Part shown: piece by piece, positions 1 through 64,000 of the stretch
Layout of the letters: each line of letters starts with the position of its first letter
Position numbering within the stretch: position 1 is the first letter of the stretch
Assembly: GCA_000720805.1 (NCBI GenBank)
Contig: JODI01000037.1
Coordinates: forward strand, 1 to 64,000
Direction: 5' to 3'
Source of the DNA: Streptomyces violaceoruber
GTDB taxonomy: Bacteria; Actinomycetota; Actinomycetes; Streptomycetales; Streptomycetaceae
Length of the DNA stretch: 64,000 nt
Program-made: the position numbers and the translations under genes
Notes under the pieces: model-generated
What the model was told of the DNA's origin: nothing
The model's input: only the letters and a program-made list of their open reading frames with translations
The model's database searches: none

Positions 1-231
1 AGCACCGAACTCGTGCTCACCCGCCGGACCGCCTGCTGATCATCCACCAGCCAGTCGGCCAAGCCAGCACGTCCCGACCTCAATCGCGTACCGAGTCGTT
101 ATAGTTCCCCTCGCTTCCTGGAAGGCTCTCCTGGCACATCCGCCCGCTCTCAGATGGGCAGGGGTGCCCGGGGTGCGGCAGAGGTGGTGGGGCCTGCTCC
201 GCCGCAAGAGTTGGGTGGGCACCGCCTCGAT
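1..231. other. non-coding left edge
   Basis: No gene could be supported here. The apparent open frames are GC-rich shadows continuing from the helicase gene that ends at 232. A short inverted repeat, AGCAC/GTGCT at 1-5 and 13-17, sits at the window edge. It could be part of a terminator or of a larger structure outside the window, but it is too short to call. Confidence 0.5.
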
Positions 232-1704
232 CTACAGCAGCATGCCAGGAGATCCATCGGGATGGTCGTAGATCCAGGACAGGCCGCCGATGTCGAGCCG
301 GCTGCGAGTTCGAGTGACGGCGACGTAGGCGAGGCGGGCCTCGCTGTCGTCGATCGGTCCGGGCACCGGGCGGCCGGTGTGATCGTGCTGATCGGTGTCC
401 TTGGGCGGGGTGAAGTCGTCGGCGATCTTTACATGGGCCCATTCGCGGCCTTTGGCCTTGTGGGCGGTCGAGACGGTCACCTCGGCCTGGTGTTCGGGGG
501 CGAGTTGGGCGACCGCGGCCAGGATGGCGTCCGTGCCGTGGGTGTCGACGAGGTCGACGAAGGGCCGCAGGTCGCGCCCGGCCGGGTCGTGGGCGGCGTA
601 GTCCTGCAGTTCGCCCCAGGAGGGGAACAGCACCAGTTCGGGGTGGGTGGTGCAGCGTCCTTCTTTCAGGTCTTGGGCGGCAAAGGCCAGGGCGCGCAGG
701 CTGTCTCCTCCCCCGACCAGGCCGACGCGGTACCCGGCGGCCATCAGGTCCATGGCCTGGGCCATGGCGCCGACGTTGGTGCGGCACAGTACGGCGTTGG
801 GCTGGGTGACGGAGCCGAGTTCGGTGGGTACCGCGGGGGTGCCGGTCAGCCGGATCGGGGCATCGGCGATGGTCAGCCAGCGGTTGGCCTCGTCGGCGAG
901 GAGGGGGCCGAAGCGGAAGGACTGGGACAGGGCCAGCCGGGTGCCGTCGAAGCCTGTCATGACGTCTTTGGCGCCGCGCCAGTGGTAGATGGCCTGGGCG
1001 GAGTCGCCGACCATCACCAGCTGGGCGTGGCGGCGCTGGGCGAGGAAGATCTGTTCGACGACGGGGTTGGTGTCCTGGGCCTCGTCCAGCAGGAGGAAGT
1101 CGGTTTCGATCGTCGGCCTGGTGAGGGCCCAGATCTTGAGGTAGTGGTCGTGGTCGAAGCGGACCGCTCCGTCGTCTGGGTGCTGCAGGTCGGTCCAGGC
1201 TTTTTGGGCGAACGGCACGATGTGGGTGGCGAGTTGGTGGTGCAGGTCGCGGTCTTCCAGGCCGCGCAGGTGTGGGACGTGATGGCGGGCGATGGCGTCG
1301 TCGGCGGTGTGGCAGAAGCGGGCCACGGTGCGCAGGGTGGCGTAGGAGAGGGCCTTCGGGGAGAGGTCGCGTTCGCCGATGCGGATGGTTTTGGTGATGC
1401 CGAGGGCCTGTCCGGTCTTCCAGGCCGGTCGGCGGGGTGCGTTCAGGCGGGCTGAGTAGCGGTGGCCGACGGCGGCGTAGGCGAGGGCGTGGGCGGTCTT
1501 GCACCAGACGTTTTTCGGGAAGCGACTCGCCGCGTCCTGGGCGATGGCCCGGTTGTAGGCGAGGTAGCGGCCGCGGCGTGTGGTGCTGTGGGCGAGCAGA
1601 GCCAAGGTGGTGGTCTTGCCGGTTCCGGCACCGGCCTGCAGGGACACGTGGTCGCCTGCGTGGAAGGCGTCGGCGGCGGCGGTCTGTTCGTCGGTCGCTT
1701 TCAC
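232..1704 (-). CDS. UvrD/Rep-like superfamily 1 helicase
   Basis: This 490-residue protein is a single-polypeptide SF1A (UvrD/PcrA/Rep-type) ATP-dependent DNA helicase. An N-terminal Q-like motif is followed by a Walker A GAGTGKTT (lysine about residue 30), a Walker B LLLDEAQD, a motif V segment with the STAHKAKGREW signature, and a motif VI segment YVAVTRTRSRLDIG. It is much shorter than chromosomal UvrD or PcrA (about 700 residues or more), so accessory subdomains are reduced, as in many plasmid and phage helicases. Its ATG overlaps the stop of the upstream gene by 4 nt, so the two are probably translated together. It is the last gene of a minus-strand group. A role in replication or repair of the element fits its position near tap/tpg, but this is inference. 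The helicase assignment is firm and the biological role is not. Confidence 0.88.
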   Translation of the reverse strand: MKATDEQTAAADAFHAGDHVSLQAGAGTGKTTTLALLAHSTTRRGRYLAYNRAIAQDAASRFPKNVWCKTAHALAYAAVGHRYSARLNAPRRPAWKTGQALGITKTIRIGERDLSPKALSYATLRTVARFCHTADDAIARHHVPHLRGLEDRDLHHQLATHIVPFAQKAWTDLQHPDDGAVRFDHDHYLKIWALTRPTIETDFLLLDEAQDTNPVVEQIFLAQRRHAQLVMVGDSAQAIYHWRGAKDVMTGFDGTRLALSQSFRFGPLLADEANRWLTIADAPIRLTGTPAVPTELGSVTQPNAVLCRTNVGAMAQAMDLMAAGYRVGLVGGGDSLRALAFAAQDLKEGRCTTHPELVLFPSWGELQDYAAHDPAGRDLRPFVDLVDTHGTDAILAAVAQLAPEHQAEVTVSTAHKAKGREWAHVKIADDFTPPKDTDQHDHTGRPVPGPIDDSEARLAYVAVTRTRSRLDIGGLSWIYDHPDGSPGMLL

Positions 1705-2177
1705 AGTCGTGGCCCTCCGGGGTGGCGGCTGAGGGTGCGTCCGACAGCTGCGAGCAGGTGAGCGGAGGTGGTGTGGGCGAGGAGTTCGCCCACGGCCCGG
1801 TCTAGGCGGTCGGCCTCGTGGCTGGCGTGCCGGGCCAGGGCGCCGTCCAGGGCCTGCTGCAGGAAGAGTTCCGGGGTCTGCCCTGCCTGGCGGGCGGAGT
1901 GCTGGATGGCGGCGCGGAGGCTGGGCGGGAAGGCGACGTTGAGCAGGATCTGACCGTCCGTGTCCGGGTAGTGCGTGGCGAGTACGTCGATGGGCAGCCG
2001 CGCGCCGAGCCGGTCGCGCAGCCGGCGGGCCGCTTGATGAGGGGTTTTGGCCGGTACGAGGGTCATGAGCCGGGTGGTGTCGTGGTTGGCGGCGAGCGGC
2101 AGCTCGCGTGCGGCGCGGCGCAGGGCGTTGCGCGAGAGGGGGTGGGTCAGGGTGACTTCCAGGGCGTGGTGCGGCAT
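1701..2177 (-). CDS. hypothetical protein coupled to helicase
   Basis: This is a 158-residue soluble protein with no family I can name. The C-terminal half looks helical, and a stretch around residues 80-110 (FPPSLRAAIQHSARQAGQT) resembles ribbon-helix-helix or Arc-like proteins that bind DNA as dimers; this is a weak impression only. The stop overlaps the helicase start by 4 nt, and the gene starts 2 nt before the stop of the DUF6083 gene, so the three look like one transcription unit. It may be an accessory or regulatory partner of the helicase. Confidence 0.7.
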   Translation of the reverse strand: MPHHALEVTLTHPLSRNALRRAARELPLAANHDTTRLMTLVPAKTPHQAARRLRDRLGARLPIDVLATHYPDTDGQILLNVAFPPSLRAAIQHSARQAGQTPELFLQQALDGALARHASHEADRLDRAVGELLAHTTSAHLLAAVGRTLSRHPGGPRL

Positions 2178-2179
2178 GG

Positions 2180-3031
2180 TCAGCCCTCGCTCCTCGGGGA
2201 TGCCTCAGGGTGCGGGAGGCGGCTGCGGATGTGGGTGGCGTGCAGCAGGGGGTCGAAGACCTGCCAGGCGGCCAGGGCGAGGTCGGCGGTGCCGAGGGTG
2301 GCGGCGTGTGTGGGGCAGTGCTGGGCGCGCCAGCGCCGTTGCTCGGTGTGCGGCAGGTGGCCCAGGTCGTAGACGGCCATCGGTGGGGTGGGGTGGCCGT
2401 GGCGGGAGCCGGTGGGCAGCAGTCTCCAGCGGCCGGCGGGCCGTTTTGGGGTCAGGACGGTCTGGGTGCAGCGGTGGCGGTGGCGGGTCTGGGCCACGCA
2501 GCGGATGGCGTCGAGCGGGGCGGGAGCGAGATAGCGCACGAGCAGGAGCTGTACGACGGGCCTGCAGGCGTGGTCCGGGCCGTCGGGTGAGGGGGTGCCG
2601 GCAGGTGGTGGGGTGGGGGTCAGAGCGCCGGTGTCGATGAGGCGGCGGGTGCGTACGGCGAAGTCGCGGCGGGCGTCGTCGAGGAAAGGACTCAAGGAGC
2701 AGGTGGGGGTGCGGGCAGGGCACAGGACGGCGTGCGGGATGCGGCACCAGTTGCTGCCGTCGCCGTGGGGGTGGGCGAGGCCGCCGCTGAGGTGCCAGCG
2801 GCAGGCTTCGGGGACGTGGGCGACGGCGAGTTCGGCGGGGTGTAGGGCAATGGGCCCTCGGTCGGTGCGCTGGTAGCGGTCGATGCGGTGGCCGCAGTGC
2901 CGGCAGCGGGTGCTGTGGCCGGCGCGCAGCAGCCGGCTGGGGCTGGTGGGGGCAACCCGCAGAAGGCGGGGGTGGCGGCGGGGATGCGGGCTGCCGTCCC
3001 AGTGGCAGCCTGGCAAGGGCGTGGGGCGCAT
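2180..3031 (-). CDS. DUF6083-like zinc-binding protein
   Basis: A Streptomyces protein of unknown function that I recognise as resembling DUF6083. The N-terminal part has an HWDGSP block, then an SPSRLLRAG segment leading into a CRHCGHRIDRY zinc-knuckle-like motif, followed by IALHPAEL, CRWHLSGGLAHPHGDG and CRIPHAVLCPAR. The many Cys/His pairs suggest structural zinc. The frame is open further upstream (to 3115). I chose the ATG at 3031 because family-like sequence begins just after it, but no strong ribosome-binding site decides between the starts. These proteins are common on Streptomyces plasmids and integrative elements, often near regulators. The gene lies upstream of, and nearly contiguous with, the coupled hypothetical and helicase genes. 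Function unknown. Confidence 0.75.
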   Translation of the reverse strand: MRPTPLPGCHWDGSPHPRRHPRLLRVAPTSPSRLLRAGHSTRCRHCGHRIDRYQRTDRGPIALHPAELAVAHVPEACRWHLSGGLAHPHGDGSNWCRIPHAVLCPARTPTCSLSPFLDDARRDFAVRTRRLIDTGALTPTPPPAGTPSPDGPDHACRPVVQLLLVRYLAPAPLDAIRCVAQTRHRHRCTQTVLTPKRPAGRWRLLPTGSRHGHPTPPMAVYDLGHLPHTEQRRWRAQHCPTHAATLGTADLALAAWQVFDPLLHATHIRSRLPHPEASPRSEG

Positions 3032-3199
3032 GGCGGGGACCGTGCCAGACGACATGCCGGGGCTTGCTGTGTGTCGAGGGGCGTGTCCCACGGCTGGCCC
3101 AACGGTTTCGAACAAACAGGCCAGGGTGTGCTCAGGTGTTTGGGGGCTGCTCGTCGGTTCGGGTGATGTGCAACCGTGTGCGCCTCTCGGGCCGGCGGG

Positions 3200-3517
3200 T
3201 CAGGGGGCGGGCGCGCCGGGCGGTGTGTGGTCGTCGCAGAGGGCGCCCAGCAGGTGCTCGATGGGCACGTCGAAGGTGTGGGCGAGGGCGTGCCAGGTGG
3301 TGACACTGCCGCTGGTACGGCCGTGTTCGAGGTCGATGAGGGTGCGCCGGGCCAGCCCGCTGCGGTCGGCGAGTTCGTCGAAGGTCCAGCCGCGCTCGGC
3401 CCGCAGGCGTGCGAGCACGACGCGCAGCCCGGTGAGGTCGGGATCGGGCGGCGGCAAGATCGTCACTCCACCATCCGACGGTGCAGTACCCTGCCCCGTC
3501 AGTGCGAGTTTCTGCAC
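3200..3517 (-). CDS. XRE-family HTH regulator
   Basis: A 105-residue DNA-binding regulator of the Xre/Cro type. The helix-turn-helix covers about residues 29-85: the LRVVLARLRAERGWTFDELA stretch, then SGLARRTLIDLEHGR, then an alanine-rich helix with FDVPIEHLL. An alternative GTG start about 18 codons in would still keep the HTH. It diverges from the Cys-rich gene at 3569 across a 51-bp gap. The inverted half-sites GTGCAG (3481-3486) and CTGCAC (3512-3517) lie at the start of this gene and could be its own operator. It probably controls itself and one or both flanking genes. Confidence 0.85.
   Translation of the reverse strand: MQKLALTGQGTAPSDGGVTILPPPDPDLTGLRVVLARLRAERGWTFDELADRSGLARRTLIDLEHGRTSGSVTTWHALAHTFDVPIEHLLGALCDDHTPPGAPAP
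3481..3517. promoter_or_regulatory. possible operator, inverted half-sites
   Basis: GTGCAG at 3481-3486 and its exact reverse complement CTGCAC at 3512-3517 are separated by 25 nt at the start of the XRE gene and upstream of the divergent gene at 3569. The spacing is long for a simple dimer site, so this is a candidate only. Confidence 0.3.
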
Positions 3518-3568
3518 TTTCCGCCGACGCGGGAGTGACGTTCACAGTGACGGGAGGACACCCAGCCG

Positions 3569-4579
3569 ATGAGGCTCGCCGGCGCGCATACCCACGTGCG
3601 GCGCATCTGGACGGTGGAACTGCGCCCCCAGGCGGGCGGCCCCTCTCTCCGGTGCCCTCACTGCACCGCGCAGACGCCTTCCCTGCAGGCTTCCTCCGCG
3701 CGCTCGGCTGCCCTGGCCCATCTGGCCCACCACGCCCGCGCCGACGCGCTGCCGCCGCATCTGCGCACCTGCCAGTGCCGGGAACGCGGCTGCTGCTGGC
3801 ACCCGCGTCACCGCGGCTGCGCCGGGCCCGTCCTGCTCGCCCTCACCCGCGACCGCAGCGGCCGTACCTGGCGGCTGGCCGACACCTGTGCCGCCTGCAC
3901 GGCGGCCACCAGCCACACCGCCATCGTGCCGGACACTCTGTGCAGCCCTCCCCCGGCCAGCACCTCCGCCCGTGCGTGCCGTTCACAGACGGACGACGAA
4001 CACAGGCAACGGGTCCGGGAGATGCTCACCTACCTCGCTTCCGCCCTCCCTCGCGTCACCTCCCCTGCGGCCCGGCTGCTCGCCCTGCAGTGTGCGCTGC
4101 GCGCTGGCCGGCACGGCTGTGTCCGGCTGCCTGCCGGGCTGCTGCGTGGCATGCGCCTGCACCGGCGCCCGGAGCTGTGGCAGGAACTCACACAGGGCGG
4201 CTGGCTCGGCCTATCCGATCCCCGGGCAGCGAAGCTGCAGGTGCGACTGCTGGACGATGCGGTGCTGGATCAGACCCCAAGTCCCCGCGCCCGCAGGCGG
4301 GCCGCCCACTGGGCGCTGCAGCCCAGTCCGTTTGCCGCGACAGCTACGGCAGCAGCGGCAGAACGGCTGACCGCCCTGGTACTGGCGGCTCACACCACTG
4401 CGACCACTCCCGCCCCTGAACTGGCCACCCTGGCCCATTTGTGCGGGCACTCGCCCCAGCAGGCCGGGGAGATTCTCGACCGGCTGGTGGCCAGGCGGGC
4501 CCTGTCCGCGTGGAGCCACCACCGGGAAACCGACGAGGTGCGCTGGCAGCCGACGCTGCCTCCGCCTGGCACTGCGTGA
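3569..4579 (+). CDS. Cys-rich hypothetical protein
   Basis: This 336-residue protein is unlike any family I can name. The first 110 residues contain repeated Cys pairs (RCPHC, CQCRERGCCWHPRHRGCAGP, TCAACT) that look like two or three zinc sites. The C-terminal half is helical. Around residues 280-320 (ATLAHLCGHSPQQAGEILDRLVARRAL) it has the shape of a winged-helix DNA-binding domain, followed by a predicted strand pair. That makes a zinc-ribbon plus winged-helix regulator plausible. An upstream GGGAGGA precedes the ATG at good spacing. It diverges from the XRE gene, which may regulate it. Confidence 0.72.
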   Translation: MRLAGAHTHVRRIWTVELRPQAGGPSLRCPHCTAQTPSLQASSARSAALAHLAHHARADALPPHLRTCQCRERGCCWHPRHRGCAGPVLLALTRDRSGRTWRLADTCAACTAATSHTAIVPDTLCSPPPASTSARACRSQTDDEHRQRVREMLTYLASALPRVTSPAARLLALQCALRAGRHGCVRLPAGLLRGMRLHRRPELWQELTQGGWLGLSDPRAAKLQVRLLDDAVLDQTPSPRARRRAAHWALQPSPFAATATAAAAERLTALVLAAHTTATTPAPELATLAHLCGHSPQQAGEILDRLVARRALSAWSHHRETDEVRWQPTLPPPGTA

Positions 4580-4802
4580 AGCTCTGCACGCTGGCCACCG
4601 CCAGGCTCATGTCTGAGGATTTCCGCCACCGCGGTAGAGAACAACCCGCATGTCTTCCGTACTATCGCTACGACACAGCTGTTGCGGCAGTAATCGCTGC
4701 CGCCCGCCTGCCACCAGGCTGAACAGCACACGCATGGCATTTCCGCACACGCCGCAGCCTGCCACCCGCCGGCCGTGGCCCCCGGGAAAGGGTGTGAGCA
4801 CC

Positions 4803-5429
4803 ATGTCCGAAACCGTTGCCGCCGCCACCGAGTTGACCTCACAGTACGGCGCACAGGTGGCCAGCGATCTTGAAGGCAACCTCAAGGAACAGGAGCGTAT
4901 CCGGGGGGAAATCGAAGTACTGCAAGCGCAGTTGGGCAGCCTGCAGCAAGACCGCACCATCCTGGTGAACATCCAGCAGGCTCTCGGCATCCCGGCAGCG
5001 CCGCCCCAGTCGGCGCCCGAGGCCGTCGCGGCAGTGCCCGCTCCCCGCAGGAAGAAGGCCGCGGCCTCACCGGCGGGCAAGCAGACGCGCACCGGCAAGG
5101 CCACCGCCCCGTCCCGGAAGCGCACCGGCAAGAAGGTCACTGCGGCACCGCCGTCCCCGCAGCCCGCCGGGGCCAAGCTCGTCGATCTCGTGCGCGAGCA
5201 TCTGACCGGCGGGCACGAGCCCCGCTCCGCCGCCGAAGTCGCCACCGCGCTGCAACAGCAGCATCCCGAGCGCGAGATCAAGGCCAAGATTGTGCGTCTC
5301 ACGCTCGAGGGACTCGTGGCCAAGAACCAGGCCCAGCGCACCAGGCAGGGGCGTTCCGTCTTCTACACCACCCCGGAGACCGCCGAGCCTGCCCCGCAGG
5401 ACGAGCCTGTAGCACAGCCTTCCGCCTGA
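4803..5429 (+). CDS. coiled-coil plus winged-helix-like protein
   Basis: A 208-residue protein in three parts. Residues about 10-60 form a heptad-like coiled coil (KEQERIRGEIEVLQAQLGSL). Residues 65-120 form an Ala/Pro/Lys-rich linker with runs such as RRKKAAAS and KRTGKK. Residues 123-190 look like a winged helix (LVDLVREHL, SAAEVATAL, KIVRLTLEGLVAKNQ, then a basic wing and VFYTT). The basic linker resembles nucleoid-type tails. The frame is open upstream to 4650, but the ATG at 4803 follows a GGGAAAGGGTGTG purine-rich site and begins the structured part. It is likely a DNA-binding regulator or structural protein; the target is unknown. Confidence 0.75.
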   Translation: MSETVAAATELTSQYGAQVASDLEGNLKEQERIRGEIEVLQAQLGSLQQDRTILVNIQQALGIPAAPPQSAPEAVAAVPAPRRKKAAASPAGKQTRTGKATAPSRKRTGKKVTAAPPSPQPAGAKLVDLVREHLTGGHEPRSAAEVATALQQQHPEREIKAKIVRLTLEGLVAKNQAQRTRQGRSVFYTTPETAEPAPQDEPVAQPSA

Positions 5430-5481
5430 CAATCATTCGCGAGCAGACTGTGTTGCACCCCACCGGACCCAGTTATGGGGG

Positions 5482-5751
5482 CTACTGGCGCTGAGGGGTA
5501 CGCCGACGCGTCGGCGGCAGGGCTTCGCACGCGCGGGTGGGGCCGGCCAGGAGGTCAAGTACGTCGATTTCGTAGTGGGTTGCCATCCGGTCGCAGTCGT
5601 CCAAGGGCCAGGCCGCGGTGCCGGCTTGGCGGCGGCTGACCTGTGCCTGGCTGACTCCCAGCGCCGCAGCGAGATCGGCTTGTGTCTCCCCCGTCAACTG
5701 CATGAGGGCGGCGACTGCGGCCCTCACGCGTTCCCCCGACGACAGCACCAT
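5482..5751 (-). CDS. small XRE-family HTH regulator
   Basis: An 89-residue regulator that is almost entirely one Xre-type helix-turn-helix: the helix pair GETQADLAAALGVSQAQVSRRQAG, then WPLDDCDRMATHYEIDVLDLLAG. The ATG at 5751 is preferred over the TTG three codons earlier. It is convergent with the preceding plus-strand gene and reads in the same direction as the gene starting at 6549, from which it is separated by 84 nt. It is a possible regulator of the replication-type genes to its right. Confidence 0.8.
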   Translation of the reverse strand: MVLSSGERVRAAVAALMQLTGETQADLAAALGVSQAQVSRRQAGTAAWPLDDCDRMATHYEIDVLDLLAGPTRACEALPPTRRRTPQRQ

Positions 5752-5835
5752 GGTGTTCAACTTACCGCTGTCGGTCGCCGGTACGTCTGCACGACGGTGT
5801 GCCAGGGGGTTGTTGGTGGGCCGGGTGCGGGCCGG

Positions 5836-6549
5836 TCAGCGTGGACGCCAGGTGCGGATTTCGAGGTGGAGGATGTGAGCGTCCGGGTGGATGCGTCCGG
5901 TCTCCACCAGCCATTGGTGGACGGCTGCGGTGACGTCGCCGCCAGTGGCGTTGACGCGGCGGGCGAAGTCGGCGGCGTCGAAGCCCCCGGTCTGGGAGGA
6001 GCCGTAGGAGCGTTCTTCGGTGTGGTCGGCGCGCTGGATGACGTCGCGGCGGATGCCGGGTGAGTCGGTGCGGCTTCCGGAGGGGTGCAGGTAGCCCGTT
6101 TTCGCGAGGCGAACGGTGAAGGCCAGGCGCAGCCCTCGGCGGGCGGCTTCGGCGATCAGTGGGCGCAGGCGGGCGGAGCCGGAGGCGATCGCCTGGGTGC
6201 CGACGCGGCCGGTGCCGGATCCGGTCGGCGTGATCAGGACGGCTTTGCCGCGCACCCGGGCGCGGGCGCCGGAGGCGGTGGTGCGCCGCTGGGTGTGGCG
6301 GGCGGCGATGGCGGCGAGTTCGGGCAGGTCGGTGATGCCTCCGGTCTCGACCGCGGTGAGGACTTCGCGCAGGGCGGTGACGAAGGCTGCGCCTTTGTTC
6401 CTGGTGTAGAACTGCGAGACCAGGGAGGGGTCGCGGTCGATGATGCGGGCGATGTCGCGTTTGGTGTAGCCGGCTTGCTGGAGTTGGTCTGCGAGTTGGG
6501 CGGCTTCGTTGGGTGTGGCCGGGGGCGCTGGCTGGCGGCGGGGCGGCAT
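5836..6549 (-). CDS. HTH protein coupled to polymerase-like gene
   Basis: A 237-residue protein whose start overlaps the stop of the polymerase-like gene by one base (TGATG), so the two are translationally coupled. Residues about 15-60 are a clear helix-turn-helix (EAAQLADQLQQAGYTKRDIA, then IDRDPSLVSQFY). The middle is basic, and the C-terminal third ends in a predicted strand, ILHLEIRTWRPR. The overall plan, an N-terminal HTH and a C-terminal domain ending in an acidic or aromatic strand, resembles that of the Tpg-type protein at 10298-10867. I see no direct sequence match. It could be the DNA-recognition or priming partner of the polymerase-like protein, or an autoregulator. Function unproven. 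Confidence 0.72.
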   Translation of the reverse strand: MPPRRQPAPPATPNEAAQLADQLQQAGYTKRDIARIIDRDPSLVSQFYTRNKGAAFVTALREVLTAVETGGITDLPELAAIAARHTQRRTTASGARARVRGKAVLITPTGSGTGRVGTQAIASGSARLRPLIAEAARRGLRLAFTVRLAKTGYLHPSGSRTDSPGIRRDVIQRADHTEERSYGSSQTGGFDAADFARRVNATGGDVTAAVHQWLVETGRIHPDAHILHLEIRTWRPR

Positions 6550-8591
6550 CAGGGCTCTTCTGGTGTGCTGTTGAGGTTCTGGCGGCCGGTGTCGCGCAGA
6601 GCGAGGAGTTTTTCTTCGCTGGTGGGCGCTTGGACGGGGCCGGATAGGTGGCCCTTGAGGAGGTAGTCGCCGGGGCGGTGGTGGTAGGGCCAGTTCTGGG
6701 GCTGGGTGAGGTAGACGGCGTCGGTGCGGAAGGCGACGACGGTGCCGGGGGGTGTGTGCAGGGCTCCGGCGTAGGTGTCGTCGTCGCGGTGGTACTGGGT
6801 GAGCAGGGCGGCGCGTGCGGCGGACCAGATGGCGGCGGACCATTCGGGGTGGGCGTTGGGGTCGCGGGCGAAGCCGGTGGGCCTCTGCCAGGTGATCAGT
6901 TCGTCGTCGAAGCCGACGATTTCGGCGTCTGGCGGTACGTCGCGCTCCATGCTACGGGGGGTGGTGCCGGTGACCATGCGGGGGCGCTGGGCGAAAGAGC
7001 CAATGCCGTAGAGCAGGACGGCGCGCACCGCGCGGGAGGCGAGGTGGGCGGCGCGGGCCTGCTGGGCGTCGCCCTGGAAGTGGGCCTGGGCAGAGAGGTT
7101 GGTCCAGGTGTCCTTGAGTTTCTTGGACCATTCGTCGAGGGGTTTGCCCGCCTCCCACAGGATGCCGTCGAGGATCTCCACCTTCCACGGCGTGATGGGG
7201 TTGGCCAGGGCGGTGTGGACTTCGGGCCCGCCGGCCCACGTGGTGAAGGTGGTACCGGGTGTGGCGGGGTAGTGCCAGGCGCGCTCGCCAGGGGCGGGGG
7301 CGGGCAGCAGGCCGACGTGGTTCCAGCCGTTGGGGACGGTGACGCGGATGTGCCAGTGGCTGCAGCCGTAGAGGGCGTCGTGCTGTTCCTTGGCCGACCA
7401 GGAGGTAAAGGTCTTGCCGGTGACGCGGCGGGGGGCGCCGATCGGTGACTTCCAGGTGTGTTTGGCGTAGGCGAAGGTGCGGTCGTACTCGGTCAGCGCG
7501 GGCAGTTGCTCAGGGACGCGGGGCGGGGTGAGGAGTTCGTTGCGGCCCTGTCCGGCGGTGGCGTGCAGCAGGCCACGCAGTTCTTCGGACAGGACGGGGA
7601 AGCCGTCGGCGTGTTTGCCGCGGCGGGGGATGGTGCGGGTCCACAGGTCCCGGCCGGTCTGGGAGGGCGAGCCGAGGACGACGGCGTCGGGGAAGTGGCG
7701 GCGCAGTTCCTCCCACAGCAGGCGGAAGGCGTCGCGGACGATGCCGGGGTGGTCGGCTTCGTCGAGGTCGAACCATTCCCCCGCGCTGCGGATTTCGACG
7801 TGGTGGTCGCCGTGGGTGCGCTGGTAGCGGGCGACGGGGTTGCGGGCGTGGACGAAGTGTCCGGCCATCCGGTCACGGCCGCGGCCTGTGTCGGCGCGCC
7901 AGCCGGGGGTGGGTGCGTTCAGCCAGGCGGCGACGGCGTCCCGGAGGTAGGTATAGCGGTCGGCGTCGCGGTGCCAGGGGTCCCCGGCGGTGATGTAGAT
8001 GCGCTGGATGGTGTCGGGGACGGTGTGGAAGACGGCGGTCAGGATGGCTGCGGCCGACCGGTCGCCCAGGTCGAGGCGGACGGTGTGGTCGCGGTGGACG
8101 AGGACGCCGGTGGCGGCGTCCAGGAAGACGGCGGGATGAGGCTGCTGGACGAAGTTGGGGTGCTGGGAGACCAGGCCTGAGGTGGGGGTGAACCAGCGGT
8201 CTGTGTCGATGTCCTGGGGCAAGGTGGGTAGTTCGCGGGGCGCAGCGGGTTCGGCCGGCTGTAGTGGTGCCGGAGGTGGGGGCGCATCCGGTGCGGGGGC
8301 CGGTTGGACAGCTGGCTGTGCCGGTTCGGCGGAGCTCGGGGCGGGGGGGATGGGGGCGGTGACGTCCATGTCGCGGGGGGCGAGTTGGGGGGCCCGGGCG
8401 ACGACGTCGGCGATGCTGAGCCCGGCCGCGGGCGCGATCCGCTCGGCCTTGGCCTTGTCGTAGGCGGCCAGGGCGGTGACGGTCTTGTCCCGTTGCGCTT
8501 CCAGGCGGGCCAGAGCGGCCGCGGTCTTTTTGATGTCGTCGCGCAGCGTGCGCAGCTCAGCGAGGCCTTCGGTGTAGGTCTGTGCATCCAT
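6549..8591 (-). CDS. putative divergent family-B DNA polymerase-like protein
   Basis: A 680-residue protein with motifs in the order and spacing of family-B (protein-primed type) DNA polymerases. Motif A is like EYDRTFAYAK (D370; compare the family DxxSLYP pattern). Motif B is like AVLLYGIGSFAQR (YG at 528-529; compare NSLYGKFAS). Motif C is like VAFRTDAVYLT (D624; compare YCDTDSIHLT), with Arg622 in place of the first Asp of DTD. The spacing A-B about 158 and B-C about 96 is in the range of such enzymes. Residues 1-45 are a coiled coil and 75-125 a Pro/Ala-rich linker. I see no 3'-5' exonuclease motifs. The ATG at 8591 follows CGAGGAATCACG. The first 226 codons of the longer open frame overlap the neighbour and are rejected. 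The polymerase reading comes from motifs only. Activity is uncertain because of the Arg and the degenerate motif B. Confidence 0.6.
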   Translation of the reverse strand: MDAQTYTEGLAELRTLRDDIKKTAAALARLEAQRDKTVTALAAYDKAKAERIAPAAGLSIADVVARAPQLAPRDMDVTAPIPPAPSSAEPAQPAVQPAPAPDAPPPPAPLQPAEPAAPRELPTLPQDIDTDRWFTPTSGLVSQHPNFVQQPHPAVFLDAATGVLVHRDHTVRLDLGDRSAAAILTAVFHTVPDTIQRIYITAGDPWHRDADRYTYLRDAVAAWLNAPTPGWRADTGRGRDRMAGHFVHARNPVARYQRTHGDHHVEIRSAGEWFDLDEADHPGIVRDAFRLLWEELRRHFPDAVVLGSPSQTGRDLWTRTIPRRGKHADGFPVLSEELRGLLHATAGQGRNELLTPPRVPEQLPALTEYDRTFAYAKHTWKSPIGAPRRVTGKTFTSWSAKEQHDALYGCSHWHIRVTVPNGWNHVGLLPAPAPGERAWHYPATPGTTFTTWAGGPEVHTALANPITPWKVEILDGILWEAGKPLDEWSKKLKDTWTNLSAQAHFQGDAQQARAAHLASRAVRAVLLYGIGSFAQRPRMVTGTTPRSMERDVPPDAEIVGFDDELITWQRPTGFARDPNAHPEWSAAIWSAARAALLTQYHRDDDTYAGALHTPPGTVVAFRTDAVYLTQPQNWPYHHRPGDYLLKGHLSGPVQAPTSEEKLLALRDTGRQNLNSTPEEP

Positions 8592-8614
8592 CGTGATTCC
8601 TCGTGGGCGCTCGG

Positions 8615-9220
8615 TCAGCTGGCGGTGTTTTCGGGGGTGACGTAGGCGATTGGGCCGCCGGAGTGTGCGTGAAGGCGGGCGCCGAGCAGCAGGGTGGCCA
8701 GGGCGCGGTCGTCTTCTCGGTCGGAGGTGAGTTCCATTGCGGGGGTGGCGAGGTCGGTGATGTAGCCGGCCAGGCGGGCGGCGGGGAAGGCGTAGCGGCC
8801 CTGGTCGTTGCGCTGCCAGGTGTCCAGGCCGGTCAGGACGGCGACGATGTAGCCGGACAGGGTGACGGGCAGCAGGCCTGTGGCGGCGATGCTGGCGGGA
8901 TCGCAGCGCCACCAGCCGTGCAGGCTCTTGAGGAGATGATCCGCGCCCAGGTGGGGGGCGTAGCCGATCCAGGTGCGGTCGTGTTCGTCGACGCGGCGTG
9001 CCGCGTCGACGCGCAGGACGGCGATCTCCCGGGCGTCGAGGTGGTGCAGTGGGGCGTGGGGGCGCTGCTGGAGGGCTTGGACGACGTCGAGAGGGATCAT
9101 GACGCGGACGCCGCGGTGGCAGAGACCCGGCAGGACGTCGGCGCGGATGAGGCGGCGCAGGGTGGTGATGGCGCAGTCCAGTTCGGCGGCGGCTTGCCCC
9201 GTGGTCAGCAGCACGGTCAT
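8615..9220 (-). CDS. HTH DNA-binding protein
   Basis: A 201-residue protein with an N-terminal excisionase/MerR-like helix-turn-helix (LLTTGQAAAELDCAITTLRR, then a recognition helix and a VMIPLDVVQAL segment) in the first 55 residues. A helical C-terminal region of unknown type follows. The ATG is preceded by GGGGAGGCGGAC, a strong ribosome-binding site. The polymerase-like gene begins 23 nt downstream, so they probably share a transcript. The 40-bp palindrome at 9278-9317 lies just upstream and could be its binding site. Likely a regulator or an origin-binding accessory protein. Confidence 0.72.
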   Translation of the reverse strand: MTVLLTTGQAAAELDCAITTLRRLIRADVLPGLCHRGVRVMIPLDVVQALQQRPHAPLHHLDAREIAVLRVDAARRVDEHDRTWIGYAPHLGADHLLKSLHGWWRCDPASIAATGLLPVTLSGYIVAVLTGLDTWQRNDQGRYAFPAARLAGYITDLATPAMELTSDREDDRALATLLLGARLHAHSGGPIAYVTPENTAS

Positions 9221-9277
9221 GTCCGCCTCCCCGGTGGTGTGTGGTGCCGCAGTAGGACGCTAGCGGCACTCACCCTT

Positions 9278-9317
9278 CATTGCAAGCCTGATCAGATATC
9301 TGATCAGGCTTGCAATG
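9278..9317. repeat. 40-bp perfect palindrome
   Basis: The half-site cattgcaagcctgatcagat (9278-9297) is followed without a gap by its exact reverse complement (9298-9317). It lies between the stop of the gene ending at 9320 and the start of the gene at 9220. It is about half AT in a GC-rich region and has no T tract. It may act as a cruciform-forming site, an operator, a replication element or a Rho-independent-like terminator stem. Confidence 0.9.
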
Positions 9318-9319
9318 GG

Positions 9320-10282
9320 TCAGAGGGCGTTGAGGCGAGCCTGGTCCGCGGCGGGGCCGACTGCTCCGATCTTCAACAGCCGGGAGTCGATGGCCTGTTC
9401 GCTGCGGCCGAACTCGTTGCTGAGTTCGGGGGTGAGTACTCCCTCGGCACAGAGCTGGGCCAAGTGCCGGTCCTCCTCATCGCTCCAGCGGGTGTGGGAG
9501 TTGGGGTGAATCTGGCGGCGTTGCTGCATGGCCTCGGAAAGGGGTCGGCTGGCGGGGGCGGTGCGGTCGGATCCGGGTGTGCGGATCAGTTCCTGGCGTG
9601 CGAGTTCTTGGTAGATGGCGCCGCGGGAGCAGCCGAACTCCGCGGCGAGGATGGTGAAATCGCGTTCGTGGCGGAAGCGGGCGGCGAGCCGGGCACTGTC
9701 CGCAGGTGCCCATCCGCTGCCCTGGCGGGGCTGTGGGACGGCGGCAGAGGTGGTGAGGGTGCGGGAGGCGGCGTCCAGAAGGCGGACCAAGGGCGCGAGG
9801 TCGTCGGCGGTGACGGCGCCGCAGAGCTCTCCGTGGATGTCTCCCTGCTCGCCGCTGATGGTGCATTCCAAGGTGAGCTGCCCGTTGCCGCAGCGAGTGC
9901 CTGTCAGGACGTAGCGACGCCCGTTTTCGGTGAACGCGGACTCCAAACAGGGCGCTGGCACGGGGCCGGACGGCAGGCTGGACGGAGCGGGCACAGGCGC
10001 TGCGCCCACCGGGGAGGCGAGGAGCGTGTGGATGCGCCAGGTGGCCAGGAAGCGGCCGCCGGTGTCGAGTTGGTAGGTGAGGGGCCCGGCCTCCAGGTCG
10101 GTCACGCCATATAGGACGGTGAGCTGCTGGCCGGCGAAGGGGCTGGTTGCTTCGGGGGTTCCGGGCACGGGCTGGTAGGTGAGGAGGCCGCGGCCGGGTT
10201 CTTCTGCGGCATCGAGTAGGGGGGCGTCGGGGTCGCCGTGCCAGTGTCCGCTGGGGTCCTGGAAGGCGTAGATGACGGTCAT
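9320..10282 (-). CDS. two-HTH hypothetical protein downstream of tpg
   Basis: A 320-residue protein with an N-terminal beta-rich region of unknown fold (residues 1-150) and two predicted DNA-binding segments at the C-terminus. One covers about residues 205-240 (ARFRHERDFTILAAEFGCSR, then GAIYQELARQELI). The other covers about 270-310 and is Myb/SANT- or GcrA-like (TRWSDEEDRHLAQLCAEGVL, then LSNEFGRSEQAIDSRL). It starts 15 nt after the stop of the terminal-protein gene, in an operon-like arrangement. This suggests a partner in telomere or origin recognition, which is inference. The 40-bp palindrome follows its stop codon. Confidence 0.7.
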   Translation of the reverse strand: MTVIYAFQDPSGHWHGDPDAPLLDAAEEPGRGLLTYQPVPGTPEATSPFAGQQLTVLYGVTDLEAGPLTYQLDTGGRFLATWRIHTLLASPVGAAPVPAPSSLPSGPVPAPCLESAFTENGRRYVLTGTRCGNGQLTLECTISGEQGDIHGELCGAVTADDLAPLVRLLDAASRTLTTSAAVPQPRQGSGWAPADSARLAARFRHERDFTILAAEFGCSRGAIYQELARQELIRTPGSDRTAPASRPLSEAMQQRRQIHPNSHTRWSDEEDRHLAQLCAEGVLTPELSNEFGRSEQAIDSRLLKIGAVGPAADQARLNAL

Positions 10283-10297
10283 GGGGGGGGTCCTTGC

Positions 10298-10867
10298 TCA
10301 GTAGTGGAACTGGATGAGGTGCAGGTCGCTGATGGTCACGGCGGCCTGCTGCTGGTCGGCGGGCAGGGCGCGGAAGAAGTGGGCCTCGCCGATGCCGTCG
10401 GCGAGGATGCGGCGCAGTTCGTCTTCTGCGGCGTCGCGGTGGCGGGCGTCGAAGAGCTGGCGGGCGTGGTGGGCGGGCAGGTCTTCGATGACGCGCAGCA
10501 GGCGGGGGTCATGGAATTCGCCGCTGAGGGTGGTGTAGGCGAAACGGGCGTGGAGTTCTGCGGTGACGCAGCCGTCGTGGTCGAGGATCTGCTGATGCGC
10601 GCGGCGGCGGACATCCGGCTGCCAGGTGCGATAGATCTCGCGCTCGATGAGGGTGGCCTGGGCGGGTGTGAGGTCGCCGGTCTCGCCCTCGGCCCACCGG
10701 GTGAGGGTGTGGGGGTACGCGAACAGGCGCGGCGCCAGGTCGCTGGGGCTCATCTGGTGCAGCAGGTGGCGCAGGCGTGTGGCGGGGCGCTTGGGAGGTT
10801 GCCGTGTCCAGTGCCGGGCGTCGGCGAGGTCGAGGGCGTGGGCGACGGAGGTGTTCAGCAGCGGCAC
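10298..10867 (-). CDS. tpg: Tpg-like telomere terminal protein
   Basis: A 189-residue protein matching the Streptomyces terminal protein Tpg in size (about 185 residues) and layout. Tpg is covalently attached to the 5' ends of linear replicons and primes end patching after replication. Residues about 28-75 form an HTH (RLRHLLHQMSPSDLAPRLFA, then PHTLTRWAEGETG). The C-terminal domain runs from HARFAYTTLSGEFHDPRLLR through LPAHHARQLFDARHR and a RILADGIGEAHFFRAL segment to an ISDLHLIQFHY end; known Tpgs have matching RFGFTAP, LPPxYAxRLF, AEGLxxVYFRENG and ending LDFEL blocks. Thr112-Thr113 fall near the segment where I recall the nucleotide-accepting Thr in Tpg. The GTG at 10867 follows CCAGGAGACC. 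The open frame extends far upstream, but homology starts here. Sequence identity to classical Tpg looks low. Confidence 0.78.
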   Translation of the reverse strand: MPLLNTSVAHALDLADARHWTRQPPKRPATRLRHLLHQMSPSDLAPRLFAYPHTLTRWAEGETGDLTPAQATLIEREIYRTWQPDVRRRAHQQILDHDGCVTAELHARFAYTTLSGEFHDPRLLRVIEDLPAHHARQLFDARHRDAAEDELRRILADGIGEAHFFRALPADQQQAAVTISDLHLIQFHY

Positions 10868-10964
10868 GGTGGGGGTGGTCTCCTGGCGGGGGTTACCGGG
10901 GTCGGCTCTGGTCGTTGTCCGCGGTGAAAGGGGCCGGGCGGGTGCGGGGATGCGGGAGGCGGGC

Positions 10965-12017
10965 ATGGATGCGGAGGCGGTGCCGAAGCTGGTGGGGCTG
11001 GAGCCGGTGCCGGGTGAGGCGGTGGCATCCTTCGTCCGGCGGCTGGCCCACCTCAACCACCTGCCCGTGAAGGAGGTGCTGCGGGAGGCGGGAGCGCACC
11101 GGCCGCCCGGGGAACTGGATCCGTGGGCGCAGGAGGTGTTCCTTGGTGAACAGGCCGCCGCGCGGCTGGCGGTGATGGCCTGGCGCACTCCGTCGGAGCT
11201 GTGCCGCGCGCTGCCCACGCTGGTGGCCGGAACCGGTGGCGGCCGCCGCGCCTCGGTGCGGGTGGAGCCCTGGCCTGGGCAGTGGACGCCGCTCGAGCCG
11301 TGCACGGCGTGCCTGATCCGGTATGACGACCTCGTGACACCGGTGGTGCTGGCCGGCGGCGAGCCGTGGCAGGTGTGCGTGCGCCATGGCCGGTGGCTGC
11401 GCAGCACTGCCGGCGGCGGGCCTGCCCAGGTCTCTTTGGCCGGGCTTGGGGAGGTGGTGCGGGCGCATCGGCGTCGGGTGCGGCTGCAGCAGCGGGTGGG
11501 GCCGTACGCGCGGGCGCTGCTGGCCGATGCGCTGCAGGTGGCCGCGGCCTGGTGGCAGGGCCGTCAGATGGGTTCGGAGACGCTGTGGGCCGGCCGGGAG
11601 GCGGTGCTGGGCACGGGGCGGCAGTTGTGGTCGGTGCCGCTGGTCGTCTACCCGGAGGCTGTTGTCGTTGCCGAGGCCATGGCCGTGTACGAGCGGCAGC
11701 GGTGCTGGGGCCGGGAGTTCGCGGGCGGTGCCCCGGGCTGGGTCTCCAAGCGCTGGATCACCTTCGTGGGCGAGCGGCTGGGCATGCCCGGCCCGATGGA
11801 GTACGGCGGCTACCGGATGCTGCGTGAGTGGACGCTGCGGCATCGCATCACCGCACCGGTGATCGACCGGCTGGCCCAGCCGGCGCCGCCGCCCGGATAC
11901 CGGACTGAGCATGTGCCGGTGATGGACCCGCATGACGGTCTGCCGGAACGGGGCGCGCTGGAGGACGCCTCGTGTCTGGGCTGGCGGCTCGGCCGCCCCG
12001 TGACTGCCCTGGAGTGA
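10965..12017 (+). CDS. tniQ: TniQ-family transposition targeting protein
   Basis: A 350-residue member of the TniQ/TnsD N-terminal family, the targeting subunit of Tn7-like and Tn5053-like transposons. It opens with the family pattern LVGLEPVPGEAVASFVRRLA (compare PxPGESLxSWLxRLA), then has a zinc-binding-like region with EPCTACLIRY and a CVRHGRWL motif. The ATG at 10965 follows GGGAGGCGGGC; another ATG lies five codons upstream. It diverges from tpg (98 nt) and converges on tap. It is set apart from tnsA-tnsB-tniB by the tap gene, which is unusual because tniQ is usually next to tniB. It probably links the transposase to a target site. There is no separate TnsD-like C-terminal expansion, so the target is not evident. 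Confidence 0.82.
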   Translation: MDAEAVPKLVGLEPVPGEAVASFVRRLAHLNHLPVKEVLREAGAHRPPGELDPWAQEVFLGEQAAARLAVMAWRTPSELCRALPTLVAGTGGGRRASVRVEPWPGQWTPLEPCTACLIRYDDLVTPVVLAGGEPWQVCVRHGRWLRSTAGGGPAQVSLAGLGEVVRAHRRRVRLQQRVGPYARALLADALQVAAAWWQGRQMGSETLWAGREAVLGTGRQLWSVPLVVYPEAVVVAEAMAVYERQRCWGREFAGGAPGWVSKRWITFVGERLGMPGPMEYGGYRMLREWTLRHRITAPVIDRLAQPAPPPGYRTEHVPVMDPHDGLPERGALEDASCLGWRLGRPVTALE

Positions 12018-12067
12018 GGAGGAGCTTGACTGCGGCGGGCGGCAAACGCCGGGGACGGCAGGTGCGC

Positions 12068-14233
12068 TCACCATGACGGGCAAGTGTCCTTGAGCAGTTG
12101 GGCGGGGTTCGTTTTCTCGGCGCAGCGGTCCGTGTACCAGGTGAGGGGGCGCACCGCGACGGGAAGGACGTGGCCTGGCGAGATGCCGATGCGGAAGTCG
12201 CTGAAGGGGGTGTCGGTGATCTCGGTCAGGTGCGGGGTGCGGGTGGCGTACACGATGTGTCCGTCGGCGATGGCGAGGGGGAAGTAGCCGCTGCGGGAGG
12301 TGCGGGCGAGCTTGCGGTGGAGGTTGGCGCGGGCGTTGGCGATGACTGCGGCACGCAGGTCGGGTCGCCAGGTGGGGTCCTTCGGGCTGGGCCAGGCGGC
12401 TGGTGCGGCTTGGCCGGGTGCGCCGGGCGGCTGGGCCAGGACTGCGAGGGCGTCCAGGGCGGTGGCGTGCAGGGCATGCAGCAGGGCCCTCTGCAGCGGA
12501 TCGGCCTGGGGCAGGCCGGCGAGGGCGTCCAGGAGGTCGGGGGTGTCCATGGCGGCGGTGATGCCCAGGCGTTCCAGGACGGCCAGGCGGGCCAGGCGCA
12601 GGCGGTCGTACCAGGGGGCCAGGTAGGGGCCGGTCGGGCCGGGGCGTAGCCAGCCCTGGACGGGGCGGATCTGTGTTGCGCCCATGCGCATCGCGGCGTA
12701 GGCGACGGCGGGTGTGGTGTGCCAGGCCAGACCGGTGCTGGCGAAGGCCGCAGGCAGCAGAGGGTGGCGGGCGGCGGCGGGGAGGTCGACGAGCCAGCTG
12801 CCGGGCTGCTTGGGGTTGAAGGGCGGGTGGTGGGCGTGGCGGGCCGGTCCGTCGGCGACCCGGATCTCGTTACTGCCGGCGAGGTGGAACAAGTTCACCG
12901 CCAGGCATACCACGTAGGCGCGGTCGGCTTCGTCGGGGCTGGGATGGCGCCACCAGTTGATGTCGGTGTCGGCGAGGGCGTCCTGCTCGGCGCGGTGCAG
13001 GGCCAGTTGGTGACCGGGCGGGGCCTCGCAGGGGGCCGGGTCGACCGGCAGGGTCAGGGCTCCGCGCACTCCCTCGGTCAGCAGGTCGCCGGTGGCCCTG
13101 TGGCGGTGCGCGGGCGGGCGCAGGTCGCGCATGAGTTGGTGGCCGCAGGCACCCGGGGGGCCCAGTGGGGTGCGCACGAGTGAGGTGTACTGGCCCAGGG
13201 CGGCGGCGAGTTCGCCGGGGGTGAGCTGTTCGGGCAGGTTCCAGGTGTCGTGGTGCAGGGCGCCCCAGTCGGTGACGGCAAGGCGGATGCTGTCGCAGGC
13301 GGGATCGCCGGTGCTGGGGTGCAGCCGTGTCCAGGGGCCCAGGCCGTCGGCGTCGCTCTGCCAGCCGATCGCGCGGGCCTGTTGCAGCAGCGGGTGGTCG
13401 CTGCGCGGGTGCCGTGCGGGTGGGTCGGGGAGGTCGGCGGGCAGTGCCAGGCGGGCGCGGGCGGTGGTCGTGAGCACCAGCAGGGGGCCGGGCGGCAGGG
13501 CTTCGCGGCGGACGGGGGCGGCGCCGAGCGGGGTGTTCACGGCCCAGGCCAGCAGCCCGTGCAGGTCGTCGGCGCGGCAGGTGCGGGTGCGGCCATCGGC
13601 GAGGTGGGCGATCAGTCCCGACGGGCCGGCTTCGAGGACGGCCAGGGGGCCGTCGGAGATGCCTCTGGCCTTGAGGGGCGGATAGGGCAGCCGCACCGTG
13701 GGGCTTGTCTTGAGCGGCGGCCGCTGCGCCGGCAGCGCGGGGCCGGCGGCGGCTGGCTGGACGGGGGTCGGCCGGGGGGCGGGCCAGGCCGGCGGGAGCT
13801 GGCCAGCGTCCGTGGGGGGTGCGGGGCAGCGGGTGCCCAGGTGTTGGGGGTGTCCGCCGACACGGTGCTGCGTGGGCTGCTGGCAGCGGCGGCACGGTGC
13901 GGGCAGTGCGGTCTGGGTGGGGATTTCGTGCCGCAGGGCGCCCAGGGCGGCCCAGTCCGGCGTATGGGCGAGTGGGGGCTGGGGCGCGGCCTTGCCTTTC
14001 AGCCGGGCGTCCAGCGCGGCCAGCAGATGGCGGTAGATGGCCGCGGTGGCGCCGCGCGGGGTGGTTCTGCCCTGTTCCCAGGCGTGGACGGTGTCTTCGC
14101 TTACGCCGCAGGCGTCGGCGATCTGGTAAAGGGAGAGTCCGGACTCGCGGCGCAGTCTGCGCCGTTGCGCCGCCATGGGCAGGCCGCCATTGCTCGGCTG
14201 TGGGATGGCGTCGAAGTCGAACAGTCCGTCCAT
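12068..14233 (-). CDS. tap: Tap-like telomere-associated protein
   Basis: A 721-residue protein matching Streptomyces Tap (about 740 residues), which binds telomere single-strand overhangs and recruits Tpg. Residues 18-75 are an Xre-type HTH (AAQRRRLRRESGLSLYQIAD, then VSEDTVHAWEQGRTTPRG). A region of weak complexity follows, then family-like blocks: a GWQSDADGLGPWTRLHP segment (residues about 290-310), a WLVDLPAAARHPLLP segment, a YDRLRLARLAVLERL segment, and a C-terminal WRPDLRAAVIANARANLHRK followed by FPLAIADGHIVYAT. In Tap the corresponding RANLxRKL and YP...D.V.Y blocks are conserved. The ATG follows GGGGGAG. In most Streptomyces tap and tpg are adjacent and co-oriented. Here both are on the minus strand but tniQ lies between them. 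Confidence 0.8.
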   Translation of the reverse strand: MDGLFDFDAIPQPSNGGLPMAAQRRRLRRESGLSLYQIADACGVSEDTVHAWEQGRTTPRGATAAIYRHLLAALDARLKGKAAPQPPLAHTPDWAALGALRHEIPTQTALPAPCRRCQQPTQHRVGGHPQHLGTRCPAPPTDAGQLPPAWPAPRPTPVQPAAAGPALPAQRPPLKTSPTVRLPYPPLKARGISDGPLAVLEAGPSGLIAHLADGRTRTCRADDLHGLLAWAVNTPLGAAPVRREALPPGPLLVLTTTARARLALPADLPDPPARHPRSDHPLLQQARAIGWQSDADGLGPWTRLHPSTGDPACDSIRLAVTDWGALHHDTWNLPEQLTPGELAAALGQYTSLVRTPLGPPGACGHQLMRDLRPPAHRHRATGDLLTEGVRGALTLPVDPAPCEAPPGHQLALHRAEQDALADTDINWWRHPSPDEADRAYVVCLAVNLFHLAGSNEIRVADGPARHAHHPPFNPKQPGSWLVDLPAAARHPLLPAAFASTGLAWHTTPAVAYAAMRMGATQIRPVQGWLRPGPTGPYLAPWYDRLRLARLAVLERLGITAAMDTPDLLDALAGLPQADPLQRALLHALHATALDALAVLAQPPGAPGQAAPAAWPSPKDPTWRPDLRAAVIANARANLHRKLARTSRSGYFPLAIADGHIVYATRTPHLTEITDTPFSDFRIGISPGHVLPVAVRPLTWYTDRCAEKTNPAQLLKDTCPSW

Positions 14234-14656
14234 GGTTGGGTCGGCTCCCCCGCTGGTGCTTGATCCCGGATGCAGCCCTGCCGGTCCGAGCAGATGCGCT
14301 TAGCAGCGCAGCATGCAGGAATCCGCAAAGCGCATGCGTCACACGCATGAACGTTCCGTTGGGCTTCAGCCTGCGCAAACGGTGTGGGAGCGGGCCGGAA
14401 ATCTGCCCCGTTCGAGCGATGCGCGCGCTCCGTGTTGCCCTGCGCCCCCCTTTCCCGCCCCGAGAGAGGCGGGTTCACCTGGTACAACGGCCGGTTCGCC
14501 CGTGTGATCGAACGGCGCGCGGGGCGCGGCGCGCGCTCGCTCGTTCGAGGGTGTTCGACCCGGATCGCTTTCCCCGTGCGCGGCAGGCGGCCACGGTGAT
14601 CGGCATCGCCCGGATCGATCACACGGGCGATGCGCGTGCTTTCGCTGTGGTGAGAG
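14234..14656. promoter_or_regulatory. palindrome-rich divergent intergenic region
   Basis: The 423 bp between tap and tnsA hold no gene and at least five perfect inverted repeats: TGCGCT-TAGC-AGCGCA at 14295-14310; CATGCGT-CAC-ACGCATG at 14333-14349; a 15-bp arm pair TCGCCCGTGTGATCG (14496-14510) and its complement (14616-14630); TCGAACG/CGTTCGA at 14508-14514 and 14542-14548; and a 10-bp arm pair GCATCGCCCG/CGGGCGATGC at 14603-14633. Such a set could hold TnsB-binding sites and a transposon end, operators for tap and tnsA, or a replication or telomere-recognition element. Confidence 0.7.
14603..14633. repeat. 10-bp inverted repeat upstream of tnsA
   Basis: The arms GCATCGCCCG and CGGGCGATGC flank an 11-nt loop, ending 23 nt before the tnsA start. 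The right arm overlaps the longer 15-bp inverted repeat whose partner is at 14496-14510. It is a candidate transposase-binding site or operator for the tnsABC-like operon. Confidence 0.75.
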
Positions 14657-15385
14657 GTGTTGAACGTGGCTGAGGTGGTGTGGGCGCAGTTTTTGTCCCC
14701 GGCTGGGCGGCTGCTGGAAAGACCTGTGCGTCAGGTCCGTCAGGAGCAGCTGGAGGAGCGGGGTGAGGTGTGGAGACCGACGCGGTACCGGGGCCGGCGG
14801 GCGATCGCCACCTGGTGGCGGCCTGCGGGGCAGGCCCGGCACGCGGGCTGCGCGAGCCTGGGTGCTCTGGAGGCGGCCATGTCCTTGGAGTTCGATCCGC
14901 AGGTGGTGGCGTTCACGGGCTGGCCGGTGCGGCTGGCCTGGGCGGACAGCGCAGCCGGATATGTGCCGGACTTCTTCGCCCGGCTGGCCGGCGGGCGTGC
15001 GCGGCTGCTGGTGTGCCGGACATCAGAGCAGGCCGCGGGCGGCTGGGAGGAGACTTCGAGGCTCCTTCAGGCGGCGGGCGAGCAGGCCGGCTGGGAGGTG
15101 CGGGTGCATCCGGGTGCGGATGACACGGCCGCGGCCGCGAATCGGCAGCGGCTGGCTCGCTACCGGCACACGCGGCTGGCGGACGCCGACACCGCGCGCG
15201 TCCTGCAGCGGGTGTTCGCCCGGCCGCGCCCGTTCACGGACGGGGTGAGAGCCAGTGCCCTGCCCGAACTGGCCACGGTGGCCCGGGCGTTGCACCTGGT
15301 GTGGACGCGCGAACTGCTCATCGACTGGAGCAGCCCGTTCGTGCCGGCCCGCTCCCTGGTGTGGTCGCCGCAGGGGATGCGCTGA
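14657..15385 (+). CDS. tnsA: TnsA-like transposase endonuclease subunit
   Basis: A 242-residue protein of the actinobacterial TnsA-like heteromeric transposase endonuclease group. In Tn7, TnsA cuts the non-transferred strand with a restriction-enzyme fold. The family pattern is visible: MSLEFDPQVVAFTGWPVRLA (acidic residue E78) and YVPDFFARLAGGRARLLVCR (D105). The usual catalytic Q/E-x-K after the second strand is here V-C-R, so the lysine is not present. My recollection is that many actinobacterial homologues have an Arg there, so this may be a clade feature. The start is GTG at 14657, with TTG and GTG alternatives within three codons. The stop overlaps the tnsB start by one base (TGATG). 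Confidence 0.82.
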   Translation: MLNVAEVVWAQFLSPAGRLLERPVRQVRQEQLEERGEVWRPTRYRGRRAIATWWRPAGQARHAGCASLGALEAAMSLEFDPQVVAFTGWPVRLAWADSAAGYVPDFFARLAGGRARLLVCRTSEQAAGGWEETSRLLQAAGEQAGWEVRVHPGADDTAAAANRQRLARYRHTRLADADTARVLQRVFARPRPFTDGVRASALPELATVARALHLVWTRELLIDWSSPFVPARSLVWSPQGMR

Positions 15386-17610
15386 TGACGGCGCACGCGC
15401 CGGCCAAGCCCGAGGTCGTGGCGGTGGGCAGCGCCGTGCACTGGCATGGCGAGACGTATCTGGTGACGGCGCTGCAGGGCAGCAAGGTGCACCTGCTCAG
15501 CCGGCACGCCGAGGGCGAGGACGCCGTCGTGCTGCTGGACACGCTGCACCGCTCCCCCGGCTTCCGCGTGCTCAACACACCGGACGCAGATGACGACACT
15601 GCCCCGCCGGTCGCGTCCGAGCGCCGGTCCCTGGGCGGTGCAGACCTGCTGAAGGGGCTGTCGACGGAGACCCGCAAGGAGGTCGAGTTCTGGCTCGGCC
15701 ATGTGCTGGAAGTGCACACCGGGCTGCCCGGATCCGCTGCCCCGGGCACCGCGCCGCGCCCCTGCTACGACCCCGGGCGCACCACGCTGCGCGACCGGTA
15801 TGCGACCAAGGCCGCCGAGCTGCGCGCCGCGCATCACCAGGTGTCGGCGGCCACGGTGGAACGCAAACGGCTGGCCTGGCTGGAGCAGGGCGTGTGGGGG
15901 CTGGTCGACAAGCGCAAGGTGCGCGGCCCGAGTCGGCACGGCCGAGTCGACGAACAGGTCGTCACGCTGCTGCGCAAGGTGCACAAGCGGCACGAGAAGA
16001 AGTCGATCGGGACCAGGTCACGGCTGTTTGAGCTGCTCAGGAGGGCATGCGTGCGCAAGTTCAAGAAGAAGGCGGACACGCTGATGCCGTCCAGGGCGAC
16101 GTTCTACCGGCTGCTGGACCGGCTCGGGATCGTCTGCGGAAAGCAGGCCGCCGCCCGGCGCGGGGACGGCAGCTACCGCCCCAAGCCGCCGTTCACGCTG
16201 GCCATGGCCACCGCGCCGGGCGAGCAGGTGCAGATCGACACCACCTCGCTGGACATGCTGGGCCTGGACGAGAGCGGACGCGTCGTCTCCCTGGAGTTGA
16301 CCGCGGCCATCGACGTGGTCAGCCGGTCGGTCCTGGCCGCGGTCGTGCGGCCCAAGTCCAGCGGCACCAAGACCGGCTCCACCTCCCGCCGTCACGGCGG
16401 GCGGGCCACCAAGGCAGTGGACGCCCTGTTGCTGCTGGCCGAGATGTGCACCCCGCAGCCGATGCGCCCGCACTGGTCGCTCAAGGCGGCCGCGAAGGGA
16501 TCCGATCTGCCCTACGCGCAACTGGTGGAGGCGGACGAGCGGATGGAGGGTGCGGCAGCCCGGCCGGTGATCATCCCGGAGATGATCGTCATGGACAACG
16601 GGAAGGTGTTCGCCGGGCGGGCGTTCATGGACGCCTGCGCCCAGCTCGGCATCTCCGTACGCCCGGCCTGCGCCTACTCCCCCACCCACAAGGCAATCAT
16701 CGAGCGGACCTTCGGCTCGGTCAAAAGCCTCTTCAGCCAGTTCCTGCCCGGCTACACCGGCAAGGACCTCACCCACCGCGGCAAGCACGTCGCGGGCGAG
16801 CGGCTGTGGCGCATCGACCAGATCAACGACTTCCTGCAGCAATGGATCGCTCTCGGCTGGCAGCAGCGCCCGCACAGCGAACTACGCAACCCCTTCCTGC
16901 CGTCCATGCCGCCGCGCACCCCCAACCAGGTGTTCGCCGCCCACGTCGCCAGCAGCGGCTACATCCCTGTGCGCCTGAGCGCCGAGGACCGGCTGCGGCT
17001 GCTGCCCACTGCCTGGGTGCAGGTCACCGACAAGGGCATCCGGCTCAACAACCGCACCTACGACAGCCGCGCCCTGAACGGCTACCGCAACGCCCGCTCC
17101 GGGTGGCCGGGCAAGGGCCAGCGGTGGCCGGTGCGCTACCACCCCCACCAGCCGGAGAAGATCTGGCTCGAGGACCACCGCAACAACACCTGGGCGGAAG
17201 CCGACTTCGTCTACCAGCGGCTGATCGGCGACGCCTGGAGCGAGCACGTCTGGGACCAGGCCACCGCTGCCCACCTCGAAAAGGGCGGCACCACCCGCGA
17301 CGAGTGGGCCATCGCCCGGCTGGTGCGCTCCCTGCTGGAGCGCGCCGGCCGAGGCCCCTCCCGCACCGCCACGCCGCAGCCGGCTCCCGTCGATCGCGGC
17401 ATGCACGTCGGCCCGGCCCCGGTGCAGGACCCCTACCGCGGCATCCCCGCCCCCGCCTTTGACAGCGTGGCCAGCCTGCCCGTCCTGGATGCCAGCCCGC
17501 GCCCACTGGATGCGCCGGCTACACGCCTGGCTCTGCCGGGCGGCCCGTCGGACCCAGCGCTGACGGGCGATAACGACGGTCCCGGCAACGCATCCGCCAG
17601 ACAGTCCTAG
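15385..17610 (+). CDS. tnsB: TnsB/TniA-like DDE transposase
   Basis: A 741-residue transposase of the Mu/Tn7/Tn5053 class (rve-type integrase core with Mu C-terminal beta-barrel). The N-terminal 280 residues hold HTH DNA-binding domains (STRATFYRLLDRLGI-like helices around residues 230-250). The catalytic triad is clear: D285 in VQIDTTSLDM, D404 in IVMDNGKVF and E440 in KAIIERTFGSVK, with the classical 35 residues between the second Asp and the Glu. The barrel covers about residues 530-600. A Pro/Ala-rich tail of about 80 residues may contact TniB. It is coupled to tnsA by overlap and separated from tniB by 79 nt. No defect is visible, so this subunit should be competent. Confidence 0.9.
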   Translation: MTAHAPAKPEVVAVGSAVHWHGETYLVTALQGSKVHLLSRHAEGEDAVVLLDTLHRSPGFRVLNTPDADDDTAPPVASERRSLGGADLLKGLSTETRKEVEFWLGHVLEVHTGLPGSAAPGTAPRPCYDPGRTTLRDRYATKAAELRAAHHQVSAATVERKRLAWLEQGVWGLVDKRKVRGPSRHGRVDEQVVTLLRKVHKRHEKKSIGTRSRLFELLRRACVRKFKKKADTLMPSRATFYRLLDRLGIVCGKQAAARRGDGSYRPKPPFTLAMATAPGEQVQIDTTSLDMLGLDESGRVVSLELTAAIDVVSRSVLAAVVRPKSSGTKTGSTSRRHGGRATKAVDALLLLAEMCTPQPMRPHWSLKAAAKGSDLPYAQLVEADERMEGAAARPVIIPEMIVMDNGKVFAGRAFMDACAQLGISVRPACAYSPTHKAIIERTFGSVKSLFSQFLPGYTGKDLTHRGKHVAGERLWRIDQINDFLQQWIALGWQQRPHSELRNPFLPSMPPRTPNQVFAAHVASSGYIPVRLSAEDRLRLLPTAWVQVTDKGIRLNNRTYDSRALNGYRNARSGWPGKGQRWPVRYHPHQPEKIWLEDHRNNTWAEADFVYQRLIGDAWSEHVWDQATAAHLEKGGTTRDEWAIARLVRSLLERAGRGPSRTATPQPAPVDRGMHVGPAPVQDPYRGIPAPAFDSVASLPVLDASPRPLDAPATRLALPGGPSDPALTGDNDGPGNASARQS

Positions 17611-17689
17611 CTCTCTTTCCCGTCTGTGGGCGGTGGCCGGCGCGGATACCCCGCACCGGCCACCGCCGGCCTCCCCGAGGACGCTTGCC

Positions 17690-18718
17690 ATGTCTGTGCC
17701 CGAAACCCCTGACACCGCCGACCGGTTCCTGCCCCTGACGACCCGTACAGGCTGGCAGGCCCAAATGGACCGCGTCATTGAGCCGCCCGACCTGGCGGCC
17801 TGCCCGCTCACCGACAGCCCCGTCCCACTGGATGATCCGCGGCTGGTGTACCACGCCACGATGCGCACTGTGCAGACTCCGGCGCTGAAGAAGGCGGTGG
17901 CCGTCGCGCGGCGGCTGTGGCTGGTGGGCGGCCCGCGCAGCGAGGGGCCACTACACCTGGCCGTGGACGGGCCGGGTGAGACCGGGATGACCACAGTGCT
18001 GCGGCAGATCGGCCGGGCCTACGAGAAAATCGTCCAGGAGCGGCTGCCTGCCGACCCCAAGCGGACCCCGGTCGTCCACATCAACACGCCCCTGGCCCCT
18101 GGCAGCAAGCTGGACATGTCGATCCCGTTCGCCGAGTTCCTGGGCCACAAACACACCAAAGACCCCGAGAGCAGCCAGCGCAGCACCGACATGACCGGCC
18201 CCGTGTGCCACGTCATGAAAACCCGCGGCACCCGGCTGGTCCTCGTCGACGGCATCGACCGGCTGGACAACTGCGAACTGAAAACGGCCTTCGACTACTT
18301 CGGCTATCTCGCCGCTGAATGCAACGTGTCCTTCGTCTACTGCGGGGTCGGCTCCCAGGAGATCGTCAACGAGGCCCGGCGCGGCAAGCGGTCTGGACCG
18401 CCCGACGGCGGCGCAGGCGGCATCCCCACGCTGGCGGTCAATCCGATCCCCTACAGCGCTGACGACTACGAGCTGTTCCACCAGATCGTCAAGGCCCTCG
18501 ATGAGGGCCTGTGCCTGCACCACCACTGCCCCGGAGACCTGCTCAAGCTCGCCGCTCACCTGCACCGGCGCACCGGTGGCTACATGAAGCCGCTGTCCTA
18601 CCTCGTGTGCCAGGCCGCGCAGGAGGCGATCGAGACCGGCATCGAAGCCGTCACCGAGGAACTGCTGGACAACCAGCTGGTGGGCCGCTTCGACGACGAC
18701 CCGCTCAAGCAGTGGTGA
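17690..18718 (+). CDS. tniB: TniB/TnsC-like transposition ATPase, altered Walker A
   Basis: A 342-residue AAA+ protein of the TniB/TnsC family, which couples target selection by TniQ to the TnsB transposase. The Walker A segment reads GPGETGMTT, with Met100 in place of the lysine that normally binds the ATP phosphates. The Walker B segment TRLVLVDGIDRL (D187) and a sensor-like FVYCGVGSQ segment are intact, and the C-terminal domain is full length. The codon is ATG within an otherwise normal sequence. Loss of this lysine usually abolishes ATP hydrolysis. The copy may bind but not hydrolyse ATP, or be inactive, or the family branch may use another residue. The ATG at 17690 is the natural start. 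It closes the tnsA-tnsB-tniB operon. Confidence 0.85.
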   Translation: MSVPETPDTADRFLPLTTRTGWQAQMDRVIEPPDLAACPLTDSPVPLDDPRLVYHATMRTVQTPALKKAVAVARRLWLVGGPRSEGPLHLAVDGPGETGMTTVLRQIGRAYEKIVQERLPADPKRTPVVHINTPLAPGSKLDMSIPFAEFLGHKHTKDPESSQRSTDMTGPVCHVMKTRGTRLVLVDGIDRLDNCELKTAFDYFGYLAAECNVSFVYCGVGSQEIVNEARRGKRSGPPDGGAGGIPTLAVNPIPYSADDYELFHQIVKALDEGLCLHHHCPGDLLKLAAHLHRRTGGYMKPLSYLVCQAAQEAIETGIEAVTEELLDNQLVGRFDDDPLKQW

Positions 18719-18752
18719 CCAGACACTGCATCATGCGGCCCACGCCACAGCC

Positions 18753-18774
18753 CGCCAGGAGGGACAGGCGGGTC
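18753..18774. terminator. possible terminator hairpin
   Basis: CCCGCC and GGCGGG arms flank a 10-nt loop in the gap between the convergent tniB and GNAT-like genes. There is no T tract, as is common in Streptomyces terminators. Confidence 0.4.
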
Positions 18775-18843
18775 CGCTCTGCCGCTTGCCTGCCATACCC
18801 GCTGACCAGAGCACGGAGACCGTCCCTGGCCAGCGGTAGGCAG

Positions 18844-20235
18844 TCAGAAGGGCGGCTCAGCGTCGCGGTCCGGGTCGCGGAGGGAGACGAGTCGGTCAAG
18901 GTGATGCCTGTGCAGGAGCCGCTCCTGCGCTGCCTGACAGCCGCTGGACTGGTCGAGCACGGCCAGGAGAGGGCTGACGGGACGAAACCCTGCAGCCTGC
19001 ATCAGGCGACCAGTGGGCGAGTCGGCGTCCTCGATGCAGGTGGTGGCGACCACCCGGCATCCGCGGCCCAGAAGGTGAAGGGCCTGGCGGGCGAGGAGGG
19101 CACCGAGCCCGAACCCCCGCCACACCGGGTCCAGTTCCACCTTGAGCAGGAGCAGGAGGTCACCGCCCGCACGCAAGCCCAGCTGGTGGATCGCACTGCT
19201 TGGGTCGTCGACAGCGTCGTAGGCGGCCCTTGCGGTCAGACCCGCGTTGAACCCAGCATCCGTGCAGTTCAGCATGTGGGGGTCCTGCCCCCAGTCGACC
19301 CTCAGCAAGGCCACTCGGCCGACCTGTCCCAGGTCGCGCTCCCCGGTTCGGCGGGCGGTGTCCGGCACGCGGTGGTGCACGCCCACCTGCCAGTACTGGA
19401 TGTCGTCATCGACCCGGCCGAGCGGCAGACCGCCTGTTGTGCACGAGAAGTCCAGCGTCAAGTGGTCCGGGGAACCTGGAAGCTGCCGAGGGTCGGCAGG
19501 ACCGATCTGTCGGGCGGCGCCGCGGTTCACTGGGGCCTGCCCTGTCTGCGCCTGGGTCCCGATGCAGAGCAGGAGACGCGCTTCGTCTTGCCGGATCTCG
19601 TGCTCGTGCTCTTCGTAGTCCCAGTCCTCCGCGGTTTCGGCGTCGGCCAGGTGGAGCCGCTCGGCAAAGTAGCGGGCGTGCTCTGCTGCCGGGATGCCCA
19701 CGGCAAGTGCGGCCTTCATCAACTGCTGCATCGCCTCACTGGCGTTGAAGTCTGCAGCCTCACGGTCCATGCGGAGTTCCTCGGCGACCAGGGTGGTCTG
19801 TTCCCGCACCGCCGATGGGCCAGCAGCCTTCATGTGGCTGTCGCACAGAGTTCGGTACTGGCCGGGTTCATGGCGGCATCCGGTCTGCTGGCACAGCCGG
19901 TGCACCCCGGGCCAGTAACCGTGGCTCAGCCGGAAGCGCCGGACCCGGCTCGTGCTCTCAGCCAGGACAGTTCCTTCTTCGTCGTGGGCTTCCAGGCGCA
20001 GGATCCGGTCTTCCAGGCCGCTGTGGGAGGAAGCCAGCAGGTCGGCGAGAGCGAGAAGGCTGTCGCGGGCCACGGGGACACCCAGCAAGCTGGACGTGTA
20101 GGTCATCGTGCCGCCCTCGCACCGGTGGGCAGCCGTGTGCAGAGCCTCGTGCAGAAGTTCCCACACAGAAACCGCGCGAGATGCGTCGGGGGCGAATGCC
20201 GGCGGACAGGAGGAAGACACAGGAAGGGCGTTCAC
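18844..20235 (-). CDS. GNAT-like acetyltransferase domain protein
   Basis: A 463-residue protein with a GNAT-like N-acetyltransferase signature in its C-terminal part: a KVELDPVWRGFGLGALLARQ block (residues about 355-375, the acetyl-CoA loop between strand 4 and helix 3), then CRVVATTCIEDADS and RLMQAAGFRPV (terminal strand pair). The N-terminal 300 residues are of unknown type and include a small Cys/His cluster (CQQTGCRHEPGQYRTLCDSH). The GTG at 20235 overlaps the stop of the upstream gene by 4 nt (GTGA), indicating translational coupling. A second protein with the same WRGFGLG signature is split by an IS at 31268-34793. The substrate is unknown. Confidence 0.75.
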   Translation of the reverse strand: MNALPVSSSCPPAFAPDASRAVSVWELLHEALHTAAHRCEGGTMTYTSSLLGVPVARDSLLALADLLASSHSGLEDRILRLEAHDEEGTVLAESTSRVRRFRLSHGYWPGVHRLCQQTGCRHEPGQYRTLCDSHMKAAGPSAVREQTTLVAEELRMDREAADFNASEAMQQLMKAALAVGIPAAEHARYFAERLHLADAETAEDWDYEEHEHEIRQDEARLLLCIGTQAQTGQAPVNRGAARQIGPADPRQLPGSPDHLTLDFSCTTGGLPLGRVDDDIQYWQVGVHHRVPDTARRTGERDLGQVGRVALLRVDWGQDPHMLNCTDAGFNAGLTARAAYDAVDDPSSAIHQLGLRAGGDLLLLLKVELDPVWRGFGLGALLARQALHLLGRGCRVVATTCIEDADSPTGRLMQAAGFRPVSPLLAVLDQSSGCQAAQERLLHRHHLDRLVSLRDPDRDAEPPF

Positions 20236-21011
20236 TGGGACGCTCCTTTGTAGGCCTGCGCGACGGCCCAGGCGTGGTCCATGTTGGCACAGGGACAGTG
20301 CGAGCACGATTCCCCCAGAAATACCTCGCCGGGGTGACACGCCCAGTCATGTCCGCAGGAGCACAGGATGCCGCCGTGGGCGGCGGAGAGGGAGCAGATG
20401 TTGCAGGCCGCGCTCTCCGGCTGGGGACGCGAGGAGGAAGGGGTCAGAAGCTGTTCGGGGAGGTGCTCAAGCATTTCCCGTGTCATCGCGGAGCAGCCCT
20501 GGTTGAGAATGATCTCGGTCAGTTCGTGGTCAAGCCAGGCCTGGGCAGGGTCCGGGGCGTTGGCGATCAGCCAATTGCGGTATCCAGTCGGCGCGTCGTC
20601 CAAGAGCGCCTCGGTACCGCGCTCCGCCGTTTCCTTCAGGTGGGCAAGGCGGGAAGCGAGTTCGCCGCCGAGCTCATGGCGGTCGGCCGCAGCCTTGCGC
20701 GCATGCAGCAGCACGCCGGTGCCGTGCGGCTGGATGACCACGTCGTCCGGCAGGTCGGCACCGGAGACTCCGGCCAGAGAGGGAGCGTGCCAAGGACAAG
20801 GCACGTCCAGGCGGCTTGCGCACCAGTCCCGGAATGTCAGCGGGTCGGCGGTCTGGCTGCTCCATCCCCAGTCGATCACGCAACCGCATGCCTGCTTCAG
20901 CGGGGTCCAGGCGATCTGCGCTGCGCGCGCCCTGGCTCCCTGGCGCTTGTTGGCGTTGTGCAGTCCGCGCAGCTTGTGGCGCGGCTTGTTCTTCTTGGTA
21001 CGCCCCATCAC
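20232..21011 (-). CDS. Cys-rich hypothetical protein
   Basis: A 259-residue protein with a very basic N-terminus (TKKNKPRHKLRGLHNANKRQ) and a Cys-rich C-terminus (CNICSLSAAHGGILCSCGHDW, then CSHCPCANMDH) that looks like one or two zinc sites. GTG (21011) and ATG (21008) are adjacent possible starts after AGAGGGGGGACC. Its stop overlaps the start of the GNAT-like gene, so the pair forms one unit. No family recognised. A nucleic-acid-binding partner of the acetyltransferase is possible. Confidence 0.7.
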   Translation of the reverse strand: MMGRTKKNKPRHKLRGLHNANKRQGARARAAQIAWTPLKQACGCVIDWGWSSQTADPLTFRDWCASRLDVPCPWHAPSLAGVSGADLPDDVVIQPHGTGVLLHARKAAADRHELGGELASRLAHLKETAERGTEALLDDAPTGYRNWLIANAPDPAQAWLDHELTEIILNQGCSAMTREMLEHLPEQLLTPSSSRPQPESAACNICSLSAAHGGILCSCGHDWACHPGEVFLGESCSHCPCANMDHAWAVAQAYKGASQ

Positions 21012-21532
21012 GGTCCCCCCTCTTGGTCACGGAGATCACCGGCCCCGGGTGGTCGGTGGTGTCCCCCTTCTCCTGGGGCAACGACCGATGAGGCGAAGAG
21101 CAGTGGATGTGACGGTCTTATCGCTAATTCGTGTGATGGGCGAGCATTTACGCGATCCGATGGGCGGGCCTATGGCGCCCTGCCCCCGCGGGATCCCCTT
21201 GGGTCAGCGGCCCGGACTGCGTCTGCGTGGGGGTGACGTCGCGTCAACTCTGCGCCGTGATGGCGGGTTGACATCTCAGGCGCCCTTCGTCGCCACCGGT
21301 GGGACGTCTGCCGCCGCGGGTGCTTCTGGGCCATGCGTCGACAGCAGTGTTGTGACAGTGGTCTGTTCCGCCAAGGGGGCGGCGCAGGCCCGGACGGAAG
21401 GTCTTCCGAGGATGCGGGGGTTGCTGATCATCCGTGCGGATGAGATACGGCGGCACCCGTCACATGCGGGGCGGGCCCTTCGTTGGCGACAGCGCACTCG
21501 GCCATGCGGGCCGGGCGGAGGGAGTATGCGCG
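21012..21532. promoter_or_regulatory. divergent intergenic region, 521 bp
   Basis: The region separates two divergent genes and must hold promoters for both, but I find no strong complete promoter. A TTGACA hexamer lies at 21268-21273 (plus strand) without a good -10 at 16-18 nt. TTGCTG about 17 nt before GATACG near 21420-21446 is a weaker candidate for the SMC-like gene. I see no repeats. Confidence 0.35.
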
Positions 21533-23389
21533 GTGCGTCGGCGGTCTTTCAGAATCGAGCGGCACGAATTCCAGGTCCAAGGCTCCTGGGTGGGTCAGGT
21601 TTTCACCAGCGTGGTGACCTTGTTCGTGGGGTGTTCCGGGTCCGGGAAGTCGACGGGGTTTGAGTCGCTGCTGTATCCCCTGGGGCTGAACAGCGGGAAG
21701 ATCATGCATGCAGTGCGGTCGTGTACCCAGGTCCGTCTGGTTTTTCGGGTCGGTGACACACGGTGGCAGGCGACACGGCCGGCTGTGCACCGCGGCGGCT
21801 ATGTGTGTTTCGAGAATCTCAGCGATCCGACACTCGGCGAGGTGCGCCGGCCGGTCGTCCGCGGGCGCGGTGGCGAGCAGAGTGCCAGCGAGTTCGTCAT
21901 GGAGCTGCTGCGGATCCCGCTCCTGGGCAGCGGCCAGGGCCGGGTCGGGCTGGCCGAGGTGGAGCGGTGGCTGGCGCTGCGGCAGTCCACCATTGCCACC
22001 GCATACCTGGGCGGAGGAAGCGACGCGGTGCGCCGGCTGACGGGGCGGGTGCTGCTGGGCCTGCACGACGAGCACATCGACGCCCTCCAGCAGCGGTTCC
22101 AGGAGGCCAAGGCGGCGCATGCACAGGCGAAGGCTGCGGCCGCGGCCATGCGCGCGGCGCGCGAGGCGGCCGGGCTGCCCGGCCCGATGGACTTGGAGGC
22201 GACCGAGCAGCTGTGGAAGCAGGAGCACGCGGCCGCTGCCGAGCGGGCGCAGCATGCCCAAGAGGAGCTGAGCAGGCATCAGCGTCATGTGGCCGAGCTG
22301 GACCGGCAGCGCCAGCAGGCCAGGGCGGCACAGCAGTCGGCGCGCCGTCACACCGGCTCGGTGGAAGAGCGGATGCGGCAGGCCCAGCGTCAAGAGGGCC
22401 GTCTGGAAGGCCGCCTGGAGGGACTACGGCAGCAGGCGTCCGTGCCCCAGCACTGCCCGCACTGCTCTCAGGCACTACAGGTCGATGGCCTGCCTGAGGA
22501 CCACTGCCGGGTGTGTAAACAGCAGGACCGGCTGTATGCGCAGCGACTGGCGGACCGTTCGGCACTTCTCGCGGAGGCGGAAAAGGCACTCGCCTCGGCA
22601 CGGCAGGCCTGCGCGCGGTTGGAAGGCGAGCTGGCCCGGGCGCAAGAGACGGAAGACGCCGCCCGGGAGACGGTGCGGGCGGCCGAGCAGGCGATCGGTG
22701 ACTTCACGCGTTCGACCCTGGACCCCTGCCGGGCGGCCGCCCTGACTTACGAGAAGGAGGCCGCACACCTCGCCGGGCGCCTGGAACAACTCCAGGAACG
22801 CATCAAGGAGGTCGGAGTACTGGCGGCTCTCGAGGCCGAACGGGACCGGCTACTGGAGGAGAAGGATCAGGCGCACGAAGTGTGGAAAGAGGCGGAGAAG
22901 AAGCTCGCCACCGAGCTGAAGCAGCTGGTGGAGCAGTGGTCACGCCACTTCCTCACCCGGCTCAGGGCAGTCAACCCCGATGTGCGCCATGCCCACATCG
23001 ATCCGGAGACGTTCTTGCCCCATGTGGACGGGCTAGCCTTCGACGACCAGGCGGTAGCCGGCGGCCCGCAGACCCTGGCCAACCTGTGCGCCATGCTGGC
23101 CCTGCGCGATGTGGCGCGTGCGGTGCCGACAGTGCTGCTCCCGCTGTTCTTCATGGTCGACTCGCCGCTCAGCGGCCTGGGCGGACAAGGGCTGGACGGG
23201 CAGATGGCCCAGCGGCTCCTGGAGCAGCTCGCCGACGCGGCCGCCGACGCCGATGCGGACGGTACGCCGATGCAGATCATCGCCGCGGTCAACGACCCCC
23301 TGACCCGCCCGCTGGCCGGGGTGCGTGAGATCCACCTGGACCGCAGCAACCGCTACATCCCCGCCCAGCTCGAGGCCGAGGCGGCCTGA
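21533..23389 (+). CDS. SMC/Rad50-like ATPase with zinc site
   Basis: A 618-residue AAA ATPase of the SMC/RecN/Rad50 group. Walker A is GCSGSGKST (K39). It is followed by a LRQSTIATAYLGGG segment, long coiled-coil arms (about residues 190-295 and 330-470), a central pair of CxxC motifs (CPHC at 308-311 and CRVC at 325-328), and a C-terminal half with a Q-loop/signature-like region and Walker B LPLFFMVDSPLSG. The two CxxC pairs make a zinc ribbon at the coiled-coil tip rather than the single CxxC of a Rad50 hook. It is short for Rad50 or SMC. Proteins like this occur in antiplasmid and antiphage systems and in plasmid partition. The GTG at 21533 follows GGGCGGAGGGAG; the frame is open 33 codons further upstream. 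It converges on the GIY-YIG-like gene 12 nt away. Confidence 0.75.
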   Translation: MRRRSFRIERHEFQVQGSWVGQVFTSVVTLFVGCSGSGKSTGFESLLYPLGLNSGKIMHAVRSCTQVRLVFRVGDTRWQATRPAVHRGGYVCFENLSDPTLGEVRRPVVRGRGGEQSASEFVMELLRIPLLGSGQGRVGLAEVERWLALRQSTIATAYLGGGSDAVRRLTGRVLLGLHDEHIDALQQRFQEAKAAHAQAKAAAAAMRAAREAAGLPGPMDLEATEQLWKQEHAAAAERAQHAQEELSRHQRHVAELDRQRQQARAAQQSARRHTGSVEERMRQAQRQEGRLEGRLEGLRQQASVPQHCPHCSQALQVDGLPEDHCRVCKQQDRLYAQRLADRSALLAEAEKALASARQACARLEGELARAQETEDAARETVRAAEQAIGDFTRSTLDPCRAAALTYEKEAAHLAGRLEQLQERIKEVGVLAALEAERDRLLEEKDQAHEVWKEAEKKLATELKQLVEQWSRHFLTRLRAVNPDVRHAHIDPETFLPHVDGLAFDDQAVAGGPQTLANLCAMLALRDVARAVPTVLLPLFFMVDSPLSGLGGQGLDGQMAQRLLEQLADAAADADADGTPMQIIAAVNDPLTRPLAGVREIHLDRSNRYIPAQLEAEAA

Positions 23390-23401
23390 CCGGCGTACGA
23401 G

Positions 23402-24961
23402 TCAGTGCGGCCGGCCGACCGGGTCTCCGTGCCCGTCGGTCGGCTCGCTGGTCAGCCGTCGCGCGGCGTGAGTGTCGTAGTTGGGAGCAAGCAGGCGCTG
23501 GACGCCGGTGACGTACTCGGCGGCCGATCGCCCCTCGGGCGCAGCCAAGACACCGGCGTGGACCAGGTTGGCGGATACCACGCGCATGGTCGGTACGCCC
23601 GGGCCGGACCAGCCGCCGAAGTCGGGCACGTCGACCGTGGGTGCGCTGCCCGATGCGCGCCAGGCGGCCTGCCGCAGCTGGCGGTTACTGTCGAAGGCAC
23701 GGTGCGCCGCGAGATCGGCCAGGACCCGTGCCGTGGTGCCCTCCGCCAGCCCCAGCCGTTCATCCGTCCCGGGGGCCACATCCGGCCCCAGCGCGCGCAG
23801 GGCCTGCGGGTCCAGCCGCAGCAGCAGATCCGCCATCGGCTGGGTGAGCATCGGATCGGGCAGCAGATCCGCGAGCAGACGGCGCACCTGGTCTTGTAGC
23901 GGGGCCGGGATGTCCAGGGGGCAGTGGGCGGCGGCGGTGGCCAGCAGGAAGGTCTCCGGGCGCACCCGCCCATCGTCGTGGCGGTGCTCGAGCATGAGGC
24001 ACAACTGGCGTTCCTCACCGGCCAGCAGCTGCAGCGCGCGAGCCACCGGGGTGTCGCCGAGCCACGGAATGAACTGGGCGGGGCTGTCGACCAGGCGGCC
24101 GGCCTGGGCCATGCGATACCAGGGTGCGACGGCATACATGCACCAGGGCACGAGCCCGATCATCTGCTCCAGCCGGGCAAGGTCGGTACGTCGTCGGCGC
24201 AGTGTGATGGAGCAGATGCGGTAGTGCAGCTGTTGACGGGGGCCGTTGTCACCGTAGCTGTGCAGGTCCTGCAGCTCGCAGAACAGGGCGTCGACCGCAT
24301 GTGTCAACGGGCCTTCGAGGCGGTCGGTGTGTTCCAGGGTGTTCCAGCATTCGGAGAAGGTCAGGGTGTCGCGATCGATGTCGGGCAGCAAGGGGATGTG
24401 AGTCCTGACCAGCTCGGGCAGCCGCATCGCCGTCGCGGAACTCGGCGGGAGCGGCCCGCCCAGGCGGGTGCGCAGGGCATGCGCCATCTCGGCCCAGGCG
24501 GCGGCCTCGTCGGCTGCGCGCTGGGCCATCACCCGTTCCTGGCGCAGCTTGCGCCCCCTGGCGGCGCCCTGTTCGTTCAGGAGCGGGGTTCCCGCGGCAA
24601 GGCGCTCGGTCAGCTCCTCCTGCAGGACACGTTTGACCTCGGCGGCCGGCACCTGGTCGCGGACGACCTCCACCGCCGGGGTGTGGCCGGCTTCCTCCAG
24701 CCCGCGCACCCAGGCGGCCACCGCATGGGCCGTGGGTTGCTTCTTCAACACGGCCTGTGCGAGAGGCAGTCGGGAGGAGACGGGGATCTGGCCCAGGTAT
24801 CGCTGGGTGTTGTCCCGGGGATCCACCAGCGCGTAGATGACGCGGGCGCCGGCGGCAGGGCGTGGAGATGACACGGACGCCGATGGTAGAGGGCGGGCAC
24901 CGGCGGCAGGCATTCCGTCACCCGGGCGAGTGGTGTCGTTGAGGCGGATGACGTCAGACAC
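23402..24961 (-). CDS. GIY-YIG-like domain protein
   Basis: A 519-residue protein. Residues about 38-135 resemble a GIY-YIG nuclease domain: ARVIYALVDPRDNTQRYLGQ gives the VIY and YLG elements, SSRLPLAQAVL supplies the Arg position, and a helix ending EELTERLAAGTPLLNEQ supplies the conserved acidic helix and the LLN end. The pattern is degenerate in places, and no catalytic Glu can be assigned with certainty. The remaining 380 residues are helical and unknown. The GTG at 24961 is the likely start. It faces the SMC-like ATPase with 12 nt between stops. ATPase-nuclease neighbours are common in defence, but the convergent arrangement means they are not co-transcribed. Confidence 0.62.
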   Translation of the reverse strand: MSDVIRLNDTTRPGDGMPAAGARPLPSASVSSPRPAAGARVIYALVDPRDNTQRYLGQIPVSSRLPLAQAVLKKQPTAHAVAAWVRGLEEAGHTPAVEVVRDQVPAAEVKRVLQEELTERLAAGTPLLNEQGAARGRKLRQERVMAQRAADEAAAWAEMAHALRTRLGGPLPPSSATAMRLPELVRTHIPLLPDIDRDTLTFSECWNTLEHTDRLEGPLTHAVDALFCELQDLHSYGDNGPRQQLHYRICSITLRRRRTDLARLEQMIGLVPWCMYAVAPWYRMAQAGRLVDSPAQFIPWLGDTPVARALQLLAGEERQLCLMLEHRHDDGRVRPETFLLATAAAHCPLDIPAPLQDQVRRLLADLLPDPMLTQPMADLLLRLDPQALRALGPDVAPGTDERLGLAEGTTARVLADLAAHRAFDSNRQLRQAAWRASGSAPTVDVPDFGGWSGPGVPTMRVVSANLVHAGVLAAPEGRSAAEYVTGVQRLLAPNYDTHAARRLTSEPTDGHGDPVGRPH

Positions 24962-25012
24962 CTGGCAGGCTGTGCTGACACGACGACGGCGGGCCGCGGC
25001 TGTCCTGAACAG

Positions 25013-26080
25013 CTAGATGTCCGTGAGGTCCACCAGCACCACTCCGGCCGCGCGTGCGTCAGGCGGCTCGAAGCCCCGCTCACGGATCATGAATTTCACC
25101 CGGTCGGGCAGCCGGGACAACGGACGCCCGGCGAGCTCATCCAGTCCCGGGTAGACCGGGTCGTCCAGCGGCTCACGCCCCCAAGCTGCCGCCGCGGGCA
25201 TCGATCGCCCACGCCGCGCTGATCCGCCAGTGCTGTCCGTCGGCCCGGGACGGGCCGCAACGTCACGGCGAGTTGACGTGCGCAGCCGGTCCACCTCGGC
25301 CTGAGCCGCAGCCCTCAGGTCATCACTCCCGCGACGGTGGAGATCTGCAACCGTCGCGTGAGCTGCTTCAAGGCCGCTCCGCCCGGCATCCGGCGCATCG
25401 CACAGGACGCGATGCCACGGCACGCTCCGGTCCCGGACATAGGACGCCCTGATCGGCCGGTCCCGAAGGACGGCTTGCACAGTCAATGCAGACACGATGG
25501 TGCATCCCAGCTGGGTCGGCGAGCCGCGGCCGTGGCGGCAGTCGACCACCAGGCCCGTCGGTGACCTCGGCACCCAATTGCGGTGGTTGTACAGCACGTA
25601 GACGGGCAGGCACCCGGCGGCCAGTGCATCGCGGACCAGCAACTCGCTTTGGCGCTCACCGGTGGTGCGCACCACATGCTCGAGGTCGTATCCGCCGCCG
25701 CGTTTGGCGCGTTTGGCCTGCACGCGCATCCCGAATCCCCGGTTGGCCGTGTGGAACCACCACTCCCAGTCGGCCCCGTTGCGGGCCTCCTGACGCCGGT
25801 GGAACTCGCGCACGACGATGCGGTCGCTGTGCAGGCGCTGCAGATCCCCGAGGTTGAGCTGTGTGTACATCTCCTCCCCGGACGCGGAGCCGGTGAAGTG
25901 GTCAAGCGCCAGCCGCTCGAAGGTGCGCGTGGCGCAGGCGCGCAGGGTCCGGCACACCGAACGGGCCGCCGGGGAGACGCAGGGGACGGCCGCCTGCCCC
26001 GGCCCGCGCAACTCCACGCCGCAGTGCGGGCAGAACACGAAGCGGTCAGCGATTTCCTCACCGCAGAGACATAACGACAC
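25013..26080 (-). CDS. DUF6615-like protein with zinc finger
   Basis: A 355-residue protein. An N-terminal treble-clef-like zinc site (CLCGEEIADRFVFCPHCG, residues 3-20) precedes a middle domain with ARNGADWEWWFHTANRGFGM, RVQAKRAKRGG and VYVLYNHRNW, which I associate with DUF6615 of Streptomyces. The D-W-E-W plus QAKR pattern (D/E then Q-x-K) looks like a PD-(D/E)XK-type nuclease core, which would make it a possible restriction-like or defence nuclease; this is inference. The GTG at 26080 is chosen because GGGGGAGGAG lies just upstream. It lies 38 nt from the left end of the first IS21-type element, which may have separated it from its promoter. Confidence 0.68.
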   Translation of the reverse strand: MSLCLCGEEIADRFVFCPHCGVELRGPGQAAVPCVSPAARSVCRTLRACATRTFERLALDHFTGSASGEEMYTQLNLGDLQRLHSDRIVVREFHRRQEARNGADWEWWFHTANRGFGMRVQAKRAKRGGGYDLEHVVRTTGERQSELLVRDALAAGCLPVYVLYNHRNWVPRSPTGLVVDCRHGRGSPTQLGCTIVSALTVQAVLRDRPIRASYVRDRSVPWHRVLCDAPDAGRSGLEAAHATVADLHRRGSDDLRAAAQAEVDRLRTSTRRDVAARPGPTDSTGGSARRGRSMPAAAAWGREPLDDPVYPGLDELAGRPLSRLPDRVKFMIRERGFEPPDARAAGVVLVDLTDI

Positions 26081-26244
26081 CAAGAACTCCTCCCCCGGTG
26101 GCTTTATCAGTGACTCCTGACACCGGTTGTCAGTCGGCGACGACACCGCCCGGTGTTGGCGGAGAGTGATATCGCCGAGTTTTGACACCGCTTGGGTGCT
26201 TGCGGTGGGAGGCTGGGAGTGCTCTGCGTGGTGAGGGGGCACCG

Positions 26245-27882
26245 GTGCCACCGAAGTCCAAGGTCGATCTGTACGCGGCGATCCGCCGTGATGTCCGGGC
26301 AGGGATGTCGAACCGGGCCGTGCAGCGCAAGTACGGGGTGGGCTTCCGGACGGTGAAGGCGGCCATGGAGTCCGTCTGGCCGGAGCCCCGCAAACAGCTG
26401 CCGCCCCGCAAGACGCGGCTGGACGTGTTCAAGCCGTTGATCGACCAGATGCTGCGGGCGGATCTGGACGCGCCGCGCAAGCAGCGGCACACTGTCAAGC
26501 GGATCTTCGACCGGCTGCTGGATGAGCACGGTGCGGTGGAGGTGACCTACCCGATGGTGCGCGCCTATGTCGCTGTCCGCCGACCGCAGATACGGATCGA
26601 GGCGGGCCGCGGGCCGCTGAACGCGTTCATCCCGCAGACCCACGTTCCGGGGGCCGAGGCGGAGGTCGACTTCGGGGACGTGACGATCCGTCTGGCCGGT
26701 GAGCAGGTCAAGGTGTTCCTGTTCGCGATGCGCCTGTCGTATTCCGGCAAGGCCGTGCACCGCATCTTCGCCTCCTGTGGTCAGGAGGCGTTCTTCGAAG
26801 GCCACGTCCACGCTCTCAGCGTGCTGGGCGGCGTCCCCTGCGGCAAGGTGCGCTATGACAACCTGCGGGCCGCGGTCGCCCGGGTGCTGGGCCTGTCGAG
26901 AGCGCGGGTGGAGAACGAGCGGTGGACCGCGTTCCGTTCGCACTACGGCATCGAAAGCATGTACTGCCGCCCAGGGCTCGAAGGGGCCCATGAGAAGGGC
27001 GGGGTGGAAGGCCAGATCGGCTGGTTCCGCCGAAACCACCTGGTCCCCGTCCCGGAAGTCGAATCCCTCGCCGATCTCAACGCGATGGTCGAGCGGTGGG
27101 ACGCCGAGGACGACGACCGCCGCATCCGGTCGCGGCCCCGGACGATCGGCGAGTACTTCGCCGTCGAACGGCCACTGCTTCAGCCGCTGCCGGACGAGCC
27201 GTTCGAGACCGGCCGGCTGTTCAGTCTCCGGGTGGACCGATACGCCCAGGTCAGCGTCCGCACGAACCGCTACTCGGTGCCCGTGGGGCTGATCGGCCGC
27301 ACCGTCCGGGTGATGCTGCACGCCTCCGAGGTCGTCGTCTACGACGGCCGCAAAGAGGTCGCCCGGCACGAACGGCTGATCGCCAAGGGCCAGGCCCGCC
27401 TGGAACTCGACCACTACCTGGAGGCACTGGTCCGCAAGCCCGGCGCCTTCCCCGGCGCGACCGCCCTGGAACAGGCCCGTTCCGCAGGCAAGTTCACCCC
27501 TGTCCACGACGCGTGGTGGGCGGCGGCCTGCAAGGCCCACGGCGACCGGGACGGGACCCGGGCACTGATCGAGGTCCTGCTGCTGGGCCGGCATCTTCAC
27601 CACGAGTACCTGGTGACCGGGCTCGCCGCCGCCCTGCGGGCCGGCGCCCTGACCGCGGACGCGGTCGCACTGGAGGCCCGCAAGGCCGCCGAGGCCGACG
27701 AATCCCCGCCCGCCACGGCAGATCCACAGCCGGGCCGGGCGAGGGTGACGTTCCTGACCGAACGGCGGCTGGCCCACCTGCCGCCCGACAACCGGCCGCT
27801 GCCGTCGGTCGCGGCCTACGACCAGCTGCTGCAACCGCGGCGACCGGCCGACCGATCCGCCGCCGAGGGAGACAGGCCATGA
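26245..27882 (+). CDS. istA: IS21-family transposase IstA
   Basis: A 545-residue IS21 transposase. The N-terminal HTH (LYAAIRRDVRAGMSNRAVQR, then YGVGFRTVKAAM) is followed by the DDE integrase core: the first Asp in EAEVDFGDVTI, the second in KVRYDNLRAAV and the Glu in GAHEKGGVEGQIG. It ends with the IstA C-terminal beta domain (VSVRTNRYSVPVGLIGR). The GTG at 26245 follows GTGAGGGGGCACC. Its stop overlaps the istB start by 4 nt (ATGA), as usual in IS21. The protein looks intact, but its helper istB is broken. Confidence 0.92.
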   Translation: MPPKSKVDLYAAIRRDVRAGMSNRAVQRKYGVGFRTVKAAMESVWPEPRKQLPPRKTRLDVFKPLIDQMLRADLDAPRKQRHTVKRIFDRLLDEHGAVEVTYPMVRAYVAVRRPQIRIEAGRGPLNAFIPQTHVPGAEAEVDFGDVTIRLAGEQVKVFLFAMRLSYSGKAVHRIFASCGQEAFFEGHVHALSVLGGVPCGKVRYDNLRAAVARVLGLSRARVENERWTAFRSHYGIESMYCRPGLEGAHEKGGVEGQIGWFRRNHLVPVPEVESLADLNAMVERWDAEDDDRRIRSRPRTIGEYFAVERPLLQPLPDEPFETGRLFSLRVDRYAQVSVRTNRYSVPVGLIGRTVRVMLHASEVVVYDGRKEVARHERLIAKGQARLELDHYLEALVRKPGAFPGATALEQARSAGKFTPVHDAWWAAACKAHGDRDGTRALIEVLLLGRHLHHEYLVTGLAAALRAGALTADAVALEARKAAEADESPPATADPQPGRARVTFLTERRLAHLPPDNRPLPSVAAYDQLLQPRRPADRSAAEGDRP

Positions 27883-28428
27883 CGACGTTCAAACGCCACC
27901 GCAGACTGACCGAACAGGCTGCCGACGCCGCCGTCGACCAGGCATGCCGCATGCTGCGGCTGCCCACCATCCGGGCCCAGTTCCCCGAGCTCGCCGAAGC
28001 AGCCGCCCGTGACCAGATGTCGTATCGCGGCTTCCTCGCCGAACTGCTGATGGCCGAGTGCGACGACCGGGCCCGCCGGCGTTCGGAACGGCGGATCAAG
28101 GCCGCCGCCTTCCCTCGCGAGAAATCACTGCGGGCCTTCGACTTCGACGCCAACCCCAGCGTGGACCCGGCGGTCATCCACACCCTGGCGACCTGCGAGT
28201 GGGTCAAGAAGGGCATGCCGCTCTGCCTGATCGGCGACTCGGGCACCGGCAAGTCTCACCTGCTGATCGCGCTGGGCACCGAGGCTGCGATGGCCGGCTA
28301 CCGCGTCCGCTACACCCTCGCGACGAAACTGGTGAACGAGTTGGTCGAGGCCGCTGACGAGAAACAGCTCAACAAGACCATCGCCCGCTACGGCCGCGTC
28401 GATCTCCTCTGCATCGACGAACTCGGAT
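27879..28428 (+). pseudogene. istB: IstB helper ATPase, 5' part interrupted by intron
   Basis: The first 183 codons of IstB: a helical N-terminal region, Walker A IGDSGTGKSH and Walker B DLLCIDELG. The coding sequence stops matching exactly where a GTGCG group II intron start appears, inside the codon after the Walker B ELG (normally Tyr). No downstream piece with the rest of IstB (the TSNESF-like segment and C-terminal TGTxSYRL) is found after the intron, so splicing could not restore the gene. Confidence 0.85.
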
Positions 28429-30540
28429 GTGCGCCACGAGGCGCTGATGGATCTCGCGGGATGAGAGGCCCGCCGCCGGTCCTCGCAGGGACCGGTTGAA
28501 GCTGGAGGCAGGCTGAGCCCCGGGTTGGGGGTGAGGCCGGAAAGCAGCCTCGACAACGTAGGGGCGGACCGACACCACCAGACGGTTCGTGCCCGCAAGC
28601 GAAGACGGAATGGGTGCAAGGAAACTGAACCAGTGGTTGACGTCCCGTGAGTCGTCAGCGGCCTGCCGAACCTGGTGGATGGGCCGCTTTGCAGTGCTGG
28701 AGAGTGCTCTATCCGATGGCCTCTCCTCTCCCGCCGCCTTTATCCCATGGGTTTCGGGAGGCCCGGACCAAGACTGCGATGTGCGGTCCGTGGCGATGCT
28801 GCCGGGGTATAGCTGGGCACCGACGCCGTCACAGAGATCCTCAGTGAGCGTGGGAAGCGATCTGGCATCGCCCTTCCCGTCCGGCAGCCGGCCGGGCGGC
28901 GGGCAGGCGCAATGCCCGCCGATGAAGCCAGATCGTGGCGGAGTCGCCGTAGTACTCGGAGTCCGGGAAAGCCGGTCACATGGGGAAGGGCGACAGCGTG
29001 ATGGCAGCAGGACTGCTGTCGGGGAGGAACGTTGTTGAGCAACGACGCGCCGTCGGAAACACCATGGCCGGGCAGTATGACGGCCGGGCGACGGGTACTC
29101 GATCATCAGATCAAGCTGCACCGATGGGCAAGGAACGAGCCGGATCGCCGGTTCGATGATGTATTCAACTTGATCTGCGACCGGGCCACTTTGGTGGTGG
29201 CCTGGGAGCGGGTGTCCGGCAACCGGGGTGCCAGGACAGCAGGTGTGGACGCGGTCACCCGCTACCACATCGAGGAACGTCACGGAGTGATCCCGTTCCT
29301 GGAGGAGCTTCGCTCCTCGCTCAAGGACGGGTCCTTCACCGCGCTGCCGGTCAAGCAGGCGGTGATTCCCAAGAAGAACGGCAAGGTCCGTTACCTGGGT
29401 ATCCCGACCCTGCGGGACCGCGTCGCGCAGATGGCCCTCAAGCTGGTCCTGGAGCCGATTTTCGAGGCCGATTTCTACCCGTCCAGTTACGGGTATCGGC
29501 CCGGCCGTCGGGCTCAGGATGCCATCGCCGAGATCCACCGTTTCACCCGCAAGCCGTCGACCTACGACTGGGTCATCGAGGGCGACATCAAGGCTTGCTT
29601 CGACAACGTCGACCATCACGTCCTGATGGACCTGGTGGCCGAGCGCATCAAGGACCGCAAGGTCTTGCGGCTGGTCAGCGCGTTTCTGCGGGCCGGAGTC
29701 GTCGAGCTGCACGGTGGATTCGCGGAGACCCTCACGGGAACTCCGCAAGGAGGAGTCGCCTCCCCACTGCTGGCCAACATCTATCTCTCCGTTCTGGACC
29801 GGCACTTCTCGCGGATCTGGAACACCGAGATGAATCCCGGAGCACGTCGGCAAGCCCGGCGGCGCAAGGGGCTGCCGAACTACCGACTGGTGCGATACGC
29901 CGACGACTTCGTCGTGCTGGTGCACGGCACCAGGTCCGAGGCCGAGACGCTCAAGGCGGAGATCGGTGAACTGCTGGCCCGCAGGCTGAAGATGACCCTC
30001 TCGGTCGAGAAGACCCACCTCACCCACATCGACGACGGCTTCGTCTTCCTGGGCTTCCACATCCAGCGAAGGCCCTGGTGCGACGGCCGTCGCGTCGTGC
30101 TCACCAGTCCGTCCAAGCCCGCCTTGGCGTCGGTGATGCACAAGATCAAGAAACTGACGGGGCGAAGCACGACGTCGCTCTCGTTGGAGGAGGTGCTGCG
30201 GTCGGTAAACCCGGTCCTTCGGGGCTGGGCTGCCTATTTCCGCTACGGCGCATCGAAGAGAACGTTCTCCTACCTCGGCTGGTACGCGTGGTGGAGGCTG
30301 CTTCTCTGGATCCGCTACAAGCACCCCCACCTGACCTGGAAACAGCTGCGGCGCCGCTACTACGGGGCGGACCGCATCACCGAGGGCGGAATCGCCCTCT
30401 ACAACCCGGCGAAGATGCGGGTCCAGCGATACACGTTTCGTGGAGCGCAGATCAGCACGCCCTACAACATCGACGAGGTCGATCCCGACGGAGCACGCTT
30501 CCGCCGGACGAACCACGACGACGTGGCCTTCGTCGGCCAG
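28429..30540 (+). mobile_element. group II intron, 3' end apparently missing
   Basis: It begins with the canonical GTGCGCCACGAGGCGCTGAT (28429-28448). About 600 nt of ribozyme 5' domains follow, with group II-like segments such as GAAGCTGGAGGCAGGC and GCAAGCGAAGACGG, and then the reverse transcriptase. I could not find a domain V/VI structure or an AY end after the reverse transcriptase; sequence unrelated to istB follows. The right boundary is given at a 13-bp repeat (30541-30553) that may be a deletion junction. Confidence 0.75.
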
Positions 30541-30972
30541 GTAGCTCGAACAGAACCCGGAGCTGTTCCCCGCCTGCTATACCGGCTGGGGACCGATCAA
30601 CTTCGTGCCCCCGGAAGGACTGCTGACCGTCGAAGACGCGCTTCTCGCCTGCGGCTACCCCAACGACGCCGTCGCCGCGATCCTGGGCGGCAACTTCCGC
30701 CGCGTCGCCGCGCTGGTGTGGGAGTAGCTCGAACAGCGCACCCGCACAGCAGCAGGCATCACACGGGAAGCGAAACGAGGCATGCCTGCCAGCCGGCCAT
30801 TCCGCACCCGCGACCCGCGGCGTCCACACAGACCGCAGCAGCAGGCGGAGAGACACATGAGGTTGCTGGAGCAGCTGCGGTAGTCGAACAAGATCAATCT
30901 CAGCGTCCGGAATCTGACCCGCTCACCTCGATGACCGGTGTCAGTTCTCATCGACATTTTCCGGCCCCGTGA
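29032..30972 (+). CDS. ltrA: group II intron reverse transcriptase/maturase
   Basis: The intron-encoded protein has the RT fingers and palm (VIPKKNGKVRYLGIPTLRDR, SYGYRPGRRAQDAI, VIEGDIKACFDNVDHHVLM, TPQGGVASPLLANIYL), the catalytic LVRYADDFVVL and the maturase domain X (NPVLRGWAAYFRYG, then NPAKMRVQRYTFRGAQI). Such proteins copy the intron into DNA and assist splicing. Recognisable sequence ends near 30520 (about residue 500). The open frame then runs on to 30972 through unrelated DNA, so the C-terminus of about 140 residues is probably not native. The start is TTG (29032 or 29035) after GGGGAGGAAC. The enzyme core looks intact even though the intron appears truncated. Confidence 0.85.
   Translation: MLSNDAPSETPWPGSMTAGRRVLDHQIKLHRWARNEPDRRFDDVFNLICDRATLVVAWERVSGNRGARTAGVDAVTRYHIEERHGVIPFLEELRSSLKDGSFTALPVKQAVIPKKNGKVRYLGIPTLRDRVAQMALKLVLEPIFEADFYPSSYGYRPGRRAQDAIAEIHRFTRKPSTYDWVIEGDIKACFDNVDHHVLMDLVAERIKDRKVLRLVSAFLRAGVVELHGGFAETLTGTPQGGVASPLLANIYLSVLDRHFSRIWNTEMNPGARRQARRRKGLPNYRLVRYADDFVVLVHGTRSEAETLKAEIGELLARRLKMTLSVEKTHLTHIDDGFVFLGFHIQRRPWCDGRRVVLTSPSKPALASVMHKIKKLTGRSTTSLSLEEVLRSVNPVLRGWAAYFRYGASKRTFSYLGWYAWWRLLLWIRYKHPHLTWKQLRRRYYGADRITEGGIALYNPAKMRVQRYTFRGAQISTPYNIDEVDPDGARFRRTNHDDVAFVGQVARTEPGAVPRLLYRLGTDQLRAPGRTADRRRRASRLRLPQRRRRRDPGRQLPPRRRAGVGVARTAHPHSSRHHTGSETRHACQPAIPHPRPAASTQTAAAGGETHEVAGAAAVVEQDQSQRPESDPLTSMTGVSSHRHFPAP
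30541..30736. repeat. 13-bp direct repeat pair
   Basis: GTAGCTCGAACAG occurs at 30541-30553 and again at 30724-30736, 183 bp apart, bracketing the dipeptidase remnant. It may mark an illegitimate recombination or deletion junction. Confidence 0.85.
30545..30727 (+). pseudogene. membrane dipeptidase (peptidase M19) C-terminal remnant
   Basis: Sixty codons in a frame different from the reverse transcriptase read LEQNPELFPACYTGWGPINF, then a VPPEGLLTVEDALLACGYPN block and AILGGNFRRVAALVWE with a stop. This matches the C-terminus of M19 renal-dipeptidase-like enzymes (GPIDFxPPExL, ARGxxxxDI, GGNFxRV). The catalytic parts are absent. It is stranded between the intron and the IS right end, so it was probably captured by rearrangement. 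Confidence 0.7.
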
Positions 30973-31060
30973 TCACCAAGTGCTGTCCAGACTCGGTGAC
31001 AAGCGGTGTCGCCTGTCAGTTACGAAGCCACCCCCGGCTTCCATCGACGCTACTGCGCGT

Positions 31061-31267
31061 TCAGGGGGCGGCCGTTCGCGGTCTTGCCGTGGCGCTCAGG
31101 TAGTGCGTGTATTGCTCTTCGGTCAGGCGCTGTCCCGACCAGCCGCTGCAGAACGAGCACCTGGGCCCGTTCCATTGCCAGAAGTCCTCCAGCTCCAGCA
31201 GTTGCGCGAGGGAGATCCGTTCCAGGCCCGGGCCCAGGGACCTCGCATGCCGGCAGGCGTCGCCCAC
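31061..31267 (-). CDS. small CxxC protein
   Basis: A 68-residue frame whose GTG directly follows the stop of the GNAT-like gene (TGAGTG), so coupling is likely. It contains CRHAR near the start and PRCSFCSGWSG in the middle, a possible zinc knuckle, followed by an EEQYTHYL helix. No family known. It would be the downstream partner of the interrupted gene. It is short, so it could also be a chance frame. Confidence 0.45.
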   Translation of the reverse strand: MGDACRHARSLGPGLERISLAQLLELEDFWQWNGPRCSFCSGWSGQRLTEEQYTHYLSATARPRTAAP

Positions 31268-32410
31268 TCAATGGGAACGGCCCGTGTTCCGGCCGTGCAG
31301 GTTCGACCCGTACACCCACACTCCGGCCAGCGGCCCCAGCCGGCCGGGGTCCTCCCGGAAGGGGCGGACGTCGAAGGAGTCGGCGGAGAAGGTCACCGCG
31401 TCGGCAAAGGCCTTGTGCAACCCGAAGTGGACGTCTCGGATCTGTGCGCCCAGCTCCCGCAGATCCGCTTCGCTTGTCACGTCGGCGGCCAGGGCCAGTG
31501 CTGTTCGCTTGTCGCGGCTGTCCCACCCGGCCCCCTGGCAGCGGCCCTGCAGATAGAGCAGGGAGTCCCGGGCGCGCACGCTCCCGATGGTCTCCAGCCA
31601 GCCCTCCCGAGCCTGCAGCCGCTGCTCCGGCGCGACCGCTTCCCGCGCTGCCGCGGGCTCCTGCTCCTCCTGCTCCTTCTCCCGAACGATCGTGAGCGAG
31701 GCAGCTCGTGGACGGTAGGCCTGCGAGAGCTCGAGCAGTTCCTTGCGCCGCTGGGCCAGCAGGTCGCCCGGTTTCCGCAAGGCAGGGTCCAACAGGTAGA
31801 CGCCGTCCTGGAAGTGGGTGAATCCGATGCTCTCCCACAACGTGGCGATCTTGCGGCGGGCCTGTTGCCGGTAGGACTCGGACGCCTCCTCCCGGTTGTC
31901 GGGCCATTCGGCCATGCCGGGTTCGGCGGCCACCGCGCAGCAGCCACCGGACAGGCGCCGGATCGCCTCCGCTGCCAGGACGGGACCGAGTCCGAAGCCG
32001 CGCCACGCCTTGTCCAGGAAGACCCGGTCGAGGATCAGCAGGTCACCGACCGGACATTCGATGGCCTCGTCAAAGTCGTCGGTGTACTGCCCGGTCCGGG
32101 GATCGAGGACGGTGGAGGCGATGGATTCCAGATCGCCCGACTCCGCGTCGGCGGCCTCCCATCGGTTGTCCGCGGTGTAGTCCCGGAGCCGGCACAGGAG
32201 CAGATAGCCGATCTCCGTGCCCTCCTCGATGGCCCGCTCGCAGGCCTCGCTGCACCCCTGGGGGCACTCCTCTTCCTCGCCGTGGAAGAGGCGCACCGAG
32301 ACGTGCCACTGCTCCAGGGTGTCCTGGAAGTCGAAGGGCTTGACGGGATGGTCGTGGGTGTCGAGGTACTCCTCTGAGTGCACCACCGAGTACGAAGTTG
32401 TGTGCACCAC
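31268..32410 (-). pseudogene. GNAT-like protein, main part cut off by IS
   Basis: The present frame encodes 380 residues, but the first 17 (to 32359) are read from IS terminal sequence. The native part starts at DHPVKPFDFQDTLEQ and contains the GNAT acetyl-CoA block LDKAWRGFGLGPVLAAEAIR, a WESIGFTHFQDGVYLLDP terminal strand region and a charged C-terminal half. Excising the IS and one GTGGG duplication joins this in frame to RLVYAH encoded at 34722-34793, giving the original N-terminus. The C-terminal part may still be expressed from the IS-derived start. It is related in signature to the intact gene at 18844-20235. Confidence 0.75.
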
Positions 32411-32413
32411 TGC

Positions 32414-33184
32414 TCAGGCCACGTCGGTGTCCCGCTCGATGGCCTGGAGGCGGTTCTTGAGCCGGTAGCTGTTGCCGTTGATCGAGACGACTTCGCAGTG
32501 GTGCAGGAGCCGGTCGAGGATCGCGGTGGCCAAGACCTCGTCGCCGAAGACCTGGCCCCATTCGCCGAAGGTCTTGTTCGAGGTCAGGATGATCGAGCCC
32601 TTCTCGTAACGCTTGGAGATCACCTGGAAGACCAAGTTCGCCTCGGCCCGCTCCAGCGGCTGGTAGCCCACCTCGTCGACCACGAGGACGCTGGGCCGGA
32701 GGTAGCTGGTGAGCTTGCTGATCAGCCGGCCCTGGTCCTCGGCGGCTTTGAGGTGACGGACCATGTCGTCGAGGCTGGTGAAGTAGATCGAGTAGCCGGC
32801 CCGGCAGGCCGCGACGGCCAGGGCGACGGCGATGTGCGTCTTGCCGACCCCGGGCGGCCCGAGCAGAGCGACGTTGGCCTTCTCCTCGACGAACGAGAGG
32901 GTGGCCAGGTCCTTGACCTTGCGCGGGTCGAGCTCGGGCTGGAAGGAGAAGTCGTAGTCCTCCAGTGTCTTGTGGTGCGGCAGCTTCGACAGCCGCAGGC
33001 CGTTGCGGAAGCGGCGGTCGTCGCGGATCGCGAGTTCCTCGGACAGCACCAGGTCGAGCAGGTCGAGGTAGCCCATCTTGGCCTCGTCCGCCCGCTGGAT
33101 GTACTGGTTCAGGGCCTCGGCCAGGTGCGGCAGGCCGAGCTTGGCGGCGGTGGTGCGGATGCGGGTGCTGGTCAGCTCGCTCAA
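32414..33184 (-). CDS. istB: IstB helper ATPase
   Basis: A complete 256-residue IstB, the AAA+ partner of IstA that assembles on target DNA. Walker A is LLGPPGVGKTH, Walker B is VLVVDEVGYQPL, a TSNKTFGEWGQVF sensor-like segment follows, and the C-terminus is GNSYRLKNRL. The ATG overlaps the istA stop by 4 nt. It is much closer to the common IS21 IstB than the interrupted copy at 27879. Confidence 0.94.
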   Translation of the reverse strand: MSELTSTRIRTTAAKLGLPHLAEALNQYIQRADEAKMGYLDLLDLVLSEELAIRDDRRFRNGLRLSKLPHHKTLEDYDFSFQPELDPRKVKDLATLSFVEEKANVALLGPPGVGKTHIAVALAVAACRAGYSIYFTSLDDMVRHLKAAEDQGRLISKLTSYLRPSVLVVDEVGYQPLERAEANLVFQVISKRYEKGSIILTSNKTFGEWGQVFGDEVLATAILDRLLHHCEVVSINGNSYRLKNRLQAIERDTDVA

Positions 33185-34617
33185 CGGGCTTCCTTGGTGG
33201 AGGAGTTGGCAGTGAAGGGGCGGGTGCCGGTCAGCTCGTCGTAGACCGACAGCGGACGGCGGCCGACCTCGACGTTCGCGGCGGCGGCCCGGTTCAGCAG
33301 AGTCTGCAGCGGTCCGGCCTCGGGCCCGACTGCCTGGCCGCGGCGGGGCGAGGGCAGAGCGTCGCCGGTGGTGACCTGGCGGCCGGCGCCGGTGGGAAGG
33401 CCGTCCCAGTGCGTTTCATCCACCATGCGGGCGCCTCGGCCGACGGCCCGCGGGTGGACGGCCAACAAGGTCTGTCCACCTGCGTCTGGGACGGTTGAGT
33501 GCAGGCTGACCTGTGACTTCGTGGCCCGGATCTCGACCAGCTGACGGGGTCGGACCTTGCGGGCGGGCACCGAGTAGAGGTTCGCGTCGAAGGCGGCCAG
33601 GCAGTCCTTGCCGACGTGTCGCAGATGCCGTTGAGTGACCACATGCGGGGTTGCCGGCAGCGGGCGCAGGGCCATGTGGTCGCGCACGGCCCGGTGACCG
33701 ATGACTTCGCCGTGGGTGCCGTGGACCTTCGCCCGCCGCAGCGGGACCCAGGCGGCGAAGGCGGCGTTCAGCTCCTCGATGGAGGAGAAGGCCCGGCCGG
33801 CCAGGACGTGGTCACGGACGATGTTCACCTGCCGCTCGACCCGGCCCTTGCCCTGCGGCCGGTAGGCGGCCAGCACGTCGACGTCGAAGTCGTAGTGCCC
33901 GGCGAAGGCGACAGCCTCCGGGTGCAGCGGAACCGCCTCGCCGGGGGCGACGTGTCGGCGCACGACCGTCTTGGTGCGGTCGTAGACGATGCTCATCGGC
34001 ACCCCGCCGAAGTGCGCGAACGCGGCCCGGTGGCAGTCGAAGAACGTAGCCAGGTCCTGGCTGGTGGTGAAACAGCAGAACGGGTCGCGCGAGTACGACA
34101 GCGTCATGTGGAAGGAGTAGACCTTCGGGATGCCGACATGGGCGAGGATCTTGCCCTCGTCTCCCCAGTCGACCTGGGCCTGAGCACCCGGGACGACCTC
34201 GAACCGCCGGTGCAGGCCCGCCAGCTCACCCGGGCTGATGCCCAGTTCCTCCGCGATCCGGGGCCGGGCTTCCTGCAGATAGAGTTTCACCCGCTGGTAG
34301 TTGATCGTGACCCCGTACTCCTGTGCCAGACGCTCCTGGATCACCCTTCCCTTGAGCAGGATCTCGGACCTGAGCATCGCGTCGATCAGCGGCGCGACCT
34401 CGTCCACCACCCGCCGAGGACGCTGACCTGCTGCTTCTCTCTTCGGCGGCGCAACCGATGCAGGGTCCTTGAGGTACTTGCTGACTGTCCGGCGGTTCAG
34501 CCCCGTCTCCTTCGCGATCTCCCGCAAGCTCATCGCACCGGACTCATACAGCGGACGAAACCGCCTCAACTCCAGCCAGCGATGCGGATCCAAGACCACC
34601 GTCAGCCTCCCTGCCAA
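33181..34617 (-). CDS. istA: IS21-family transposase IstA
   Basis: A complete 478-residue IS21 transposase. The HTH is at residues about 25-55 (GAMSLREIAKETGLNRRTVS). The DDE core has its first Asp in AQVDWGDEGKI, the second in MSIVYDRTKTV and the Glu in GKGRVERQVNIVRDHV. A C-terminal beta domain (AAFDANLYSVPARKVRPRQL) and a partly low-complexity tail follow. It is shorter than the IstA at 26245 and of a different branch. Confidence 0.94.
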   Translation of the reverse strand: MAGRLTVVLDPHRWLELRRFRPLYESGAMSLREIAKETGLNRRTVSKYLKDPASVAPPKREAAGQRPRRVVDEVAPLIDAMLRSEILLKGRVIQERLAQEYGVTINYQRVKLYLQEARPRIAEELGISPGELAGLHRRFEVVPGAQAQVDWGDEGKILAHVGIPKVYSFHMTLSYSRDPFCCFTTSQDLATFFDCHRAAFAHFGGVPMSIVYDRTKTVVRRHVAPGEAVPLHPEAVAFAGHYDFDVDVLAAYRPQGKGRVERQVNIVRDHVLAGRAFSSIEELNAAFAAWVPLRRAKVHGTHGEVIGHRAVRDHMALRPLPATPHVVTQRHLRHVGKDCLAAFDANLYSVPARKVRPRQLVEIRATKSQVSLHSTVPDAGGQTLLAVHPRAVGRGARMVDETHWDGLPTGAGRQVTTGDALPSPRRGQAVGPEAGPLQTLLNRAAAANVEVGRRPLSVYDELTGTRPFTANSSTKEAR

Positions 34618-34721
34618 CCCGAACCGACAGCAGCAGACTCACGGCCGACACCCCGTCACCGCATCAAGAATGGTGCACTTTCATCCGTACGAGGTGGTGC
34701 ACGTTCGCTTGTACGCCGACA

Positions 34722-34793
34722 GTGGGCGTAGACCAGGCGCAACCGGGCCGGGTCGCCGGGCAGTTCGCGTGCCGGACGGCGAGATGCAGTCAT
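34722..34793 (-). pseudogene. 5' fragment of the IS-interrupted GNAT-like gene
   Basis: From the ATG at 34793 the frame reads MTASRRPARELPGDPARLRL then VYAH, and meets the IS end at the GTGGG duplication. Joined to the part left of the IS it continues in frame as DHPVKPFDF. The true start could lie a little further upstream, as the frame stays open. Confidence 0.6.
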
Positions 34794-35117
34794 GTCTGGG
34801 GAGGGTAGTGGGCAGGTCTGACAGCCGCCGCGGATGCAACCCAGGATGAAAGACCCGCGGTCGCCCCACGCGCGCGTGACGCAGGCGCCCTGCAGGCGCT
34901 GTCCTGGCCTGCCGGGGACAATGATGCCGAAAAGCCTTACGCGGACGGGCCGACCGGCTATGGTCGTTCGCGGACCCGGGTTGTCGATCGCATCGACGGC
35001 ACCAGTCACCTTTCGATTCTTGCGCTGTCCGGAGATGCGGCTGTACCGCACCTACCAGCAGCTTTCCCTGTCGTGTGCGGTGGGCCCGTGGCCGGCCGCG
35101 GTCGTTGGAGTGCTCCT
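34794..35117. other. intergenic region, 324 bp
   Basis: It holds no supported gene. It probably contains the promoter of the interrupted GNAT-like gene (minus strand) and of the gene at 35118. A 12-bp palindrome CACGCGCGCGTG lies at 34867-34878, and a short direct repeat CAGGCGC follows it. A plus-strand TTGCGC about 17 nt before TGTACC near 35020-35046 is a weak promoter candidate. Confidence 0.4.
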
Positions 35118-36542
35118 GTGACAGCCCCACCGGTTCCGGCCGTGCCCCGCAGCTTTCTCTGCGAGCACGCGAGCAGCAAGAGCCGTGTCCTTGTCCTGCT
35201 GGCCCATGCGAACGGACCCATCTGCGTGCAGGCCGTGTTCACCTGCCGGGACGCCCACGTGGCCCAGCACGCGGCCCGGCTGCTGTCGTCCGCCGCCCTC
35301 GACGGGGCCCTCACCGAGCAGCAGGAGATCACGGCGCAGAAGATCGCCACGGCGCTGCCGGACGCCCCGGCCGCGTCCTTCCGTCAGGCCCTGGAGCGCG
35401 CTCGGGCCGGCGTGTGGCCCAGCGCCGCCCCCGCGTTGTTCTCCTGGCCTGACGACGACCGACTGGAGGGGCCGGCGCAGGACGAGCCCGAGCTTCCCGT
35501 CTCGGCCACTCGATCACCAAAGGACGCCCGGCTGGCCGACCTGCCGGGCCCAGTCGTCCGGGTGGTGCAGCTGCGTGAGTTCCACGTGTACGACCAGGCC
35601 AAGCTGGTCGCTGCCGCGGCGGCCGGCGGCTGGCAGCCGACGGAGGATGAGGAACGGGGCGAGGACGATCCGCACGACCTCGTGGGCGCGGTCATGTTCG
35701 CTGCGGAGAGCACGGGAGAGCTGCCCGGCATGGACTGGCTGACCGATGCTCAGGAAGGCCACCTGCTGCTGCCCGCACGGGGAGACGAGGTCGCCGACTG
35801 GTCGACCGAACCCGTCCGCATCAACTTCGGCACCGGCTGGCGGCTCCAGCAGGCCGCCAACCCCTATACCGCACCCCCGCGAAACCCCGGTGCCACTGCG
35901 GCTGTGCCCGAGGAGCCGCAGCCGGACTTCGCCTCGCTCTTCGCCCTGCCCGCGGTGTGCGACTGCGAGGAGGAAGACTGCCAGAAGTGCCAGTGGACGT
36001 TCACGCCGCGCACGGCCGATCTGCTCTTCAGCGCGCTGGACGAGCTTGCTGAGGCAGCCTACGACGATGCCGCCGAGTTGGGTGAGCGTCGCGTCACCCA
36101 GGACGATGACGGTGCGTGGGGCTTCTTCTCCCGTCTGCCGCAAGTGACATGGCGCCAGAACCTGCAGTGGCGCCGCAACCTGGCCCGGGCCTGCGACGAT
36201 CTGGCAGGCGACCTCCAGCGCGGCAGCTGGCCCCGGCCCACCTGCGCGGCCGAGGAGATGGTCTTGCACCTCGCTCTCAGCGAGGCCCCCGCCCATCTGG
36301 AAGCAGGCGACAGCGCGCATGCGGCGCTGCCCAAGCACCGCGACGACTACGACTTCGACGCGTGCTCGGACTTCTTCTTCCAGGACCACGACGTGCTGTG
36401 GCTGTACGACAGCAAGTACAACTCCGATGAGGCGGACAGCGCCGGGGCCTCCCCCGTCCCGCCCGCCCTGCATCCGGACAACTGGTTCGAGGACTTCCTC
36501 AACATCCCTGCGCGCTCCGCCGAGCGCGGGCACCGCTGCTGA
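35118..36542 (+). CDS. uncharacterised 474-residue protein
   Basis: No family recognised. The protein is acidic and soluble, with no membrane segment or nucleotide-binding motif visible. A Cys cluster CDCEEEDCQKCQW occurs around residue 280. The C-terminal part is rich in Asp/Phe/Tyr (DDYDFDACSDFFFQDHDVLW). The GTG at 35118 follows GTTGGAGTGCTCCT; the frame is open 15 codons further upstream. It lies 119 nt before the SF2 helicase on the same strand and might be its partner. Confidence 0.7.
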   Translation: MTAPPVPAVPRSFLCEHASSKSRVLVLLAHANGPICVQAVFTCRDAHVAQHAARLLSSAALDGALTEQQEITAQKIATALPDAPAASFRQALERARAGVWPSAAPALFSWPDDDRLEGPAQDEPELPVSATRSPKDARLADLPGPVVRVVQLREFHVYDQAKLVAAAAAGGWQPTEDEERGEDDPHDLVGAVMFAAESTGELPGMDWLTDAQEGHLLLPARGDEVADWSTEPVRINFGTGWRLQQAANPYTAPPRNPGATAAVPEEPQPDFASLFALPAVCDCEEEDCQKCQWTFTPRTADLLFSALDELAEAAYDDAAELGERRVTQDDDGAWGFFSRLPQVTWRQNLQWRRNLARACDDLAGDLQRGSWPRPTCAAEEMVLHLALSEAPAHLEAGDSAHAALPKHRDDYDFDACSDFFFQDHDVLWLYDSKYNSDEADSAGASPVPPALHPDNWFEDFLNIPARSAERGHRC

Positions 36543-36661
36543 GCCGTCGGCATCGTCCCCGCTGTTTGAGCCGATCCGCAGCCCAGCCCCTCGCATGCGC
36601 CTTCCTCATCTGCCCAACCACCGCGGGCCGTCACCCAGATCTGCCACAGAGAGCACCCGGT

Positions 36662-39600
36662 ATGAACGTGAGCACGCAGCCCGTGTGGGCTGAAGAGAGA
36701 TTCGAGAGCAACAAGATCCGGCAACTACTGGTCCCCGCAGGCGCATTGGAGGTCACGGACGAGGGCGGGCTGCTACGTGTCTCCAACGTCTACGGCAGCT
36801 GGCCTGCTGTGCGCACGGCAGCGGAAGCAGCCGACGGGCTGACGGCCGTGCTGCCCAGCCGGTCCGGCCGCGAGGTGCGCTGGCAGGGCAGCCAGGCGGC
36901 ACATGCACCGCAGACGGTGGTGGAGTCGTATCGGGAGGCCATCGGCTTTCGCCCCTACGGTGAGCCGCGCAGCCTGCGCCGCCCGCAGATCGGCGCCCTG
37001 CACGCGGTGCTGGGGCACTGGGCTTCGGGCCTGGGCGATCCGGGCATCGTGGTCATGCCCACCGGCACCGGCAAGACCGAGACCATGCTGGCGCTGCTGG
37101 TGGCCGCGCGGATGGAACGGCTGCTGGTGCTGGTGCCCAGTGCGGCGCTGCGGGACCAGATCGCGGGGAAGTTCGAGACGCTCGGCATCCTGCAGCAGGA
37201 GCAGATCGTGACACCCGCCGCGTTGCGGCCGCGGGTGGGCCGGCTCGAGCACGGGTTCAAGGACCCGGACGAGGCGGCGTGGTTCGTTGCGGCCTGCAAC
37301 GTCGTCGTCGCCACCCCGCAGATCCTCAGCAAGGCCGTGGGCAATGTGCGGATGGCGCTGCTGTCGTCGTTCTCCCATCTGATCGTGGACGAGGCGCATC
37401 ACTCCCCCGCGGACACGTGGGCGCGGGTGATCGACGATTTCTCCGACCGGCCGGTGCTGCTGTTCACTGCTACCCCGTTCCGGGAGGACGGCCGCCGCCT
37501 GCCTGGCCGTACGGTGTTCCGTTTCCCGCTGCGGGAGGCCCAGCGGCTGGAGTACTTCCGGCGTATCAACTACCGGGCGGTCTTCGGTGTCGAGGACGTC
37601 GACCGGGAACTGGCCGGGCTGGCCGTGGGCCAGTTGCGTGCTGATCTGGAAGCAGGCCACGACCACCTGCTGATGGCACGGGCGGAGAGCATTCCCAAAG
37701 CCGAAGAACTCGGTCTCCTCTACCAGGAGTTGGCGACCGAGCTCAATCCCACCGTGGTCCACCAAAACGTGGGCGTTGCCCGCCGCAAGGCGGCCGTGCA
37801 GGCGCTGCGGGAGCGCGAGTGCCGCATCATCATCTGCGTCGACATGCTTGGTGAGGGGTTCGACGAGCCCGCGCTGAAGATCGCGGCCATGCACGCGGCC
37901 CGTAAGAGTCTGAGCCCGATGATCCAGTTCATCGGAAGGTTCACCCGGGCCGCCGACGGGCTGGGGGAAGCCACGGTGTTCGTCGCGCAGGAGCCGGGCG
38001 CCGGCGCCTCGCCGCTGCGCCGCCTGCTGCGCGAGGACGCCGACTGGAATCATCTGCTGCGCGACCTGACCGACCGCGCCACCCTGGCCGCGGAGGAGAC
38101 CAGCACCTTCGACGCCACATTCACCGGTTCCCCCGAGGACGTGGCGGTCAGCGTGCTGGAGCCGAAGATGAGCGCGGTCGCCTACCGCGCGGCCACCGCC
38201 GAGTGGAGGCCCGAGGCCGCCCTGGCGCTGTGCAAGGGAAACGAGCGCGTCCTGGACGACGCCATGGCCCTGGGCGGCGAGGATTCCCCCGTGGCCTGGT
38301 ATGTCATCGAACGCCGCACCCCGGTGCGCTGGGGCGCACCCCAGGAGCTGGAGCAGGTCGTCTACGAGCTCATCGTGCTCTACTTCGACACCACCCGGCG
38401 GCTGCTGTACATCCACGGCTCGGAGAAGTCGAGCACCTACAAGGATCTGGCCGAGGCGGTGCTGGGCGAGGACTGCGAACTGATCAACGGCAAGCGCACC
38501 TTCCGGGTTCTGGCCCGCCTGGACCGGCTGGTGCCCACCAACGTGGGCCTCAAAGACGCCCGCGACTACTTCACGCGGTTCTCTCTCCACGTCGGCAGTG
38601 ACGTCTCGCAGGGCTTCACCACGGCTCAGGAGCACAAGAGCCAGACCCACATCGCCACATCCGGCTTCGACCGCGGCGACAGCGTCTCGATCAGCGCCGC
38701 GCACTCGGGCCGCTTCTGGTCGCCCACCACCGCGCCGAGCCTGAAAGCCTGGACCAACTGGTGCGACCAGCAGGGCACCAAGCTGCTGGACAGCACCATC
38801 GACCTGGAACAGATCTTCGACGGGTTCATCATTCCCGAGGACATCACCGCGCGGCCGCCGTACGCGCTGCTGGGCGTTCAGTGGCCCTGGCAGGTCTATC
38901 TCGGCTCCCGCGACCGGTACACCCTCACCTACGACAACGTCCGTTATGCGCTCACCGACGTGGACTTCGAGGTCGACGACTACTCCCCCACCGGCCCATT
39001 CCTGTTCTCCCTGACGACCCCCGCCTGGCGGATCGCGTATCAGGCGGACTACGACACCAAAGGCCTGGTTTTCCGGCCGCGCGAGCAAGACGCCGTCATC
39101 GTCGGCAGCGGGCCCACCGCCGAGCCGCAGCCGCTGGAGGAATGGCTTAACACGCACAGGCCCGACCTGTTCCTGGAGGGCGATCGACTCATCGACGATG
39201 AAGGCAAACTCATCGCCCCGCGCTACACCCGCCACCCCTACGACCCGTCCCTGCTCACGCCGCTCGAGTGGCAAGGCGTGGACCTCAGCAAGGAGTCACA
39301 GAGGGCGGAACGCCGCACCGACTCCATCCAGTACTACATGTCGGCCCACCTGCAGGCCACCGGCTCCTTCGACGTCCTTGTCGACGACGACGGCTCGGGC
39401 GAGGCAGCCGACCTGGTCGGCCTCAGGGTCGACGGCCGCTACCTGGATGTGACGCTCGTGCACTGCAAGTACTCGCACAAGCCCACTCCGGGTACACGAG
39501 TCGAGGACTTGTACGAGGTGTGCGGTCAGGCCATGCGCGGCGCCAAATGGCGGCGCGGAAACGCCCTGCCCCTGCTGGACCATCTGCACAGCCGGGCTAT

Positions 39601-39835
39601 GCAGTACTCGCGGCGCAATGGCGGTATCTCACCCTACGAAGTCGGCGACTCCAAGGCCCTGTTCGCCATCCGTGACCAGGCTCGCCTGCTGCGGCCCCGC
39701 TTCCACACCATCATCGTCCAGCCCGGCCTGCAGGCCGGTAAAGCCACCAACGAGCAGCTCCTGCTGCTCGCCGGCGCGGAGAAGTTCGTCCGGGACACCA
39801 GTGCCGGCGACTTCACCGTCTACTGCAGCCGGTAG
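36662..39835 (+). CDS. SF2 DEAH helicase with nuclease-like C-terminal region
   Basis: A 1057-residue superfamily 2 helicase of the ResIII/DEAD type. Motif I is MPTGTGKTE (about residue 132-140), motif II VDEAHH (about 242), motif III LFTATPFRED; in the second RecA domain are IICVDMLGEGFDEP (motif V) and MIQFIGRFTRA (motif VI, about 421). About 500 residues follow. Near residues 900-940 the pattern FDVLVDDDG, then LVGLRVDGRYLDVTLVHCKY, resembles a PD-(D/E)XK nuclease core in which the E-x-K is H-C-K. Such helicase-nuclease fusions occur in restriction and antiphage systems. Two hairpins follow the stop. The helicase call is firm; the nuclease call is tentative. Confidence 0.82.
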   Translation: MNVSTQPVWAEERFESNKIRQLLVPAGALEVTDEGGLLRVSNVYGSWPAVRTAAEAADGLTAVLPSRSGREVRWQGSQAAHAPQTVVESYREAIGFRPYGEPRSLRRPQIGALHAVLGHWASGLGDPGIVVMPTGTGKTETMLALLVAARMERLLVLVPSAALRDQIAGKFETLGILQQEQIVTPAALRPRVGRLEHGFKDPDEAAWFVAACNVVVATPQILSKAVGNVRMALLSSFSHLIVDEAHHSPADTWARVIDDFSDRPVLLFTATPFREDGRRLPGRTVFRFPLREAQRLEYFRRINYRAVFGVEDVDRELAGLAVGQLRADLEAGHDHLLMARAESIPKAEELGLLYQELATELNPTVVHQNVGVARRKAAVQALRERECRIIICVDMLGEGFDEPALKIAAMHAARKSLSPMIQFIGRFTRAADGLGEATVFVAQEPGAGASPLRRLLREDADWNHLLRDLTDRATLAAEETSTFDATFTGSPEDVAVSVLEPKMSAVAYRAATAEWRPEAALALCKGNERVLDDAMALGGEDSPVAWYVIERRTPVRWGAPQELEQVVYELIVLYFDTTRRLLYIHGSEKSSTYKDLAEAVLGEDCELINGKRTFRVLARLDRLVPTNVGLKDARDYFTRFSLHVGSDVSQGFTTAQEHKSQTHIATSGFDRGDSVSISAAHSGRFWSPTTAPSLKAWTNWCDQQGTKLLDSTIDLEQIFDGFIIPEDITARPPYALLGVQWPWQVYLGSRDRYTLTYDNVRYALTDVDFEVDDYSPTGPFLFSLTTPAWRIAYQADYDTKGLVFRPREQDAVIVGSGPTAEPQPLEEWLNTHRPDLFLEGDRLIDDEGKLIAPRYTRHPYDPSLLTPLEWQGVDLSKESQRAERRTDSIQYYMSAHLQATGSFDVLVDDDGSGEAADLVGLRVDGRYLDVTLVHCKYSHKPTPGTRVEDLYEVCGQAMRGAKWRRGNALPLLDHLHSRAMQYSRRNGGISPYEVGDSKALFAIRDQARLLRPRFHTIIVQPGLQAGKATNEQLLLLAGAEKFVRDTSAGDFTVYCSR

Positions 39836-40168
39836 CTCCACGGGCGGGATGCACAATCGGGCAACTGCAGGTGCTGCCCGACTGTCGCTCCAAGGTTCGC
39901 TGGGTGGGGGCACGCCGGCGCTGGCCCGAACGTGCTTTGCCCCTGCGGGTCGGGGGCAAGGCCCGCTGCGGCCACCCTTCCGGCGTTGTCAGCTGACAAC
40001 ACCGCGCTCCGCTCCTCGGCTGGATCGTCTATGGCCGGCCCACGTCCGGCGGGCTCCCGCGACGAACGCGGTATTCCCCTGTCTGCAGCACTACACCCTG
40101 CCGGATCAGGCCAGCAGGTCGTTACAGGTGCTGAGGATTGCCAGGGCGACGGATGAAAGAGGACTGCG
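39836..40168. other. intergenic region, 333 bp
   Basis: Apart from the two hairpins at 39858-39880 and 39938-39960 I see no gene. The promoter of the small gene at 40169 should be in the right part, but no strong hexamers stand out. Confidence 0.4.
39858..39880 (+). terminator. terminator-like hairpin after helicase
   Basis: CGGGCA and TGCCCG arms flank an 11-nt loop, starting 22 nt after the helicase stop codon. There is no T tract. A second stem, TTGCCCC/GGGGCAA at 39938-39960, lies 58 nt further on. Confidence 0.5.
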
Positions 40169-40525
40169 ATGTCGTACGGGTATGGCGGCGGCCCCAATTG
40201 GCCGATGATCCGCGCCAAGCAACGTGCTGAGAGCGAGGCCAACGATGCCCGCCGTCGCAGCGCGCAGCTGCAAGCGTCGGCTTCCGAGTGGCGTGCGAAG
40301 TTCGAGGCACTGGCCGAGCTCGTAAGGGAAGCCGCGGATCGTGCAGGCATGGGGCATCGGCAGGAAGACGGCTGCTCGTGCCGCTCCTGCTGGGATGCGG
40401 TGATCACGAAGATCGTTGAGGACCCGCAGGCTAGTGAGACGGACACCGGGCGATTCGGCAACGCCGCCAGCACGTTCTCGTTCGACGATCTGTTCGGCCG
40501 CTCCACCCCACCGGGGCGCAACTGA
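40169..40525 (+). CDS. small hypothetical protein
   Basis: A 118-residue protein with a Gly/Tyr-rich N-terminus (SYGYGGGPNWP), a charged coiled-coil-like helix (IRAKQRAESEANDARRRSAQ and onward), a CSCRSCWDAV zinc-like motif at about residue 70 and a flexible tail. The ATG follows GAAAGAGGACTGCG. No family known. It is small and helical and might regulate or support the following PIN-like gene. Confidence 0.65.
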   Translation: MSYGYGGGPNWPMIRAKQRAESEANDARRRSAQLQASASEWRAKFEALAELVREAADRAGMGHRQEDGCSCRSCWDAVITKIVEDPQASETDTGRFGNAASTFSFDDLFGRSTPPGRN

Positions 40526-40542
40526 CGCGTCCGAGTGGCGCT

Positions 40543-40603
40543 GGCTCGGCGTGAGCACGGTCCTGAGGCGCCGGCTCGGCGTGAGCACGGTCCTTGAGGC
40601 GCC
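40543..40603. repeat. tandem 30/31-bp direct repeat
   Basis: Two adjacent copies, starting GGCTCGGCGTGAGCACGGTC at 40543 and 40573, differ by one extra T in the second. Each copy can form a GCTC-GGCGT-GAGC hairpin. They lie between the small gene and the PIN-like gene and may be regulatory or the result of local duplication. Confidence 0.9.
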
Positions 40604-40681
40604 GGCCCCGTCGCCTGCCGTATCCCGGCGTTCGGGCTGGCGCATCACAGTACTGGGGCCGGGCCTGGGAGAATGCGGTGC

Positions 40682-42265
40682 ATGTCGCGTGCTTCTTCAT
40701 CAGGCCCTACGGATGATGGTCAACTCCCCTTGCGGGCAAGGGAACGTCTCAAGGCCGTCGTCTTCGATGCCAACGCCTACGGCAAGGGCCGTCCCGACTT
40801 CGAGCACCTCAAGCGGCTCGCCGGCCGCCTCGCCACCATCGGCATCGAGACCTGGGTGCCCGAGCCGGTGTCGTGGGAGTGGGCGGAGCATGTGACCCGC
40901 GACTGGCAAGCCGTCAAAAACGCCGCTCGGCAAGAACGTGAGGGGATGAAGCGGGCCGGCCTGCAAGTGGACACTCCTGCGGCGTACTACAGCAGCCGCG
41001 ACGCTGTGATCGATACCGTGCTGGGCAACTTGAGCGCAATACCGCACGTAAAGATCATCAGCCTGTCGGGAGCCAGCGCTGCCGCCGCGCTGAAAGATCA
41101 GGTTCTCCAGCACGATCCGGCCAAGCTCAAGGGTGACGTCAAGACCGGGGCGAGTGACAGCGCCTGGCTGCGCGATGTGCTGGACCGCGCCTCCCCCGAG
41201 CAGATCGTGATCGTTTCCTCTGACAGTGACGTGAAACGGGCCTTTGCGGCATGGAACAAGCCGGTGCCGCTGATCTTGAGAAGGGAGAAACTGCGGCCGA
41301 CACTCTTCGACGTCGCAGTCGATGACGGACACGCCCAGTCGTCCATCGTGCGCTACCTCCTCAGCCGACTGCCCGTCGGCAACCTCAACGGCGAGGACGA
41401 CGACGCGGGATTCGACATCGGCCCCATCCTGGGGCTGGAATCCGCGATCGCCCACGAGAGGGACGGGGACGGCACCAGTCTCAGTCTCTACGGAGCCAGT
41501 GTCAGCAGGCTCGTCGCCCTCGCCGGGCTGTACGACGTCAGCGTCGAGCACGGCGTGCCGGATGACACCGATGCGGGCCCGCGGGAGAACCCGGTCCGCG
41601 TCCGGCCGGACGATCTCGGGTCCGCCAGGCACGATGTGGCCTACGCCACGGCGTTGTTTCTGGCGGAAGGGGAGGCAACGGTCCAGACACTGCTGAACGG
41701 CGGCGATCCGGAGGTCTCGGTCCTCCACTACGACAACATCCTGGTCCGGGCACAGCTCAGCTTCCGCTTCACGGATGGGGCGATCACCGCGGTGGCCGCA
41801 GAAGCGGACGCCACCGCCCTGCTCGTCCAGCGGGCGTTTGACGATGACGATGACGCACTCAACGCCCTGGCCGAGGCACTGACCAGCGTTCCTGGTCTGG
41901 ATCAGGACGCCGACTTTCCCTGGGACATGGGCTCCGACCTGAGCGCGAAGATCCACGGAGTCCCGGCCCGGGTCGACGCGGACATGAAGCGTGACGGCGG
42001 GGATTGGATGCTGACGGCGACCCTGTGGGGCACCAACCCGTCTGGAGAAGATTCCGACTACCTGATGGGTGAGGTCGAAGTGACGTGCACCTACGACCCG
42101 GGCTCCTGGTGGGGTGGCAGCAGGGACGGGTTCCAGGGCCCCGACGCATACCTGCTGTCGGTTTCCGCGACCGATCTTCCAGGCAACCACGGGGTGTGGT
42201 CCGTGCCCGCCTGGATCATCGGCAGGATCGACTGGTCTGCGTTCGACCCAGGCGAAACGCCCTGA
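40682..42265 (+). CDS. PIN-like nuclease domain protein
   Basis: A 527-residue protein with a PIN-like domain in the first 200 residues: VVFDANAYGKGRPDFEHLKR (first Asp), EPVSWEWAEH (Glu), GASDSAWLRDVLDRA and IVIVSSDSDVKRAF (C-terminal acidic cluster D-x-D). Those acids form the metal site of PIN ribonucleases. The C-terminal 320 residues contain beta-rich repeats (VHYDNILVRAQLSFRF-like, LTATLWGTNP) of unknown role. Most toxin PIN proteins are about 130 residues, so this is a large fusion like the DUF4935 type seen in defence loci. The ATG at 40682 was chosen for its upstream GGGAGAA; another start three codons earlier is possible. Confidence 0.68.
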   Translation: MSRASSSGPTDDGQLPLRARERLKAVVFDANAYGKGRPDFEHLKRLAGRLATIGIETWVPEPVSWEWAEHVTRDWQAVKNAARQEREGMKRAGLQVDTPAAYYSSRDAVIDTVLGNLSAIPHVKIISLSGASAAAALKDQVLQHDPAKLKGDVKTGASDSAWLRDVLDRASPEQIVIVSSDSDVKRAFAAWNKPVPLILRREKLRPTLFDVAVDDGHAQSSIVRYLLSRLPVGNLNGEDDDAGFDIGPILGLESAIAHERDGDGTSLSLYGASVSRLVALAGLYDVSVEHGVPDDTDAGPRENPVRVRPDDLGSARHDVAYATALFLAEGEATVQTLLNGGDPEVSVLHYDNILVRAQLSFRFTDGAITAVAAEADATALLVQRAFDDDDDALNALAEALTSVPGLDQDADFPWDMGSDLSAKIHGVPARVDADMKRDGGDWMLTATLWGTNPSGEDSDYLMGEVEVTCTYDPGSWWGGSRDGFQGPDAYLLSVSATDLPGNHGVWSVPAWIIGRIDWSAFDPGETP

Positions 42266-42428
42266 CTGCTGCGCCGTCGGCGTTCGGACGTGCACGTCCA
42301 CACATGCCGGTGCGGGGATCGCACTCATGGCGCCTGTCGGTGGTCTCCCCGCCCGCCATCCGCTGCGCATGCCGCCATCTGCGAGATCCGCCTGAGCGCG
42401 ATTGCGGGCGAGCACATCTGCTGCAGGC

Positions 42429-42463
42429 GTTGGGGAACACCCCGCGTGGAAGTGCTCCCCAAC
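42429..42463. terminator. bidirectional terminator-like hairpin
   Basis: GTTGGGGA and its exact complement TCCCCAAC flank a 19-nt loop between the convergent PIN-like and MazG-like genes, 10 nt from the MazG-like stop. Confidence 0.6.
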
Positions 42464-42473
42464 AACGGTGCGG

Positions 42474-43403
42474 TCAGGGCTGGGTGACGGTGAGTGTGCG
42501 GTGGTCGAGGTCTAGGTGGACCGTGCCGCCGTTCTGTTCGCGCAGCTGGCGCCAGGCGGTGTAGCCGGTGAGGATGGCGTGCTCCCAGTCGGCGGCGCGG
42601 CAGATGCTGACCTCGAGGTGGGCGGTCATGTGGCTGATGGTGGCGAGGAGTTCCTGGTCGATGTGTTTGATGTCGGCGAGGTAGCGGTGGCGGGCTGCGT
42701 AGGAGAAGACCAGGGCGGAGATGCCTTCTTCGATGGCGATGGCGCGGCCGCCGTCTTCGGCTTCGTCGGCGCGGGGGTCGCTCTTGCGTTTGCGGCCCAG
42801 CAGGAAGCGGGTGACGGGTGACCAGCCCAGCACGGTGGCGTGGGCGAGGTGGAAGATGTCGTGGAAGCGGTAGCCGTCCTCGACGTGGGAGGCGCTGGTA
42901 AGCGGGTCACCGGCGGGGGTTCCGTCTTGTCGGGTGAGGATGATGACGGTGCGGCCGTCGTCGGTCCTGGTGGGTGTGAAGGTCAGTGAGGTCTGCCGGG
43001 GCAGTTGCTCGTGTGCGGGAAAGTCGGCGTCGAAGGGGGCGTGCTCGTCGTGGGGGGTGGTGCGCCAGCGGTCCTTGGTTTTCTCCAGGTTGGCTGCGGC
43101 TACGTCGTCGAGGTCGAGTCCGAAGCGGTGGGCGAGTGCGGCGACGTACCACAGGACGTCGCCGAGCTCTTCGCGTAACTGGTGCTTGCCCTGTTCGAAG
43201 GCGGGTCCGTCGCGCAGGAACTTCTTGTAGGCGGTGGTGAGGGATCCGACCTCGCCGGCAAGGCCGAGGAGAGGTACGAGGACGGGGTCGGTGCCGTCCG
43301 CGGGGGCCTGGAGGGTCTTGATGGCCGCTTCCTGGTAGCGCTTGAAGTCCACACTCACACCCGTCTGATCTTGGGACAGCACCGTTTGCTTTCCCGACAG
43401 CAT
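42474..43403 (-). CDS. MazG-like nucleotide pyrophosphohydrolase
   Basis: A 309-residue protein with an N-terminal all-alpha MazG-type NTP pyrophosphohydrolase domain: LGLAGEVGSLTTAYKKFL (E51) and LREELGDVLWYVAALAHRFG (E79, D82). These enzymes convert (d)NTPs to monophosphates. The first metal motif is reduced (EVGS rather than ExxE). The C-terminal 170 residues form a second domain with FHDIFHLAHATVLGW, EDGGRAIAIEEGISALVF and a HIDQELLATISHMTAH segment; it may be a diverged MazG repeat. The ATG at 43403 has no ribosome-binding site but lies 5 nt after a TAGCAT -10 element, so a leaderless transcript is likely; GTG starts inside are alternatives. It diverges from the ACP-XRE-ImmA operon. Confidence 0.75.
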   Translation of the reverse strand: MLSGKQTVLSQDQTGVSVDFKRYQEAAIKTLQAPADGTDPVLVPLLGLAGEVGSLTTAYKKFLRDGPAFEQGKHQLREELGDVLWYVAALAHRFGLDLDDVAAANLEKTKDRWRTTPHDEHAPFDADFPAHEQLPRQTSLTFTPTRTDDGRTVIILTRQDGTPAGDPLTSASHVEDGYRFHDIFHLAHATVLGWSPVTRFLLGRKRKSDPRADEAEDGGRAIAIEEGISALVFSYAARHRYLADIKHIDQELLATISHMTAHLEVSICRAADWEHAILTGYTAWRQLREQNGGTVHLDLDHRTLTVTQP

Positions 43404-43418
43404 GTCGTATGCTACGAC
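43386..43418. promoter_or_regulatory. overlapping divergent promoters with palindrome
   Basis: Plus strand: TTGCTT (43386-43391), 16 nt, TATGCT (43408-43413). Minus strand: TAGCAT just before the MazG-like ATG. Both -10 elements lie in the perfect inverted repeat GTCGTA-TGC-TACGAC (43404-43418), which is a good candidate operator for the XRE regulator encoded at 43733. Confidence 0.55.
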
Positions 43419-43451
43419 AGCGTCGTTGGATATGCAGACGATTGGGGAGAG

Positions 43452-43736
43452 TTGTCGAACGCAGCCACACCGAGCACGGACGAGATCACCTCCGTCGTCC
43501 TCGACTTCCTCGCCGAACACGAGGGGGTCTCTCCCGACGATCTCCGCTCTGAACTGGAGCAGGGCGGGCGGGAGTTGCCCGTGGACTCGCTTCTGGTGGT
43601 CGAGATTCTCACACGCATCGAGGAGCGTTACCAGGTCGCCATTCCCGCCGACCGGGAGGCCGCCCAGGCCACAGGCTCGGTGGGGGCGTTCGCCGCGGCG
43701 GTACTGGACGCCATCAAGGAAAGGCAGCAGCCATGA
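43452..43736 (+). CDS. acyl-carrier-protein-like protein
   Basis: A 94-residue protein with the four-helix ACP pattern. A leading helix (DEITSVVLDFLAEHEGV) precedes the DSL attachment motif in ELPVDSLLVVEILTRIEERY (Ser46 would carry the phosphopantetheine arm). VAIPADREAAQATGSVGAFA and a last helix follow. ACPs carry acyl or aminoacyl groups as thioesters. There is no fatty-acid or polyketide gene nearby. The only start that fits is TTG at 43452, preceded by GGGGAG at short spacing. The stop overlaps the XRE start by 4 nt. An ACP in a regulator-protease-nucleotide-enzyme cluster is unusual. Confidence 0.72.
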   Translation: MSNAATPSTDEITSVVLDFLAEHEGVSPDDLRSELEQGGRELPVDSLLVVEILTRIEERYQVAIPADREAAQATGSVGAFAAAVLDAIKERQQP

Positions 43737-44137
43737 CCCCTCCCTCGGACAGCCGCGACCGTGATCCTGAGCTGATCCGGCTCGGTGAACGGCTCAAGAA
43801 GACCCGCGATTACCTGAACATGTCCCAGCAGTTCGTCTCGGACTCCACCGGCATCCCCCGCTCGGCCATCAGCGACATCGAGCGGGGCGAGCGACGCGTG
43901 GACAGTCTCGAATTGAAGAAGCTGGCACGCCTGTACCGGCAGCCGGTCGCCTACTTCCTGGCCGAGGAGAAGGACGCCGACGCCAGCGAGTACTCCCTGG
44001 CCGGTCTGCCGCGGGCGCTGGCCCAGCTCACCGACGGGGATGCCAAGACCGTGCTGGAGTTCGCCGAATACCTCACGCTGCGACGCGCGGCAGAACGCGA
44101 GGACCAGGGCGCCGACGGCGGGAGTCCGAAGGCGTGA
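43733..44137 (+). CDS. XRE-family regulator paired with ImmA/IrrE
   Basis: A 134-residue regulator. The Xre HTH covers residues about 15-75 (LGERLKKTRDYLNMSQQFVS, then GIPRSAISDIERGERRVDSL, then FLAEEK). The C-terminal tail is acidic and likely flexible. It overlaps the ACP-like gene before it and the protease gene after it by 4 nt each. In such pairs the ImmA/IrrE protease cleaves the repressor on a signal and so switches on the operon. The palindrome at 43404-43418 is a plausible operator. Confidence 0.85.
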   Translation: MTPPSDSRDRDPELIRLGERLKKTRDYLNMSQQFVSDSTGIPRSAISDIERGERRVDSLELKKLARLYRQPVAYFLAEEKDADASEYSLAGLPRALAQLTDGDAKTVLEFAEYLTLRRAAEREDQGADGGSPKA

Positions 44138-45030
44138 ACTGGGGCTTAGCACACCGGATCGCATCAATCGCAGCCGTCCAGGCGCACCGCGACCTCGGCA
44201 TCGACCGCACGCAGTACGTTCACGTGCACCGGGCACTGGGAGCGGCGGACGTGATCGGGATGGCGCAGCCGATGCCCCGGCTGTTCGGCGTGTACTTCTC
44301 CCCCGCCGACAAGGGGCCAGCCGTGATGCTGAATGCCTCGCTGAACGCGGTCACCCAGCGGCACACGGCCGCGCATGAGTTGGGGCATCACCGGCTGGGC
44401 CATCGCACGGCGGCGGACGAGGAGCTCGATCCCGCGTTGCGCTGGGGCAACGGCAGCTGGCCCGAGGAGGAAAAGACGGCGGAGGCGTTCGCGGCGTGGT
44501 TCCTCATGCCGCTGCCGGCGGTGCGGGCGGCCCTGGAAAGGATCTGCGGCGGCCGCCCGTCGAACCCCGAGCACGTCTACCGGGTAGCGCGCGAGCTGGG
44601 TACGTCGTACGCCGGGACGGTACGTCACCTGGTGAATCTGCGGCTGCTGGATGCCGGCCGGGCCGGCCAGTGGGCCAAGATCCCTCCTGCTGGCCTGCGC
44701 AGCTCGCTTGCGGGAGGGGCCTCGCTGCCCGGGCAGGCCCAGGTGCACGTGATCACGGCGGCTTCCGAGGGGCAGACGGTGTACGCCGACGCGGGCGATG
44801 TGCTGGTGCTGCACCTGGACAACGCGCTGTTCGATGTACTGCCCAAGGGACTGGAGCGATGGACCAGTGATGGCACGACGCCGCTGGCGAGCGCCGTGGT
44901 GACCGATGAACTCCCCCCGGGCGAGCAGGGCCTGATCGAGGTCGCGCTGCCGATGCACGACGCCGCGCTGCGGCTGACGGTGGTGCGCGAAGCCCCGCGT
45001 GCCGGGGTTGACGACACCTGGCCCCTGTAA
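44134..45030 (+). CDS. ImmA/IrrE-family metallopeptidase
   Basis: A 298-residue protein with the zinc-protease signature HTAAHELGHHRLGH (HExxH at about residue 81-85) and a downstream EEEKTAEAFAAWFLMPLPAV (third zinc ligand Glu and substrate-binding helix). A C-terminal beta-rich domain of about 110 residues with GQAQVHVITAASEGQTVYAD may be the sensor. It starts GTG, overlapping the XRE gene by 4 nt. It is the likely inactivator of that regulator in response to stress or infection. Confidence 0.86.
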   Translation: MNWGLAHRIASIAAVQAHRDLGIDRTQYVHVHRALGAADVIGMAQPMPRLFGVYFSPADKGPAVMLNASLNAVTQRHTAAHELGHHRLGHRTAADEELDPALRWGNGSWPEEEKTAEAFAAWFLMPLPAVRAALERICGGRPSNPEHVYRVARELGTSYAGTVRHLVNLRLLDAGRAGQWAKIPPAGLRSSLAGGASLPGQAQVHVITAASEGQTVYADAGDVLVLHLDNALFDVLPKGLERWTSDGTTPLASAVVTDELPPGEQGLIEVALPMHDAALRLTVVREAPRAGVDDTWPL

Positions 45031-45073
45031 GCCCAGGGTCCCCGGGATCACACCGTATGTGTCAGGAGGACTG

Positions 45074-45862
45074 ATGCACACCTTCGCCGTGACCGAGCGC
45101 GACGTCACCCAAGCCTGGGTCGCCGCCTGCAACAAGCTGGACCGCAAGGACAATCCTGACCGGACCGGCCTGCACACCGTGGTGCGCATCGCTGACCCGA
45201 CGAGCGACGACCCGGTGTTCCGTGCCGAGCTGGACCGGCTGCGCACCGCTCGGGGGCTGTGGCCGCTGGAGACCGTGGCCAGCACCCTGTTTCCCGCGGC
45301 CCTGGCGGCTCGGTGCGCCGGTCCGGAGGCTCTTGCCAGGCGCTACCGGCAGATGTACCCGGTGATCAAGCGGTACCCGGGCAACCACCGCGGTACCTAC
45401 TTCGGCCGCCTGGTGTCCTACCCGGCGGCGTCGAAGAGCGGCGTTGATCAGCTCGGCACCGTCATCAGCCGGCTGCGGGCCCAGGCCGCGGGCACCAAGA
45501 TAGCCGCCGCCTACGAGATCGATGTGGCCGCGGCTACGGACGCGGAGGAGGCCGGGGCGGACCTGCTGGTGCACACGGCCGGCAAGGACAACAGCTACAT
45601 CGGCTTCCCTTGCCTCAGCCACATCTCCCTCCAACTCGACCGCGACCGGCGGGTGCACGCCGCGGCCCTGTACCGCAGCCACTTCATGTTCGAGCGCGCC
45701 TACGGCAATTATCTTGGCCTGGGCCGTCTGCTGGCCTACATCGCCCAGCAGGCCGAACTGGGCTGCGGTTCCCTGACCGTGGTGGCTGGCCATGCCCGGC
45801 TGGACGGTCCCATCACCCAACTGCGCCCGCTGCTGACCGGCACCAGCCGCCTCGCGGCATGA
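45074..45862 (+). CDS. thymidylate-synthase-like enzyme
   Basis: A 262-residue protein with the core of the thymidylate synthase/deoxypyrimidine hydroxymethylase family. GFPCLSHISLQLDRD contains the nucleophile Cys180 (family PPCH). ALYRSHFMFERAYGNYLGLG matches QLYQRSxDxxLGxPFNIA, with Arg201, Ser202 and Asn212; the Asn corresponds to the base-reading Asn that selects uracil over cytosine. QAELGCGSLTVVAGHARL matches the segment after it. The N-terminal 100 residues are divergent. It may methylate or hydroxymethylate dUMP-like substrates. The ATG follows GTCAGGAGGACTG, and it is 43 nt from the protease gene. It is not the housekeeping ThyA, being too divergent. Confidence 0.75.
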   Translation: MHTFAVTERDVTQAWVAACNKLDRKDNPDRTGLHTVVRIADPTSDDPVFRAELDRLRTARGLWPLETVASTLFPAALAARCAGPEALARRYRQMYPVIKRYPGNHRGTYFGRLVSYPAASKSGVDQLGTVISRLRAQAAGTKIAAAYEIDVAAATDAEEAGADLLVHTAGKDNSYIGFPCLSHISLQLDRDRRVHAAALYRSHFMFERAYGNYLGLGRLLAYIAQQAELGCGSLTVVAGHARLDGPITQLRPLLTGTSRLAA

Positions 45863-45901
45863 CGGCAGCTGGCCGCACGGCGGACGGTGCGCGCGGCAGC
45901 C

Positions 45902-46933
45902 TCATTGCCCGGGCGGGCCGTTGAGCTGCCACTTGGGCGGGAACCAGGCCGGCATCGCATCGGCCTGCTGCCGGTAGGTCTGCTTGATGCGGCTGCGGCC
46001 GCTGATCCCGGCGATGTCCGGGTGCGCGACCCGAGCGTACTTGTCAACCTCGCAGAACAGGTTCTGGCAGTCGATCAGCTGTAGCGGCCGCCCGCGCAGT
46101 CCCGCGAAGGAAAGACCCAGGCGGGCGAAGTGCTCGTCCTGGGTGTCGGCCATGTAGCGGATGACGTCCGCCTCGATGCCGTCGGCCGCCGGCCCGAAGC
46201 ACTTGCGGATACCGTCACGCGCCCCGGGCCCGGGGACGACGAAGTCCATCTCCGAAAACGGCATCGCAGCCGCGTAGTTGAGGTCGATCACGAACTGGTA
46301 GGCCAAAAACGGGCCGATCGCCGGGAAGCCCAACAGGACCTGGTAGGCGTCCTGCAGCGTCGGCGCGGACAGCACACGCTGCGGCGCGTTTGCGGTCATC
46401 ATCATCTCGAGCAGCCGCAGATGGTTCTGGTGCTTGCGCTGGTGGCCGAGCTGCGGCGGGGGGACGATGTAGGCGGCCGAGTACAACCGCTGCCCCGCGG
46501 TGAAGGCCTGGGAGAGCACCCGGTCAAAGGCGCGGTAGTCGTAGGTGTCCCAACGCACCTCCCCCAGCGCGGTGCTCAGCAGCCGCCACGTCGAGGTCTT
46601 GTTGAAGATCTTGAACAGCAGGGTCCGGAAGAAGACCTCTTCCCACGTCTGCTCGCCCCGGTAGATCACGCCGCCGATCAGGTCCTGGCTGACCCGGTCG
46701 GCGGCCCTAAAGCAGTTGGTGAAGCGGTAGCGCTGCAGGATCGGATCGTCCGTGAACGGTCCCGCTCCCCCGGCAAGCCGTGCCTCGTAGACCTTCTGCC
46801 GCGCCGCCGCGAAACGCCAGTAGGTGTCGAACACCGGCGTCACCGTCAGCGTGCGGCCTGCCACACGGATCTTCCTCGCAGGGAGGCGGTCTAAGATCCC
46901 CTGCTCTGCACGCTCTTGCAGCACCGTCACCAT
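45902..46933 (-). CDS. HhH protein of hmdU-kinase-helical/aGPT-pyrophosphorylase type
   Basis: A 343-residue protein that I place in the group named after the helical domain of 5-hmdU DNA kinases and alpha-glutamyl/putrescinyl thymine pyrophosphorylases, often labelled nucleotide kinase domain-containing. Visible blocks are DTYWRFAAARQKVYEARLAG, PILQRYRFTNCFRAADRVSQ, LGFPAIGPFLAYQFVIDLNY (helix-hairpin-helix as in DNA glycosylases) and EMDFVVPGPGARDGIRKCF. There is no Walker A, so it is not a P-loop kinase itself. Phage relatives act in thymine hypermodification of DNA. It converges on the TS-like gene 39 nt away. The ATG at 46933 lies 6 nt after TATATT, suggesting a leaderless message. Confidence 0.7.
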   Translation of the reverse strand: MVTVLQERAEQGILDRLPARKIRVAGRTLTVTPVFDTYWRFAAARQKVYEARLAGGAGPFTDDPILQRYRFTNCFRAADRVSQDLIGGVIYRGEQTWEEVFFRTLLFKIFNKTSTWRLLSTALGEVRWDTYDYRAFDRVLSQAFTAGQRLYSAAYIVPPPQLGHQRKHQNHLRLLEMMMTANAPQRVLSAPTLQDAYQVLLGFPAIGPFLAYQFVIDLNYAAAMPFSEMDFVVPGPGARDGIRKCFGPAADGIEADVIRYMADTQDEHFARLGLSFAGLRGRPLQLIDCQNLFCEVDKYARVAHPDIAGISGRSRIKQTYRQQADAMPAWFPPKWQLNGPPGQ

Positions 46934-46939
46934 GGGCTC

Positions 46940-46960
46940 AATATATATTCAATATAGATA
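46940..46960. promoter_or_regulatory. AT-rich divergent promoter palindrome
   Basis: TATATT-C-AATATA at 46944-46956 is a perfect inverted repeat in a 20-bp nearly pure AT stretch. It provides -10 elements for the HhH gene (minus) and the small RHH-like gene (plus), and may be an operator for the latter protein. Confidence 0.55.
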
Positions 46961-46980
46961 TGTGTCAGCGAGGGGGACGT

Positions 46981-47268
46981 GTGGAATTGCTGTGGCAGCG
47001 TCCACGACGCAAGACGCTGGTCGACTGGCCGGAGGACGTGGACGGACGGCTGGACGTCCTGGTCCGGGCCGCGGCCGCGGCCGGGGAACAGACATCGCGC
47101 TCGCAGGTGCTGGCCGCACTCGTGACGGCGGCCGAGGTCCGCCCCGCCGTCATAGCCGAACTCCTCCACTCTTACCGCCAGATGCCCGCCGACGCCCTCG
47201 ACGCGGACAATGCGCGCGATGACCTGCCGTCCGTACGCTCTCCCGGACGCACCCGCAGCAAGACGTGA
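46981..47268 (+). CDS. small RHH-like protein
   Basis: A 95-residue protein. After a basic start (LLWQRPRRKTLVDWPEDV) it has a DGRLDVLVRAAAAAGEQTSR then SQVLAALVTAA pattern resembling a ribbon-helix-helix or similar small DNA-binding fold. The tail is disordered. The GTG at 46981 follows GCGAGGGGGACGT. It diverges from the HhH gene across the AT-rich palindrome and is probably its regulator. Confidence 0.6.
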   Translation: MELLWQRPRRKTLVDWPEDVDGRLDVLVRAAAAAGEQTSRSQVLAALVTAAEVRPAVIAELLHSYRQMPADALDADNARDDLPSVRSPGRTRSKT

Positions 47269-47444
47269 CGCCAAGCCAGTTCCGATTCCTCACCCGAGTC
47301 CCTTCGGTCACCCGGTCAACACCGCCAAACGCCATACGGTCACGGCTGCGTGCGCCCTCCCCCAACAGGCGGCCGATCGGATGCCCCGCAGACCTGGGCC
47401 GATTACTCGAATGCCCTGGCCATCGTCGCCGGGAACAGACCTAG

Positions 47445-49285
47445 CTTGACTCTGTCGGGGATCTTGGAGTCGGCGGAGTCAACTGCCCGGGGTTCGCCAG
47501 GACTTCGGGCGAGGGATCTCGCGCTGGTCGAGGTAGTTCTGGAAGGCAGTCGGCCGGCGGGGTGCGAGGGCTTCCTCGGCCGGTGACAGCCCGCCGAGGC
47601 GCTCGAAGTTGACGGCGATGGCCGTCAGCACGTGCTGGACGTGGACCTTTCCCTGTCCTCGGTAGCGGCAGCGCCGCATACCGTGCCCGTGGGCGAACTC
47701 GTTGACCGTGCTCTCCACTCCGGAGCGGACCGCGTAGCGGGCCTTCCACTCGGGTTTCTGCTGCTCGGCGCGAACTCGGAGTTGCAGGTCACGGAGCTCT
47801 CGCGGAGGAAATCCCACGGTGCGGACGTTGTCGGCCGTGCTGGTGCACTGGGTGCGGGCCGGGCAGGGACGGCACTGGCTCTTGGTGAACCGTGCCACGA
47901 TCAGCGGGGCGGCGGTGGGCGAGGAGGTTGGGTAGGGGCCGTGCCAGCCCGCGCTGACCTGTCCCTGGGGGCAGGTGACCTGCTGCTTGTCGTAGTCGAT
48001 GTGGAAGTCGTCCCGCGCGAAGCCCTCGTTGAGGCGGTGCTGGCGGGTTGGGTTGCTCTTCAGCGGACCGGAGACGGTTACCTGGTGTTCGCGGGTGGCC
48101 TGTTCCAGGTGGGGCAGGGAGGTGTAGCCGGCGCCGACCAGGTGCTCGGCGGGCAGCAGACCGCGTTGGGCGAGGCGGGTGTGGATGCCGGGCAGGACCT
48201 GGCTGTCGTGGGTGGTGGCCGCGGTGGTGGCGACATCCGTGATCACGTTGGGGCCGTCGGCAGCACAGGTCTCGGTCAGATGAGCGGCGAACCCCTTCCA
48301 GCTGATGATGTGTCCGTGCCGCGCGTAGCGGGCCGAGGTGTCGTAGGGCGAGACGATCGCCCTCGACGACGGTGGCAGGCCCGCCCCGCCTTCCTTCTCG
48401 GCGGTGCGCCAGCGCAGGTGTCCCGCGGCGTCACGGTGGTAGTTCTGCACCATGATCTGGCGCAGGCCCTGGACGCGAGGACCGGACGTGCGGTCTGCTC
48501 CGCGCCGGCAGAGGTGTTCCAGAAGCCGGACGGCGTCGTTTCCGGTGGCGAGAATCCTGGTCATGGGCTTGGTGGGGTTCTTCCCCAGGCGGACCGGCCG
48601 GCCGTAGCGCAGTCCCCAGCCCTCGTGGACCAACTCGTCCAGCAGATGAGGAGAGATGCCTGCAACTTCTTCGAGTGCGGCGCGAACCGCCTCGGTGACC
48701 AGCTCTAGGCGGGTCAGGTCACGCACTGCGGCCAGGACGTGGGTGGAGTCGGTGCGCTGCGTGGTGCGCTCGCGCACCAGTCCGGCCTCCTTGAGACGGG
48801 CCAGTGCGAGGTCGAGGAGACGGTCAGCACGGCCGTCTTCAGCGAGACGGTCGCGGAAGTCTCCCAGCACACTGTGGTGGAAACCGGGATCGTCCAGCTC
48901 CATGGCCATCGCGTACTTGAAGTCGATGCGGCAGCGGACCGCCTCGGCGGCCTGCCGGTCCGACAGGCCGAGCAGGAACTGCAGCACACAGACGGTGGCC
49001 AACTGAGCGGGCGAAAGACCCGGCCGCCCGTCCCTGGGGTACCAGTCCGCGAAGTCCTCGTCGCACCACAGCCCGTCCAGCCGGTCCCGCACCCATATCG
49101 CCGTCGTGCCACCCGGGTTGCTCGCCCGCGCAACCCGCGCAGTCAGAGGCGGAACTTGCTCACCGGAACGGGTGCGAAGGCACAACGGGCACCTCGACAG
49201 CCAGGTCGGTCGGCGGAACTACCCGATCATCCCCGTCGACCACGCTGCCGCACCGGAGAACTCCAAGATCCCCGACAGAGTCAAG
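47445..49285 (-). mobile_element. IS1182-type element, CTAG duplication
   Basis: A 26-bp perfect terminal inverted repeat starting CTTGACTCTGTCGGGGATCT lies at 47445-47470 and 49260-49285. CTAG flanks both sides (47441-47444 and 49286-49289). The 1841-bp element carries one transposase gene and looks complete and recent. Confidence 0.93.
47479..49185 (-). CDS. IS1182-family transposase
   Basis: A 568-residue DDE transposase of the IS1182 group. Early blocks are [20 protein letters not shown] and [20 protein letters not shown] with [17 protein letters not shown]; the core has [14 protein letters not shown] (first Asp), [16 protein letters not shown] (second Asp), a Cys-rich insertion ([12 protein letters not shown]) and [20 protein letters not shown] (Glu). 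It fills the IS. The alternative start choice is not critical. Confidence 0.93.
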
Positions 49286-49486
49286 CTAGGGCGTGTATCG
49301 GAAGTGCGCGGGGCGCCCCGGATCTGGCGTCTCGCGTGGCGGTGACATCCTTGGTCGGTGAATAAGGGGCAGGCCGTCGAGGCTGCCGGTGATCACCTTC
49401 GCCTGGCGCGTGCCTGATCCGGGGTCTTCCCCGTTCACGAGGCACAGGGCTGGGGCCGGGCTGTGGGCTTCTGGTCGGAACGAGGA

Positions 49487-52400
49487 TCAGAGGTGGACGG
49501 TCGACGCGGCGATCCCTCGGGGGCTACCGAAGACAATGGTCGGCTGACTGTCCTGGCCGTGGGTGTCGGGCGGGAGCACCGCGAGTGCAGTCACGGGGGC
49601 CGCGGTGACCAACCGCAGTATCTCTTCGCCGCTCTGGCAGTCCCATGCCCGGATAGTGGTGTCGTCCGTGCTGGCGCTGAGCAGCAGGGGCTGGGAGTGG
49701 GCCGGGTGGTGCAGGACGGTCAGGGCGGTCACTTTCCCTCGGTGGCCTTGCAGAACAGGCAGAGCTTCCCTGCGCGGCGTGGCGGGGTTCCACAGTCTGA
49801 TGACGCCGTCGGCGCCGCCGGTTGCGAGGAACGGGTCTGGTGCGGCGGGGAGTGTGATGAAGGCCAGGCTGTGCGCGCTGCCGATGCGCTGGGGCAGGCG
49901 GGCGTGGGCCGGTTGGCCGAGATGCAGCAGGCGGACGGTGCGGGTGGCCACCGCCAGCAGGGGTGATTCGCCAGCGGGTACTGCGGCCAGGGCACGGATG
50001 GTGCCGTCGGCGTGCAGTGTGTCCCTGCCTGGGGCGTACTCGTCGTCGAGGGTGTAGCAGACGAGACAGGCGTTGCTGAACCCTGCGGCCAGGACAGGGG
50101 GTTGGGACGGTGCGGTCGGCAGGAACAGCAGGGAGCGTGCATGGCCGCGGCGGGTGCGGTCGAACGGTGTCTGCAGGACATGGTGGGCGCCTTCTTCGGT
50201 GAGGATGTGAAGGCTTCCGTCGCTGTAGCCGACGGCAAGGGGCGTGGGACGGTGGCGGGAGGCGTTCTCCGGGGCGGCCAGGGCGGTGATGTGGTAGCCA
50301 GGGCGGTCGGGGCCGTCGTGCGGGTAGGACGTCGTGTGCCCGGTCGTGGGAGAGATCTCTGTGAGGGTGTTCGCGTCGTAGCCGGTGATGAGGCGGGGCG
50401 GGCCGGTCTGTTGCGGGAGGAGGGCGACATGGTCTGCGTGCTGGTCGGCACTCCGGTTGTCGTGGGCGTCGTCGCGGGCGGGATCCCAGAGCCGGATGGT
50501 TCCGTCCATGGAACCGGACACGACGATTGGTTCCCTGCCCACCCGCAGGACGGCCAGGCCGCGGATGGCCTTGGTGTGTTCGGCGGGCAGTGTGTAGAAC
50601 TGTTCTCCGTCGTTGGGGTCGACCAGGGTGATGCTTCCGTCGACACCGCTGCCCAGGAGCAGCAGCCCGCCGTAGGCGAGGTCGGGGAAGTGGGCCATCG
50701 AGGCCACTGACCGGCGGATGGGGGCATGGGGTTGTGGTCGTCTGGTGACGGGGTCGAAGATCCGCACGCCTTTGCCCGAGCGGGAGGCGATCGCCAGACG
50801 AGGCTGGCCGTGCCGGTCAGTGAATGCCTGCAGCGCCGAGGTGCCCATGCCCATGCCGGGCAGTTGGCCAGCGCTCTCAAGGGTGTGCGCGTCCAGCAGC
50901 GGGATGTGTGAGCCGTCTTCTCCGATGGCCAGCAGCGTCTGGCCGTCGGGCAGGGTGACGGTCTCCAGGGCGTGGACGGTGGCGGGACGGCGTTCAAGCG
51001 TGCGAGGGCGTTCGCGCACGATGGCTCCGGTGTAGGGGTCCATCGTGAGCACGCCCTGCGGCGTCGCAACGGCCAGCACCGTGTCCCGGTCCGGTCCAGT
51101 GAAGGAGGCGATGGCTCTGATGCGGCCGTCCAGCAGGCTCCAGAGGCGTCCGGTGTCCGGATCGCACCGCCACAGGCCGGCATCGCTGCCCACCACAAGG
51201 AGCGGGGCGGTTTCCCTCCGGCGTGTGCTCAGGACGGTCATGGCGCGGACATAGGGTCCGAGGTTGGTGAAGGGTGCGCCGAAGGGGACTCCGGTGCGGG
51301 CATCCCACATGGTGACGGAGCCGTCGACGTGACCGGCGGCCACGATGGTCGATCGGTCCGCGCTGCGGAAGGTGACGAGCTGGCAGACGCCGCTGGGGGT
51401 GCCCGCGAGGATGTTGTTGGGCAGGCGGAGCCGGTTCCAGCGGGGTACCAGTGATGGCGGCCGGGGCAGGGTGTCGGGGCGCGCCGCGGGTTGGGCTCTG
51501 CCGGCTTGTTCGGTCAGTGCCAGGCTGTCGGCCCGTGCGGCGGGCGGGGCGTCGCCGAGGAACGGCTCGATGCGGGACCAGGCCGCCAGGCGCCGGGTCT
51601 GTGTCTGAGCGGTGACGGGAAGTCCCAGGGCGCCGCGGATGCGGCCGTGGGTTTCGAAGGGCAGGAACGATGCGGGGATGTGCGCGTCGTCGAGGACACC
51701 GCCCGCCTCGGCGTGGGCGATCAGGTGACGACGCAGGTAGGGATGCGGCGGCTGCTGGGGTGCGGCGGCGAGCAGACGGGCAAAGGCCTGGGTCAGATGG
51801 GCGTGTACCTGAGCGCTGCCGGTGTCAGGAGTGTCGTCGAAACCGGGCAGGGTCTGCTCGATGAGCAGTGTCTGGGGGGCGGTGCGCAGGGTTTCGCTGA
51901 CGCGTTCATGGATGGGCCGATAGACGGTTCGGCCGTCCTCGACGGCGGTCGTCAGGTATCCGGTGAGACGGCTGTTGCGCACTAGCCGGATCGTCGCTTC
52001 CGGGCTGTCGCAACCGGGTTCGAGGCCGCGGACGGCGGCCGGCCACACGGTCGCCCAGGGCAGTCCGGCGCCCAGTGCGAACGCCGTGGCGCGCAGGACG
52101 GCCAGGAGGTCCTCGGGCCTGGTGCGGGTGTGTTGGGCGACGTCCGCGAGGTCCTGCCGCAGCAGTTCCTGGGTGCCCTCGCGCAGTTGGCGGCGCCATG
52201 ACGCGTCGGACGGCGCGGGCAGGAAGGTGCGGGCGTGCAGTTGCTGGGCGGCCAGCCGGGCGTCCAGGAAGGAAGGGGTGACTTCCTGTGCGACGGCGGC
52301 GGCGACGGCGGCAATGGGCTGGTTGCTGCGGCGGACCAGCCGGGATCCTGTGGCAGGCTCGGCGTGCAGCAGGGCTGCGGTGTAGGCGGCGATGTCCTCT

Positions 52401-53929
52401 TGCGCACTGTCATCGTCGGTACGCAGTGGGGCGGTTGCGTCGGTGGCCTGCCGTAGCAGGTCGAGGAGGCCCCGTTCGGCGTGCGTGTCCCTGACCGGCA
52501 GGGTGTGGCGGGAAGGGGGTGGTGAGCTGCGGATGCCGAGGATGAGCCGGACCGCGTTTTGGCCGTCGCTGCGCAGGGCGGCCAGGGGGCCCAGGACGTC
52601 GGTGATGATGCGGCGGGGGGTCTTCCCTTCGTCGATGCCGTCGACGACCACGGTAAGCGGCCGGCCGGTGCGGGCCAGGGTGGTGCGGGCATGGCCGCGC
52701 AGCAGTTCGGAGGCGTCCGTGCCGGCCGGCACGGGCTGGCCGGTGAGCGCCCGGTAGAGCGCGGCGGACAGTTCCTGCGGGTCGGTGTTGCGGGCCAGCA
52801 CTGCGGCGTCGATGGCGCCGATAGGCACCCGCAGTTCTTCTGGGATCGCCTCCAGGTAGGGGCGGTAAACGGGGTTGTCGCAGAAACGCGGGTCGCTGAG
52901 GGTGACCAGGCGGGCCAGCAGCGCGCTTTTGCCGGAGCCGGCCTGCCCGGTGACGATGAGCGTGCTGTCGCCGCCGGCGAGGAAGGCGTTCGTGCGGGTG
53001 ACGAGTGCAGTGCGGCCGGTGAAGTACCAGCCCGCGTCGCCGGACATCTGGCCGCTGGCCCTGGTGATCCAGTAGTCGTCGACGTCGGGCCGTGTCCATC
53101 CGAGTTGGCTGCGGGCGTCTTCCAGCAGGGCGGTGTCGGTGTGGCCGGGGTTGGGCAGACAGGGGCTCAGCTCACGGGCGGCGAGACGGCGGCTCACACT
53201 GCGAGGCGGCCACAGGACATGGAGGTCGGCCATCTGCGCCGGATCCCACACCGTGTCCAGGATGGTGTGGAAGTCTTCCCAGCTCAGGTGGGAGCGGGCA
53301 TAGCCGTTGGCTTCGTCGGCACAGTGCGCGTGGACGGCCGCCAGGGCGGCGGTGAAGGCGCGCAGGCGTGGTGTGCTGTCTTCGTTGCCTGCGGCCAGGA
53401 CGACCAGTGAGCTCAGGGCATGCCGGTCGGGGTGCAGGGCCTTGAGCGTGCGGTCGAGCTCTTCGGCGAGACGGCCGGAGAAGCAGGAGTCGACCATGAC
53501 CAGCACGTGCTCGGCTGGAGAGTCGAGGGCCGCGGCGATGAGTTCGGCTGTGGGGAACGCGGTGGCCAGGGGCCGGTCGGTGTGGGTGTCGGGCAGACGG
53601 AGGAAGTGCTGCGGTCCCGCAGGGGCCAGGCCGTGGCCGGTGAGGTAGATGACGAGGGCTTCGTCGTCGGATGCGCCGATGAGGTCCTCATCGATGAGGA
53701 ACGTTCTCAGGTCATGAACGCTTTGCAGTGGTTTGGGCGGGTGGGAGGGCGTGAAGCGGCGCTGGCCGTCCAGGCGAGAGCTGTTCCACCAGTCTTCGAC
53801 GACGGCGACCTGGGCGTCGATCCCCTCGCGGAAGGCCCTGCGTTTGGCAGGGGTGCCGTCGTCGTAGTCGCTGACGGCGATCACGAGGAGGCGGCGCTCG
53901 GAGGTGGCGGAGGCGTGCTCGTCGGTCAT
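49487..53929 (-). CDS. caspase-STAND-WD40 protein
   Basis: A 1480-residue three-part signalling protein. Residues 1-260 are a caspase-like peptidase (C14 fold) with ERRLLVIAVSDYDDG, the catalytic His in IYLTGHGLAP (H99) and Cys in VMVDSCFSGRL (C149). Residues about 315-640 are a STAND NTPase with Walker A VTGQAGSGKSALL (K334) and Walker B LTVVVDGIDEG. After a helical region, residues about 850-1480 form WD40-type repeats (GHVDGSVTMWDARTG, SGSMDGTIRLWDPARD, GGADGVIRLWNPATP, ASTDDTTIRAWDCQSG). Known relatives act in bacterial conflict: the repeats sense, the NTPase oligomerises and the protease is the effector. The ATG at 53929 overlaps the hydrolase stop (ATGA); the frame upstream is rejected. 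Confidence 0.88.
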   Translation of the reverse strand: MTDEHASATSERRLLVIAVSDYDDGTPAKRRAFREGIDAQVAVVEDWWNSSRLDGQRRFTPSHPPKPLQSVHDLRTFLIDEDLIGASDDEALVIYLTGHGLAPAGPQHFLRLPDTHTDRPLATAFPTAELIAAALDSPAEHVLVMVDSCFSGRLAEELDRTLKALHPDRHALSSLVVLAAGNEDSTPRLRAFTAALAAVHAHCADEANGYARSHLSWEDFHTILDTVWDPAQMADLHVLWPPRSVSRRLAARELSPCLPNPGHTDTALLEDARSQLGWTRPDVDDYWITRASGQMSGDAGWYFTGRTALVTRTNAFLAGGDSTLIVTGQAGSGKSALLARLVTLSDPRFCDNPVYRPYLEAIPEELRVPIGAIDAAVLARNTDPQELSAALYRALTGQPVPAGTDASELLRGHARTTLARTGRPLTVVVDGIDEGKTPRRIITDVLGPLAALRSDGQNAVRLILGIRSSPPPSRHTLPVRDTHAERGLLDLLRQATDATAPLRTDDDSAQEDIAAYTAALLHAEPATGSRLVRRSNQPIAAVAAAVAQEVTPSFLDARLAAQQLHARTFLPAPSDASWRRQLREGTQELLRQDLADVAQHTRTRPEDLLAVLRATAFALGAGLPWATVWPAAVRGLEPGCDSPEATIRLVRNSRLTGYLTTAVEDGRTVYRPIHERVSETLRTAPQTLLIEQTLPGFDDTPDTGSAQVHAHLTQAFARLLAAAPQQPPHPYLRRHLIAHAEAGGVLDDAHIPASFLPFETHGRIRGALGLPVTAQTQTRRLAAWSRIEPFLGDAPPAARADSLALTEQAGRAQPAARPDTLPRPPSLVPRWNRLRLPNNILAGTPSGVCQLVTFRSADRSTIVAAGHVDGSVTMWDARTGVPFGAPFTNLGPYVRAMTVLSTRRRETAPLLVVGSDAGLWRCDPDTGRLWSLLDGRIRAIASFTGPDRDTVLAVATPQGVLTMDPYTGAIVRERPRTLERRPATVHALETVTLPDGQTLLAIGEDGSHIPLLDAHTLESAGQLPGMGMGTSALQAFTDRHGQPRLAIASRSGKGVRIFDPVTRRPQPHAPIRRSVASMAHFPDLAYGGLLLLGSGVDGSITLVDPNDGEQFYTLPAEHTKAIRGLAVLRVGREPIVVSGSMDGTIRLWDPARDDAHDNRSADQHADHVALLPQQTGPPRLITGYDANTLTEISPTTGHTTSYPHDGPDRPGYHITALAAPENASRHRPTPLAVGYSDGSLHILTEEGAHHVLQTPFDRTRRGHARSLLFLPTAPSQPPVLAAGFSNACLVCYTLDDEYAPGRDTLHADGTIRALAAVPAGESPLLAVATRTVRLLHLGQPAHARLPQRIGSAHSLAFITLPAAPDPFLATGGADGVIRLWNPATPRREALPVLQGHRGKVTALTVLHHPAHSQPLLLSASTDDTTIRAWDCQSGEEILRLVTAAPVTALAVLPPDTHGQDSQPTIVFGSPRGIAASTVHL

Positions 53930-54819
53930 GACCAGGTGGCGGTCACCGCGCGGGCGACGGGGAGAGTGCGCAGGTACTTGACGGCGGCATGCGGATCGAG
54001 GCGGCCGTTGTCGACCTCGGCGTCCCTGACCTGATCCGACGTCAGGGCCAGGCCCGCGGCGCCGGTGACGGCGTCGTCCGGGTCGAAGACATTGATCCAC
54101 CGAAGGTGGGGGGCGATCTGCGCCAGCCGCCCGCCGGTGATCCCCATGCCTCGCTGGACCGTGGGGATGGCCAGGGGGGAGCCACAGGTGACGAACGTGT
54201 GCACGGCCGCACCCGCCGTGCCGGGCGCGGCAATCTCCTCGCGACGGAGGAGATCGTAGGCGATCACGCTGCCCAACGAGTGGCCGATCAGGACCGTGGT
54301 GCGCGCGTCGGCGCTCTCCAGGACGTATTGGCGGACCTGGTCGGCCAGGTCCGGTTCGGTCAGATAGGTGTGAACCTCGCGCAGGGAAAGAATGATCTTG
54401 CTGGCCCGACCGCCGGGCTTGCGCCGGTCGTAGGCGATCGCACGCCGGGTGATGCTCGGCGGCACCTTGACCAGTCCGAGGGTTGTGGGGTCGACCTGCG
54501 CGGCGTAGTCGCGTTCCTGAGAGGTGAGTAGGTCGTCCAGCGCCTGGACGATGAAAGCCTCCTCGTCCGCGGTGAACGGCGTCGCTTCGTCAGGGAATGC
54601 CGTCTGCGTGCTCAGCCCGCCCCCGTCATCAGCCAGGAGGGCCGACCAGTGCGGCACCTTCAGCACCGGGGCGAGCGCGCTCTCCGGCGTGGGCATCGCA
54701 GCGTTGTGGAGCAGTTTCACACCGCGGTCGACGGCATCGCGCCAACTCTTGGTCAGCTCACGCTGTGATGTCTTGGCCTGCCCGATCCCGTGCACCCCGA
54801 GCACATGCTGCTGCCCCAC
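53926..54819 (-). CDS. alpha/beta hydrolase coupled to caspase-STAND
   Basis: A 297-residue alpha/beta-hydrolase-like protein with a VLGVHGIGQ oxyanion-type start, the nucleophile elbow in TTVLIGHSLGSVIAYD (GHSLG), an acidic candidate in WINVFDPDDAV and a late His region (RLDPHAAVKYL). It resembles lipase/esterase or serine-peptidase effectors found with STAND proteins. GTG start at 54819; stop and caspase start overlap by 4 nt, so both should be made from one message. It may be a second effector, or a substrate activated by the caspase; that is inference. Confidence 0.78.
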   Translation of the reverse strand: MGQQHVLGVHGIGQAKTSQRELTKSWRDAVDRGVKLLHNAAMPTPESALAPVLKVPHWSALLADDGGGLSTQTAFPDEATPFTADEEAFIVQALDDLLTSQERDYAAQVDPTTLGLVKVPPSITRRAIAYDRRKPGGRASKIILSLREVHTYLTEPDLADQVRQYVLESADARTTVLIGHSLGSVIAYDLLRREEIAAPGTAGAAVHTFVTCGSPLAIPTVQRGMGITGGRLAQIAPHLRWINVFDPDDAVTGAAGLALTSDQVRDAEVDNGRLDPHAAVKYLRTLPVARAVTATWS

Positions 54820-55215
54820 CCGCTACCCGCCCTGTCCCCTTGACCTGCTGTGCTGGGAGGACACTCTACGGGTGCGGCCGCGTCCCAACCGGAGCACCAA
54901 TCCCTCTCACACGGATAAACGCAGCACGACCTGTGCCGCTTCCTCAACAAGGGCATCCTGCTTGAGCTGTGGCCTGTGCTCCAAGGCTCATCGGCAGGGC
55001 CGTCAAGGACATCCGGGAGGAGGCATTCCCGAACTGCGGCCGTTGTCGCCGTAGTCGATGTTCCCAGCTGCGCGGTGGCGTTACCCGGCCACCGGTCTGC
55101 GCTCCAGCCGGTGCCGGTCGTCGTCTGGCGCCGGTCGCGCGGCCTGCACCCGCGTGACGGGTTGTCACTATGCTGCGGCCGGAGGGGACCGGCCCACAGA
55201 GAGGATCATCGGGGG
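54820..55215. promoter_or_regulatory. divergent promoter region, 396 bp
   Basis: It separates the hydrolase-caspase operon (minus) from the NACHT gene (plus). TTGACC near 54840 about 18 nt before CTCTAC is a plus-strand candidate, and TATGCT at 55169-55174 is a possible -10 for the NACHT gene. No repeat is evident. An open frame runs through it into the NACHT gene but lacks protein-like features. Confidence 0.35.
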
Positions 55216-58044
55216 ATGCAGGATCCAGGCCGTCTTTCGGCGCCTGACGACACGGGCTCGGCGACCGAGGAGCGTTTCACCTACCAGGCACAGGCCACGC
55301 TCCATGGGGTGTTGGAGATGCTGGCGGGTGCCGGAGTGGTCCACGTGACGTGCGAGCATTTCGAGGATGTCCTGGTCGCCCGGGCCAGCGGCACAGTGTC
55401 AGACGGCGTGGCGCTGTGGGATTTCCAGCAAATCAAGTCCCGGGAGAACCACGATAGTTGGACCTTGTCCAAGGTGCTCCGGAGCAATGCTCTGGCAAGC
55501 CTTCTGCGCACCCATCGGGCCCTGCGGGAGCACAAGGACCTGCCGTACCTCCTAACAGTTGGCGTGGAGGGTCCGCTGAGCTCCGAGGCGGATGTGCGTG
55601 CCGTCGCACAGCGACGGGGAAGCGACAGCACGAAACGACTGGGCAGGATCGCCAAGTACCTCGATGCGGACCCTGCCGAGACTGCGGAGTTCCTACGGCT
55701 GGTACGCATCACGGAACTACCGGACCGTTACGAGCTGGAACGCCGCAACCGCGATGTGCTCTTCGCCTTGGCCCCGCATCTACGGGTCGGGGAAGTCGAG
55801 GTGCTGCACGCGGATCTCCTCAACCGGGTCAGGCTCGCGATGGGCGGGAGCCTGGGACCGCGCTGGCAGGCGACGGTGACACAGCCCGATGTACCGGAGA
55901 GGGTCCTGCGCAAGCGCCTGACACCGCAGAAGCTCCGCGACGTCGCGCTGCGTCTGACCCGCCCGGACCTGGCCGACTACGTGCGCGCGAGCCGGCTCGC
56001 AGCACAGACACATCCTTATCCCGAGGCCGGGCAGGCGGGCGTGCCGTCGCTGAGTTCCGTCTACGTGCCGCAGCGCCTGCACCGGGCCCCCTCGGAGAGC
56101 GGGCGACAGCACGACAGACCGGCAGCTCAGTCTCCCGGCGATGTTGCCGACGCCTCCGCGCTCTTGGGACGCGCACCCGTGTGCCTGGTCCTTGCCGGCC
56201 CGGGCGGCGGGAAGTCCAGCCTCCTGCGCGCGGTGCAGGCCGACTCGGCCGAACGCTGGCTGGCCCGCGAGGACCAGCAACTGCTCGCGGTGACCGTGCC
56301 GGCCACAGCACTGCTTGGCTCTCCCCTGCCATGTGCTCTGGCGGCAGCGGCAACCACACAGCTGACCGCTTTCGCACTGCAGCGGACGCTGTCCGACGAG
56401 CTCTTCGTCAACAGGCCAGCCCCGGGCGCCTGCTGGCTCGTGCTCGTCGACGGACTCGATGAGATCACCGACCGGGACGACCGGCAGAACCTCCTGCGCA
56501 CCCTGGCCACCTTCGCCGCCGGGCCCGACCCCCTGTACCGGTTCGTCGTGGCCACCCGGCCGCTTCCCGGGAAGGATCTCCGCGCCCTGGGCCACGACGT
56601 GCCCCGCTACCAGGTGGCACCCTTCTCCCGCAGCGAACTGTCCAACGCGGCCCAGCGCGTCTTGGACGGCTTGGGCGTGCCCGACTCCCGGGAGGCAGCT
56701 GGCCGGTTCGTCCGCGTGCTGGACGACGCGCACCTGACCGGTTTCGCCCGTATTCCGCTCATGACGACGATGTTGTGCCAGCTGTATGCCGCCCATCCCG
56801 GGCAGTCGCTGCCGGCCACCCGGGGGGCTCTGTACGCGAGATTCACCGACCTACTGCACCGGCGTATGAGCGGCAGGGGCCTGTCGGGGGTGCGGAGCCA
56901 GGCCGAAGCCGCCCTTGCGCGTTTCGGCCCCACGGCCGTGTCACGGGCCCATGACCTGCTCGATCAACTGCCGGACACGATCGACAGCCTGGCGTATGGC
57001 CACCACAGCGGTGGCATAACGTCCTGGATAGGCGCGCTGGCCACCGTGGACAACGCGCGGCGCCCCAGCGCCGTGCCGGAGGACGACTGGAACGGTTTCC
57101 TGGCCTCGGTCCTGGGGCGCAGCGGGCTGCTCACTCGCTCCGGGGACGGTTTCGCCTTCCTCCACCAGACCCTTCAGGAGTACTGCGCTGCCCGTCACCT
57201 CGCGCGCACCCCTTCTGCCCATGCCCGTGAGCTCGACCGGCTGCTCAGCCCCTGGAAGGAGGACTGGGGGACGACCCCGTGGAGTGCACCGCTGGACACC
57301 GCCTCCTACATCGGCTTCCTCATCGACCCCGGAACCGCCCCGCCCACCGACCCCGCCACCTCCCTCAGGGCCCTGGCGGTGCCCGACAATATCCGCGGGT
57401 GCCTGCTGATTGCCACCCAGCTGTCCTTGGGCACCCTGCTCGCCGACACGTGGAAACCGCTGGTCCAGACGGCTGCACAGGCGATGGCAACGGCGAGCGC
57501 AGATCCCGACAGCGACGCCACCTCGCGCGTCTGGGCGGCGAGTGTGCTGGCGGAACTGGACCTCCAGGAGGGCACCACCTCGCTCGAGACGCTGGTGGAC
57601 GATCGGCTCCTGGACGAGGAGTTCAACGAGGACCCGCACAGCCCGGACTTCAGCGACCGCCTCCTGGCAGCCCGCTCCTTGCTGGAGCTGGACCCGGTCC
57701 GCGGGAAAGACGCCTGCCACCGGCTCGTCCGCGACTCCTACCTGTACGACTCCGTCCGGGTACGAGCCGCTGAAGTACTCCTGTCTGCCGGGGACGAACG
57801 CGCCCGCCCCGCCCTGGAGTACCTCGCCGGAGCGGACATCCATTTCGACGACCGCCTCGACGCGGCGAACCGCCTCGCACCCCTGGACCTTGACGCGGCA
57901 GTTCACTCGCTGCACAGATTGGTCGAGGACTACCGGGGCGACCCGGACTGGCTCGACTGGTGCAAGGACGCCGCCCAGGCATTGGCCGATCTGGGCGACC
58001 CGCACGGCCAGCAGATCATCGACGAGCTCTCAACCAGCCTCTGA
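55216..58044 (+). CDS. DUF4297-like nuclease-NACHT protein
   Basis: A 942-residue protein. Residues 10-110 match DUF4297-type nuclease domains, as in Cap4: ERFTYQAQATLHGVLEML, VALWDFQQIKSRENHDSW (D69, Q71-Q72, K74, a PD-(D/E)XK variant) and LSKVLRSNALASLLRTH. A NACHT/STAND NTPase follows with Walker A VLAGPGGGKSSLL (K333), Walker B WLVLVDGLDEITDRDD and the winged-helix segment FLHQTLQEYCAARHLAR. The C-terminal 250 residues are helical HEAT-like repeats (VRVRAAEVLLSAGDERARPAL) that may sense the trigger. It is an NLR-like antiphage candidate in which detection would release DNA cleavage. The ATG at 55216 follows CATCGGGGG; 80 codons of open frame upstream are rejected as not protein-like. Confidence 0.85.
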   Translation: MQDPGRLSAPDDTGSATEERFTYQAQATLHGVLEMLAGAGVVHVTCEHFEDVLVARASGTVSDGVALWDFQQIKSRENHDSWTLSKVLRSNALASLLRTHRALREHKDLPYLLTVGVEGPLSSEADVRAVAQRRGSDSTKRLGRIAKYLDADPAETAEFLRLVRITELPDRYELERRNRDVLFALAPHLRVGEVEVLHADLLNRVRLAMGGSLGPRWQATVTQPDVPERVLRKRLTPQKLRDVALRLTRPDLADYVRASRLAAQTHPYPEAGQAGVPSLSSVYVPQRLHRAPSESGRQHDRPAAQSPGDVADASALLGRAPVCLVLAGPGGGKSSLLRAVQADSAERWLAREDQQLLAVTVPATALLGSPLPCALAAAATTQLTAFALQRTLSDELFVNRPAPGACWLVLVDGLDEITDRDDRQNLLRTLATFAAGPDPLYRFVVATRPLPGKDLRALGHDVPRYQVAPFSRSELSNAAQRVLDGLGVPDSREAAGRFVRVLDDAHLTGFARIPLMTTMLCQLYAAHPGQSLPATRGALYARFTDLLHRRMSGRGLSGVRSQAEAALARFGPTAVSRAHDLLDQLPDTIDSLAYGHHSGGITSWIGALATVDNARRPSAVPEDDWNGFLASVLGRSGLLTRSGDGFAFLHQTLQEYCAARHLARTPSAHARELDRLLSPWKEDWGTTPWSAPLDTASYIGFLIDPGTAPPTDPATSLRALAVPDNIRGCLLIATQLSLGTLLADTWKPLVQTAAQAMATASADPDSDATSRVWAASVLAELDLQEGTTSLETLVDDRLLDEEFNEDPHSPDFSDRLLAARSLLELDPVRGKDACHRLVRDSYLYDSVRVRAAEVLLSAGDERARPALEYLAGADIHFDDRLDAANRLAPLDLDAAVHSLHRLVEDYRGDPDWLDWCKDAAQALADLGDPHGQQIIDELSTSL

Positions 58045-58149
58045 CATCTCGCCAGTTCCGCGAACGCCGCGTCCGGCTCAATATGATCAATAGACGGACG
58101 AGGGCACCCGGGATCCCAGCTCTGCCCGTCGGACGCTGCGACATGGGCA

Positions 58150-58165
58150 CTGGGCCGCTGCCCAG
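58150..58165. terminator. terminator-like hairpin
   Basis: CTGGGC-CGCT-GCCCAG, a 6-bp perfect stem, in the gap between the convergent NACHT and STAND-nuclease genes. Confidence 0.45.
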
Positions 58166-58315
58166 CGGGGGTCGCCCACAGCCGGTCGGGCAGTGGCTTC
58201 TGAAGAGCCCGTGCTCGTCATGGTGACCAAGCGTGCCCTCATCGTGTCCTTTCTCTATCTCCTACGGGGCACGGACCCGGATCGGCGCTATGGCCGCCCA
58301 GCTCGTCGCTGCGAT

Positions 58316-61300
58316 TCACGCCCGCCGACCTTGCGATGGCGGCGGAGGCAGGGTGCAGTCGAGGGTGAAGGCTGCGACGGGGACCCCCTTGAGGGCTTGC
58401 TGTGTATGGGCCTGTTGTTGCTGGTGTTGGTCAACGAACGCGAGCGTGTGATGGGTTGCGGGGCAGGATCGCCGCTTGCTAGCCGTCCAGCGGTCACAGT
58501 CGAAGTAGCCGGTCAGCAGGATGCCTGCCGTGTGAGGGGTATTCAGGTAGCGGTCGACGAGTTGGTGTTCCAAGGCTGTGGGCAGCGTGCTGTTCCAGCA
58601 GCCTTTGCACTCGATCACCAGTCTGACCGGGTCGTGTCCGCTGCCTGGCGGGGCTGGTACCTCGATCTGGATGTCGGTGCGCCGGCCGGACAAACCCGGG
58701 CGGTCGAGCTGGACTTCACGATTGACGACCACACGGTAGCCGCCGATGTCCTGCAGGAGGAACGTGGCAAGGATGTCGCTGAGGTCTTCCTCCCAGCAGG
58801 GCCACCACTCGGCTTGGGCCGCGGAGGACTCCGAGCGGTTCCACAGGGCGATGCTCAGGCCGTTGGGGCGACGCAGAGCATGTTGGAAGCGGCCGAGAGC
58901 CTCCAGCACGAGCGCCAGGAGGTGCCCTTCGTCAGTGACCCAGCGACGTTGGCTCGATTCGGCAAGTGCCCTGAGCTGAGGGGGCGTTACCGGGGCGTGT
59001 AGGGATTGCGCGGCTGTGGTGGCGGTCTGCCGGGCGAGGAGTCGTAGGCGCCACAGCCCTGTCTGGGAGGCCAGACGGCGCAGATGATGGGCGGCTTGCG
59101 GCGTGTTCTTAGCCTGGAGAAGCGGTGGAATGGATCGGATCAGCTCACCGAAGTGGTCCTCGCCGACCCACCCGGAGCGCAAGGGCGGGTCCAGAGCTTC
59201 CGCTGCCACATGTCGGGCGAGCGCGAGGTACAGCTCGGCGAGGGCCTCCTCGGTCAGGCCGGCCAGCTGGTGCGGCTGCGTGTAGTGGCGGACGAGGCGC
59301 TGGCCGAGTTGGTCGATGTAGGCCCGGGCGAGTGTCTCGTTGTTCAGACGTTTATGTACGAGCGGCCACAGGTTCGGCAGTGCCGCCGAGTACAGCAGGA
59401 CCTGCGCTGCCGTGAGCCATCGGGTCAGGAGCTCGGGTGTCGTGTCGGGGCTCGTTGGGTCGAGGTCGAGGGCCGCTTGCAGGCGGCCGGGGGCGCTGGC
59501 ATGGTCGGTGAAGGCCAGGGCGCTGGTGACGCTCTGCCAATGCTCGATCCCGCGGTCGGGGTGGTCGGCCCAGACGGTGAGAGCGTCGACGACGTCTTCC
59601 TGCGCGTGGGGGCTGAGGCGGCGGGCCAGGTCGTGTGAGGTGGCGGCGTCCGTGTGGGTATCGCGGAGCACTTCGCCCAGTAGATCGATCAGCGCAGGGC
59701 CGGCTTGTTCAGCGCAGATAGGCAGAAGGGCGTCCCGGATGGCCTCGGCGGCAGAGGTGTAAGCGTGTGTGGTGGCGAGGGCGAGAGCCCAGCCGGCCCA
59801 GTGAGCGGGGGTAGCCGAGGGGAGTTCGTCGGATGCATTCAGTACGGCAAGAGCACTGAGCTCCAGCATCAGGCGCGGATTGGCGCGTGCACCGTAAGCC
59901 AACAGGTGCGCCGGCAGAGGCGGGACGGTCGTCAGTACCTGCCGGGCGGCGGCCCTCAGCCGCGCATCGAGGTCGCTACCCTGCTCCGGTCGGGACGGGG
60001 CGTGATGTGCCCACAGGAGCAGCGGCTCCTCGCCCAGGCGAGGAGGCTCGGCTCCGTCGCGGGTGCATCTCGTCTGGTCGATGATGGTGCCCCAGGCATG
60101 GCGGATGGTCGCCGGGGTGGCGGTGTGGACGGCCGCAAGTGCTTCGCGTAGCCGTGTCTCGCTGTAGAGGCGGCTCTCGTCGAGAGCGGTGTCGGCGTCC
60201 TCGCGGGGTTCTGGGTCGGGGGCCGGGGCCCAACGCTCGGTGATCTGCCGGAGGGTGGGATGGGCGCGGCAGGCTGCTTCTACCCGGGCTTGCAGATCGG
60301 GGTCGGTCGGTGGGGTGATGGATACGACCAGCCGGGCCAGGGTGGATGGCACGTCGGTGAGGTGGTCCCAGTGCTCCATCCAGTAGAACGCGTCGTCGTA
60401 GGTGGTCAGGCCGCCACGTGGCACCGCGCTCCAGGCCCGGAGGAAGTCCTGCTCGCCGAGATGGGTGAGCAGGTGGAGTGTCAGAGCGCGGCGCAGACTG
60501 TGCTGGGCGCGCAAGACGTCGCCCAAGGCCTCGTATTCGGTCCGGCCTTCAAGGCTGTACAGCAGATCGCTGTGGTTGGCCAGCGCGAGGAGCGCCTCAC
60601 CGATGACGGTCTCGGGATGAGGCAGTCCAGGAAGTCCATCGGCACCGGCCAGGGAGACCGCGCGGCTGATCAGGCTGGTGGCCAGGACGATACTGCGCCC
60701 CGGTAGTGGCTGCTGAATCGTGTCGCGGGCCCACAGCAGAGCCTCGGCGGTCTGGGCCGCGGTCAGCTGGGCAGGGATTTCCGAGCGCAGCACCCACGCA
60801 CGGCCGTAGTAGTCGGCGGCCGGATCGTGAAAGAGGTCGAGCAGTTCTCGCAGGGAAAGACGACTGGGCCACAAACGGTAGAGAGCGGCTGCGACGACTT
60901 CCGGCGAGGGGTCCTGGGCCGCCACTTGTCTGACCCGTTCCACTGTCGGGGAATCCGCGGGACGGAAGTCGGCGATGGCCCGTAGGGCAAGGGCTCGTAG
61001 CTCCTCGGGCAGGCTGGTAGTCCCGGCGACCTGCAACAGGGCATCCGTCAGCCCCGGATGAGGACAGAATCGTGCCACTTGCAGCGCCGTATACACCACC
61101 GACGTGTCCGCGTCCGGTCGCAGACGGGGCAGGAGTTGCTGTGGCAGTCCGGGGTGTTCGAGTCGGTGCAGCGTGGTGTGGTCGATGTCGATCGTGTCGT
61201 CTTGCTGGACCAGGCTGAAGACGGCTTCGACGACTCGGGCCCGGTCGGCGGCCGGCCGCGCAGGCAGGTCGGCCAGGAGCAGCACCAGCGGATCGTCACG

Positions 61301-61771
61301 TAGGAGGTCTTCGAAGAGCGTGCTGTCGGTACCGCTGCGCCAGGCGGCCACTTCGCGGTGGGCCGGGTAGATGTGCCGCGCTGCCCCGTCCCCGACCCAC
61401 AGCAATCCGTCCTGGGCGCGCGGCTCGAGCTGGTGGGCGTGCAGGTAGTAGGCGGCCAGGAACTCCTGGTAGCTACGGTGCCCGAAGGTCCACTGCAACA
61501 GACCGACCGGATCGAACAGATGAGACTCGGTCAGCCGCCGCAGTTCGTCGGTCGTGCACGGGACCTGGCCGTCCAGCAGGCCGGGCTCATGTCCGCCTTC
61601 CAGCTCGGCCAGCGTGATCTCCCCGCGGCTGGGGGGCTGGTGGGAGTCATCGCTGAGCACGTTGTGTGCACCGAACTGCATCGCCGCAGCAACGCGAGCG
61701 GCAACCGGGAGCAGACGCTCCCCTGTCGGCTGAGTGCGCAGTTCACGGATGTCGGCCGGACGCCGGGTCTC
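58316..61771 (-). pseudogene. STAND-nuclease protein, C-terminal part after frameshift
   Basis: About 1150 codons continuing the NTPase gene in another frame. The junction region reads SETRRPADIRELRTQPTGER followed by LLPVAARVAAAMQFG. A winged-helix segment (LLQWTFGHRSYQEFLAAYYL) and about 900 residues of helical repeats follow. A C-terminal PD-(D/E)XK nuclease-like domain reads GRRTDIQIEVPAPPG, then VRLVIECKGCWNSTLPTALE and HQLVDRYLNTPHTAGILLTG (D, E-x-K, Q). The whole resembles STAND antiphage sensors with a terminal nuclease effector. In this copy one extra base near 61772 breaks the frame. A restart at the ATG at 61681 would lack the NTPase. Confidence 0.75.
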
Positions 61772-62522
61772 GGAACAGAAGAGCACACGCCTGCCGGTAG
61801 GCATCTGCCGCAGTGGTCGGCAGGGTCCCGTGGACACGCTGGTATTCGAGCAAATGCAGGAGGGTGACGGGAGTCTTGGACAACTGCGCCAGGTTCCGCT
61901 CACGCAACACGGTGCAGAAGGCGTCAGCATCGAGACCGTAGTCTTCGGCAGCTACGGCAACATCATGGACGCTGAGCGGGGCCAGGATCATGTGCCGCAC
62001 CTGAAGCGACGACTGCCAGTGCCTGGTGAGGGCGTCCTGCAGGACGTCAGGCCAGCGTCCTGTGCGGCAGCTGAAACGCAGCCTCAGACTGCTTCGTTGG
62101 TCCACAGTGAGTGAGTCGATCCAGTCGGCGATCAGGCCGCCCAGGGCAGGCAGGACGTTCAGTCCCTCGTCGACACTGTCCAGGAACACCCACCGCTCCC
62201 CTGCTTCCCAGGCAGCGGACGTGGCAGCCAGAGCTGTACGGACCTGGGACTCTGTCTGGTGCCGTCCCAGGTTCACCCACCGCGTCATGGCTCGTGCAGT
62301 CTCCAGCGCCTGGTGCTCCTGTCGAAGCGCCACTGACTTGCCCGCGCCCCGCTCGCCGAACAGGGCGAGCACCGGCACGTCCCGCAGCTCCTCCAGTCGC
62401 CGGCCGTGGTCTCCTTCCGCAGCAGGGGTGCTGCTCCGGTCTCGGCCTGGTCCCCACTCCCCCAGCGGCACCGTCTGACGTGCCCATGGGTAGACCGCTG
62501 CGGACAATGATGCTGTCGTCAC
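61743..62522 (-). pseudogene. STAND-nuclease protein, N-terminal NTPase part
   Basis: A 259-residue frame with the NTPase core: YPWARQTVPLGEWGPGRD leader, Walker A LALFGERGAGKSVALRQE (K62), Walker B RWVFLDSVDEGLNVLP, an arginine-containing segment LRFSCRTGRW, and LLHLLEYQRVHGTLPTTAAD reading on to a premature stop after LFRDPASGRHP. One inserted base (around 61772) separates it from the long downstream frame. The GTG at 62522 is the likely start; open sequence continues to 62699 and overlaps the next gene by a few bases. Confidence 0.72.
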
Positions 62523-62682
62523 AGGTCCACAGCGTAGAAGCCCGCACTGACATCGCCGGTGACGACGCTGGTTGGCCATCGACAGGAAGCCGCCGTGCGG
62601 GGTCGCAGAGCGCGAACCCGCAGCCGGCAAGGCCGGCAACGCCCACCAGCTGATCATGAAGGTCCGTGGCAAAACCTCTGCC

Positions 62683-63615
62683 TTAACGAGTCCGGGCACC
62701 CCACCGGAAGTCCTGGTCTTTCCGAGGAAACGGTACGCCGAAACCAGCCAACACCCAGTGGAAGAAGCCCGGTTCTCGGTTGCCGCCGTAGGGGCCGAGT
62801 CGGGGAAGGCGAACCGTGGGCCCGGTCTCAGGGAGCTGCAGCAGGTAGTCGGCGTCGTCGGGGTGGCCCATCACGCAGGTGATCTCGCTGACCGTCCAGG
62901 CGACCCGGTTCACGATCTCCATACCCTTGAGGTTGAGGACGCGCTCGGTCAGCGGCCCGGCCTCATAGTCGTCGGCTGGCCGCGCGGCGCCCACCACCAT
63001 CAGCACGGCGATCTCTGCGGAGAGCGGGAAGAGCACGCCCTTGAGGTCGAGCAAGGTGTCGTGCATGGGGATGTAGCCCTTGTCGTTCAGAACAAACCGC
63101 GGCGCGGCCGTGCCACGCCGGAGGAGGGCGAAGCGCGCGTTGGCCATCCACCGTCGTGTCTCGCGGAACGTGATCTGCCGCTGACGTTGCACATGATCAC
63201 GGGCCGGGGCGGGCGCGCCCACTTCCTGGATGTAGGTGACGGCGACACGGTCGTAGTCGGGGTGGCGGATGGACTGCGCCTGCACGTGCGACAGGATGGT
63301 CTTCCAGTCATCTCGGGTGACCGTGCCCTGTTCAAGCGCGCGGATCGCAGCGGGAAGAGCTCCCTCGTACGCCTGCCAGATGGTCTCTGCGAAATCAGCG
63401 GGCAGCTCACTGCTCGGGGCGTCCACGTCGTAGAGCCCGTACTGGTAGGCGATGTTTTCCGCCTTCAAAGGCCCAAACACCTTCTCCGGCTCCTGCCGCC
63501 GCCGCACGCACACCTTTGCGTGCCGGAGGCCCGTCATCCGGCCGGCTCCGGACTCGCCGAAGCCGCCGATCAAGGCCGCGGGCAGGTAGTGCGGTTTGGG
63601 TGCCATGCGCGCCAT
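62683..63615 (-). CDS. DUF4238-like protein
   Basis: A 310-residue protein resembling DUF4238: an N-terminal KPHYLPAALIGGFG (compare HYIPRFYLRxF), a FGPLKAENIAYQYGLYDVD block, a long helical middle (IWQAYEGALPAAIRALEQG, ILSHVQAQSIRHPDY) and a FVLNDKGYIPM then LFPLSAEIAVLMVVG segment. The function of the family is unknown; it occurs in defence neighbourhoods. The ATG at 63615 follows GGAGCTGGGCACA; an ATG three codons later is possible. It precedes the STAND-nuclease gene on the same strand, with which it could be co-transcribed. Confidence 0.72.
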   Translation of the reverse strand: MARMAPKPHYLPAALIGGFGESGAGRMTGLRHAKVCVRRRQEPEKVFGPLKAENIAYQYGLYDVDAPSSELPADFAETIWQAYEGALPAAIRALEQGTVTRDDWKTILSHVQAQSIRHPDYDRVAVTYIQEVGAPAPARDHVQRQRQITFRETRRWMANARFALLRRGTAAPRFVLNDKGYIPMHDTLLDLKGVLFPLSAEIAVLMVVGAARPADDYEAGPLTERVLNLKGMEIVNRVAWTVSEITCVMGHPDDADYLLQLPETGPTVRLPRLGPYGGNREPGFFHWVLAGFGVPFPRKDQDFRWGARTR

Positions 63616-63773
63616 TGTGCCCAGCTCCACCGACACCCCGGGCCTCGGTGGTCAGCGGGGTGCCCGCCTCGCCAGCTTCCCCGGCACGGCACGGACCGGC
63701 CTCGCATCCACGGGCCCCTCATCAGAAGACGGTGTCCGCCACTGTGTGGCTTCTCGGATGTCGGCCCCTTGGT

Positions 63774-64000
63774 GTGCACGACGACCCCATCACCATCGCA
63801 TCGTTGCTGCGAGCGAGATACAAACAACGTCTGCCCTCCCACCTCGACGAGCTGGCTGGACACGAGCACGGGTTGGTCGAGCTGCCGCTGCACATCGCGT
63901 GGTCCGGACTGCGCGTCCTCGATCTGGACCTGCCACGCCAGCGCACGAGCCTGTACAGAACGGTCTCCGCCGAAGGCATGCGTGACGACCTGCGCCGCTT
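63774..64000 (+). CDS. hypothetical protein, cut by window end
   Basis: At least 75 codons run off the right edge: HDDPITIASLLRARYKQRLP, then a LVELPLHIAWSGLRVLDLDL segment and RTSLYRTVSAEGMRDDLRR. The last block (LYRxVxAEGxxDDL) is frequent in a family of small Streptomyces proteins of unknown function that I recognise only by pattern. The GTG at 63774 is a guess, as the frame is open further upstream and no clear ribosome-binding site is present. Confidence 0.5.
   Translation, partial: MHDDPITIASLLRARYKQRLPSHLDELAGHEHGLVELPLHIAWSGLRVLDLDLPRQRTSLYRTVSAEGMRDDLRR

What the first reader, a model, noticed from the sequence alone, without database searches (positions are those of the whole stretch)
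42474..47268. Compact cluster of TS-like, HhH/aGPT-type, MazG-like, ACP-like and XRE-ImmA genes
Seven genes in 4.8 kb: MazG-like hydrolase, ACP-like protein with a DSL motif, XRE regulator, ImmA/IrrE protease, thymidylate-synthase-like enzyme (Cys180, Asn212), an HhH protein of the group linked to thymine hypermodification, and an RHH-like regulator. Overlaps tie ACP-XRE-ImmA together, and two palindromic divergent promoters bracket the set. Phage thymine hypermodification uses a TS-like hydroxymethylase together with proteins of the aGPT/hmdU-kinase-helical group. Here a carrier protein could deliver an acyl or aminoacyl group, MazG could remove a competing or toxic nucleotide, and XRE-ImmA could make the system inducible. 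Whether it marks DNA, makes a toxic nucleotide or removes a phage modification is unknown.
Basis: partly seen in the sequence, partly recalled or inferred. Interest (0 to 1): 0.88.

Follow-up and report, generated by a model that had tools for sequence, protein, structure and literature searches.

The report
Carrier-protein nucleotide-modifying defence-like gene module
A compact set of genes that probably makes an unusual DNA building block on demand, apparently with the help of a small carrier protein, travels as one unit on plasmids, phage-like DNA and chromosomes of very different bacteria and looks like an anti-virus system that I could not find described.

Summary
Seven genes, MazG(-) | ACP-XRE-ImmA-TS(+) | aGPT(-) | RHH-like(+), occupy 42474-47268 and form a real, mobile module. 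In 249 genomes of the window's family, 13 of 13 with this TS-like gene carry the aGPT-type gene, against 1 of the other 236. Of 24 close loci, 23 keep all six main genes; one is a remnant. Sixteen remoter loci (three phyla; plasmids, phage-assigned contigs, genomes) keep XRE, ImmA, TS and a small gene in the ACP position: 14 of 16 have its Asp-Ser motif, but only 1 of 16 passes the Pfam cut-off. A holo-ACP synthase lies nearby in 5 of 16. The TS model matches pyrimidine hydroxylase/hydroxymethylase folds, the aGPT model a phage 5-phosphomethyl-dU glycinyltransferase. In eight proteobacterial plasmids a uracil-DNA glycosylase replaces aGPT. Best reading: an induced defence module that makes a C5-modified deoxyuridine nucleotide with a carrier protein and acts on that base in DNA. 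Chemistry and defence are inferred. Closest published: E. coli defence systems with TS and 5-hmdU-kinase domains (PMC13092281). I found no description of the ACP module; key papers were not held.

The parts
42474..43358 (-). MazG nucleotide pyrophosphohydrolase with MazG_C domain (open frame to 43520; GTG 43358 is the likely start)
   Evidence: PF18722 3e-76, PF03819 3.1e-8; 17 of 17 training loci keep E50, E77, E78, D81 and the MazG_C residues H180, D181, H184, E224, E225 (numbering from codon 2 of the 43403 start)
43403..43419 (.). perfect palindrome TGTCGTATGCTACGACA overlapping a -10-like TATGCT; likely XRE operator of the divergent MazG/ACP promoters (binding inferred)
   Evidence: 7-bp arms in window, L030, L031, L032, L019, L020, L021 and 6-bp arms in L022, L023 (9 of 21 stretches examined, window included); L038 and L039 have TGTCGG..CCGACA instead; the others show other or no palindromes
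43452..43736 (+). acyl-carrier-protein-like gene, Asp-Ser motif LPVDSLLV; start codon uncertain
   Evidence: PF00550 2.1e-6, over cut-off; Asp-Ser kept in 23 of 23 complete close loci and 14 of 16 remoter ones
43733..44137 (+). XRE-family regulator
   Evidence: HTH_3 5e-11; capH model 2.4e-7
44134..45030 (+). ImmA/IrrE-type metalloprotease, HELGH motif
   Evidence: PF06114 2.8e-9; capP model 2.2e-12; H81 E82 H85 E117 invariant in 17 of 17 training loci
45074..45862 (+). TS-fold enzyme, Cys180 and Asn212
   Evidence: TIGR03283 5.7e-12; TS fold; C180 and N212 invariant in 63 of 63 aligned relatives and 18 of 18 diverse ones
45902..46933 (-). aGPT/HMUDK_hel protein (PF18723)
46940..46960 (.). AT-rich palindrome-like element between aGPT and the RHH-like gene (TCAATATATATTCA in the window; TTGAATATATATTCAA in L039, TCAATATATATTGA in L041)
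46981..47268 (+). small RHH-like regulator (open frame from ATG 46960; GTG 46981 follows a Shine-Dalgarno-like run)
   Evidence: no RHH family hit; homologue at this place in 20 of 23 complete close loci

Best explanation
A mobile, stress-inducible nucleotide-modification defence module. (1) XRE holds the ACP-XRE-ImmA-TS operon off by binding the palindrome over its promoter; the ImmA protease destroys XRE when it senses infection or DNA damage (inferred by analogy to CapP/CapH and PprI/DdrO). (2) The TS-fold enzyme attacks C6 of a dUMP-like nucleotide with Cys180 and adds a substituent at C5; holo-ACP carries or accepts that substituent through its phosphopantetheine thiol (inferred). (3) The unusual deoxyuridine derivative reaches DNA or the nucleotide pool, and a base-acting enzyme, aGPT here or a uracil-DNA glycosylase in proteobacterial relatives, transfers a group onto the base or cuts it out, damaging or blocking fast-replicating invader DNA (inferred). 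(4) MazG-MazG_C removes the (d)NTP form, feeding dUMP-level substrate and shielding the host (inferred). Shown: gene content, order, co-occurrence, mobile settings, folds and conserved catalytic residues.
For: Co-occurrence: 13 of 13 TS-bearing genomes of the family have aGPT and 12 of 13 MazG_C, against 1 of the other 236 for each. All six main genes in 23 of 24 close loci examined. XRE + ImmA + TS in 39 of 39 loci with a small ACP-position ORF in each; aGPT in 29, UDG in 8, both in 0 of the stretches fetched. Asp-Ser in 37 of 39. AcpS beside the set in 5 of 16 remoter loci. TS fold with invariant Cys and Asn. aGPT fold nearest a thymidine-hypermodification transferase. dCTP deaminase, a possible dU source, in 5 of 16. 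Mobile settings: plasmids typed conjugative, between phage terminase and portal genes (L089), near contig ends of single-contig genomes. Defence-type neighbours: Cap4-nSTAND1 in the window, annotated Shedu in L127, PDC-S68 in L037, a NACHT N-terminal domain in L032 and NB-ARC in L020. TS and 5-hmdU-kinase domains occur in phage-validated E. coli systems (PMC13092281).
Against: I saw no nuclease or killing effector among the conserved genes, and no donor-loading enzyme (AMP ligase, acyltransferase) in the loci I looked at; neither was searched for systematically. TS D169 equivalent is Asp in 0 of 63 and 1 of 18 aligned sequences, and Arg201 is lost in 4 of 18. ACP assignment is weak outside the close loci: of 16 remoter proteins 1 passes the Pfam cut-off, 5 more match PP-binding below it and 10 do not match; L089 lacks Asp-Ser and L117 has Lys-Ser. 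No AcpS was found by tblastn in any of the 23 close loci. MazG is not found in 5 of 39 loci (L043, L088, L093, L126, L129) and no base-acting partner in 2 (L089, L117). One remnant (G141, L040) has only RHH, aGPT and part of TS; L129 has a split TS and L117 an ImmA match in two frames. No defence phenotype is known for this module.
Confidence: 0.48

Rival explanations
1. DNA-marking system: the module hypermodifies thymine in host or element DNA to protect it, as phages do, rather than poisoning invaders.
For: aGPT resembles PUGT, which builds a phage thymidine hypermodification; L088 fuses a thymidylate-kinase-like domain to the aGPT domain and is followed by a radical SAM gene; the module sits on plasmids and phage-assigned contigs.
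Against: No P-loop kinase among the window's seven genes; no conserved nuclease seen that would profit from a mark; XRE-ImmA control suggests conditional expression; a uracil-DNA glycosylase, which would be expected to remove rather than add, replaces aGPT in 8 loci.
Confidence: 0.2
2. The ACP-like protein is a sensor or partner of XRE-ImmA (reporting metabolic or infection state) and takes no part in TS chemistry; or, in remote loci, it is not a carrier protein at all.
For: The small gene directly precedes XRE in 38 of 39 loci, overlapping it in the window; most remote members are below the Pfam cut-off (and earlier).
Against: In L117 the order is ACP-TS-AcpS-XRE, with ACP overlapping TS; linked AcpS genes in 5 of 16 remoter loci imply a working phosphopantetheine arm there.
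Confidence: 0.18
3. Small biosynthetic cluster for a secreted nucleoside antimetabolite, or a nucleotide toxin-antidote pair with MazG as antidote.
For: TS model is close to MilA CMP hydroxymethylase (its role in mildiomycin biosynthesis is recalled); Streptomyces-type host; MazG stands divergently from the operon.
Against: No transporter or larger tailoring set is part of the conserved genes; distribution on proteobacterial and cyanobacterial plasmids and phage-assigned contigs is unlike antibiotic clusters.
Confidence: 0.1

Closest known systems
E. coli defence systems containing TS, dNMP kinase, 5-hmdU kinase and NMAD domains; predicted aGPT-Pplase/MazG/MazG-C/dUTPase/UDG systems (DefensePredictor, PMC13092281; abstract, sections 7 and 15 and passages of sections 5 and 8 seen; figures and supplements not seen)
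   Same: TS-type and 5-hmdU-kinase-type domains in anti-phage systems; aGPT-Pplase, MazG, MazG-C and dUTPase named there as predicted, untested defence domains; UDG named in the legend of the predicted systems
   Different: 'acyl carrier' occurs 0 times in its main text; the ACP-XRE-ImmA-TS core is not described in what I saw; the legends do not say which domains share one system
Phage thymidine hypermodification (5-hmdU kinase, aGPT/PUGT transferases; recalled from Lee et al. 2018 and 2022, not held)
   Same: TS-fold enzyme and aGPT-fold enzyme
   Different: no P-loop kinase in the window cluster; ACP, XRE-ImmA and MazG_C added; UDG can stand in for aGPT
AfhB dCMP hydroxylase and MilA CMP hydroxymethylase
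   Different: 13-15% identity; Asn212 in place of a dCMP-type Asp (residue rule recalled) suggests a uracil substrate
CapH/CapP and DdrO/PprI repressor-protease pairs (PMC10904395 and PMC13373217 seen in a search listing only)
   Same: XRE plus ImmA-type protease; capP model 2.2e-12, capH 2.4e-7; weak match to the CapP structure 7t5t, E 0.043
   Different: here the pair sits in a nucleotide-chemistry operon that includes an ACP-like gene
aGPT + MazG_C + Nmad2 + TIR loci (L044, L045)
   Same: aGPT and MazG_C in one locus
   Different: the family profiles found no TS of this family, ACP, XRE or ImmA there

Membership tests
Thymidylate synthase superfamily | TS fold | tested here: met
Thymidylate synthase superfamily | catalytic Cys and pyrimidine-reading Asn | tested here: met
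   C180 and N212 in 63 of 63 (60 of 230 hits, window, L043, L046) and 18 of 18; Cys and Asn aligned with a solved TS
True thymidylate synthase (ThyA) | Asp of the RS-x-D motif (E. coli D169) | tested here: not met
   F204 in the window; at that column Asp in 0 of 63, aromatic Y/F/W in 51 of 63; Asp in 1 of 18 diverse sequences
True thymidylate synthase (ThyA) | Pfam/NCBIfam cut-off | tested here: not met
   PF00303 11.4 of 24.3 bits; TIGR03283 45.6 of 174.55 bits
aGPT/HMUDK_hel family | PF18723 over cut-off | tested here: met
   380.6 of 25 bits
aGPT/HMUDK_hel family | HhH-glycosylase-like transferase fold | tested here: met
Phage thymidine hypermodification pathway | 5-hmdU DNA kinase | tested here: not met
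   no P-loop kinase among the seven window genes; thymidylate-kinase-like domain fused to aGPT in L088; not searched elsewhere in the host genome
Acyl carrier protein (window gene) | PP-binding domain with attachment Ser | tested here: met
   28.4 of 20.8 bits; Asp-Ser in 23 of 23 complete close loci
Acyl carrier protein (remoter loci) | PP-binding domain with attachment Ser | tested here: inconclusive
   1 of 16 over the Pfam cut-off (L043), 5 below it, 10 without a match; Asp-Ser in 14 of 16
Acyl carrier protein | phosphopantetheinylated in the cell | not testable with these tools
   linked PF01648 genes in L046, L117, L127, L129; tblastn match in L126; none in the 23 close loci
MazG NTP pyrophosphohydrolase | E..EExxD metal site | tested here: met
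   E50, E77, E78, D81 invariant in 17 of 17 training loci
ImmA/IrrE protease | HExxH plus distal Glu | tested here: met
   H81 E82 H85 and E117 invariant in 17 of 17 training loci
RHH regulator | match to an RHH family | tested here: inconclusive
   no RHH family hit
Validated anti-phage system | protects cells from phage | not testable with these tools
   no PADLOC hit for MazG, TS or aGPT up to E 0.1; XRE and ImmA hit CapH/CapP and RmrA models; ACP and RHH only chance-level hits

The most novel reading that the evidence does not exclude
A new immune principle: on infection the cell uses a TS-fold enzyme together with a phosphopantetheine carrier protein to build a C5-modified deoxyuridine nucleotide (possibly a nucleotide transiently tethered to ACP, the pantetheine thiol trapping the exocyclic methylene intermediate), and a base-acting enzyme, aGPT or interchangeably a uracil-DNA glycosylase, then attacks that base in invader DNA: poison and excise.
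Probability: 0.22. Interest if true: 0.93.

Novelty: new variant of a known kind. Interest (0 to 1): 0.8.

Why it matters
As far as I know (recall, not a search result), no DNA-base or nucleotide modification pathway uses an acyl carrier protein. Here an ACP-like gene is genetically tied to a TS-fold enzyme across at least three phyla (Actinomycetota, Pseudomonadota, Cyanobacteriota), in some plasmid and genome loci with its own holo-ACP synthase. If real, it joins fatty-acid-type carrier chemistry to nucleotide chemistry and probably to phage defence. The swap of aGPT for a uracil-DNA glycosylase in an otherwise similar gene set is a concrete, testable hint about what bacterial aGPT proteins, a family of at least 8,000 sequences, do outside phages.

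Tried and rejected
Chance clustering: rejected. TS-like as a plain ThyA: not supported. G207's weak TS hit (3e-4) gave no support with family profiles (L042). Of six weak class-wide hits I fetched three (G834, G899, G843: L118-L120); none of the module's profiles matched there; G751, G678 and G804 were not rechecked. aGPT alone as the marker: rejected, because other aGPT loci lack this TS (L044, L045; of the 24 viral aGPT loci, L090-L113, three have it: L090, L092, L093). Named phages: TS no match among 50,697 records; aGPT 469 records, all under 60% identity. Searches of solved structures by sequence gave nothing useful for aGPT or single-sequence TS, and only E 0.15-0.16 matches to TS chains for the TS profile, whose alignments I used for the residue comparison.

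Literature: ten searches, of which 57, 59 and 110 named the acyl carrier protein. No listed title or abstract start describes the ACP-TS-XRE-ImmA set. One search lists one paper holding ACP, TS and MazG together (PMC10452541, on cyanophage effects on host chemistry), which I did not read. Iyer 2013, Burroughs and Aravind 2020 and Lee 2018/2022 are not held, so prior mention cannot be excluded.

Empty-site test: G214, labelled same species, shows no match for TS, aGPT or MazG_C; a 7.7 kb left stretch gave no match and an 8.7 kb right stretch only matches of 35-47 bases, so the island looks accessory, but no clean empty site was found and these two searches have no positive control.

Limits of the counts: the 39 loci are those I fetched and annotated, not a random sample; the family profiles were trained on 17 of them, and the remnant L040 is counted apart. 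L018 and L024 were left out as duplicates of L031 and L035, L088/L092 and L087/L090 are the same contigs, and G179's second copy was not counted. Of 19 plasmid hits, 12 were fetched; H1, H7-H10, H16 and H19 were not. Presence or absence refers to the 6-20 kb stretches fetched. Distance correlations between genes (ACP-TS r 0.97) partly reflect shared descent and have no housekeeping control. That the genome group f1 is Streptomycetaceae is inferred from a named record with the same contig (G156, L018).

Full report
What is there. MazG carries a MazG_C domain; the small gene at 43452-43736 is a PP-binding protein over the Pfam cut-off; then XRE, an M78-type protease, a TS-like protein, a PF18723 protein and a short RHH-like gene without a family. 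ACP-XRE and XRE-ImmA overlap by four bases; TS starts 43 bases after ImmA and faces aGPT. A perfect 17-bp palindrome (43403-43419) covers a -10-like TATGCT between the divergent MazG and ACP genes; it or a 6-bp-arm form is present in 9 of 21 stretches looked at (window included), and L038 and L039 carry a different palindrome, TGTCGG..CCGACA. The AT-rich element between aGPT and the RHH-like gene recurs in many relatives as TCAATATATATTCA or a close form, and is a clean palindrome in L039 and L041.

Do the genes travel together? In 249 genomes of the window's family (Streptomycetaceae by inference) the TS-like protein rings in 14; one (G207, E 3e-4) is not supported by family profiles, leaving 13 with the window's own genome. 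PF18723 is found in 14 of 249: those 13 plus G124. MazG_C is in 13: 12 of the 13 plus G124. The exception is G141, a remnant with RHH, aGPT and a truncated TS. The other loci have the same order and orientation, save that L038 (G048) has extra genes between aGPT and TS and L037 has no RHH match. In a phylum-wide draw PF18723 is in 6 of 396 genomes; four of those six have the ACP-XRE-ImmA-TS set beside it (window, G048, G406, G478) and two (G586, G503) another set. Adding loci from genome contigs, a class-wide search, one viral contig and two Streptomyces plasmids, 23 complete close loci hold MazG, ACP, XRE, ImmA, TS and aGPT, and 20 of these 23 the RHH-like gene; the remnant makes 24 examined. 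Flanking genes are shared only between some of the 16 loci compared.

Remoter relatives. Sixteen further loci (three from actinobacterial genomes, three phage-assigned contigs, ten plasmids of Pseudomonadota and Cyanobacteriota) all carry XRE, ImmA and this TS, and each has a small ORF of 89-134 residues in the ACP position. Asp-Ser is kept in 14 of these 16 and in 23 of 23 close loci: 37 of 39; L089 lacks it and L117 has Lys-Ser. The Pfam test is much weaker: of the 16, L043 passes the PP-binding cut-off, five match below it (L046, L089, L122, L125, L133) and ten do not match; among close loci the window's gene and L115 pass and L116 falls just below. Most remote assignments therefore rest on position, length and the motif, with a profile match of 7.6e-7 for L046. 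The database calls the gene acyl carrier protein in L125, L131 and L132 and hypothetical protein in the other nine plasmid regions fetched. A holo-ACP synthase gene sits beside the set in L046, L117, L126, L127 and L129, in none of the 23 close loci. In L117 the order is ACP-TS-AcpS-XRE-ImmA, tying ACP to TS and to phosphopantetheinylation rather than to the regulator alone; L117's ImmA match is in two frames, so that copy may be broken.

The interchangeable partner. aGPT is present in 29 of 39 loci, a UDG-superfamily glycosylase in 8, both in none, neither in 2 (L089, and L117, whose contig begins just before the cluster). Two of three glycosylases scanned pass PF03167; L124's does not match and is called so by annotation. 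A C1 peptidase is found in 12, a dCTP deaminase in 5 and MazG in 11 of the 16 remoter loci. L088 fuses a thymidylate-kinase-like domain to aGPT and is followed by a radical SAM gene; L043 and L093 carry a second, classical TS.

Setting. The window around the cluster holds a ResIII helicase, a Cap4-nuclease/nSTAND1 protein, an AAA-WD40 protein and two transposases; of eight window proteins scanned with PADLOC, two have hits at E 0.001, none a full-length match. Of nine neighbours of relatives scanned, six have PADLOC hits at 1e-5, mostly generic helicase parts; only L037's PDC-S68 match is full length. Pfam finds a NACHT N-terminal domain in L032 and NB-ARC in L020. L127 has an annotated Shedu gene and L129 and L130 caspase-family genes. 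L089 lies between phage terminase and portal genes. G214, called same species, lacks the module. G179 has a copy near each end of one 9.0-Mb contig.

How it most likely works. I read it as an inducible defence module: XRE repression, ImmA-triggered derepression, TS plus holo-ACP making a C5-substituted deoxyuridine nucleotide, a base-acting enzyme completing or excising it in DNA, MazG policing the pool. Gene content, co-occurrence, folds and catalytic residues are shown; the regulation is by analogy; the chemistry, the donor and the target are inferred. A specific and bold form is that the pantetheine thiol traps the exocyclic methylene intermediate, so that the nucleotide itself rides on ACP; trapping of that intermediate by thiols in TS mutants is recalled from the literature, not checked.

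Novelty. TS and 5-hmdU kinase domains are named as validated, and aGPT-Pplase, MazG, MazG-C and dUTPase as predicted, defence domains in DefensePredictor, with UDG in the legend of its predicted systems (PMC13092281; abstract, sections 7 and 15 and passages seen). Its main text has no 'acyl carrier'. Ten literature searches gave no listing that describes this set, but the most likely earlier sources are not held. I therefore file it as a new variant of a known kind, nucleotide-modification defence, with an unusual and testable new component.

Noticed in passing
window 54976-58044: Cap4-type nuclease with an nSTAND1 NTPase domain, a likely separate defence gene (weak LmuA/HamA matches).
   Followed up: partly
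window 49487-54100: 1537-aa AAA-WD40 protein whose N-terminal part shows caspase-like GHG and DSC motifs by eye (motif recalled; Pfam shows only AAA and beta-propeller families).
   Followed up: no
window 40673-42265: PIN-like protein (PF16289 E 0.018, under cut-off); a close homologue sits upstream of the module in L020 too.
   Followed up: no
window 33181-34617 and 47479-49185: Transposase genes (integrase-core type and DDE type) on both sides of the cluster.
   Followed up: no
L044 9700-14800 and L045 3200-8600: A different recurring set: aGPT, MazG_C, a SLOG-like protein (by eye), a TIR-type protein and an Nmad2-type protein (TIR and Nmad2 scanned in L044 only, TIR under cut-off).
   Followed up: partly
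L088 10575-13336: Thymidylate-kinase-like domain fused to aGPT, followed by a radical SAM gene, in a phage-assigned contig with the ACP-XRE-ImmA-TS core.
   Followed up: partly
L046 11115-12074: TylF/Methyltransf_24-like methyltransferase between aGPT and MazG, a possible extra tailoring step.
   Followed up: no
G179 C1:13703-14479 and C1:8981217-8981993: Two copies with identical scores near opposite ends of a 9.0-Mb contig, as expected for terminal inverted repeats of a linear chromosome.
   Followed up: no
L128 6750-7454: The plasmid record annotates only fragments here, but an intact glycosylase frame is present.
   Followed up: yes
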